A stretch of 41,478 bases of DNA, taken from positions 1-41,478 of the IMG/VR virus record IMGVR_UViG_3300020196_000094; one strand, given 5' to 3'. Origin of the DNA: a virus. A model generated the notes under the pieces. That model had not been told where the DNA came from. It saw only the letters and a list, made by a program, of their open reading frames with translations, and did no database searches. This document shows positions 1 through 41,478 of this stretch, piece by piece. Positions within the stretch are counted from its first letter, which is position 1. Each line of letters begins with the position of its first letter. Both the position numbers and the translations under genes were made by a program.

Positions 1-96
1 GCCAGAACTTTCATCTGTTTTAAATCGTTCTAAAACAGATGTTCTTATTTCATCTGGATTTTCATACCAGTTATCAACTATTACATGACTAAACAT
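1..96 (-). CDS. 5' end of an unrecognised gene (first 32 codons), cut by window edge
   Basis: An ATG at 96-94 opens a frame that stays open to base 1 and gives 32 residues beginning MFSHVIVDNWYENPDEIR. It is the last gene of the minus-strand series and starts 23 bases after the stop of the XkdW-like gene. The 'VDN.YENPDEIR' start resembles the N-termini of small phage 2-oxoglutarate/iron oxygenase-like proteins (DUF6445 type) that often sit near tail fibres, but the catalytic part lies outside the window, so this is only a suggestion. The leader is very AT-rich with no clear Shine-Dalgarno. The frame, codon use and position support a real gene; the function is unproven. Confidence 0.6.
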   Translation of the reverse strand, partial: MFSHVIVDNWYENPDEIRTSVLERFKTDESSG

Positions 97-119
97 TTTT
101 TATATATTTTATTAATATA

Positions 120-599
120 TTATGTAGAGGTAGTCTCTACAGGATTGTTATCTCTATCGCTATAGTAAGATTTAAGACCTAACCCATGAGCTTTAATCGC
201 CGCATGATATTGAGTATCGGGGCCGGTGGTAGTAGTTCCTTTAGGAATATCATTTTTAACTTCTTGAATTTTTTTAAACCATTCGGAAGATTCTTTTCCA
301 GGAATTTTTCCAGAATTCATATCGTCCCACAACAAAGCAAGTTGTTCTTCTAAAACTGGATACTGATGATATCTTTGTCTTCTATACTCGCCAATTTCCC
401 ATTCTTTAATTAAGTCTAAAAGTTTTGCTTTAATTTCATCTTCTGTGGGAGGGTCTGATTTATTATCATCGATTTGCCAATAAAGAGTCTCATAATCATT
501 CATAGATATACCAAAAGAACAACCAGGTTTCAGAGCATGAATTGCATCAGAATACTCTGGAAATCTTGAAAAAGTGTCTCTGTATCTTAAAACTGCCAT
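120..599 (-). CDS. XkdW-like small tail-associated protein, 159 aa
   Basis: The ATG at 599 follows an AGGAA ribosome site. The middle of the protein (about residues 70-118) reads RRQRYHQYPVLEEQLALLWD, then a short acidic/glycine stretch, then W..KIQEVKNDIPK. This pattern of YP..eeQLalLWdD, a small loop and I.e.K...PK is the signature of the XkdW family (PF09636), seen in PBSX-like prophages and common beside fibre genes in marine phages. The family's role is not established; a tail or fibre assembly role is inferred from context, since three fibre-tip-like genes lie just upstream. The C-terminal 40 residues are polar and probably flexible. No signal peptide or membrane segment is visible. Confidence 0.85.
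   Translation of the reverse strand: MAVLRYRDTFSRFPEYSDAIHALKPGCSFGISMNDYETLYWQIDDNKSDPPTEDEIKAKLLDLIKEWEIGEYRRQRYHQYPVLEEQLALLWDDMNSGKIPGKESSEWFKKIQEVKNDIPKGTTTTGPDTQYHAAIKAHGLGLKSYYSDRDNNPVETTST
124..140 (-). other. Perfect 6-bp hairpin over the last codons of the XkdW-like gene
   Basis: GTAGAG and CTCTAC are exact inverted repeats around a 5-base loop, at the end of the 120-599 reading frame. On the minus strand an AT-rich run follows, but there is no clean U tract, so it is a poor intrinsic terminator. It may protect the transcript's 3' end, or may be chance. Confidence 0.3.
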
Positions 600-623
600 G
601 GTTTAAATTCCTGTTTCTTTCTT

Positions 624-631
624 TATTTATT
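624..631 (-). promoter_or_regulatory. T4-like late promoter, AATAAATA
   Basis: The minus strand reads AATAAATA 24 bases before the ATG at 599. T4 and related cyanophages use a TATAAATA-type -10 element for late genes; this copy has one mismatch. It lies in a 41-base gap between genes. Confidence 0.45.
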
Positions 632-640
632 TAGATAAAA

Positions 641-1201
641 TTAGGTTCCTATTTCAAATAAATATCCAACACAACAAGTTCTTTCATAGTTGCCTTGCCC
701 ATTGCTGGACCAACTTCTATTCAGTCTCCACCAGTTTTCACCACCATGTGCAGCACGAACTGCAGGAGTAAAATATAGTTTACTTGTAGTGTTAGCCACA
801 CAGTGATAAGTCAATTTCCAAGATGCTGGTGTACTGTCGTTATTATTATCATACCATCCACCCAAAAGTCCCGACCATCTATTATTTCCAACTTCCATAT
901 TATAAGCTGATTGACCCCCATCTGTTATCAAACTATCATTTCGGTGAATCAATAATACTTCATCCCAACTTACTTCACCACTAATCACCCATTGCATTAC
1001 TAAAATATTTGAACTTTTTCTGGGAGTTACCGATAAAGATAATGCATTAAAACGAGTTCCATTACCACTATTTTGAGTATAGACTAAATATGGTTGACAA
1101 AATGTAGTAAAATCACTTGATACAACATTGCCTACTCCAGATGCTACTAGTCTTTTACCACTAGTATTGTATATATCATTAACTCTGATTTCTGCAGACA
1201 T
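641..1201 (-). CDS. Fibre-tip-like virion protein, paralogue A, 186 aa
   Basis: This is one of three tandem paralogues with the genes at 1235-1828 and 1849-2418. Shared features are a short variable N-terminus; an IL..QW..S core strand; a RND.LIT.GG.. segment; GNNRWSG; a D/S-rich turn before 'STPASWKL'; and a C-terminus of LNRSW...GQGNYER..CVGYLFEI. The pattern of beta strands and glycine/asparagine turns, and the position at the end of a fibre cluster, suggest a trimeric fibre tip, collar or decoration protein. I know no enzymatic motif in it. A perfect TATAAATA lies 24 bases upstream, and a GAGAA site precedes the ATG. Paralogue A departs most at the C-terminal GGQDGHE site, which here reads NGQGNYE. 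The function is inferred from context. Confidence 0.85.
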   Translation of the reverse strand: MSAEIRVNDIYNTSGKRLVASGVGNVVSSDFTTFCQPYLVYTQNSGNGTRFNALSLSVTPRKSSNILVMQWVISGEVSWDEVLLIHRNDSLITDGGQSAYNMEVGNNRWSGLLGGWYDNNNDSTPASWKLTYHCVANTTSKLYFTPAVRAAHGGENWWRLNRSWSSNGQGNYERTCCVGYLFEIGT

Positions 1202-1225
1202 TTGATTTTATTCTCATTCGTTAAT

Positions 1226-1233
1226 TATTTATA
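1226..1233 (-). promoter_or_regulatory. T4-like late promoter, TATAAATA
   Basis: An exact match to the T4 late -10 consensus on the minus strand, 24 bases before the ATG at 1201 and straddling the gap between paralogues A and B. It would let paralogue A be transcribed apart from the two upstream paralogues. Confidence 0.65.
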
Positions 1234-1234
1234 T

Positions 1235-1828
1235 TTATCCGTCAAGTTGTCCTTCTACACCTGATATTTGGAAAACCACTCCGGTACAAACACCAACTTC
1301 ATGACCATCCTGACCACCAGAACCGAAAGTTCTATTTACAAATACAGTAGTTCCACCATCACCAGCATGTTGCGGCGCAATATCTAAATTGATATTTCCA
1401 GTAGCTCCCGCTCGACCTATCCAAAGAAGTTGATAATTTGAAAGGGTGCTGTTGTTATCACCATCATGATAAGAACATATTAAACCTTTCCAATACCATT
1501 CATCAGAAGGAGCAACTGATTGACCACTTGTTCCCATACTATTATCTCTCCACGAACCATCTATTAAAACTTTAAATATAACATTATTATCAGATTCTAG
1601 CGACAGTTGCCAAGATGCAATTAAAATTGTGCCTGGATGTGGTACATTTTGTGCAGTTAATCTTAATGGAAAAAGTACATTTTGGTTACTTGGCGCTATC
1701 CATCCTCTTGTATAATATCCAGGACGACCATCGTATCTCATATAATCGGTACGAATGACGCTACCAAAAGTAGGAACTGTTATATTACTAGAAAGATCTC
1801 TAATTAGATCAGCGTAGACAAAACTCAT
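1235..1828 (-). CDS. Fibre-tip-like virion protein, paralogue B, 197 aa
   Basis: This is the middle member of the three-gene family. The clearest shared block is near the C-terminus: VFVNRTFGSGGQDGHE, then a 'CTGVVFQI' strand, almost identical to paralogue C (FLNRTGGSGGQDGHE, 'STGVIYEI'). The central part (SW.LSLESDN..FKVLIDGSW, then WYWKGLI.SYHDGDNNSTLSNYQL) aligns with the other two but has drifted, which suggests strong diversification. The last eight residues extend beyond the family's usual end. A CGGAG ribosome site lies about 8 bases before the ATG. A host-recognition or decoration role is an inference. Confidence 0.85.
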   Translation of the reverse strand: MSFVYADLIRDLSSNITVPTFGSVIRTDYMRYDGRPGYYTRGWIAPSNQNVLFPLRLTAQNVPHPGTILIASWQLSLESDNNVIFKVLIDGSWRDNSMGTSGQSVAPSDEWYWKGLICSYHDGDNNSTLSNYQLLWIGRAGATGNINLDIAPQHAGDGGTTVFVNRTFGSGGQDGHEVGVCTGVVFQISGVEGQLDG

Positions 1829-1848
1829 TGTACTTTCTCCGTGATTTA

Positions 1849-2418
1849 TTATGCAGTAATTTCATATATAACACCGGTGCTCACAGTCATTTCATGACCA
1901 TCCTGACCACCAGAACCACCAGTTCTATTTAAAAATAGTGTGTAGTTAGCACCACCGGCGCCTCGAACAGCTGGGCCATAACTTCTATTATTTGTATTAT
2001 CAGCAGTTTGAAAATACTGTATAAACCAATGATGAGGTGTTGATCCAGTATCTGAACTGGCTGCATCATAAGTAGATGATACAAAACCAGACCATCTGTT
2101 ATTTCCAACTTCAGAATTGTATCCTTGTATACCACCTGCAGTGATTAATCCACCATCTCTAAAAACTAAAAACACATTATCATGATGGAAGTCACCAGAT
2201 AAAACCCACTGACATAAGATAATATTTCCAGAATGTCTGGGAGCAATAGATAATCTCAGAGGAGTAATTTCAGTTCCATTACCACCATTGTTAGATGACC
2301 AGGTAGTTCTACTGTCATATCTAACTCGGCTACTCTGAACAATGTTTCCGGTACTCTGGAGGATTGGTGAGTTGTCGTTTCCCGGTGAAAAGATATTGTT
2401 TGTATATAAATTACTCAT
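1849..2418 (-). CDS. Fibre-tip-like virion protein, paralogue C, 189 aa
   Basis: First transcribed of the three paralogues. It matches paralogue A best in its middle (IILCQWVLSGD; FRDGGLITAGG; EVGNNRWSG) and paralogue B best near its end (NRT.GSGGQDGHE), so similarity across the trio is mosaic. Predicted character is all-beta with many Asn/Gly turns and no membrane segment. The start is fixed by a GAGGTAA ribosome site that overlaps the stop codon of the upstream 57-residue ORF, leaving only 9 bases between them, so the two are probably translationally coupled. The exact role is unknown. Confidence 0.87.
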   Translation of the reverse strand: MSNLYTNNIFSPGNDNSPILQSTGNIVQSSRVRYDSRTTWSSNNGGNGTEITPLRLSIAPRHSGNIILCQWVLSGDFHHDNVFLVFRDGGLITAGGIQGYNSEVGNNRWSGFVSSTYDAASSDTGSTPHHWFIQYFQTADNTNNRSYGPAVRGAGGANYTLFLNRTGGSGGQDGHEMTVSTGVIYEITA

Positions 2419-2427
2419 TAGATTACC

Positions 2428-2601
2428 TCAAAGAATTGTCCAATAAGCATTGCCGTTGACGGTAACGGTTGTTCCGTTTGCAATCGTAACTGGGCCAATA
2501 CTTGCCCAATTTTGAGAGGTATCTAAGGTTGTATTACCAGAAATCGTGGTATCGGAGGACATAATAACACCGTTACCACCTCTACCTAAAACTTGTGCCA
2601 T
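2428..2601 (-). CDS. Small glycine/threonine-rich virion-type protein, 57 aa
   Basis: A complete ORF in a stretch that otherwise looks empty. The ATG at 2601 is preceded by AGGAGA at a 6-base spacing, and a perfect TATAAATA sits 22 bases upstream. The product begins MAQVLGRGGNGVIMSSDTTI, continues with ISGNTTLDTSQNW, and ends in two short strands (PVTIANGTTVTVNG) and NAYWTIL. This alternating T/V/G pattern is like a single rung or cap of phage fibre beta structure, and similar tiny proteins are common beside cyanophage fibre genes. Its stop overlaps the ribosome site of paralogue C. The gene call is well supported by its promoter and ribosome site; the function is not known. Confidence 0.8.
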   Translation of the reverse strand: MAQVLGRGGNGVIMSSDTTISGNTTLDTSQNWASIGPVTIANGTTVTVNGNAYWTIL

Positions 2602-2623
2602 TGGGTATCTCCTATATGTTAAT

Positions 2624-2631
2624 TATTTATA
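2624..2631 (-). promoter_or_regulatory. T4-like late promoter, TATAAATA
   Basis: An exact late -10 consensus on the minus strand, 22 bases before the ATG of the 57-residue ORF and overlapping the end of the 2632-2886 gene region. It probably drives the 57-residue ORF and the paralogue cluster downstream of it. Confidence 0.65.
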
Positions 2632-2886
2632 TTATTCTGTAGGAGCAACATAATCACTCTTTACAGATGGAGGTTCAAACTCGATAGATCCAATACTTTG
2701 TTTATATTCCATTCCTCTCAATTGTCCTTCAATAATTTCGTCAAAATAAGATTTATTTACTGATCCATCAGGAAGATATGGAATACAAACTGATTTTGTA
2801 AATTCTAATCCTTCATCATTAGTAAACTTAACAGATAATAACTTTTGACCGGGTTCTAAAGGAGAATACGAATATTTAATAGACAT
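2632..2886 (-). CDS. Small phage protein of unknown function, 84 aa
   Basis: The product runs MSIKYSYSPLEPGQKLLSVK, then F.NDEGLEF, then IPYLPDGSVNKSYFDEIIEG, and ends in a charged tail. I chose the ATG at 2886 because AAGGAGG lies 7 bases upstream; the in-frame TTG at 2892 would be too close to that site and overlaps the upstream stop. The gene is tightly coupled to the 143-residue gene, whose stop (2889-2891) is 2 bases before this ATG. No domain is recognised. Its place between the giant fibre and the fibre-tip genes suggests a fibre accessory or assembly factor, which is an inference only. Confidence 0.8.
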   Translation of the reverse strand: MSIKYSYSPLEPGQKLLSVKFTNDEGLEFTKSVCIPYLPDGSVNKSYFDEIIEGQLRGMEYKQSIGSIEFEPPSVKSDYVAPTE

Positions 2887-2888
2887 TA

Positions 2889-3320
2889 TCAAACCTCCTT
2901 AGCATCTTTGTAATAATCAGTTGTCTTTAAGTGATTATATGCTTGTGTCAATAAACTGTCAGGACTATCAGGATCAACAAAGAAAAGAACTTTAAAATCT
3001 TTTCCTGGGGTACATACAGTTTTCAAATCTGGATGCATGACATCAGTTGGATTAACTCCAATTCCTCCAATTGGTGCTTTTCCATCATCTCTAGCGGTTT
3101 TAGAAGCATAAACTTCTAAAGCAATTCTACCAACATATCCAGCTTTCCAATAGACTGGATCACCGCGTTCTCCTTCAGTTAATCCACTCTTTGTAGAAGA
3201 ATCTGGAGGGGGTGGAATATCATGCAATCTTTTTTCTGTTGTTACATTAACAACTAGATGATATGCATCACTTACAGTGACTCCTGTTCCTGGAATTTCA
3301 AAATCTTTTATTAATGCCAT
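2889..3320 (-). CDS. Conserved phage protein of unknown function, 143 aa
   Basis: Product starts MALIKDFEIPGTGVTVSDAY and is of mixed composition, with a DIPPPPDSSTKSG linker near residue 40 and a central AGYVGRIALEVYASK.ARDDGK segment. It has no signal peptide, membrane helix or known catalytic motif. GGAGAATAAC precedes the ATG at 3320, only one base after the stop of the fibre gene, so it is likely co-translated with the fibre. By position it could be a fibre chaperone, connector or minor virion protein. I do not recognise a named family. Confidence 0.82.
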   Translation of the reverse strand: MALIKDFEIPGTGVTVSDAYHLVVNVTTEKRLHDIPPPPDSSTKSGLTEGERGDPVYWKAGYVGRIALEVYASKTARDDGKAPIGGIGVNPTDVMHPDLKTVCTPGKDFKVLFFVDPDSPDSLLTQAYNHLKTTDYYKDAKEV

Positions 3321-3321
3321 G

Positions 3322-6300
3322 TTATTCTCCTAATTTAGACTTAAGTTCTTCAATTTCTTTCTTCAAACTATTTATAATTGTAGTCTGTTCCTTGATTGCC
3401 TCAATGAACAAACCAGCGAAACTTCCATAAGATACTGCATACTCATCAACATCAGCTGCATGAGTGACGACTTCAGGAACAATTGGTTCAACCTCTTGAG
3501 CAATAACACCCATTTGTGTCTTTTCATAATTTACATCACTTTCCTTAAGATCATTTCGTGTATATGTTACACCTCTGAGTGATAAGACTTTATCTAATGC
3601 ATTTCCAATTGTTTTAACATTAGTTTTAAGTCTTGCATCAGAAGCAGCAGTGACAGTTCCTGTAGCAAAAATGTTTCCACTAGCATATATTATAGCTGCA
3701 GATGAAGTAGCGGAAGATCCAAACCCCCAAGAATTATTTCCATAACTATAATACATCCACCATCTTCCACTATTTTGAGAATAAAATCCTCCATTATTAT
3801 TCTCAAACATTAAGTGTGTAAGTTGGTTTCCTCCATCTTGGAAATAAATTCCGGTCCAACCACTTCTAGTTCCAACCATTCGCCATGAACCATATGAACT
3901 TTCTACATTTGGATTCCAATGGGCATTATTGGTATCAGAGTAGAAACCAGTGCTATTGGTATACATCCAATTATACTTAAAGATATAATTGGAACCACCA
4001 TTAACTTGGAATACAAGTGTATCATCACCAAAATCTCTCTTAAATCTCATACCCTCATAACCGGAAAATGCAGCAAAAGTCATACCAGTGTGATACTGCA
4101 TCACAAGATCTGGGAATGGGTTACTCCATCCACCACCTTCTTGGAAACCGAAATCATATGGTCTTGAACTTCTAGTAATACCACTATTTCCACCCGCATA
4201 AGCACTTTCGTACCAGTTAGCTTGAATCGCTCCACCACCAGTTCTAACAGCAACTGTATTTGCTGTTGGGCCCTGGGCTGTACTAAAACCATCAAGTAAA
4301 TCAGCATCTAGACCTGAACCAGCTCCATCATTACCATCATTCCACATTCTTCTCCAACTGGAGAATCCACCACCCCAAACTCCTCGGATAAAGGTAAGAT
4401 TAGGATCACCAGCGCCATTAACTAGTTGGAAACCATAACGGTTAGATCCATTAGTATAGTGCATGGATTGAAGACCAAGCCAGTGAGATGTTCCTGGTGG
4501 TTGGTTTCCTGGATTACCCCAAGTATCAAAGAATCCAGAACCCCAATTCATTACATTGTTAAAGTCATTATTACCCCAACCCATAACTCCAACAAAATAA
4601 TTGGAGTCTGTGGTGAAATCTCTTCTATCGACATCATACTTAGCAGTAAGTCCAAGTTGAACTTTTATTGAGTTTCTATCAATATAACGGATATAATCAT
4701 CATTTGAGAGGTAATACTTGTTGACACCATTACCCCAATCACCCATATTACCAGATATACTATTGATCCAACCAGCTTGGATATAACCAGAACCATCAGT
4801 TCTTACAACTCTATTCGCTTGGTCATTTCTGCCAGTATGAATCAGAAGGCCACCATGTAATTGTGTGTTCAAGTTAGTAACTTCAGTTGTTGATGTTACT
4901 GTTAATGGCGAAGTTCCAGTGGCAACTTGCGATATATATCTGCTTGCTGTTACTGTACCTTGACCTCCACCAAATGTTGCATTGCCTGATGAATCCAATA
5001 CCCATCTATCATTGCCACTAGCGTTTCTTCCAATTAGGTTACTAGTAAATTGTAGATAAAGGTTGTTACCGTGGAATTGAATCTTACCTGCTTTTTCACC
5101 GGTCCAGTTTCCATAACTACCAACAATATCAGCTCCTGCAGTAAGAATTACTGAGTTCGAAATACCAGCGAAAGTTATTTGTCCCGTAAAGGTTGGATTC
5201 GCCGTTAAGTTATAAGAACTTCCATTACCGATGAGAATTGCTCCTGCAGCTGGGAGAGCTTGTAATCCAGTACCACCTCTAGTGATTGGAATGTTACCAA
5301 TAATATTATTGATATCTAGATAGTAAGAAGCAGCGTTTCCGTTGAAAGTTGCAGCGTCAACATCACCACCCTGAGAAGTACTCTTAAGGAAAACTTGACC
5401 AGTACCAGTGGTAGAAATACCAAAAGTAGAGTTCTTAAACGCAGCAATACCTAATGTTCCGTAAGTATCTATTGATGGATAAACTCTGTTTAGAGTGAAG
5501 TTTACATTTCCATAGTAAGTATTAACACCAACTCCACCAGGAGCAAAATCAACACTAGTCGCAGTAACTCCAATGGGTTGAGTTGTACCAATACCAACAG
5601 ACATTACCACCTTCTGATACGAAGAATCGCCTCTTAAGAATGTTTGGTTATTTGCAGCCCCAGAACCAAGTCTAGTGGGGGAAACAGTTCCACTTACGAT
5701 ATTCGCAGCATCTACTGTACTTGTTGCAAGTAACGCCCAGTTGTTAAGATCTGTAGAAGATGTATTAACTGTAGAGTTATAAGTAACATTTTGTCTTGTG
5801 AACGAAACTATTCCAGCTGTTCCAAGACCAATGATATCGACAGTGTTAAACAACAATCCATTTGCTGAAAGTAATGAATCAGATCTTGTTAAATGTAATG
5901 TAAATGTGTTTACTGTTTTAGATCCAATAAAGTAGAAAGCATTTGTTGTAATTCCAGAAGGTAATATACTTCCAGTTGGAACAGTAACTCTAATAGGATC
6001 ACCCTGAGTAAATGGATGATTTTTAAATACAATCTGATTTGTGGTCGTATTAATTCCAAGTCTAGTTAGTGTATGAGATCCAGTACCGCTATCGGTAAGA
6101 TCGACTTTACTGGATAATGCATAAGTATCATAAAGTTCTACAGAAGTTACACCTACCCTCTTGACAAAATAAGTATCTTGAAGAATAAGGGGAACTACTG
6201 GATTACCAGATGAATAATAAACTACAGGATCTCCATCGGAGAACATTGTATTGGAAGCTCCAACTACGATTCTATCATTGATGAAGTCAACATTTCCTCC

Positions 6301-9300
6301 AACATCAATACCAGTTCCTGTAAATGTTGCGGTTGAAGCCAATCCAACATTTGTAGAAACTGCAACAGCATTTCTATCTGCAAAATAATCTGGTAATGAT
6401 ACGGATCCTAGGAATTTCTGATTATTTGTTAATGTTAAATAGAGTCGTGTTTCTACACCGTTGATTCTAACTGTAAAATCAGCTCCCCCAGATCTACCAC
6501 CAACATTTCCAGGAGCAACAGTTACGAAATCTCCTACTGCATATCCTCTACCACCAGTTTCAATGGCGACAGCAGAAACTGTTCCTGCAGCACTGACGGT
6601 AACATTCAGAGACATTCCAGTACCAATACCAGTTGTTCTGAGTGCTTGTACTCCGCTATAGATACCAGCAGATGAATATCCTGAACCGCCAGAAAGAGTG
6701 TTCAGTAAAAGTCCAACACCTCTAACAAGACCTGTTGTACCGTATCCAATCGCACCACCGGTTGTATATGGAGGAGCTGTTACTAAACCTATTGCTCCAC
6801 CTTGAGAAACTGCACCTGTTACAGTGTCTCCATTTTGTAGATTATAAGTTGTACTATTATCAAGAATAATAAACTGACTTAAAACATCAGATACAAGAAC
6901 ATATGCATTGATTGGTTCAACAACGGTATCACCCGAATTTATATTTGCTGCAGGAATTCTATTTGCAAGACTTGCTCTACCATTAGGATAAATGGTTTTG
7001 AAGTAGTTAACAACTTTAGGTGGAATTAGATCTGCATTAATTTGACCAATAGAGTTTAATTGAACAACCGCAGAAGGAATCGCGTTTGTAGAAACGGTTT
7101 TATCTATGAAAGAACCAAGTCTGTTCTGTAAGAATGTTCTTATAGCTAATTGAGTAGATACTCTTTTGTTTGCAGGACCACCAATTTCGTTATCACCCAA
7201 CCCAACATCAGTTGAGAATTCTTCAATTTGAACACCACCAGACAGGGACAATCTAATAGAGTCAAGAGTACCAATTGTTACAGTATTATTGAAGATAATA
7301 TTACCAGTTCTGTTAAATGCAGTAATAAAATCACCAATCAAGAAGTCTCCTAGTTCATTTGTACCTGAAGTATAAACGCGACCTCCAAGTTCTGATACCT
7401 GTTGAGTAGAAACATCAGTTTTACCACCGTTTTGTGGTAAGGCATTATAGTCAACACCAGAACCGGAATATTCCCAAGTATGGGAAGAAGAGTTAACAAT
7501 AGATGGGCGATGGAAGTGACACTTATAAGTTTCTGGTAGTGATGAAATACCAATAACTTGCGTTCCTGACGCCGTTGAATCTATTTTAAAGTTAATAGTC
7601 CAATATGTACTGACTCCAGCCACTGATGTTGCAGCAATCGCAACTGGTACTGGACTGTGGTCAGAAATTGTGCCATTAGCACCGCCTGTAACAGCAAAGT
7701 TTCTTCTAAGTCCACTTACTGCCTCTACAGAAATTACAACAACTCTTGTAGACGAATTGTATGTTAATGCAAATCCAACCGCGTTACCGCCTACTACTGA
7801 TTGTGTAACTTGTCTACCAGAAACAAATCTAACTGTTGAAGAAGTAGATGCAAGACCAACTGACTGATAAACATTGTGAGTGCCAGATGGAATAATTTCT
7901 TTCACGAAGAATTCTTGATTATTCTTTGTGAAAGTATTGATACCAGTAGTTCCTGTAGTTAGATTTACTACTTTTGTAAAACTATCATCTTCAAATAGTT
8001 TAAAACTATTTGTATCAATGACTTGGACAAAGTATTGGTTTTGGTTTACAAGACCACCGATAATTCTTGGAGGAATGACTCCCTCATCACCAAAGTATAC
8101 CACAGAATCGCCTTGATTAAATCCATGATTAACAATATTAAATTTATCAAGAGCGAGATCTACAACTCCTGCAGAACCTGCATTAAATTCTTTTGTAGTA
8201 ACTAATGGTTTGAAGAGATTAGATTGGTCTACATTATTATTAGTAAAGAATCTAGTTACATATAGGTCTTGATCACTTCTACCAACACCAATAGTTACGA
8301 GTGTCTGGAATCCACCAGCAGTACCAGTAGCAGCGACTCTACCACGATCAAATGCGAATGAATTTTGACTAAATCCAGTTGATCTTAGAGCGTAGAAACC
8401 AAAGTTAGTCGCAGAGTTGGTAATTGATAGATATCCACCAGACTGAGCTAAAGATCCATATCTACAGAAAATTTGGAAACAGGATACAACCTGAGAATAA
8501 CCATCATTAATTACACGCCAACCAATACCACCGAAGGAAATCATGGTAAATGCCGCAGCAACCATGGATTTACCTTGTTCTGGTTGAATAAGGTCTGGAG
8601 CAAGTTCCGCTTCTTCTGGAACAACTGGTATGTTTGGTGATAATACCTTAGATCCATCAACTAAAATTCCGTTTCCACCTAAGAATGAAAGAATGGAACA
8701 GTTCTGAATGTATGGAGATCTTGTAATAAATGTTTTGCTAGTCTTGACCGCATATCCTACTCTAGATACAAGGGGATCTGCGGGATCATCAAATGCAACT
8801 GCATAATCAAAAGTAAACTGTGGAACGCCTGCAGCGTCCGCATAGTCCTTCAGTGCAAATCCAGTTAGATAACAACCATTTCTAACCCTAAAGAGGTCTT
8901 TACCTGCGTTTAGAGGACGAATAATAGTGTTTCTAAGATTATCACCAACAACTGCAACATCATCATAAAGAATAATTGGGTTTTCTTCTAGGTAGTCTCC
9001 AGCCTCAACAATGATACAAACTGGATTTGATTTTGTTGTTGGATTACTTATGGCAGGGGCAGCTGTTGTTCCAACACCAATAATAGAAGTAACAATACCA
9101 ACCAAGTTAACAATGGATGATTGTACATTTGCACAACAGGCCGTGCTATATCCAGTGGGATTACAAGCTTGATCATAAAGAATTGTATTATCAAATGATT
9201 GGAATGATGTTTGTGCAAAACCAATAGGATAGAGTTTTAAATTAGATGTGGTAATAGCAACATTATTGATAAGGAACTTAGACATCTCAAAAATATGTCT

Positions 9301-12300
9301 AATTCCAGCAATAGTTTCTGTTTTTTCTCCATCAACATATGTAGAAGTACCTATTCCAACAATATAAGATATACCAGCCCCAACACTCTTAGAATTACCG
9401 TTATAAGTTAAGTCATATACAAGTGCATCAACAATCAGTCCAATATCTCTTGCACAAACGGATCTATCCCAATCTGGATTCGTAGTAATCCCTGGATAAG
9501 CAAAAGTTACAAATCCTACAGCTTGATCCATTATAAATGTTCTATTTGCCTCTAGTCTATTTGCGCCATCAATAAATCTACTTGCTGGTAATACATAAGA
9601 TTCAAACGAAGCTAATTGTGAAGCCTTTTTAATTGATTTAACTGGTCTAGTTTTACCATCAAAAGCATCGTTACCATTCGCGCTAGATACATAAATTCTA
9701 TTTTCATAAAGACCTGCAGTTGCGAATCCTAAATTACCGAAACCATCGACGGTAAGAACCATACCATCTCTACCACGATCAGGTGGTAAAGTCAGAGTAT
9801 AGTTAGTAGAAACGCCTGTTTTTGATAATCTAAATGTTACATCATTAGCTAGAGAAGTAAATGTATTAACACCAACAAAAGTTAAAGTAGAAAGTCCTAC
9901 TTGATTTAAAGTGGAGACACCTATATAACTGAGATCAGTACCTCGTAGAGTGGTTACAACTCCAATTTGAGAACTTATACTGGTTACGCCGACAATATGA
10001 TTGTTAATTCCACTAATTGTTACGCTACCTTGACCTACAGTAAGAACGCCAGTAATTCTTGCGTTGCCGTGTACAACAAAATCAGTATTGCCATAACCAA
10101 TTTTTACATTTCCAATAGATCCCAAACCAGTGTAAGTAATATCTGTTCCACTTAAGGTTGTTACGATACCAGTTCCAGATAATAATGTTGGGATAGTTCC
10201 AATTCCTGCAATTGCAAGATTTTGTACTTGTAGTCCTGAAGTAACAATTGTAGTTTCTGCAATAACGGTATCAAAACTGCCGATACCGCTCATAAACAAA
10301 TTCTTACCCGTCAAGTTTGGAATTGTACTAATTCCAGAGAAAGTATCTTCAAAGAAGAAATTCTGTGTTACTACTGCACCTTGTGGATAAACGAATTCAT
10401 ATGAATTTATTTGTCTGAAAGTAAAAATCTGAGTTATTACACCAACTTGAGAAGTTGGTTGTGAAAGAGTAATAGAACTATTTCCAATACTTACAACCGT
10501 CGTATTAGGAAGAATAAATGTTGGTGATAATACTATTTGTCCGGTTACAATTCCAACCGTTGAGATTCCAGTAATAGTGCTTATACCTGTATCTGAGACC
10601 GTACCTTGATACACACTTTCTCCAATAGGAGATGTAGTATTTTGAGATAAGATTACTGATGAAATACCAACTGAAGCTACAGTAGTACCCGCTGAAACAT
10701 ATGTGCCAGTTACAGCAGAACCAACAAATATATTTGTTGTAGTAATACCAGCAATTTTATTTCCATTTGCACTTTCAATGTATCCATTAGTATTTTGTGT
10801 TGGCGCGATATTTTGTGCAAATCCAGTTATGGTAATAGAACTATTACCAATGGCAGCCACAGCAGTACCTGGAAGTAAATATCCTCCCAATTCGGTAATT
10901 CCATACCCAACACCAATATTAGCGGTTGCAATTCCGCTAATTATTGTGGTACTTGCAAAAGAAAGAGTACCTTGATATGTAATTAGCGTTGGGAAGTCAA
11001 CTGTAATTCTTTGCGCTGCACTAAATTCTCTTGATCTTAGATGATCTACGCCGGTGATATTTGCTGTTGTTCCATCAATTCTAATAGAAGAAACCCCTAC
11101 GGTCAAAATTCCAGTAACTCTAGCATTACCAGTTACATCTAAATTAATTGTACTTTGTAATCCTAATTCAAGACTAGCAGTTGCAATTCCAACAGTATTT
11201 GTTGTATTCCTATCTAAGAACAGTGTGCCGACACCGACAGAACTAATTACGGTTCCTTGTGCAATAAAATCTCCCTGTATTGATTGACCAAGAGCTGCAG
11301 TGGATACTCCTGTTACTGTTAGTACTTTTAACGGACTTGATCCAAGAGTTGCAGTAGTTCCAACGCCAACTGCAGATGAACTTAAGTAAATTAAATCTCC
11401 AATTAAATATCCAGAACCACCTCTTTCTACAGTAAGCGTAGTTATATCACCAGAAGAAATAGTTAGATTGAATCTTGCTCCAGAACCAGCTCCACTGGTT
11501 GTGGAAGCAACACTTACATATGTACCATTGGTATATGAATCAGTAGTACCAGTGGCTACAATACTTCTAATAACTCTATTTGTTGATACTCCAACTATTC
11601 TATCCGTACCAATACCTGGAGTAAAGTCAGTACCAACGCCGGTATATGATGTTCCTAATGTTCCAACTAACTTAAACACATTATATGGTTTATTTACACC
11701 AATAGTTACATTGCTATTAGGATCTGGAACACCATTTATGTAATTAGCTATTGTAGTAAATCCTGTTACATCAAAGAAAGTAGCTAATCCTGAAGAAACA
11801 TAGGCATTAACTAATCTCGCACTACTAATTCCTAATGTTGTCCCAATACCTGCAGCAACGAATAAATTATCTACTCTTGCACTACTAATTCCTACTGTTG
11901 TTCCAATACCTACATTGATATATGCTAAATCCGTAGTTGAAGCGGTTACAACCATTGTGGTTGCAATACCAACATTCATGTAATTATTGTCTACAATCAT
12001 TGTTGTAGCAATACCTACATTGATATTGCCAGCTGTAATGTAAGCTGTTGTTATAATACCGGTATTAATTTTTGCTATATTTGTATTAGTATTAGTTAAG
12101 TTTAAATCTCCTCCATTTAACTCTGTCAAATTCAATCTTTGAATTGTTGCATTATTTACATTGAGCACATCAATATTAGCCTGCCCCATATTGGGATCAG
12201 TAAAAGCAAAAGTAGTTGTAAATCCTAAATTAACGAATACTAAATTTGCAATTCTACTAAATGTAAATGCGACGCTTCCAGAAGTACCAAGACCTACACT

Positions 12301-13122
12301 AGATACTATCTCATTGACACCAATTTCCCCAATAGTCGCATATCCACCACCGTAATCTAAATAATCACCAACAATTAGTGATGTCGTAGTAATACCAGTT
12401 ATAATAGTTGTACCTGAAGACCCAACGGATCCAGTTCTAGTGGTAATTCCAAGCGTTCCGCTAGAGGATTGTGAAATAGTTACAGATCCACCATTAATAG
12501 ATGTAATACCAGTAACGGTAGTATTTGATAAAACACCAGTTCCACTTACTCCATATCCTACTGCAACAACATCAGTATTAACTCCGATAATTGTTGTTCC
12601 ATTGTTTGTAAGGAAATTACCTGTTGATAATCCAGTGAAATCAACAGTAACATTTGTATTATTCGTTCCTATGCCTAAAAATACTGTCCCTATTCCAAGA
12701 GAAGTTACTGAAGATCCAGCCGCAATATAACCTCCTGTTATTGCATACCCAACTCTAATATTATTAGTAGCTATTCCGATAATTTTATTTGAAGATGTAC
12801 CAGTAAGGATACCAGATCTTTCTACAGGATCTTCATATCTAACTGTAAGACTTCTCGAATTTACATCTCCTTTTACTCGTACATCACCTATAACTCTAAG
12901 TTCATTTTGAGCTAAGATAGAACTGGTTCCAATTCCAACCCCAGTTTTATTTGTTATTTGCTGTGTTGCTGCTGCTCCAACTAAAGGATGTCCGCCTGCA
13001 GTAGTTCCGTCATGGACTACTGCAATGTCAAGGGTAGTATCAATGGTTACTTCACCTTCAGCTCCCGTAAATATAGAATGTTGTGAGTGACTGCCCCTTC
13101 TTAGTTGTATCTGCTTAGTCAT
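3322..13122 (-). CDS. Giant tail fibre with MTD-N-like start, beta-helix and C-terminal S74 chaperone, 3266 aa
   Basis: Probably a trimeric fibre that contacts the host. Residues 1-50 (QLRRGSHSQHSIFTGAEGEV, then VHDGTTAGGHPL) match the phage fibre N-terminal domain related to the Bordetella phage major tropism determinant. About 60-1100 is a Gly/Ile/Thr-rich repeat shaft (GIGT, GIATT units). About 1145-1350 holds NGNDAFDGKTRPVKSI, GITTNPDWDRSVCARD and CCANVQSSI; 1370-1580 reads like a right-handed beta-helix. About 1650-2430 has three HGF..GD.V.Y...YFV units and GG.GY strands. Later come fibre-like LDADLLDG and a tryptophan/asparagine-rich head. Residues 3160-3266 are an S74 intramolecular chaperone: ASDARLKTNV with candidate Ser3161 and Lys3166, then GVIAQEVEP, ending in a coiled coil. 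In S74 proteins this domain helps trimers fold, then cuts itself off. No good ribosome site precedes the ATG. Confidence 0.93.
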   Translation of the reverse strand: MTKQIQLRRGSHSQHSIFTGAEGEVTIDTTLDIAVVHDGTTAGGHPLVGAAATQQITNKTGVGIGTSSILAQNELRVIGDVRVKGDVNSRSLTVRYEDPVERSGILTGTSSNKIIGIATNNIRVGYAITGGYIAAGSSVTSLGIGTVFLGIGTNNTNVTVDFTGLSTGNFLTNNGTTIIGVNTDVVAVGYGVSGTGVLSNTTVTGITSINGGSVTISQSSSGTLGITTRTGSVGSSGTTIITGITTTSLIVGDYLDYGGGYATIGEIGVNEIVSSVGLGTSGSVAFTFSRIANLVFVNLGFTTTFAFTDPNMGQANIDVLNVNNATIQRLNLTELNGGDLNLTNTNTNIAKINTGIITTAYITAGNINVGIATTMIVDNNYMNVGIATTMVVTASTTDLAYINVGIGTTVGISSARVDNLFVAAGIGTTLGISSARLVNAYVSSGLATFFDVTGFTTIANYINGVPDPNSNVTIGVNKPYNVFKLVGTLGTSYTGVGTDFTPGIGTDRIVGVSTNRVIRSIVATGTTDSYTNGTYVSVASTTSGAGSGARFNLTISSGDITTLTVERGGSGYLIGDLIYLSSSAVGVGTTATLGSSPLKVLTVTGVSTAALGQSIQGDFIAQGTVISSVGVGTLFLDRNTTNTVGIATASLELGLQSTINLDVTGNARVTGILTVGVSSIRIDGTTANITGVDHLRSREFSAAQRITVDFPTLITYQGTLSFASTTIISGIATANIGVGYGITELGGYLLPGTAVAAIGNSSITITGFAQNIAPTQNTNGYIESANGNKIAGITTTNIFVGSAVTGTYVSAGTTVASVGISSVILSQNTTSPIGESVYQGTVSDTGISTITGISTVGIVTGQIVLSPTFILPNTTVVSIGNSSITLSQPTSQVGVITQIFTFRQINSYEFVYPQGAVVTQNFFFEDTFSGISTIPNLTGKNLFMSGIGSFDTVIAETTIVTSGLQVQNLAIAGIGTIPTLLSGTGIVTTLSGTDITYTGLGSIGNVKIGYGNTDFVVHGNARITGVLTVGQGSVTISGINNHIVGVTSISSQIGVVTTLRGTDLSYIGVSTLNQVGLSTLTFVGVNTFTSLANDVTFRLSKTGVSTNYTLTLPPDRGRDGMVLTVDGFGNLGFATAGLYENRIYVSSANGNDAFDGKTRPVKSIKKASQLASFESYVLPASRFIDGANRLEANRTFIMDQAVGFVTFAYPGITTNPDWDRSVCARDIGLIVDALVYDLTYNGNSKSVGAGISYIVGIGTSTYVDGEKTETIAGIRHIFEMSKFLINNVAITTSNLKLYPIGFAQTSFQSFDNTILYDQACNPTGYSTACCANVQSSIVNLVGIVTSIIGVGTTAAPAISNPTTKSNPVCIIVEAGDYLEENPIILYDDVAVVGDNLRNTIIRPLNAGKDLFRVRNGCYLTGFALKDYADAAGVPQFTFDYAVAFDDPADPLVSRVGYAVKTSKTFITRSPYIQNCSILSFLGGNGILVDGSKVLSPNIPVVPEEAELAPDLIQPEQGKSMVAAAFTMISFGGIGWRVINDGYSQVVSCFQIFCRYGSLAQSGGYLSITNSATNFGFYALRSTGFSQNSFAFDRGRVAATGTAGGFQTLVTIGVGRSDQDLYVTRFFTNNNVDQSNLFKPLVTTKEFNAGSAGVVDLALDKFNIVNHGFNQGDSVVYFGDEGVIPPRIIGGLVNQNQYFVQVIDTNSFKLFEDDSFTKVVNLTTGTTGINTFTKNNQEFFVKEIIPSGTHNVYQSVGLASTSSTVRFVSGRQVTQSVVGGNAVGFALTYNSSTRVVVISVEAVSGLRRNFAVTGGANGTISDHSPVPVAIAATSVAGVSTYWTINFKIDSTASGTQVIGISSLPETYKCHFHRPSIVNSSSHTWEYSGSGVDYNALPQNGGKTDVSTQQVSELGGRVYTSGTNELGDFLIGDFITAFNRTGNIIFNNTVTIGTLDSIRLSLSGGVQIEEFSTDVGLGDNEIGGPANKRVSTQLAIRTFLQNRLGSFIDKTVSTNAIPSAVVQLNSIGQINADLIPPKVVNYFKTIYPNGRASLANRIPAANINSGDTVVEPINAYVLVSDVLSQFIILDNSTTYNLQNGDTVTGAVSQGGAIGLVTAPPYTTGGAIGYGTTGLVRGVGLLLNTLSGGSGYSSAGIYSGVQALRTTGIGTGMSLNVTVSAAGTVSAVAIETGGRGYAVGDFVTVAPGNVGGRSGGADFTVRINGVETRLYLTLTNNQKFLGSVSLPDYFADRNAVAVSTNVGLASTATFTGTGIDVGGNVDFINDRIVVGASNTMFSDGDPVVYYSSGNPVVPLILQDTYFVKRVGVTSVELYDTYALSSKVDLTDSGTGSHTLTRLGINTTTNQIVFKNHPFTQGDPIRVTVPTGSILPSGITTNAFYFIGSKTVNTFTLHLTRSDSLLSANGLLFNTVDIIGLGTAGIVSFTRQNVTYNSTVNTSSTDLNNWALLATSTVDAANIVSGTVSPTRLGSGAANNQTFLRGDSSYQKVVMSVGIGTTQPIGVTATSVDFAPGGVGVNTYYGNVNFTLNRVYPSIDTYGTLGIAAFKNSTFGISTTGTGQVFLKSTSQGGDVDAATFNGNAASYYLDINNIIGNIPITRGGTGLQALPAAGAILIGNGSSYNLTANPTFTGQITFAGISNSVILTAGADIVGSYGNWTGEKAGKIQFHGNNLYLQFTSNLIGRNASGNDRWVLDSSGNATFGGGQGTVTASRYISQVATGTSPLTVTSTTEVTNLNTQLHGGLLIHTGRNDQANRVVRTDGSGYIQAGWINSISGNMGDWGNGVNKYYLSNDDYIRYIDRNSIKVQLGLTAKYDVDRRDFTTDSNYFVGVMGWGNNDFNNVMNWGSGFFDTWGNPGNQPPGTSHWLGLQSMHYTNGSNRYGFQLVNGAGDPNLTFIRGVWGGGFSSWRRMWNDGNDGAGSGLDADLLDGFSTAQGPTANTVAVRTGGGAIQANWYESAYAGGNSGITRSSRPYDFGFQEGGGWSNPFPDLVMQYHTGMTFAAFSGYEGMRFKRDFGDDTLVFQVNGGSNYIFKYNWMYTNSTGFYSDTNNAHWNPNVESSYGSWRMVGTRSGWTGIYFQDGGNQLTHLMFENNNGGFYSQNSGRWWMYYSYGNNSWGFGSSATSSAAIIYASGNIFATGTVTAASDARLKTNVKTIGNALDKVLSLRGVTYTRNDLKESDVNYEKTQMGVIAQEVEPIVPEVVTHAADVDEYAVSYGSFAGLFIEAIKEQTTIINSLKKEIEELKSKLGE
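11819..11910 (-). repeat. 60-bp in-frame tandem duplication in the fibre shaft
   Basis: Two copies exactly 60 bases apart (starting 11819 and 11879) share GCACTACTAATTCCTA and then differ at only a few positions over the next 20 bases. They encode two copies of a 'GIGTT.GISSAR' turn-strand unit. The flanking shaft holds more diverged units of similar type, so the shaft seems to grow by 20-residue steps. Confidence 0.7.
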
Positions 13123-13159
13123 AGTGCTATACGACTCAAAATTACTATTTCTTCTGATA

Positions 13160-13167
13160 TATTTATC
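13160..13167 (-). promoter_or_regulatory. T4-like late promoter, GATAAATA, in a small hairpin
   Basis: GATAAATA on the minus strand, 37 bases before the ATG of the fibre gene. It sits inside a perfect 7-bp inverted repeat (13153-13159 with 13164-13170). The repeat has no following U tract, so it is not a terminator. Confidence 0.45.
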
Positions 13168-13177
13168 AGATAATAAA

Positions 13178-16100
13178 TCAAATGATTACAACATAAGTTC
13201 TGGAAATTTGGAATGGATTAACTTCAGTATTAGCTGCAGTTGATTGAGTGTAAATTGTACCAATTCCGATATAAGTTGCCCTTGAGAATGACTCGAATCC
13301 AGATGATAATTTAAATAGATTTCCTGATGTATTTTCATATATTTTAATGAGAGAATTATTTGAATAACCAATAACATTGAGGGATCCAGAACCCTTATAT
13401 GCAGGTATGAATATGATATTTGGATATACTAGTTCTCCAGATAGGGTTATTAAACCAGATCCAATTTGAGTATAGGTGGAAATCTTTTCGGTAGAAGAGT
13501 TTCCAGAAAGATTGATTTGACCAATTCCAACAATAGTATATTCAGATTCAATTTTAGTTGTTGCAGAACCATTAATACTAATAAGTATTGTAGATTCTGG
13601 AGTTTGAGCCGAATAAACTTCGGAACCACCAGAAACAGCAAAGAGAGTTCCAATTCCTCTATAAGAATCAACTTCGTTATCCAACGAGGAAGATATTGCA
13701 AATATTGTTCCAAAACCAGATTCAGAATGAGTAAGTTTAATATTGGTAGAGAATCCAGAAATAATACAGGTGTTGATTCCAGTGTAATCATATGCAGCAA
13801 TTTCCCTAGTAGATGCAATTCCTTCAATGTTGAATAGAACTGTAGTATCAACAGGATTTACAACAAGACTTACATTTGCTGAAATTTCTTCGTCACAAGT
13901 GACTTCTACAGAGTCACAAGTATCATAATTATTATCACTGGTCCTAGTTACAAATCTAATTGATCCAGTTGTTGGATAGTCTTTAATGAGAATTGTTTCA
14001 GCAGAACCATTTACATTTACTGATCCTACTCCATTATATGCATAGGATACTGTTTCGATAACATTTCCGTCAATTGTATAAAGAACTTCGATTTCGGGAG
14101 TTTGAGCCGAATAAGCTTCTAGGGATGTTCCAGAAATACTAAAGAGTTGAGTATCTTCTGGGGTTTGTGCCGAGAATGCCTCTAGTGCGGTTTCGGAAAT
14201 AGATATTGATCCAGAGCCAACAAAATTATTAGACTGCGTATATTCAGCATTTCCAGAGGTTAGATATGATCCACCACCTTCATATGAATCGGTTTCTAGT
14301 ACAATTATTTCGGAAGTTTGTTGAGAAATAATTATTAATCCACCACTTTCATCTATTGGCTGTGGATATAAGTGGTCTCCTGGATTTATACCATATACTT
14401 GTATCTCTCTTGTTAAAGAGACTCCAGAAATTTCAATGAGACCGGACGCAATATATGCGGTTCTAGTGAAGCTCCAAGATTTGCCTACACCAGGACCTCC
14501 AGGATAAGCTTCCGTATCCTTTGGACTAAATCCAGTAGAAACATTAACAGTTCCAATACCTGTCCAAGGAGTTAATGGGCTATATTTTGCCGTCTTATTA
14601 ATTTGATCAAATAAGAAGGTGCCAATTCCGGTTCCAGGAACTTTATCGTTTAGTGGATATACATTTGAATAAGTTCTTGCATCACGAGTATTACCTTCAC
14701 TGTCCGGTGTAAATCCGACTCCTCTACGGAACTGAATACCAGTTGTTCCAATACCAATATTTTTCTCAATACCATAGTGTGGAGTAAAATCAATATTTGG
14801 ATGTACAAGTTCTCCAGAAATACTAAAGAGTTGAGTATTTTCTGGTGGATTTGAAGTTATAGATTCTGTAGCAATTCCAGAAATACTGAAGAGTTGAGTA
14901 TCTTCTGGTGTCTGTGCAGAGAATGCCTCTAATGCAGTTCCCGAAACAAGTATAGTTTCTATGCCAACATAAGAATCTACATCCTTTTCTATAGCAATTC
15001 CAGAAATACTAAAGAGTTGAGTAGACTCATCAGCATCTTCTACGAATTTTTCAACTAATGTTCCCGAAATACTAAAGAGTTGAGTATCTTCTGGTGTTTG
15101 TGCAGAGAATGACTCTAGTCCAGTTTCGGAAATAGATATAGTTCCTATGCCAACATAAGAATCTACATCCGCCTCGATTAAGGAAGATGAAAGAATTAAA
15201 GCACCAGAAGTTAAATAATCCTTTCCATATACCTGAAGTTCGAAGTTAGAAGAAATTCCAGATAAAGTATAGATTGGAAGATCGCCAATATATCCGGTTA
15301 TAGTGAAGCTCCAAGATTTGCCTACACCAGGACCTCCAGGATAAGCTTCTGTATCCTGTGGACTAAATCCATTTACAACATTAATCTGTCCAAATGGATA
15401 TATTGGACCACTTATTTGAGTATTGGTCTGTTGATCAACAATAAATCCAAAAGATTCAGTTGATTCTGTATATGAAAGATCACCATAATCTTCCGAAGGT
15501 AGTGTTAATCCATCTAAAATAGATCCTGTATTAACAATTACATACTCTATAAAGTCATATTCATCATATACATAAGTTCTACTTTCAAGTTTTTCACCAA
15601 TACCAAATAAAGTTCCAGTTGCTTCATATGATGGGGAGAACCTCAAAATACTCAAACCATCTAATTTTATTCCAGTTGTTCCAATACCAATATTTTTCTC
15701 AATACCATAGTGTGGAGTATAATCTACAAATGGATATATAATCGAAGTATTGGTAATTACAATATTACCACCACTCTTATCTATTGGTTGTGGATATAGG
15801 TGGTCTCCTGGATTTATACCATATACTTGTATCTCTCTTGTTGAAGAGACTCCAGAAATACTAAACAGTTGAGTATCTTCTGGCGTTTGTGCGGAATATG
15901 CCTCTAGTGCAGTTGCTGAAATAGATATAGTTCCTATACCAACATAAGAATCTACATCTGCTTCGATTAGGGAACTGGAAATTGTTAGGGTTCCAATTCC
16001 AATAATATTTGCAAACAATGGCACTCTTGCCACGCCAGAAATATTAAAGAGTTGAGTGTTAGCCGGAATTCCTGCTGAGAATGACTCTTCAGCGGATCCA

Positions 16101-16714
16101 GATAATGTTGAAGATCCATATGGGAATATTGGAGCACTTGACCCCGGATTACCAGCGATTTGTCCGTAATCTTGATTATCTGGAACAAAATGTGGAGAGC
16201 TTATTTGTCCAAAATCATCGTAATCGACAATGGAACCGGTTAATGATGATCCATAATCTTCTACAGGTCTAATAGAAGATTCATTAAAACTGAATGTTCT
16301 ACTTATATTTGCTTCCGTTATAGCCTCGCCATTCCATGCAAGTCGTACTGTACCGGAAGTTAAGTAAGCACATACGGATCTTTCTAATCCATTTTCAATT
16401 TCAAATAATGTTCCGTTACCAGACCAAACAAAGGAAACATTATCAATAACTACAGAAGATATTGTTGCGGATCCTGAAGATACATATGAATATGTAGAAT
16501 TAATTGTACCTCCAGGTGCAGAAAGACTACTAATAGTTCCCATAGAATACTGTGATACGTTATTAGCAATAGCGTACCAGTTTTCGGATGAAGTAGGTGT
16601 TGATGTTATTAATTGATAATCGTCGCTACCAGTCGGAGAAGAAATAATAGTTCCAAAATCTTCTTCCGAATATATATCGGCCGTGGTTATGTCATAGACA
16701 TAAACATTACTCAT
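13178..16714 (-). CDS. Repeat-built virion structural protein, 1178 aa
   Basis: The N-terminus has EEDFGTIISSPTGSDDY, a pattern like other marine phage virion proteins. The rest is short beta repeats; seven copies of TQLFSISG (one as TQLFNISG) are seen, often after SAQTPED, with many weaker copies (VGIGTISIS, GGPGVGKSW). Larger blocks also occur twice: TPHYGIEKNIGIGTTGI, INPGDHLYPQPID and TEAYPGGPGVGKSWSFT. Some are 48-49 bp identical at the DNA level, so duplication is recent. There is no signal peptide or catalytic motif. A fibrous tail or capsid-decoration role is inferred. The ATG has an AGAGATGG site, and the gene begins 36 bases after an intrinsic terminator. A misassembly of near-identical repeats cannot be excluded. 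Confidence 0.9.
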   Translation of the reverse strand: MSNVYVYDITTADIYSEEDFGTIISSPTGSDDYQLITSTPTSSENWYAIANNVSQYSMGTISSLSAPGGTINSTYSYVSSGSATISSVVIDNVSFVWSGNGTLFEIENGLERSVCAYLTSGTVRLAWNGEAITEANISRTFSFNESSIRPVEDYGSSLTGSIVDYDDFGQISSPHFVPDNQDYGQIAGNPGSSAPIFPYGSSTLSGSAEESFSAGIPANTQLFNISGVARVPLFANIIGIGTLTISSSLIEADVDSYVGIGTISISATALEAYSAQTPEDTQLFSISGVSSTREIQVYGINPGDHLYPQPIDKSGGNIVITNTSIIYPFVDYTPHYGIEKNIGIGTTGIKLDGLSILRFSPSYEATGTLFGIGEKLESRTYVYDEYDFIEYVIVNTGSILDGLTLPSEDYGDLSYTESTESFGFIVDQQTNTQISGPIYPFGQINVVNGFSPQDTEAYPGGPGVGKSWSFTITGYIGDLPIYTLSGISSNFELQVYGKDYLTSGALILSSSLIEADVDSYVGIGTISISETGLESFSAQTPEDTQLFSISGTLVEKFVEDADESTQLFSISGIAIEKDVDSYVGIETILVSGTALEAFSAQTPEDTQLFSISGIATESITSNPPENTQLFSISGELVHPNIDFTPHYGIEKNIGIGTTGIQFRRGVGFTPDSEGNTRDARTYSNVYPLNDKVPGTGIGTFLFDQINKTAKYSPLTPWTGIGTVNVSTGFSPKDTEAYPGGPGVGKSWSFTRTAYIASGLIEISGVSLTREIQVYGINPGDHLYPQPIDESGGLIIISQQTSEIIVLETDSYEGGGSYLTSGNAEYTQSNNFVGSGSISISETALEAFSAQTPEDTQLFSISGTSLEAYSAQTPEIEVLYTIDGNVIETVSYAYNGVGSVNVNGSAETILIKDYPTTGSIRFVTRTSDNNYDTCDSVEVTCDEEISANVSLVVNPVDTTVLFNIEGIASTREIAAYDYTGINTCIISGFSTNIKLTHSESGFGTIFAISSSLDNEVDSYRGIGTLFAVSGGSEVYSAQTPESTILISINGSATTKIESEYTIVGIGQINLSGNSSTEKISTYTQIGSGLITLSGELVYPNIIFIPAYKGSGSLNVIGYSNNSLIKIYENTSGNLFKLSSGFESFSRATYIGIGTIYTQSTAANTEVNPFQISRTYVVII
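14464..14512. repeat. 49-bp exact direct repeat, copy 1
   Basis: Identical to 15301-15349, 837 bases (279 codons) away and in the same frame, inside the repeat-built gene. It encodes the AYPGGPGVGKSWSF segment. Confidence 0.9.
15301..15349. repeat. 49-bp exact direct repeat, copy 2
   Basis: Identical to 14464-14512. A second pair of 48-bp exact repeats lies at 14739-14786 and 15672-15719, offset 933 bases and also in frame. Confidence 0.9.
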
Positions 16715-16749
16715 CTTCCATCTCTACAGAATCTTGTTGAATGATTATT

Positions 16750-16783
16750 AAAAAAGGGGATCGCTATAATAAAGCAACCCCCC
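16750..16783 (-). terminator. Intrinsic terminator after the 335-aa gene
   Basis: On the minus strand a 10-bp stem (GGGGGTTGCT with AGCGATCCCC, two G-T wobbles) encloses a 7-base loop and is followed by six T. It ends 36 bases before the next ATG and is by far the strongest terminator in the window. Confidence 0.85.
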
Positions 16784-16799
16784 TCAACATGAATCAAAA

Positions 16800-16807
16800 T
16801 ATTTATT
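16800..16807 (-). promoter_or_regulatory. Possible late promoter AATAAATA upstream of the terminator
   Basis: AATAAATA on the minus strand, 85 bases before the ATG at 16714. A transcript starting from it would run through the terminator at 16783-16750. The tract is very AT-rich, so a chance match is likely. Confidence 0.3.
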
Positions 16808-16826
16808 TTTTTTTTATATAATAAAA

Positions 16827-17834
16827 TTAGTCTAGAGCCACATTAAGAGTGATCTTAATTTGATCTCCGTTATTTTGAATAGTGTAAGGACCGTTTGTGA
16901 ATCTCTCGGCATACATAACAGAACTAAAGAGAGTTGCGGTATTAAGGCCAACAACAGTGTTCAAAGTTGGATTGAGTGCAGGAGTTGTAAAGAACTCGTT
17001 AGCATTAGGTACGGAGAAAACAGTATAGGTGTTTGAATTTAGTTGTGTGTTACCAGCACCAGCTGCAATATAAAGAACATCTCCAGCTACAAGTTGGTGA
17101 CCACTTCTTACTATTTTAGAATAATTAAATTCAACACTTGGGTCGGTCGCAACTTGAATATTGTCAATGAGTGGTTTATCCAAATATACAACCTTGAGAG
17201 CTCTATCAATTCCAATAACTTTTGTTCCAGTTTGAATTCCAAGATTACCACCCACAACCATTCCGAGTGTTAAGTCATCAACACTTTGATCTGGGTCAAC
17301 AGTAATATATTGATTTCCAATAACTCCAATGACTGGATCGGTGTTATTTCCTTTTGTTACTGTAGTTCCGATTCCAACAGTGGCTCCATGTATAACGCCT
17401 TGTACTGCGATTGGCATATTATTTGCACGAGTCACATAGTAACCATAAATGTCACCTGCGTCTCCAGTAAATGTAAAGGTTTGTTCTGGATATGTTGCAG
17501 TAGTTCCGGAACCTACTTGATTAATTCTCCAACGAGATCCATTGAGAAGAATTCCGGTTTGTGATGTATATGTCTGATCATTTCTATTATTTACACAATA
17601 TGGATAACCCGTATATGGAGCAAATCCATAAGCATTGGTATTTCCAATTCCATATGGTTCAAAATACTTAGTTTCACTAGGAACATCCGACTCAGCTGGA
17701 GTGGTGTTACTTGTAAAAAGTTTTAAAACTAGGTTTCTGGGAGACTGGTCAGCAAGACTTGCAGTGTGGTTGTTGTTTGCAACCAAGTATCTGAGTGACT
17801 CAAGTTCTCCAATATTTGGAACTAATAGTGCCAT
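16827..17834 (-). CDS. T4-like marine phage virion structural protein, 335 aa
   Basis: The start MALLVPNIGELESLRYLVAN, followed by RNLVLKLFTSNTTPAESDVPSETKYFEPYG, fits a virion protein I recall as common in T4-like cyanophages; no fold or named function is attached to it. Later segments include GDAGDIYGYYVTRANNMPIAVQGVIHG, a DVLYIAAGAGNTQLNSNTYTVF strand pair and a C-terminus of 'NGPYTIQNNGDQIKITLNVALD', which suggest beta domains. It has a perfect late promoter (17878-17885), a GGGGAG ribosome site and its own strong terminator, so it forms a separate transcription unit. That arrangement fits a protein needed in many copies. The copy number and place in the particle are not shown by the sequence. 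Confidence 0.88.
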   Translation of the reverse strand: MALLVPNIGELESLRYLVANNNHTASLADQSPRNLVLKLFTSNTTPAESDVPSETKYFEPYGIGNTNAYGFAPYTGYPYCVNNRNDQTYTSQTGILLNGSRWRINQVGSGTTATYPEQTFTFTGDAGDIYGYYVTRANNMPIAVQGVIHGATVGIGTTVTKGNNTDPVIGVIGNQYITVDPDQSVDDLTLGMVVGGNLGIQTGTKVIGIDRALKVVYLDKPLIDNIQVATDPSVEFNYSKIVRSGHQLVAGDVLYIAAGAGNTQLNSNTYTVFSVPNANEFFTTPALNPTLNTVVGLNTATLFSSVMYAERFTNGPYTIQNNGDQIKITLNVALD

Positions 17835-17877
17835 TTAAACGACTCCCCGACAGGTTATGATTGTTAATAACTATCTT

Positions 17878-17885
17878 TATTTATA
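17878..17885 (-). promoter_or_regulatory. T4-like late promoter, TATAAATA
   Basis: An exact late -10 consensus 43 bases before the ATG at 17834, in a 60-base gap between genes. With the terminator at 16750-16783 it brackets the 335-residue gene as a single-gene unit. Confidence 0.68.
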
Positions 17886-17894
17886 ATTTTAATT

Positions 17895-18569
17895 TTAAAG
17901 AGCTAATTTTAAAGAGATCAAAAATCTCTTTATGTTCGTAACGCTCACTACATCAAAAGTTAATATATCATTTGCAGTAATAGTTTTATCCCATGATACT
18001 AAATTATCGTCTCGTATTTTTCTACTATTTGTCATGATAATATTCGACGGATGAATAGAAGAAAATGTTGGAAAATTTGTGTAATTTGATTTTTTAATAC
18101 TTAAATTCAAATCTCCTTGTTGATCTGACAAAATAACCACTGACTGCAAAATTCCAGTAACATCAAGAGTTACGGATCCTTTGTTTCCAGGAAGCATATT
18201 TATTGATCCGCTATCAACTATGTAATTGATAGTTCTTGTTAGATCTGCGGTTGTTGCAAGAGCAATAATAAAAACATCATCATTAACAACTGGTGCGGCC
18301 GTAAAAATTATGTAAGCACCGGCTGTTGTATAATCTTCACCTGGCTCCATAACTAGACCATTTTTAACAACAATTAATTGTTGATCATTTATTGGATCAT
18401 AAAAATTTCCTTGACTCTTTAAAGCAAAAGTTTGACCAACTCCAGTAAACTGACCATTAATAACATCTAAAATAATATTTCCATATTGAATAGACTTAGT
18501 AGGCATTTCATAATCGATACCAATTCGATATGGACTGGGCTCATTTATGGTTACTGCGTAATTAGTCAT
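17895..18569 (-). CDS. Virion protein with a fibre-like strand motif, 224 aa
   Basis: The first 75 residues are polar (MTNYAVTINEPSPYRIGIDY). About residues 65-100 hold LIVVKNGLVMEPGEDYTTAG, then IIFTAAPVVNDDVFIIAL. This 'v.nG.l..pg.DY...g..I.FT.aP..gd.v.i' motif is typical of phage tail-fibre domains and also appears in the gp7-like protein. The C-terminal half (MLPGNKGSVTLDVTGILQSV, then SWDKTITANDILTFDV) is beta-rich. Its ATG overlaps the upstream stop by one base (TAATG) with CAGGAG before it, so it is translationally coupled to the 110-residue gene. It probably belongs to the baseplate or fibre periphery; the exact place is unknown. Confidence 0.87.
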   Translation of the reverse strand: MTNYAVTINEPSPYRIGIDYEMPTKSIQYGNIILDVINGQFTGVGQTFALKSQGNFYDPINDQQLIVVKNGLVMEPGEDYTTAGAYIIFTAAPVVNDDVFIIALATTADLTRTINYIVDSGSINMLPGNKGSVTLDVTGILQSVVILSDQQGDLNLSIKKSNYTNFPTFSSIHPSNIIMTNSRKIRDDNLVSWDKTITANDILTFDVVSVTNIKRFLISLKLAL

Positions 18570-18901
18570 TATGTTACTCCTGGAGTTACTAAAACATTTC
18601 CTTGAACTGCTCTTGTTCTATACTGATTTGGTGAAATTAAAATAACATCATATACATAACGGCCGCCCTCCATAGAATCTGTCGCAGTATAACCCATTGA
18701 CACTGAAATTCTTCCATTTAACCTATCTTCAAAAAATAATTGAAGTGGGTATGCAGTGGAAGAAGAGGGATGTTTTCTTATCGAAGAAATTCCAGTATAA
18801 CCAGTTAAATTTAATGGATTATTAAATTGATTTCTGATTGTAAAACTGGCTTGAAAATTAGCCCCCTGTTCAAGAACTAAATTTACATTCCTGGCCGCCA
18901 T
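18569..18901 (-). CDS. Small Ig-like/BppU-N-type virion protein, 110 aa
   Basis: Pattern: NLVLEQGANFQASFTIRNQF, PLNLTGYTGISSIRKHP, FEDRLNGRISVSMGYTATDSM, GGRYVYDVILISPN..RTRAVQGNVLVTPGVT. This order of 'eqGa.f...f...d..n.p.dLtGyt...qiR', then a self-contained beta sandwich, then 'V.G.v.v.pgvt' is shared by many phage baseplate and fibre-attachment proteins (BppU N-terminal type). It covers almost the full chain, so the protein may be a single domain. It is coupled to the 224-residue gene by TAATG. A late-promoter-like CATAAATA lies 20 bases before its ATG. The fold is inferred from pattern, not from a structure search. Confidence 0.83.
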   Translation of the reverse strand: MAARNVNLVLEQGANFQASFTIRNQFNNPLNLTGYTGISSIRKHPSSSTAYPLQLFFEDRLNGRISVSMGYTATDSMEGGRYVYDVILISPNQYRTRAVQGNVLVTPGVT

Positions 18902-18921
18902 TATGGGAATCCGTTTTTAAG

Positions 18922-18929
18922 TATTTATG
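18922..18929 (-). promoter_or_regulatory. T4-like late promoter, CATAAATA
   Basis: CATAAATA on the minus strand, 20 bases before the ATG at 18901 and in the short gap after the coiled-coil gene. It has one mismatch to the TATAAATA consensus, and its spacing matches the copies near 1226 and 2624. Confidence 0.45.
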
Positions 18930-18930
18930 A

Positions 18931-19167
18931 TTAAGCATCTAATTTAGATAAAATTAATTTCATCATATCTTTAATTTCATTCACATCATCTTTCAGTTGA
19001 TCAATTTCATTAATTTTTTCGTTTATTTTATTCATATGAGTTAATTCATTTATTTTTTTAGCTTTCACTTCCAAATATTGTTGATAATCAGAATCAGAAC
19101 AATTTAAAATTGCATCAGTACTTTTGTCTCTGTAAAGTCCTTTATTATTTTCTACGGGTACTAACAT
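18931..19167 (-). CDS. Small coiled-coil protein, 78 aa
   Basis: A short globular start, MLVPVENNKGLYRDKSTDAI, then YQQYLEVKAKKINELTHMNK, then a strongly heptad-like, lysine/glutamate-rich helix to the end (INEIDQLKDDVNEIKDMMKL). This shape (LVPVE.n..LyRD..t.AI..., then a coiled coil) is a conserved small ORF beside baseplate genes in T4-like cyanophages. Its ATG lies 5 bases after the end of the DUF4815 gene, without a strong ribosome site, so translation may depend on coupling. A role as an oligomerising adaptor or assembly factor is a guess from its shape. Confidence 0.85.
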   Translation of the reverse strand: MLVPVENNKGLYRDKSTDAILNCSDSDYQQYLEVKAKKINELTHMNKINEKINEIDQLKDDVNEIKDMMKLILSKLDA

Positions 19168-19172
19168 ATAAT

Positions 19173-22100
19173 TTAGATACTAGAAATAACTCTAAAATCT
19201 CTAATTTTAGGAACAAATGCGGAATTCGTTCCTGACATTAGAATTTTTATTTGGAATCCATTAAACTGTGGTAAGTTGGAAGCTGTAAATTCATATGATT
19301 TAAAATCGTCTTCTAATGTCGAATGAGTTACATTTTTATCTGGTCTTCCATTATTCTTAGAACGATCCTTTACTTGTAAATTAGCATCTAAGTTGTCATA
19401 TCCAGGGAATAGTTCCCATAATTGAGTTGTTGCAGGAGCATCAGATCTAAAAATTCTATAACATACTCTAATATCACTAGTAGAGTGTCTGAATGCATCA
19501 AAAAATACTTTTAGATTATCAGCATTTTTTTCCAAGATAACAACATTACTTAAATAAGTTGCAGCTGTTGGATCGTTAGTTAAAGAATTAACTCTAGGAT
19601 CATTAGCATAATCCTTAACTTTAGAGTTAATTCTATTAGCAATGGTTATCAAATTCACTCTGTCCAAATCAATCATTGGAGAAACTTTTTCATCTTCCGA
19701 TGACATAGTAAGCTCCATGGTAAAAGATTTTTTACCCGGGAAGTTTGATAGATATGTATCTTCATTTATCTGTGAACAAATAATTCTTGGAGAACCAAAT
19801 TCATTATTTGAGTTCAAAGTTACATCTACAAATCCTTGATCTAAGAAAGAAGTTAATGTACTATCTGGAGAAGATCCACTAAAAGTTCTTGCCTTTGCAG
19901 ATATATTTGTCTTTTGCGGAGTCATTATTGCAAAGTTAGGTCTAATAATATTAAACGGTATATTTTGACTTGCTTTAGGTCCTTTTGGAGATCCCAGTAA
20001 AGGAACCGTATCATATGATCCACAAGATTTATCATCTTTAAAGAATAATGCTGGATAACCAAGAGCGTTTCCTGGAGTTCTATCCAAACCTCTACTATTC
20101 ATTCCAACTTGAATATAATAGTAATCTAAGTCGGTGGGATATTTTGTCAAATTCGTATCAGAGAAGTTATGAATTTTATTGATTCTTCTCAAAGATACTC
20201 CATTCAATTCATATTTAAATACGGGAAATTCAAGTCCATAACTTCCTGAAACTGTGTTATCTATATTTCTAGTTATTCCTGTTAAACTATTAGTTGAAGT
20301 TACAACTCCAGTATATGATATAACTTCACTATCAATCAAAATATATCCGAGATTTATAGAAGAAACCGGAAGATTCTCAAAACTTGTAAATATTCCAACA
20401 GAACTTACAATGATATCACTAGTAGAGGTTGAATCGTATGTTGCTTTTAGTGTTTGTGGTCTTAAATCGGGCTCTATTCCAGAAAGAATCACTTTATCAA
20501 CCAAAGAATACATTCCATGATTATTGTGACTAACTTTAAAGTGTAGTCCGTCTGTTAGATCTAATACTGTTGTTACAGTAGCACCAGAAAGAACATTAGT
20601 TCCCGCCGAACCAACATAGAATAAACTATCAACTGAATTCTGATTTGGTGTCCCTTGTACTTCATCTACAAGTAAAGAATTGAATGCAGAAATCACTCCA
20701 ACCGTATTTGGAATAGTAAGTATTAAATTGTTTCCAAGGTTATCTGTTTGAGAATAATTTACCTCTAATGTATCTCCAATAGCATATCCAGTGCCACCAA
20801 TTGAAACTGTAGCTGCAATTGCTACTCCACTTTGAACACTTAAATTGACTTTCGCACCAAATCCTTTACCAGTTAAAGTTACTAAATTTATATTAGAATA
20901 TGTTTTAAATGTAGATGTAAATCCAAGACCAGCAGCAGTTACTGTTAATGTGCTGCCAATTCCTACTGAACCTACAATGCTTTTCAAAGTTGATTTAAAT
21001 CTAGAATTATTTTGTTGCAATATTGGACTTCCTGGGGTCAACCCAGTAACTTCTGCAGAAGTCAAACTTTTTCCTAGTCCAATCAAAGTTGACTTAGAAA
21101 TACAATCTAGAGGATTTGGTCTTAAAGTTACAACTTGATTATTACCAATATCTAATTTTGGATTATAGAATCTTGCAGTACTAGATCCAGTAACAAATTT
21201 TGCTCTGTATAAAACTAATTTTAGATCTTCCAATTGACTTGGATCCCAGGTGGCACCATTCTGAGATTTAAATAAAGAACCCAACAATGGTTGTTGTGAT
21301 ACAACGATCTTCTGTGATTCAGGTAAATTTAATGTGGTGACATCTTCTTCACCCATTCTAGAAATCCATACTGTATATTCATTAGATGCAGATAGTAAAA
21401 CTACAGAATATGAATTTCCAGTTTCAAGATAAACTGGAGATGGGAAAGTGAATGTGGTGGGAGTTTTACCATCTAAAGATACATTCACTTGACTTGGGTC
21501 TAGAACTACTTCACCAAAGGGAATAATTGTCGTTGTGGGCAAACCAGTTTGCATAGTTCTGATTTGCATAGTAACGGGTAAATTATTAGTATCTTTAGTT
21601 CTAAAGAATATTTCACACTTTGTGATAAATACACCATTTTCATCTGGAACTTCAAAAGATTGTGCAAGTGGATCTACCCATCTTGTCTGAGAAACAGTTC
21701 TATTAACAAAAGAAGTTCCGGCTTGAAGTGTTGTTTGTTGACTAGTCAAAGTTCGTTCTTCACTTCTACTTAATCTTTCTACATTTGCATTTCTAGTTCT
21801 TAAAGTAACTTCTTCAGTATTGTTTAATAGACCAGACGATATAAATTTAGTATCGGCTGTGCTATCGGTTGCACCAACAATTGTAGTATTAGTAGAACTA
21901 GTTGTAAGTGTAAATGTTTTTGTTCCGGTTTCAAATGCGGGTGTAGATTGTAATTTCGAATCAGGAATATGTAAAGATCCAATCAAAGTACCAGATGCAT
22001 CCGTAATTAATCTTATATTTGTGACTGTAGCAACTGCTTTGGAAACTTCTCCTCTTAGTTGCATATTTTGAACAACATATCCATAAAATCCAGAAGCAGA

Positions 22101-25100
22101 TTGCAATTCTAAAGAAGCCGTATCAACATTTAATATCGTTGATGTTGTTGAATAAGATGTGGGTATTGTTTGAAGTGGAGAATATGGATTATTAGTAAAA
22201 ACTTGAGATGCTTGATTATATGGACCATATTTGTGGTTAGGAGACGCCAATCTAAATTTGATAGAGGCAGTCCCTAATGTTCCAGTTACAGTCTCACCAA
22301 CATTAAATGTGCCACTTACCATTTGAATTTCAATCAATTTAGGCATGGCATATTTTGCCATATCAACATTATCAAAAAATGCATACATCCTTGTCGTTGG
22401 TTTTAATCTTCTCGCAATAAACTCTATATTTCTTGTACGCATCCTATGAATGACTTCAGTTGATATAACAAATGTACCTAAATTTACTGTATCAAACCTT
22501 TCAGATACTTTATATTGAATACCCTGCCTTGCTTGTTTTGTAGTAGTTAATGTGGTTACATTAGCAAAATTAGTATATTGATCTCTGTAGTTTATGGTAG
22601 TAGTTTCAGGAATTCCTCTACCTTTTTGGAATCCTCCCCTATGGCTACTTCTGGAAATTTCTTGAGTGCCAACATATATGCTACCCATATTTTGTCTGGC
22701 AATTTCTTGAGTGCCAGTCCATGTAGTTTCCCAAGATCCCCAATCTATGGGAGATAATCCAGTATTTGTATCAACACCAAGTTGTTGTATTGTAGTTGAA
22801 TAATTACCTTCTTGATCAACAGTTCTCTTTGTGCCTTTAGTTTCAATCCAAGTATCCGTAGCTGGATTTAATTCAATTGCACCAATCCAATTAACAACAT
22901 GGAATGGATTTACATTTTCAGCTCTGGTAGCGAAATTATTTCTAAGGAATACAACATCAGTATATTTTAAACAAACAACATCACCAACTTTAACTGTATT
23001 TGGATTTCCTAAATCTGATACAAATCTTAAGTCTGCATCTGGATTTGAAATATTAGATGCTCCTATTACTGCTTCAGAACCTAATAGAAGATCTACTGAA
23101 GTTGTGTAATGCTGTGCTCTTAATAAACCATCTCGTGTGTCAATACTACATTTATGTTGTGGATCACCTAAAGCTCCACTACTTACAGATTTAAAATTAT
23201 CTACAAGGAATCCACACTTAAATCTATCTAACTGGGTTTGAGAATCTCTTAATGTTAAATTTTTAGTATCTGTTTCTAAGAGAGAAAGTGATGTATAATA
23301 TTCAATATTTCTTATTCTATCTTCGAGTCTTGCAATATCTTGCATTCTATATCTCTTATGTGGAGATAATTGCACTGTTACATCTCCAACATTATAAACA
23401 TAGGGTTTCATTGTAATTGTAGCTACTTCTAAAGCGTTTTCAATTAAAACAGGAGAAATTGGAGCTAATGCTGGAACTCCTTTAGATATGAAAAATTCAC
23501 CAAATCTATTAAGATATAGTTTATCTGTTCTTGCAAGATAATAAGAATAACTTAAGAATAAATCTTTATCTTTAGCAAAATTATATAGGCTAGAATTAGT
23601 TGCAGGTATAAATTTTCTAGCCTCAAATTCAAATGGAGAATATGGAGTTAAGTTACTATTATAAGGACTAACTCTTGGTCTTAAGTCAATAATGTCACTG
23701 GCTCTATAAAAAGAAATTGATGGTAATTCGGACGAATATCTTTCACTATCGTATGAATTAACCGTAGTTAAATCGCCATCATCATTTGCATCTATGTAAT
23801 AATGGCTAAATACAATTTTTAATTTTTTTGTTGGAGCGGTAACACCATCTTTTCTTTTTAATGATGAAAAATCTGCTATTTCAAGAGTTTGTCCACTGTC
23901 AAAAATAAAATCTGATACTATATTTCGATCTCCTTCTATTAATAAACTTACCTTTGCTGTAATATTTGATTCACTAAAAACAATTTTTTCATCTTTAACG
24001 AAGGTATTTTCATTAATATAAACGAATCCAAATTGATTTGTTCCGTTAGTTTCAATAAACATCGCCAAAGCACGACTTATTTCACCATAAACAATTTCAC
24101 CTTTTATTGCATTTAAAATATTAGCATTTAAATCAACAACTTCTAATTTTGGTAAATCTGGAGCATTCGCATCTGAAGATTCAAAAATTGCAGAAACAAA
24201 AATTACATCGGGAACATTTAATGAAATTCGCTCATCTTGTACTCTTGTTCCATAATAAGGACCAAATGTTAAACCATCATTAAGAGTTGTACTGCCTATT
24301 CCCGATTTAGTTGTATTTGATTTTGTAATGTCTAATATTGCACATCTATTATAGATTTTTTTTCTTGCTTTTAATCTTCTTTTTCTTAAAGTTGCTGTTA
24401 ATGTAGCGGAGCCATTTTGAGACAAATTAACTAAAGTTAAAGTTCTAGCAGCAGTAATTGTAAATTTATTTGCAGTCAGTGGTTCTACAACTCCATTACT
24501 ATAAACTAATGTATAATCCTCCTCATCAAAGGGTTCTAAACTAACATTAGTATCACTTTCTAGAGTTGCTGTCAAACCATTTGATGCAACAGTTACCGAA
24601 TATGACTTTCTAAAAACTATCTGTCCATCTGATATATCGACATTCGAAATATTTGTGTTTTCTAGTTCTGCAAAAAAGTATGAATCTCTGGGGTTTAATA
24701 ATGTAGAAACTCCTTTCAATATATCATTGATAGTTGTTGAGCTTGCTGGTAATGCACCGGCATTAACACCTGCAACATTAGGAGTGGCTTCAATTTGAAT
24801 AGATCTGGCAGAAGCATTTACTAATACTACTCTGTTATATGTTGGTAATGTTTCACCTGCCTTTGTATAGACAAAAATATCTCCTGTATTGATGCCAACT
24901 CCAAATGTAGAACTAGCGGATGTTACAGTGCTTATACCACCAGAAGCGGCAGAAATAGTAAAACTAGTGCCTTGAGGTGCAATGGGTATTGGAGTGGATA
25001 TTACAGTGTCTGCAGTAAATGTTGTTGTAGCTCCATTAAATCCAACTATTTGTCTTATATCACTTAAATTATAATCTCTAACAGCAGTTATTGTTCTAGA

Positions 25101-26687
25101 AATATCTTGTCCATCAACTTTTAATTGTTCACCATTTGAAAAACTTCCAGAAACTTGATATAACACCAATTGATTAGAGTTTGAAGCATTTATAGCTAAA
25201 AATCCAGATGCAGAACTATTTTTTCCTTCAATGAATGCTGGTCTAGATAAAGTTATTGTAGCATTTAATTGCAAATATGTATATGTTTGTATATCATAGG
25301 ATGAACTATCGAAAACACTAGCAGCATTTGAATACCCAGCATTTTTTAATTTCAAATCGTAAAGTCTAGCGACGCCTATGGGGATTCCAGAAGCAACACC
25401 TGGAGTTGCTGTTCTTTTTGAATACAAAGATACTTGACTTGTTGTTCCAAATCCTACAGGAACTGCTCCATAAACATTATTAAGTTCTACCAAATTACCC
25501 AAAGTAAATGGAACAGTGGTATCTTTTACCGACTCCGTAGTTCTGGGTTTTTCTAAATCCGCATTTACAGTTATTTGGGTTTCAACTTCATACCCTCTAA
25601 CATATGCTTTTCCGGGAGAAATCTGTAAAGTTAATAAATTATTTGAAGGAGTATTTCCTTGTTTTGTTAGTTGATTCGGATTATAAACTCCATTGTTTCC
25701 CTGTGCATTATTTAAGGATTCTTTAGCAACTACAGTAAAAGGTTTTACATAATAATCTCCTGATTCATCATTTGTTCTTCTTGCTAATTCATCATTTACT
25801 AAAGAAATTGGATCTTGTTTTTTTGGGACTTTTTTAATTTCTCCATTTTCAATCCTTAATAATTCCACAAAATTTTCGTCATTAAAATCATCTAATGATT
25901 TTTTTATTAAACTAGCAACAATTCTAAGTCTATCAGCCCCAGGAGCAGCAAAATTAGAAAATCCTCGTGCGTTATCAAATAAATCTACATTTACTTGAGA
26001 AGGTACAGCAATATCCTCGAAAATAGATAATCCGACACGATATGATGGAAGGTTGCTGTATTGATCTAATATTACGGTTTGTGGAAAAACATCTACAAAA
26101 AATCCTCTTATAAAATAAACACCTTCTTCAATCTTAATTGCAGACCCTGTAGCTGTGGAACCAGAAATAACTGTTGTAGCAAATGAAGAATCTAATCTAA
26201 TAACTCCTGTACCATAGTTTATGTTTTCTAATACTAATAAATTTTCACCATCTACAAATTTCTTAGCTGTAAAATTTGTATCACTAGAACTTTGATATTT
26301 TATATACAAGGTATTATTATTATTTTCAGATTTTTCAGCGCTGATATAGGTTTCAATTTTGGCATAAACTCCGCTAGTTTCACCTTTTATTCTTTTATCT
26401 TTTAATTTATCAAGATATACAGATACAGGAAGCCCTAAGTGAGTTGGGTCTATTTGAACACAAGTATATTCGGAATCATACGCTACATTTCCTGGTATTA
26501 CTACTTGTCCTTCTTTGAAAAAATGTTTTCCAAATTTTTCAACTTGATTTTGTAATATTGATTGAAGTGTTGTTAACTCTCTTGCTTGAATTGGAGTTCC
26601 TGGTTTGAATAAAACTCTTTGATAATTTTTTGTTACATCAAAATCATCAAAGTATGGAGATGTATTTAAATTAGTATTTTGTGCCAT
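19173..26687 (-). CDS. Giant DUF4815 virion protein, 2504 aa
   Basis: The N-terminus (NLNTSPYFDDFDVTKNYQRV, LFKPGTPIQARELTTLQSIL, FGKHFFKEGQVVIPGN) is the signature of DUF4815 (PF16075), found in T4-like cyanophages and other marine myoviruses. About residues 1115-1150 holds ARLEDRIRNIEYYTSLSLLE; about 1660 begins a WVDPLAQSFEVPDENG region; the C-terminus has FNGFQIKILMSGTNSAF..KIRDFRVIS. The 1900s hold GG.GYAIGD and 'NHGMYSLVDKV' units like those in the fibre and gp7. The gene follows gp8 by 6 bases, where T4 has gene 9, so a baseplate-periphery or fibre-attachment role is inferred. GGAG precedes the ATG. It is long for a DUF4815 protein as far as I know, but the frame is unbroken. Confidence 0.92.
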   Translation of the reverse strand: MAQNTNLNTSPYFDDFDVTKNYQRVLFKPGTPIQARELTTLQSILQNQVEKFGKHFFKEGQVVIPGNVAYDSEYTCVQIDPTHLGLPVSVYLDKLKDKRIKGETSGVYAKIETYISAEKSENNNNTLYIKYQSSSDTNFTAKKFVDGENLLVLENINYGTGVIRLDSSFATTVISGSTATGSAIKIEEGVYFIRGFFVDVFPQTVILDQYSNLPSYRVGLSIFEDIAVPSQVNVDLFDNARGFSNFAAPGADRLRIVASLIKKSLDDFNDENFVELLRIENGEIKKVPKKQDPISLVNDELARRTNDESGDYYVKPFTVVAKESLNNAQGNNGVYNPNQLTKQGNTPSNNLLTLQISPGKAYVRGYEVETQITVNADLEKPRTTESVKDTTVPFTLGNLVELNNVYGAVPVGFGTTSQVSLYSKRTATPGVASGIPIGVARLYDLKLKNAGYSNAASVFDSSSYDIQTYTYLQLNATITLSRPAFIEGKNSSASGFLAINASNSNQLVLYQVSGSFSNGEQLKVDGQDISRTITAVRDYNLSDIRQIVGFNGATTTFTADTVISTPIPIAPQGTSFTISAASGGISTVTSASSTFGVGINTGDIFVYTKAGETLPTYNRVVLVNASARSIQIEATPNVAGVNAGALPASSTTINDILKGVSTLLNPRDSYFFAELENTNISNVDISDGQIVFRKSYSVTVASNGLTATLESDTNVSLEPFDEEDYTLVYSNGVVEPLTANKFTITAARTLTLVNLSQNGSATLTATLRKRRLKARKKIYNRCAILDITKSNTTKSGIGSTTLNDGLTFGPYYGTRVQDERISLNVPDVIFVSAIFESSDANAPDLPKLEVVDLNANILNAIKGEIVYGEISRALAMFIETNGTNQFGFVYINENTFVKDEKIVFSESNITAKVSLLIEGDRNIVSDFIFDSGQTLEIADFSSLKRKDGVTAPTKKLKIVFSHYYIDANDDGDLTTVNSYDSERYSSELPSISFYRASDIIDLRPRVSPYNSNLTPYSPFEFEARKFIPATNSSLYNFAKDKDLFLSYSYYLARTDKLYLNRFGEFFISKGVPALAPISPVLIENALEVATITMKPYVYNVGDVTVQLSPHKRYRMQDIARLEDRIRNIEYYTSLSLLETDTKNLTLRDSQTQLDRFKCGFLVDNFKSVSSGALGDPQHKCSIDTRDGLLRAQHYTTSVDLLLGSEAVIGASNISNPDADLRFVSDLGNPNTVKVGDVVCLKYTDVVFLRNNFATRAENVNPFHVVNWIGAIELNPATDTWIETKGTKRTVDQEGNYSTTIQQLGVDTNTGLSPIDWGSWETTWTGTQEIARQNMGSIYVGTQEISRSSHRGGFQKGRGIPETTTINYRDQYTNFANVTTLTTTKQARQGIQYKVSERFDTVNLGTFVISTEVIHRMRTRNIEFIARRLKPTTRMYAFFDNVDMAKYAMPKLIEIQMVSGTFNVGETVTGTLGTASIKFRLASPNHKYGPYNQASQVFTNNPYSPLQTIPTSYSTTSTILNVDTASLELQSASGFYGYVVQNMQLRGEVSKAVATVTNIRLITDASGTLIGSLHIPDSKLQSTPAFETGTKTFTLTTSSTNTTIVGATDSTADTKFISSGLLNNTEEVTLRTRNANVERLSRSEERTLTSQQTTLQAGTSFVNRTVSQTRWVDPLAQSFEVPDENGVFITKCEIFFRTKDTNNLPVTMQIRTMQTGLPTTTIIPFGEVVLDPSQVNVSLDGKTPTTFTFPSPVYLETGNSYSVVLLSASNEYTVWISRMGEEDVTTLNLPESQKIVVSQQPLLGSLFKSQNGATWDPSQLEDLKLVLYRAKFVTGSSTARFYNPKLDIGNNQVVTLRPNPLDCISKSTLIGLGKSLTSAEVTGLTPGSPILQQNNSRFKSTLKSIVGSVGIGSTLTVTAAGLGFTSTFKTYSNINLVTLTGKGFGAKVNLSVQSGVAIAATVSIGGTGYAIGDTLEVNYSQTDNLGNNLILTIPNTVGVISAFNSLLVDEVQGTPNQNSVDSLFYVGSAGTNVLSGATVTTVLDLTDGLHFKVSHNNHGMYSLVDKVILSGIEPDLRPQTLKATYDSTSTSDIIVSSVGIFTSFENLPVSSINLGYILIDSEVISYTGVVTSTNSLTGITRNIDNTVSGSYGLEFPVFKYELNGVSLRRINKIHNFSDTNLTKYPTDLDYYYIQVGMNSRGLDRTPGNALGYPALFFKDDKSCGSYDTVPLLGSPKGPKASQNIPFNIIRPNFAIMTPQKTNISAKARTFSGSSPDSTLTSFLDQGFVDVTLNSNNEFGSPRIICSQINEDTYLSNFPGKKSFTMELTMSSEDEKVSPMIDLDRVNLITIANRINSKVKDYANDPRVNSLTNDPTAATYLSNVVILEKNADNLKVFFDAFRHSTSDIRVCYRIFRSDAPATTQLWELFPGYDNLDANLQVKDRSKNNGRPDKNVTHSTLEDDFKSYEFTASNLPQFNGFQIKILMSGTNSAFVPKIRDFRVISSI

Positions 26688-26693
26688 TTTTTA

Positions 26694-28289
26694 CTAGAAC
26701 TCCAATACAATTTTGATATCTTCTTTTTGATTGGCAGATCTTGGGATAGGTTGTCTATTGTCCAAGTAAATGATATCTCCAGATTTTTTATTATATTCAG
26801 CTGAAGAAATACCAGCAACAAACTGTTGTCCCAACTGATATATTCTATTATTTATCGTAGTAGTTACCCCGCTAAAAGATGAATTAATTGTTAATGTTGG
26901 TCCAACAATTACAGAACAAGTAATTGTTGTTCCATACCCAATATCCGGATTTGAAGTAAATGGAATAATTTTAAATCCAGTTTCACTTGAAGCTAGTCCT
27001 GTTGGTTGATAATATTTCAATACTCCAGTTATTGGATCCCAGGAAGCTACAAATCCTATCGCTGTTGATCCAAATCCAACAGTCTGTTTTATAACTGCAT
27101 CTACAGCGTATGTTGTATTAGTAGTAACTCCGCTTAATTTTAAAGCATTTAATCCACTAACCACTGAAGTATCTAAAATTTGAACATCACTTCCTGAAAT
27201 AGTAGGATTTTTTAGTATCCCAACTCTAGCAAAATCATTTCCTAAAATAATATCAGGATTACTATCTAAGGTTTCATATCTAGAGTAAAGTAAAACCTTA
27301 TAAGCACCAAGTTCTCTATAAATATCGTACCCATGACCACCCTTTGGTGGAATAATAACATTAAAAGAAGCTATAGAAGTCGTACCAATTCCAGTGTTAC
27401 TTAACTGTTTTAATGGACCAGTTACCTCGGATCCAGGCGCGCCAGGATAAAATTGTATTGTTCCATAGGTATAATTTTTTCCACCATCAGTAACAAATAC
27501 TTCAGATACTTTACCAAAAGAATCAATTGTAATTGTTGCTTTACCTCCAGTTCCATCTCCCAATATGGGTACATTTGAAAAAGATGTTGAAATTGGTTGA
27601 TAATTCGTTCCTCTGCTATTAATTATAACAACTTCTATTTTACCATCAACAGAATTGGTTTTTGTAGAAATTGATTCACCCGTACTCCCCCAGTTTTCGG
27701 GAACAGGTATATATTCAATAGAATCAAACTTAACGATTTCAGAAGGTTTAATCGTATATAAGTATTTCCAAATATATCCATCACCACTAGCTCCTGCAGC
27801 TCTTGGTTCTAAATCAATAAATGTAGGTTGGTCAAAAGATGGCCTACCTTTTGGATTTTCGGGATCAGTTCCGTTTTGTAGGCAAATATATACTCTCAAA
27901 TCTTCATTTATAACATAAAAATTTGATTCATATAAACCAGTTTGAGATGTAACTGGAGTAACATTATAAACATTATAGTCATGTCTGTACATTTCAAAAG
28001 TGTTTCCTGCTACCCAGGTAACTTTTCTGACGAGTCTTCGTACATCCTGACTTGTGATTTGTTTTAATGATATGATACTTTCTTTAACTACATATTCCTC
28101 TTTAAATCCATCTACAGGAGATGGAGTATTAGCAATCCAATTTGAAGAGCCGCCAGCGGCAGGACTAGTACTATTTGGTAGCCCTATAAAAGTGTAATAC
28201 TTATTTGATGTGTCGCCCACACCAGAAACACTTTTTACAAAGTTTTCAGCATTTAAAACTCTAAATTGATCCGATATTATAGCGGGCAT
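26694..28289 (-). CDS. gp8: Baseplate wedge protein gp8, 531 aa
   Basis: gp8 is a T4 baseplate wedge subunit; with gp7, gp10 and others it forms the wedge around the hub. Both ends match T4 gp8 as I recall it. Near the start MPAIISDQFRVLNAENFVKS corresponds to the T4 'IVTSKFRTEKMLNFYNSI' region. About residues 170-203 (GDGYIWKYLYTIKPSEIV, then EYIPVPENW) match GDGYVWEYLFEIPPD...EYIVVPW. The end (SGDIIYLDNRQPIPRSANQK then 'EDIKIVLEF') matches SGEMIYMENRPPI...EEINILFTF. T4 gp8 is 334 residues; the extra length here lies mostly between 205 and 500, with two G..Y strand motifs (VIINSRGTNYQP, VFVTDGGKNYTYG). It follows the gp7-like gene as in T4 (7 then 8). There is no strong ribosome site; the ATG at 28289 is set by the homology. 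Confidence 0.93.
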   Translation of the reverse strand: MPAIISDQFRVLNAENFVKSVSGVGDTSNKYYTFIGLPNSTSPAAGGSSNWIANTPSPVDGFKEEYVVKESIISLKQITSQDVRRLVRKVTWVAGNTFEMYRHDYNVYNVTPVTSQTGLYESNFYVINEDLRVYICLQNGTDPENPKGRPSFDQPTFIDLEPRAAGASGDGYIWKYLYTIKPSEIVKFDSIEYIPVPENWGSTGESISTKTNSVDGKIEVVIINSRGTNYQPISTSFSNVPILGDGTGGKATITIDSFGKVSEVFVTDGGKNYTYGTIQFYPGAPGSEVTGPLKQLSNTGIGTTSIASFNVIIPPKGGHGYDIYRELGAYKVLLYSRYETLDSNPDIILGNDFARVGILKNPTISGSDVQILDTSVVSGLNALKLSGVTTNTTYAVDAVIKQTVGFGSTAIGFVASWDPITGVLKYYQPTGLASSETGFKIIPFTSNPDIGYGTTITCSVIVGPTLTINSSFSGVTTTINNRIYQLGQQFVAGISSAEYNKKSGDIIYLDNRQPIPRSANQKEDIKIVLEF

Positions 28290-28308
28290 TTTAAAATATA
28301 CTTTTTTT

Positions 28309-28316
28309 TATTTAGT
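28309..28316 (-). promoter_or_regulatory. Weak late-promoter-like ACTAAATA
   Basis: ACTAAATA on the minus strand, 20 bases before the gp8 ATG. The spacing resembles the better copies, but there are two mismatches to TATAAATA and the tract is poly-A. Confidence 0.2.
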
Positions 28317-28322
28317 TACCTT

Positions 28323-31300
28323 TTACTTACTTATAATATTTCTGGTTCTTATGACTTTTGGCGAAGTAGATAGTCCAGAACTTCCATTATCAGTAAGAGC
28401 TGTGAAGGTTTGAGGATTTCCTAAAACTCTATTTTGGTAGTCGTATATTTTGCCCCAACTATATCTTCCATAGAAATTATTTGTTCCAATTCCAGTATTA
28501 TTTGATCCTCTACTGTAAACTTTTACATAATTATCAACCATGGGAGCAAAGTTGCATGTTACTGTTACTATACCAACTGATGGTGTCGTTATATCTTCAA
28601 CAATATAAACACCGTCTAGGAAAGATTTTGCTATTCCAATTTTAGAATTTGGATAATTACTCATACCACCAAGAAGGGTTGTAATTCCAACTAAGTCACC
28701 ACCAGTTTGAACATTACTATCAGTTATTACAAAATAATCTCCTTTTGATAGTTGGCTATTAACAATACCAAAAGCATTCAGTGCAGAATACCCTACACCT
28801 AAAGTACTATTATCATATTGTTCGGATTTTAAAGTGAAAGAAATTTTTGGAGATGTGGTTCCTATACCAGGAGTTCCTGCGATATATGTAATAATTCCCA
28901 CAATTATTCCATGATCTCCTACAGCTTTAAATGACTTAACGAATTCAGTTTTATATGTGTCACTCTCTATTAAAACTGGTGGCGAACTGCCAAAGCCATA
29001 TCCAAATCCAGGATTAACTATTTGGATAGATGTTACACTCCCGTTATTTGTAGTAGCAGTTGCAGTTGCAGAATTGTAAACCGGATCTGCATACATTATA
29101 GTAGATCCAGTTCCAACAAGAACATATCTCCCATCTGATCCAATATTATTTGTAAATATTAAATCATTGACATTTTTTGATTGTAGTGTACTTCTGTAAA
29201 CCCAATTTGTCAAATTAAAGGAATAATACAATTGTCCCGAAGACGTCACTGCTACATAGAAACCATAATTATAATATATGTTTACTAGATTTTCGGCTCC
29301 AAGATTATTTGAAATAAGTTGATAGTTATCTCTATTAATTGATTTTAAAATTATTCCTTGATTTCCAACTATAATAAAGTCTCCATTAACATAGATTATT
29401 TTATTTAAATTATTGGTTACTGGAGATGTAGTGTTTTCCCATATTGTTCCAGTATCAGAAGTTCGAATTGTACCATTATTACCAACCGCAACAAAATAAG
29501 TATTACCAAATACAACACTATTAAAATCGGACAATGTTTCGGAATATCTACTAACAAAACTACTTGTACTTATACCATTGCCAATAAAAATAGATCCACC
29601 AGCTCCAACAGCAACCCAAGTATTAACAGAATTAGAATATACTATTTGATTGAATGTTCCGGTATATGCACTACCCACTCTACCTACAGCTCCTATACCT
29701 AAAACAATAATATCTTCTTCTAATGGAATTTTAGTCCAACTAGAAATAACAGATCCGCTATCTGTAGCTCTTATGATTTTGCCTGCAGTTCCAGCAGCGA
29801 CTAATAAATTACTTGTACCAACACCGACCACTTGAATTGAATTAAAATTGGAGGTTTGGCTAAATCCAACTGTATCGACTTGCCAAGATATTCCATCAGA
29901 ACTTGTAGCAAAGACTGAACTACTTCCGATAGCAACAAATTTATCTTTATATTGTATAGATTTAAAATCATATGATGTAGTTACCCCTGTTGCAAATTTC
30001 CAATTAAAAATAGGATCTTTTAATTTAATAGCAGATTTTGAAATAACTACTTTTGGTGATTGTGTATTTGCATAACCAACTCCGCCATTTGTTACAACCA
30101 CAGAAGAAATCGTAGACGAAGAGGAAACTACAGCTTGACCCAAAGCAGAAGTAATAGATTTATCTTCAAATATGAAAAGATCTCTAATATCTTCAGCGAG
30201 TTGATCTAAATCCGAAAATAAAGGATACGCATTATCAACATATATCGCCGAATCTTGTGGTGAAATAGTTTTAATAACGGTTGCAGATGGTCTTATATTA
30301 CTTTGGAAACTTGGTCTTGATTTAGAGTACAATGTGCCACTGATTACGGTGTCACTGATTTGTTTTTGCCAGGTAAGAGGTCTAATTTTTGTTGGATCAG
30401 TTATTATCCCAACAGAATAATAATTAAAAGTTTCTAATTGGTCAGAAGCCGTTATTTTTTTAACAACACGATCAAATTGAGAAATATCAAAAGGATCTTC
30501 TGGATTTTCCTGAATTATTACTTTATCTCCGGGTTTAATTGTTGGTGGTGGTACAATCAACTCAACATCATTAGATGACCCTCTGTAGTACAGAATAAAA
30601 CATTTTGATCCTGGTTTAGGCGCCTCGGTAAATATGACTCTACTTCCAGAGAATTTGTACGATGAATTTGGAACCTGTAGTACATCGTTTATGTATATAA
30701 AAATATTATTTGTTACATCTAAGTTTGTTCCGACAGGAACTCTCAATCCAAGAACTTGTTTTACCCCATTTATAGTTGTAGAAAGAGTAAACTTTTTCCT
30801 AAATCCATTAAAGAATTGAGAAATATCATCAAATTTTATAAATTGACCAGGATAGAAACCAGAAAAACTATCTGTTTCAACTTCTTCGACCGTTAATATA
30901 AATGGTTGATATTGTTTAAAGGATACTATACCACCTTGAACATAATAATGTGGTATACTTGAAATAGAACCAGCTTGTATAGTAAATGTGTTTGTAGATG
31001 CAACGGAAATAACTCCAAATTCATAAGCTCCATCACCACTAGACTCAGTGTATCTGAGAATTCTTTGCATAGTTGGAACTTTTTTAGTTATTCCACCACT
31101 GACATAATTATGAACAATTGTAGAAATGCCTGCATTAAATGTAAAGGTGTTTGTAGTTATACCTGTAACAGTAAATGTGGCCCCATAAATGGAAGACCCT
31201 GGATATGGATATATCGTTGATGTAATACCAGCTTGCGCTGTTCCACCCGAAACATAAGTATGGGCAATACTAGAAATACCAACATTAATGGTAAATTTAG

Positions 31301-34300
31301 TATTACTTATTATAGAATTAACTTTAAAAATGTCCCAATTACTCAATGTATTTGAGCTAGATCCTGGATACGGGAATATTGTAGATGTAATACCAGATCC
31401 ACTGGGACAAGTAAGAGCGATTCCAGCTAACTTGATTTGTTTTCCTTTAATAGCTAAGTGATTACTTGCGGTAGTGATTGTTGCTATTCCAGATACTTTA
31501 TCATAAACAAGATTCGTAATATTTACAATTGGATTTTGAACATATCCAGGACAGGTAAGAGAAAGACCTGCCAAAGTAACTTTATCTCCAATTAGGTAAC
31601 CATGATTAGTTGAAGTAGTCGCTGTTGCAATACCAGTTGTATTAGTATATTTAAATGTAGTAATTCCTATTTCTGGCCAACCAACAAATACATGTGGAAT
31701 TGTAGAAATTCCAGAATTTATTGTAAAACTTGTGGATCCTAAAGATGTAAGAACTGGGAATACTTTTCCATAAGTACTTGTGCCATCGGGGAATATTGTA
31801 GTTGTTACACCCGATTGAGCTGTCCCGCCAGAAACATAAGTATGTGCAATACTAGAAACTCCCGCGTTAATTGTGAATTGTGTATTACTTAAAACTGAGT
31901 TGACTTTAAATACATCAAATGTCCCACTTACAGCGTTTGGACTTGATCCTGGGTATGGATATATTGTTGATGTAATACCAACTGTTGCTGTACCACCTGA
32001 ACTATAAGTGTGTGCAACAGTAGAAATCCCTGCATAAAATACAATCGTCGCACCAGAAGTACCTGCAAGAACCCGGAACACATTAAAAGTTCCCCCAAGG
32101 GTATTTGGACTACTATTTGGATAAGAATTGCCCAAGGTCCCTATACCAGCTGAATATGGAAACTTGGTGGTTGAATACCCGATAGCTTCTGATGGGCAAG
32201 AAAGAATGATATCAGCAAGTTGAACATATTCGCCGGGTATTAATCCATGATTTGCGTTAAGTGTAATGGTTGTTATGCCGGTAGAATTAGTATAAACAAA
32301 ATTGGTAATATTATAAGTTGCAATTCCAGTTGCACTATGTGCAGCACAAGAGAATGCAATTCCAGCCAGTTTTACTTGTTTTCCTGTAACTGCACCATGA
32401 TTAGAGGATGTTGTAATTGTAGCAATACCAGCTATATGATTGTAAACAACATTACTAATATTGACTGCGGCATTCGTTGTGTATGATGGACAATTAAACG
32501 GTAAATTATATAAAAATACTTCGTTGCCTGTTTGATTATATGGAACATCAGTTCTCAATAATCCATGAGGAGAATAAGTAACAATTGTAGAAACCCCAGT
32601 AACATTATCATACGAGAATGTTTTAATTCCTACTTCATCATATCCACAAGTAAATGCAATTCCAGTTAAAATTACATCATCACTTTCGTTTAAATTATGA
32701 GAATTTGATGTAGTTATCGTAGTAATTCCAGTTAAATTATTATATGTTAAATTGGAAATCGATAGTGTATCATATCTAAATGTAGTATTGGTTTTTATTC
32801 CAAGTGGTGTTAATTTATCACCAACTCTATATCCTACCCCAGGTTCATCAAATTTATAGGAAATTATACTAGATCCCAGACTAACCTCAACTGTTAATTT
32901 CGCCTTTTGACCACTTCCAGATGATCCAGAAGTATACCCAAGAGATAAATTACTATATCCTGTAGGTATTCCAATTACTACTTTTGGACTAGATTTTTCT
33001 GGTATTGTCGTATAACCAGTTCCAGCATTTACAATAACAAATCCAGTTATTGTTCCAGCTGCGCTAACTAAAGCGGTTATGCTTGCACCAAATCCAACAG
33101 TGGCTGCAATGCTGACAACTGGGGCAGATCTATATCCTGATCCACCACCAGAAACTCTAACACTACTAATAGTTCCAGTAACAGATACGGTTGCAGTTGC
33201 AGCTGCTCCAATTCTTGGAATATATCCATGACTTGTTGACACGGCAACTTTAGATATTTTTCCTGCTTTTGGAACTCCAGATAAAAATTTAAGTGTGTTT
33301 GTTCCAGATCCATCAATCGTAAAATCTTCTAATGGATTTTGCGAAACATTATTAATTGTTATTATCGGATTATTACTTATTTCAGTACTACTATTGACAG
33401 TATTAAATAAACTATTTACGGTTTGTCCTTTAGACTTTATAGTAAACTGTGTCGCAGCAATACCGGTAAAAGATAATGTCAAGTCATCAATAAGTAAATT
33501 TTTGTCTTGAGGAACACTAGGATCAAATTTTCTACTGAAAACTCTAGCATTAAAAATAGATCCGGTCAATAGTCCTACTCGACCAATTTTTCCATATGGA
33601 GCAGTATCAAAGTATATAACATCGCCGATAATATTAAAATTACCGTTTAAAACGGTAACAGATGTTCCAACGGTATGTGATGCTGCAACCGAACCAAAAT
33701 ATCCTCTTACAACCTCTATTTTATTTGCTGACGAAACGCCAATTGTTTTAATTGAAACTAATTCATCCGCTAAATTAATAATATCATTTTTAGCTAATGA
33801 AGAAATTCCTGATGATATAGTTAATATTGTTGTTGATGCCGTCGAAACACTAGAAGCTAAAGAAACATTTAAAGGTTTTCTGGTTAAAGCTTTTTGTATT
33901 ATTCCATCAATAGTAACTAATATACTGTGATTTGGTTCTTTATATTCAAGATGATGAATAGCTGTTCCTACACCAGTAATATCTAAAAATACACTAGTAG
34001 ACAATCCAGATAATTTAAATTCATTATCATTTAGTTTATATACAAAGAGAGATTTTGGTAACACTTTAGTGCCCAGTTCAAGTGGACTAAATGTTAAATT
34101 ATCATTTGAATCTGTACCTCCGATATAAGTTCCAGCAACAGAAACTATAGAGGTAGATGCATATCCAGATCCACCATTTAAAACTCCAACAAAATTAATT
34201 GCTCCAGAAGAATCTCTAGAGATATCAAAAGTAGCTCCAGATGAATCATTAGAAGGAACGGAAAGATAACTTTGATTTGATTGCCCAGAAATTACGGTTG

Positions 34301-37300
34301 GTCCAGTTTTTGAAATTACAAATGTAAGATCATTGGTTGGAGTGGCACCACCCAAATAAGTTCCTGCAATAGAAACAGTTTGTCCCACAGAATATCCCTT
34401 ACCACCTTTAGTGGGTAATATTGAAGTCGAAAGTGGTTGACCAGTAGTTGAAGAGTATGATCTGAATACTGTAAATTCAGCTGTAGATCCGGTTGTTGTT
34501 ATTCCGATAACTTGAACATATGATTTAGAAGTTGGCCCAACAGGTACTAGAACCGTACCCACTCCAGTTATACTTGTCGTTATCGCAACAGAATATCCAT
34601 TTTCAAGAACCGCAGTACCATTAAAATTATGAACCTGCATTAAAGTTGAAGTTATTCCTGAAACATAAGAAGTTGTAGCAATTCCAATAGGACTTCCATT
34701 AGAATAAGAATATATCAATTCTTGACCAGACTGAAAATTATGATTTGGAATTATGAATGTATCAGTGACGGAATTAATATTATTACTGGAAACTTGATGT
34801 TTAAATAACGGAGTTCCATTATTTTTTAATTTAAATGTTGTTAGTCCAACTATACCTCCACCTCTTTGTATAGATGGATATGTTATGATGCTTGGAGCTG
34901 CAGTTACTCCAATTCCAATTACTGAAGTAATAATTCCAATATAGTTACTAATTGCGCTTTGAACATCTGCACAACAATTTTCACTATAAGATAAATTGCA
35001 ATTAATGTCCGGTAAAATTGTAGTATTTGAATACTGTGTTGTAGATATAAATGCTCGTTGAACTGTTCCCCCGTTTACATAATCATGAGTAATAGTAGAT
35101 GGTCCCGTATTAACTCTAAATGTAACTCCATCAATAACTTCTACTTTATAAACAAATCCTTTAGGAGATAACGAAGCATTTCCATCTGGTCCTGCACCAA
35201 GACTCGGGAAAATTGCAGTGGTTATTCCACCACCAGAATTACAAGAAAGAGTTATATTTTTTAAAACAACATAATTTGTAGTCGTAGTTGAGAGTCCATG
35301 AAAAGTTGTAGTACCAACTGTGGATATACCTGTTATATTATTATAAACTAAACTATTAATACCAACTGAATTAGCAAGTTGATATGAAGTTTTAACTCCT
35401 GTATTGTTAATAATAAACTTAGTTAAATCAACAATATACTTAAATCCGGCTATCGTTTCGGTAGTTTCTCCATCCACATAATTTATTCCATCGACAGTTG
35501 ACCAGTATGAAAGTGCTGCCTCAACCGTTTTATTATTTGAGTTATATTTGAGATCGTGTGAAACTGCATCAACAACCAATCCCACATCTCTTGCACAAAC
35601 ATCTCTATCCCAATCTGGATTGGTGGTGATTCCAGGATAGGTAGCAGTTATAAATCCTACAACTTCTTCTTGAATGAATAGTCGGTTACCATCTATCAAA
35701 TCAGATGCATCAGCAAATCTATCACGCAAATCCTGTACTGAAGTCCCGTCAAATTGATTACTTATATCATCGACCTGAATAACTTTATTTGTTTTGTTTA
35801 CTATGAAAGAACTCAAATCAATGCCGCCATCAAAAAATATATTTTGAGTGGATCCATCTGATAGGGTTTCTTCTTCATAAACTCTAGCAAAGTTTTGTTT
35901 ATTACTAAAATTTATTACTGAATCAACATTAATAAAGGTAGATGAATCATTACCTAATAATTTTGGTCTCATATTTGTTGACTTGGAAATACCAACATTA
36001 ACTTCATTTAATGTCGCTTGAGTAAATATTTCCAAATCAGAAAATTCTTTAAATCCGGAAGGATGTACTATTGATCTTACGGATTCTCTCCATATATTAT
36101 ATGGAACATCACTTCTAATAGAATAGGAAAATTTTTGATAGTAAAAATTATCAGAAATTCTTTGAGAATATTCATTTAAAATACCAGAAGAAAGATCTAT
36201 TGAAGATCGTTTATCACGAGAGATACCTAGTGTTGCATATAAATTAAATACATCAAAATATTCAACAGTTCCATTAATTCTAGAAGTATCTCCAAAAATT
36301 TTGTCTAGGACATTTATTTCGCCAGATATATTTTTTAATCTCATTTGATTGAGTTTATTGTCCCAACCATTTTCCATTATTACTCCAGAAAACTTTGCGG
36401 AGGATATTTTTTCATTAGAAAAATAATTTACATCATCTTTCAACACCATTTCAAAAACTGGTAAATCTTTTTTATTGATGACTGAACCTAAACCAAAATC
36501 ATCATCATATGTACCAAAACCACCCGTAGCAATTCCTGCCATATCATAAGTAACAGTATTATTAACAGAGCTAACTCCTACAACATCAAAAAATCGATAA
36601 TCGTATGAGGATGAGTTAAAATTAGCTAACTGTGCAGTGGATGGTGTTATTCTACAATTTTCAATAAAAATTTGATCTCCTGGAGCAAATGGGAATGTAT
36701 AAGCGGTTTCACCAAATCCAGAAGGTATAAATGGATTGTTTGAGGCTATACTATTTGTTAATTCTAAAGTTACTAAATTTCCAGAAATAGAAACTGAATC
36801 TATTTCATATCCATTTGAATTGTGTATTGTAAATATTTCAAGAGGATTTGATATTGAAGTAGAATTTTTAATAATATCTACAGAAACCACAGATCCTGCA
36901 GATACATTAGAGGCAAGTTCTATACCATTAGTATCGTTTCTTACTATTAATTTTGGTGCAGTATTGAGTCTTCTACCTCCAGTAACTATTCCAATATAGT
37001 TTATGGTTCGTATATCTTTTACCCCAATAATAGTTGGTACACTCAAAAACGGTGAAAGTGTAGGGTCTGTTGGATAATCAAATCCATCCTTTACTCTATC
37101 AAAAGTTTCAACTCTACCAATTGTTGGAGATATAAGCTTTACGACAGCATTTGTACCTAAGGTGCTTTTTATTCTTTTAACAATTGGTAATTTCTTGTAT
37201 CCTCTACCCTCAAAATTAATTTTTAATTCTGATACTGGCCCTAAAGCATTGGTAGATGTTGTTTTATAAGAAAACTTAGTTAAATTTTGAACTAGAATTT

Positions 37301-40300
37301 GTTTTTCAATATCTGTTAAGTTTTTATTATTATCGAATATAAATTTTTTACTAGATGGTACAGTTGTTACTACAAATGTATCATTAAGTTTATGATTTAT
37401 TATTGAAATTTTATTGTTGGATATTACATCATAATCTGTTGATATTTGTTTTTTACTTTCTTCAGAGGATCCCTGAGAGGAAAATTTGTAATATATGGGG
37501 AAATTTTGTTCTGAAAGATCTAAAATAACTTTTGCGCCCGTATTTCCAGGAATTGCAGTTCTAGTTACAAAAAATCCACTTCTTTCATTAATACGCTCAA
37601 TAAAGTTTACATCATAATAAAATTGTAAATTCAAATTAAGTAAACTAGAATCAGATAAATCAAATTCTATTTTTGTAGTTCTTATGCAACTAATCTGGGG
37701 GTTAATATAATATAATTTTTGATTAGATCCACCTGTTGATGAAAAATTTATAAATTTGGATTCGAATATATCGCTTCTATGCTGACATAGTTTTATAGAA
37801 TTGAAGTTGGTTTTTGAAACATAATAAATTCCATAATTTGATAGTCCATTAATTGGATTTTGTGCAATATACACAAGTTTATCGCCAGTATTAATATTTC
37901 CCGAATATGAAGAAATATCTATAGTATCATCGTTAACGGATACATTGCTGTTTGAAAATGGAATTTCTCGCATCAAAATTTTTCTATTTACAGGATCAAA
38001 AATAACTTTTATAACTTCATTATAAGTTGTAGATATATTGAATTTTATTCTATCGCCAACTTTTAAATTATGATTTGTTTTTGTTGTTACTATGCCTACA
38101 CTTTTTTGTAGTGTTCCCGTTATTTTTGGATTTATAGTAGTTAAAGAGTGAGCCGCTCCTATCACTCCATAAGCTTTTTCTTGATCCCAAAATTGTAAAC
38201 AATTATTAGTAGTGCCTATTCCTATCGAACTTGTAAATCCAATTGTAGATAGTCCAACATAATCTCTACCTAAATTTACAGCGTAGACTAATTGATTATC
38301 CTGTAATTTAAATGAAACTGAAGATCCTACATTATTTACAAACAAAGATGTACCCGCAATTCCAGATCCAGAGTTGTAAATTAATGGTTGACCGGTAAAA
38401 AATTTGTGGCCAGGTATGAATATACTTCTTGTTGGAATAAATCTAATTTCAAACTGCGATGTACTTCCAACTCCCACAACATTCCGAGTTGAACCGCTGG
38501 TGCCAATACCTACAGTAAATCTTGGATCAAAAAATGTCGTATAGTTTTCAAGTCTATAATTACTTGAATCATTTAATTCAACTGTAGGAACTCCTGTTAG
38601 TGGTTGTAAACCAGAATCACGGATATCACCTCCAATTGTTGCAATTTTAAATTCTTTTGGAAGTAAAAATACTGTATCAATTCCAACAGAATGAATTCCA
38701 GTATTTTGAAGTCTATTTACAAAAAATCCAGATCTTCTAATATCAACATTAGTAATTAATAAAATTTCTGTTCCTATTCCTATAAAATCATTCGATTTAA
38801 ATCCATTAACATCTTTTACTTTTATAAAAGTTGATATTCCAGTTGAATTTAAATCACCAATAGATTCTAGTAATTCCGATTTTTTTTCTGCAACTTTAGC
38901 ATATTTAACACCTTGTAATGAAAGTGCAGTAATTGTTGATACTCCACTAATTAAAACTGGTTGACCATTTACAACTCCATGCGGTGAACTTGTTCGTATT
39001 ATAGTATCAGGTATACTAACTATGACTTCGTAGTTAGTTATTTTATCTTCGATTAAACTAAAGTTTGTAATTTCTCTACCTTGTAATTCACTTACAACCA
39101 CATTTGATTGTATACCCCCAGTATCACTTATGTCTATTTCTACAGGATCATTAACTTTATAATTATCTCCAGCAGAAAATATAGATACATCTTCTATTTT
39201 ACCAGAGTTTATTTCGGTTATAATAAATTCTTGTTTATATTCTTCTAGTACTTTATCTATTAAATCATAAGATGAATTAGCAGAGTTTAGATAATATGGA
39301 CCAACATTTCGAGTTAAACTTGTATCAAAAATTTTGGAGTCTTGATTAAATCCAGGTAAGAAATTTTCTTTCACTGGTTTATTATAAAAATACGGACCAA
39401 CTACATATGGGTATTTGGGAACAGGTTCATTTGCGGCATTAAGCTCAATTGTATTATAATATGCATATACCCCATTTGGGTATTCTGGAGTTATGGAAAA
39501 TCTACCATTATGTTGATCTAAATCACCTGAACCATCAAAAATATAATCATTAATGAAAAATCCATTTTCAAACAATGGAGGTCTTTTACCTGGAGTTAAG
39601 TCAATATTCAATATATAACTGGGATTCATTCTTCTTATAAATCCACCAGTTGTTGTGTCATATGCATATGGCCCATAGATAGGGTTTCCATCATATGCAT
39701 AACCCAAAATTGGAGAATGATTAAGTGTACCTGTATTTTCTTTATTATTTTGTCCTAGATTATCTGATAGTTGATATCTTAATTTTTTAGGGACATAAAA
39801 ATTGATAAATTGTAATTCAAGTTCTGGATTTTTAGAAGAATACAAAACACCATCATCATCATTGTTAATAATATTTTTACTTTTGACTACTTGATTTATT
39901 TTCCATTCAGTTATATTTGTTAAAAATTTCGCATTCAATCCTCTATTCTTTAAAGTTAATATTGTAGTTTTTGAATCATACCCTACACCACCAAAAACTA
40001 TATTTACAGCAAATAGTTTTCCATCCTGTACAATTGGTTCTATTTGTGCGTAACTTCCTTCGCCTGAAATTGATATTTCGGAATTTTCTCTAAAACCATT
40101 GCCTCTACCGATAATTTGAACATCAACTATTGAACCATTAATGATGATTGGCTTTAAAATAGCTTCAGATGTTATACTTGCAATTCCGGTATTCGGTCTT
40201 CTATGATAATTAACAATATTTGTACATCCATATCCAATACCCCCATCCTCAACATAAACATCTTCGATAACACCCAGTACAATTGGTTTTAGCTCTGATT

Positions 40301-41478
40301 TTATATTTGTAGTAGCTCCTGTTCCAGATTTTGATTCTACACGTACTTCAATAGGTGGATATCCAATAATATGAGTTCCAATTCCTAAAGAGTTGAATTT
40401 GACAAATTTATTTTTTATGTAATTTTCATCGCTTAAAGAAGTACTAACTCCAGAATTATAAAGTCTAAATTTATCATTATCTATAACTTTAACCTTGTAG
40501 TATGAAATAGATGATAATCCGCTTATCGCAGTGTTTGTAGAACTGTATATTACAACCTCTCCGTTAGAAAATCCATGATTTTTTGCAAAAATATAAGAAT
40601 CAAAAGTATTAATGCCTAAAGTTCTATTATCAGCTGAAAGTATAGAAGGAACTTTTATTTTTCTATTTGAATATCCTTCTCCAGGATCTTTTACATAAAT
40701 CTTTGTGAAGGTATTTTTATTTTTTAAAGTTCTTATGAAATGGAATCCAGAGGAAATTCCAATAATATCTATTTCACTTGTTTTTTGGAGAGCATCTATT
40801 CTATTATTGAATAATTTGATCTTATTATCAGTCAAAATTCCAACAAAATATGTTGAACCATTAACAATTCCTAAAATATTACTGTTATTATTTGAATCAT
40901 AAATTATCTGCTCGCCGTCTTCAAAAGGAACTGTATTTAAAAACTGTATAGTATTAGCTGCTGGAATTACATTGAGGTCTGCTTTAAATCCTGCGGAAAT
41001 TTGTGTATTGACAAAGTTTGATTCTAATACGCAACCTCTGCCATTTCCACCGATGATGGTAATTTTAGGTTTATCTTGATATCCATATCCAGCATTTAGT
41101 ATTTTAATTTCCCTAACTGTTCCGGAAAGATTTACATGTGCTTTACATCCAGATCCAGTATCATCATTTACTACAATTGGTGGAACATCAATTAAATCGT
41201 AATCCTGCCCTTTATTAGTAACATTAATTGACGAGACTGTTCCATAGTAAATATTTTCATCGAATAAAGTTGGAGAAAGTAGTTCGACCCCATTATTCAA
41301 AAGACCCAATTCTCTGTTAAAAGTAGTTCTTTCGTTTAAATCATCAAATGCTGCCTTTATCCGATTAAAAGGAAATTTTTTTAATAACTTTTGATGTTTT
41401 ATAGTTTTATCTTGATATCCACTCGTAAATAAAATATCATTAGTTATTGGTATAGTAGTTGTTATATATTTTTTTGAA
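28323..41478 (-). CDS. gp7: Giant gp7-like baseplate wedge protein, partial 5', at least 4384 aa visible
   Basis: The frame is open to the window edge and has no stop upstream of the TTG at 41309, so the true start is outside. Residues below count from the edge. T4 gp7 (1032 aa) initiates wedge assembly and is followed by gene 8, as here. About 1-60: KKFPFNRIKAAFDDLNERTT. 590: YAYDGNPIYGPYAYD, YHYH-like. 1769-1810: ISDNFYYQKFSYSIRSDVPY, W.E, 'IVHPSGF', close to T4 gp7's YY..KI.S.LP...W...V.RFVHPVGF. 1945-2190: PDWDR/CARD/VDA and CCADVQSAI modules. 2900-3480: a long repeat array. 3600: NDVLQVPNSSYKFSG, a fibre-like motif. 3828-4135: a predicted seven-bladed propeller. The gp7 call rests on this motif and on gene order; most of the chain is not in T4 gp7. 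Confidence 0.88.
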   Translation of the reverse strand, partial: SKKYITTTIPITNDILFTSGYQDKTIKHQKLLKKFPFNRIKAAFDDLNERTTFNRELGLLNNGVELLSPTLFDENIYYGTVSSINVTNKGQDYDLIDVPPIVVNDDTGSGCKAHVNLSGTVREIKILNAGYGYQDKPKITIIGGNGRGCVLESNFVNTQISAGFKADLNVIPAANTIQFLNTVPFEDGEQIIYDSNNNSNILGIVNGSTYFVGILTDNKIKLFNNRIDALQKTSEIDIIGISSGFHFIRTLKNKNTFTKIYVKDPGEGYSNRKIKVPSILSADNRTLGINTFDSYIFAKNHGFSNGEVVIYSSTNTAISGLSSISYYKVKVIDNDKFRLYNSGVSTSLSDENYIKNKFVKFNSLGIGTHIIGYPPIEVRVESKSGTGATTNIKSELKPIVLGVIEDVYVEDGGIGYGCTNIVNYHRRPNTGIASITSEAILKPIIINGSIVDVQIIGRGNGFRENSEISISGEGSYAQIEPIVQDGKLFAVNIVFGGVGYDSKTTILTLKNRGLNAKFLTNITEWKINQVVKSKNIINNDDDGVLYSSKNPELELQFINFYVPKKLRYQLSDNLGQNNKENTGTLNHSPILGYAYDGNPIYGPYAYDTTTGGFIRRMNPSYILNIDLTPGKRPPLFENGFFINDYIFDGSGDLDQHNGRFSITPEYPNGVYAYYNTIELNAANEPVPKYPYVVGPYFYNKPVKENFLPGFNQDSKIFDTSLTRNVGPYYLNSANSSYDLIDKVLEEYKQEFIITEINSGKIEDVSIFSAGDNYKVNDPVEIDISDTGGIQSNVVVSELQGREITNFSLIEDKITNYEVIVSIPDTIIRTSSPHGVVNGQPVLISGVSTITALSLQGVKYAKVAEKKSELLESIGDLNSTGISTFIKVKDVNGFKSNDFIGIGTEILLITNVDIRRSGFFVNRLQNTGIHSVGIDTVFLLPKEFKIATIGGDIRDSGLQPLTGVPTVELNDSSNYRLENYTTFFDPRFTVGIGTSGSTRNVVGVGSTSQFEIRFIPTRSIFIPGHKFFTGQPLIYNSGSGIAGTSLFVNNVGSSVSFKLQDNQLVYAVNLGRDYVGLSTIGFTSSIGIGTTNNCLQFWDQEKAYGVIGAAHSLTTINPKITGTLQKSVGIVTTKTNHNLKVGDRIKFNISTTYNEVIKVIFDPVNRKILMREIPFSNSNVSVNDDTIDISSYSGNINTGDKLVYIAQNPINGLSNYGIYYVSKTNFNSIKLCQHRSDIFESKFINFSSTGGSNQKLYYINPQISCIRTTKIEFDLSDSSLLNLNLQFYYDVNFIERINERSGFFVTRTAIPGNTGAKVILDLSEQNFPIYYKFSSQGSSEESKKQISTDYDVISNNKISIINHKLNDTFVVTTVPSSKKFIFDNNKNLTDIEKQILVQNLTKFSYKTTSTNALGPVSELKINFEGRGYKKLPIVKRIKSTLGTNAVVKLISPTIGRVETFDRVKDGFDYPTDPTLSPFLSVPTIIGVKDIRTINYIGIVTGGRRLNTAPKLIVRNDTNGIELASNVSAGSVVSVDIIKNSTSISNPLEIFTIHNSNGYEIDSVSISGNLVTLELTNSIASNNPFIPSGFGETAYTFPFAPGDQIFIENCRITPSTAQLANFNSSSYDYRFFDVVGVSSVNNTVTYDMAGIATGGFGTYDDDFGLGSVINKKDLPVFEMVLKDDVNYFSNEKISSAKFSGVIMENGWDNKLNQMRLKNISGEINVLDKIFGDTSRINGTVEYFDVFNLYATLGISRDKRSSIDLSSGILNEYSQRISDNFYYQKFSYSIRSDVPYNIWRESVRSIVHPSGFKEFSDLEIFTQATLNEVNVGISKSTNMRPKLLGNDSSTFINVDSVINFSNKQNFARVYEEETLSDGSTQNIFFDGGIDLSSFIVNKTNKVIQVDDISNQFDGTSVQDLRDRFADASDLIDGNRLFIQEEVVGFITATYPGITTNPDWDRDVCARDVGLVVDAVSHDLKYNSNNKTVEAALSYWSTVDGINYVDGETTETIAGFKYIVDLTKFIINNTGVKTSYQLANSVGINSLVYNNITGISTVGTTTFHGLSTTTTNYVVLKNITLSCNSGGGITTAIFPSLGAGPDGNASLSPKGFVYKVEVIDGVTFRVNTGPSTITHDYVNGGTVQRAFISTTQYSNTTILPDINCNLSYSENCCADVQSAISNYIGIITSVIGIGVTAAPSIITYPSIQRGGGIVGLTTFKLKNNGTPLFKHQVSSNNINSVTDTFIIPNHNFQSGQELIYSYSNGSPIGIATTSYVSGITSTLMQVHNFNGTAVLENGYSVAITTSITGVGTVLVPVGPTSKSYVQVIGITTTGSTAEFTVFRSYSSTTGQPLSTSILPTKGGKGYSVGQTVSIAGTYLGGATPTNDLTFVISKTGPTVISGQSNQSYLSVPSNDSSGATFDISRDSSGAINFVGVLNGGSGYASTSIVSVAGTYIGGTDSNDNLTFSPLELGTKVLPKSLFVYKLNDNEFKLSGLSTSVFLDITGVGTAIHHLEYKEPNHSILVTIDGIIQKALTRKPLNVSLASSVSTASTTILTISSGISSLAKNDIINLADELVSIKTIGVSSANKIEVVRGYFGSVAASHTVGTSVTVLNGNFNIIGDVIYFDTAPYGKIGRVGLLTGSIFNARVFSRKFDPSVPQDKNLLIDDLTLSFTGIAATQFTIKSKGQTVNSLFNTVNSSTEISNNPIITINNVSQNPLEDFTIDGSGTNTLKFLSGVPKAGKISKVAVSTSHGYIPRIGAAATATVSVTGTISSVRVSGGGSGYRSAPVVSIAATVGFGASITALVSAAGTITGFVIVNAGTGYTTIPEKSSPKVVIGIPTGYSNLSLGYTSGSSGSGQKAKLTVEVSLGSSIISYKFDEPGVGYRVGDKLTPLGIKTNTTFRYDTLSISNLTYNNLTGITTITTSNSHNLNESDDVILTGIAFTCGYDEVGIKTFSYDNVTGVSTIVTYSPHGLLRTDVPYNQTGNEVFLYNLPFNCPSYTTNAAVNISNVVYNHIAGIATITTSSNHGAVTGKQVKLAGIAFSCAAHSATGIATYNITNFVYTNSTGITTITLNANHGLIPGEYVQLADIILSCPSEAIGYSTTKFPYSAGIGTLGNSYPNSSPNTLGGTFNVFRVLAGTSGATIVFYAGISTVAHTYSSGGTATVGITSTIYPYPGSSPNAVSGTFDVFKVNSVLSNTQFTINAGVSSIAHTYVSGGTAQSGVTTTIFPDGTSTYGKVFPVLTSLGSTSFTINSGISTIPHVFVGWPEIGITTFKYTNTTGIATATTSTNHGYLIGDKVTLAGLSLTCPGYVQNPIVNITNLVYDKVSGIATITTASNHLAIKGKQIKLAGIALTCPSGSGITSTIFPYPGSSSNTLSNWDIFKVNSIISNTKFTINVGISSIAHTYVSGGTAQAGITSTIYPYPGSSIYGATFTVTGITTNTFTFNAGISTIVHNYVSGGITKKVPTMQRILRYTESSGDGAYEFGVISVASTNTFTIQAGSISSIPHYYVQGGIVSFKQYQPFILTVEEVETDSFSGFYPGQFIKFDDISQFFNGFRKKFTLSTTINGVKQVLGLRVPVGTNLDVTNNIFIYINDVLQVPNSSYKFSGSRVIFTEAPKPGSKCFILYYRGSSNDVELIVPPPTIKPGDKVIIQENPEDPFDISQFDRVVKKITASDQLETFNYYSVGIITDPTKIRPLTWQKQISDTVISGTLYSKSRPSFQSNIRPSATVIKTISPQDSAIYVDNAYPLFSDLDQLAEDIRDLFIFEDKSITSALGQAVVSSSSTISSVVVTNGGVGYANTQSPKVVISKSAIKLKDPIFNWKFATGVTTSYDFKSIQYKDKFVAIGSSSVFATSSDGISWQVDTVGFSQTSNFNSIQVVGVGTSNLLVAAGTAGKIIRATDSGSVISSWTKIPLEEDIIVLGIGAVGRVGSAYTGTFNQIVYSNSVNTWVAVGAGGSIFIGNGISTSSFVSRYSETLSDFNSVVFGNTYFVAVGNNGTIRTSDTGTIWENTTSPVTNNLNKIIYVNGDFIIVGNQGIILKSINRDNYQLISNNLGAENLVNIYYNYGFYVAVTSSGQLYYSFNLTNWVYRSTLQSKNVNDLIFTNNIGSDGRYVLVGTGSTIMYADPVYNSATATATTNNGSVTSIQIVNPGFGYGFGSSPPVLIESDTYKTEFVKSFKAVGDHGIIVGIITYIAGTPGIGTTSPKISFTLKSEQYDNSTLGVGYSALNAFGIVNSQLSKGDYFVITDSNVQTGGDLVGITTLLGGMSNYPNSKIGIAKSFLDGVYIVEDITTPSVGIVTVTCNFAPMVDNYVKVYSRGSNNTGIGTNNFYGRYSWGKIYDYQNRVLGNPQTFTALTDNGSSGLSTSPKVIRTRNIISK
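31030..32780 (-). repeat. Long in-frame repeat array inside the gp7-like gene
   Basis: Two interleaved unit types occur. Type 1 is 'lvY...tGi.TITTs..H......k.V.LAGIa.tC', with at least six copies. Type 2 is 'Ts.Ifpypgss...FdvfkV...l..t.Ft...Gis.IaHtYvsGGtaq', with at least five copies. Several copies are nearly the same at the DNA level (for example around 31200, 31370 and 31950), which points to recent amplification. One diverged copy lies earlier in the protein, at about 35040-35360. Confidence 0.85.

Follow-up and report, generated by a model that had tools for sequence, protein, structure and literature searches.

The minus-strand gene that runs from position 28323 to position 41477 of the window, the whole 41,478-nucleotide stretch of viral DNA analysed here, encodes most of a giant protein that, judged by its sequence, is homologous to the baseplate wedge protein gp7 of T4, with the homology confined to two core blocks. 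In T4 and in related contractile systems the (gp6)2-gp7 heterotrimer forms the scaffold of the wedge. It is highly probable, in our view, that the giant protein is the gp7 of such a wedge in a kyanovirus-like T4-type phage and that it has been enlarged at two sites into peripheral arms. The identification as gp7 is made at the level of sequence, from the homology of the core blocks and the gene order gp25-gp6-gp7-gp8; for the extra mass we infer a role as arms and in receptor binding. The genes of the window on which the argument turns are:

28323-41477, minus strand: residues 638-5021 of the 5,021-residue baseplate wedge protein of gp7 type (phrog_2885, E=0)
26694-28289, minus strand: gp8, baseplate wedge, adjoining the giant gene downstream (phrog_438, E=5e-155; PF09215, 42 bits)
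19173-26687, minus strand: VrlC-type protein (DUF4815), tested as a rival of the giant protein for the place of gp7 (phrog_358, PF16075)

An earlier note on this DNA had described a reading frame open to the edge of the window and followed by gp8. Both observations hold, the frame running for 4,384 codons uninterrupted by a stop and gp8 being recognised by both its PHROG and its Pfam family. The window is the entire IMG/VR record, which itself has no sequence upstream of the edge. When viral contigs were searched, two others in IMG/VR proved to bridge the 5′ edge, L008 with an overlap of 2,640 nt and one mismatch and L006 with an overlap of 13,000 nt and two mismatches. The start codon is an ATG at L008:3815, 2 nt past the stop of gp6, and the first 637 residues, which lie outside the window, are encoded at L008:3815-5725. 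Upstream on the same contig come gp25 (PF04965) and then gp6, with three Pfam gp6 domains, so that L008 and the window together give the order gp25-gp6-gp7-gp8. Recovery of the true start, which the earlier note had called for, leaves the same gene in place, and the bridging excludes the possibility that a start or stop close to the edge makes it a different one. Completed in this way, the protein is 5,021 residues long and has a mass of 544 kDa. It is oversized, as had been claimed, though the figure of at least four times T4 gp7 becomes 4.9 times. Residue numbers below refer to the full 5,021-residue chain, of which the window covers 638-5021.

The link to T4 required family profiles, since a phmmer search of the PDB with the window protein returned no matches. 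The first core block, at residues ~145-290, is homologous to residues ~678-813 of T4 gp7 and contains the motif KGT..S...LF..LY; the second corresponds to T4 residues ~810-905 and contains W..V..VHP.GF. The longer segment YY..W..VHP.GF, on which the gp7 assignment had first been based, is indeed present, at residues ~2415-2447. When a profile of residues 1-300 from 13 cyanophage relatives was aligned by hhalign with a profile of four Straboviridae gp7 proteins, the match had P=96.1 and E=3e-9, while ten other T4 structural proteins used as controls gave P<1 and the reversed gp7 profile gave 0.1. In 60 column shuffles the top scores were 24 and 28, against 52-84 in the real comparisons. Searched against 177,635 PDB sequences, the first-block profile found T4-type gp7 alone as significant (E=1.3e-6 and 1.9e-6, the next match having E≥0.88); the second block by itself did not recover gp7 in the PDB profile search. 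With T4 gp7 as the query against the relatives, phmmer aligned T4 residues 729-758 with residues ~192-222 and T4 residues 862-890 with residues ~2400-2440. T4 gp7 itself matches phrog_2885, the family whose profile matches the giant protein at 1665 bits over residues 5-1913 of the window's part and to which the N-terminal part belongs with E=1.8e-155. Two shorter proteins, from Xanthomonas phage X1 (498 residues) and phage phiM12 (1,007 residues), carry both blocks and bridge the distance. The match to T4 gp7 is thus far above chance, and the proposed identity is supported by the profiles, the true start and gp8; it has to be narrowed, in that the homology extends over two short blocks only. 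Their shortness speaks against the reading as a whole.

Along the chain, the features discussed below are:

36336-41477, minus strand: most of the insertion between the core blocks, residues 638-2351; T4 has domain V here
39435-39737, minus strand: residues 1218-1318, matching the YHYH domain family (PF14240, 82 bits; cut-off 25)
35874-36335, minus strand: residues 2352-2505, the second of the two core blocks (aligned by profile with T4 gp7, P=93.9, E=1.5e-7)
35385-35888, minus strand: residues 2501-2668, a module also present in tail fibre P0004 of the same phage (44% identity, E=2.6e-35)
34887-35036, minus strand: second piece of the module shared with P0004, residues 2785-2834 (57% identity, E=4.4e-10)
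9049-9717, minus strand: residues 1136-1358 of tail fibre P0004, to which the shared module corresponds
30930-32834, minus strand: residues 3519-4153, a repeat-rich stretch whose length varies among relatives
28326-30941, minus strand: conserved C-terminal region, residues 4150-5021 (AlphaFold model, mean pLDDT 77)
29079-29996, minus strand: predicted beta-propeller, residues 4465-4770 (pLDDT mostly >90; YCF48, E=4.4e-12)

T4 gp7 (1,032 residues; PDB 5hx2, 5iv5) has both core blocks, arranged in the same order, and shares the gene order gp6-gp7-gp8. On T4 gp7 the Pfam models cover a helical domain (643-689), domain V (766-861, 96 residues) and domain VI (920-1012). The conserved blocks flank the position of domain V, and it is here that the giant protein differs, with ~2,060 residues (roughly 290-2350) that replace or enlarge the domain, as well as ~2,500 residues beyond the second block. 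T4 residues 1-642 (domains I-IV) have no detected counterpart, phmmer having aligned only the two core segments. The giant protein is matched by none of the three Pfam models, all of which recognise T4 gp7; the models are probably narrow in range. The C-terminal region gave no match to T4 gp6 or to gp8-gp12.

The closer kyanovirus relatives align colinearly with residues 1-2548, a span that includes the insertion, and are 27-52% identical there. The part of the giant protein that is conserved furthest includes the YHYH domain, in a region seen in at least 600 viral stretches. The polar residues H1224, D1233, D1281 and D1291, which would belong to the predicted metal site, recur in 80 phage and 68 cellular copies, these copies having been chosen by similarity. 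Unlike in other members of the family, the domain is embedded in a baseplate protein, though such fusions, together with a predicted function as a metal-dependent hydrolase, have been reported before (PMC7824862). An AlphaFold model of the YHYH region (38949-40271) showed no similarity to a solved fold. Long stretches resembling the phage YHYH region also occur in ten contigs labelled planctomycete, archaeal, Flavobacteriales or Lewinella (L217-L224, L226, L228), which may be misbinned phage contigs.

Past residue ~2550 the sequence becomes a mosaic. Two pieces of it are shared with tail fibre P0004, and the repeat-rich stretch that follows lacks 621 residues in contig L009. No tandem repeats were found at the DNA level, the repeats being visible in the protein alone. 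The propeller behaves as a cassette, absent from S-SM2, where its flanks are adjacent. Among solved propellers, YCF48 (5ojr, 2xbg; TMt 0.74, prob 1.00) has the fold most like that modelled for residues 4465-4770, with 17% identity. Because the score for the YCF48 family (PSII_BNR, PF14870) is 25.5 bits, just under the Pfam cut-off of 27, we say of the modelled propeller that it folds like YCF48, not that it is a member of the family. Both the repeats and the propeller had been predicted from the letters alone, and both are present in the chain. A common origin of the cyanophage C-terminal propeller and the N-terminal part of T4 gp7, which has an Asp-box-like SNDKGQTW, was also considered and is unsupported, the profile comparison giving P=0.2.

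Several other genes of the window encode fibre-like or repetitive proteins. A 3,266-residue tail fibre (3322-13122, minus strand) has a major-tropism-determinant N-terminal domain and, near its C-terminus, a self-cleaving S74 chaperone domain. At 641-2418 on the minus strand lie three tandem paralogous ORFs of ~190 residues each, with 27-40% mutual identity, which match the C-terminal part of the tail fibre family phrog_6942 and are possibly alternative fibre tips. In the 1,178-residue protein encoded at 13178-16714 (minus strand), which is weakly related to phrog_11522, a short motif resembling AQTPEDTQLFSISG recurs many times.

An oversized gp7 is a known and annotated property of kyanoviruses, widespread in cyanophages, and the window protein is one member of the series. 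Relatives that adjoin gp6 range from 498 to 6,619 residues, many of them annotated as gp7 or 'baseplate wedge initiator', although the copy in S-SCSM2R is called only 'large exoprotein'. Beyond X1, phiM12 and T4 the sizes rise through S-CREM2 (1,937, assigned by position only), ME01 (1,942), Syn1 (3,274), S-CAM9 (3,884), S-SM2 (4,156) and ACG-2014f (4,225) to the window phage (5,021), S-SCSM2R (5,172) and S-SZBM1 (6,619). The proteins of ME01 and phiM12 end shortly after the second block, from which it follows that the two sites grow independently of each other. A total of 464 phage records match the first 2,999 residues encoded in the window, and there are PHROG families with 4,179 and 6,136 positions. 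The phrog_2885 proteins of S-SCSM2R, S-SM2, ACG-2014f and S-CAM9 likewise lie between gp6 and gp8 and share the colinear region and some of the C-terminal cassettes, but they differ in the number and choice of those cassettes and in the length of the repeat stretch. The observation of a giant gp7-like protein was therefore correct and for the most part not new; what has been added is a test of its identity as gp7. In the literature covered, which was partial, no published mapping of the T4 core onto these giants was found.

Presence in the virion is supported through two of these relatives. S-SZBM1_208 was detected in purified virions as a 724-kDa protein with 71 peptides and 13.5% coverage (PMC9146016), and the S-CREM2 protein encoded between gp6 and gp8 was detected with 91 unique peptides (PMC10665884). 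S-SZBM1_208 resembles the window protein in having both gp7 core blocks and a position after gp6; it is larger, with ~510 extra residues within the first block and extra genes before gp8. The module common to the window protein and its tail fibre is also present, in repeated form, in S-SZBM1_208 (L297:21249-41108).

Is the giant protein one unit? A comparison with contig L007 (93% identity) gave dN/dS values of 0.05-0.32 for every 250-codon interval over the full length, and complete single ORFs of 4,261-4,907 residues occur in many independent contigs; for these reasons the open frame is not a product of chance. An equivalent single ORF is found in the isolate S-SCSM2R. In S-SSM7, however, the same region consists of three genes, of 3,007, 340 and 3,001 residues, the large ones aligning to residues 1-3217 (minus 2549-2841) and 3219-5016. 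The one in the middle is a connector-type gene with no counterpart inside the window protein. Since S-SSM7 encodes the C-terminal part separately, covalent continuity is dispensable in some phages. This layout, and the mosaic nature of a C-terminal part that has a module in common with a tail fibre, would fit a protein that is cut after translation, with the gp7 core and a C-terminal fibre or adhesin assembling as two distinct proteins. We regard this as improbable given the single ORF in most relatives, the low dN/dS across the junction and the single 724-kDa entry in the S-SZBM1 virion table, a tryptic table being no proof of an intact chain.

A more radical alternative is that these phages have no gp7, that VrlC substitutes for it and that the giant is an unrelated structural protein. 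VrlC is conserved beside gp8, and gp7 has been said to be absent, with VrlC in its place, in pelagimyophages and cyanomyophages (PMC7029224). A VrlC profile, however, matched T4 gp7 with P=0.3 only, against 94-96 for the two blocks of the giant, and phiM12 carries VrlC in addition to a gp7-type protein of ordinary size. It therefore seems very unlikely that VrlC takes the place of gp7, and our result contradicts the published claim of its absence in cyanomyophages. That the ORF is an artefact fusing several genes, as might be feared from the way repeat-rich stretches can mislead assemblers and from contig L032, where the ORF is in two pieces, is already refuted in practice by the agreement of L006, L007 and L008 with the window and by the S-SCSM2R isolate. 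The break in L032, where a true split of the gene was considered and rejected, resembles one frameshift within colinear sequence and is read as an error or a recent mutation.

Returning to the reading of the giant as an enlarged gp7, we suggest that the two blocks meet and form the core of the wedge with two gp6 chains, one copy being present per wedge. Long segments would leave this core internally and at the C-terminus and form arms on the rim of the baseplate, where their YHYH domain and propeller could make contact with other fibres or with the surface of the cell. Within the arms, cassettes would be gained, lost and exchanged with the tail fibres. With six copies, a number taken from T4, the protein would amount to about 3.3 MDa per baseplate. 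Vibrio phage XM1 offers a small-scale parallel. Its 242-residue gp7 orthologue, gp17, is part of a (gp6)2-gp7 wedge and holds the tail spikes through an internal loop (80-106) and its C-terminal region (PMC10457771). By analogy with that description, the internal and C-terminal enlargements of the giant may be outlets like those of XM1, the equivalence of the internal site being the more conjectural; the outlets in XM1 are tens of residues long, those of the giant thousands.

No homologues of T4 gp10-gp12 were found among the proteins of the window, and these proteins have been reported missing in cyanomyoviruses (PMC2984593); the arms may therefore stand in for gp10, gp11 and gp12. More tentatively, and with rather less than even confidence, gp7 could be the main display arm of the baseplate in kyanoviruses, with two growth sites that add, lose and swap cassettes and so do the work of gp10, gp11 and gp12. 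The cassettes concerned would be the YHYH domain, the YCF48-like propeller, the repeat stretches and the modules shared with tail fibres. The analysis provides a testable map of the growth of a wedge protein from 1,000 to 5,000 residues, in which the conserved core is split by ~2,060 residues and then followed by ~2,500 in exchangeable cassettes. It also points to candidate domains for host contact in phages without recognisable gp10, gp11 or gp12. If the arms do bind receptors, they would be a place to look for the determinants of host range in these aquatic phages.
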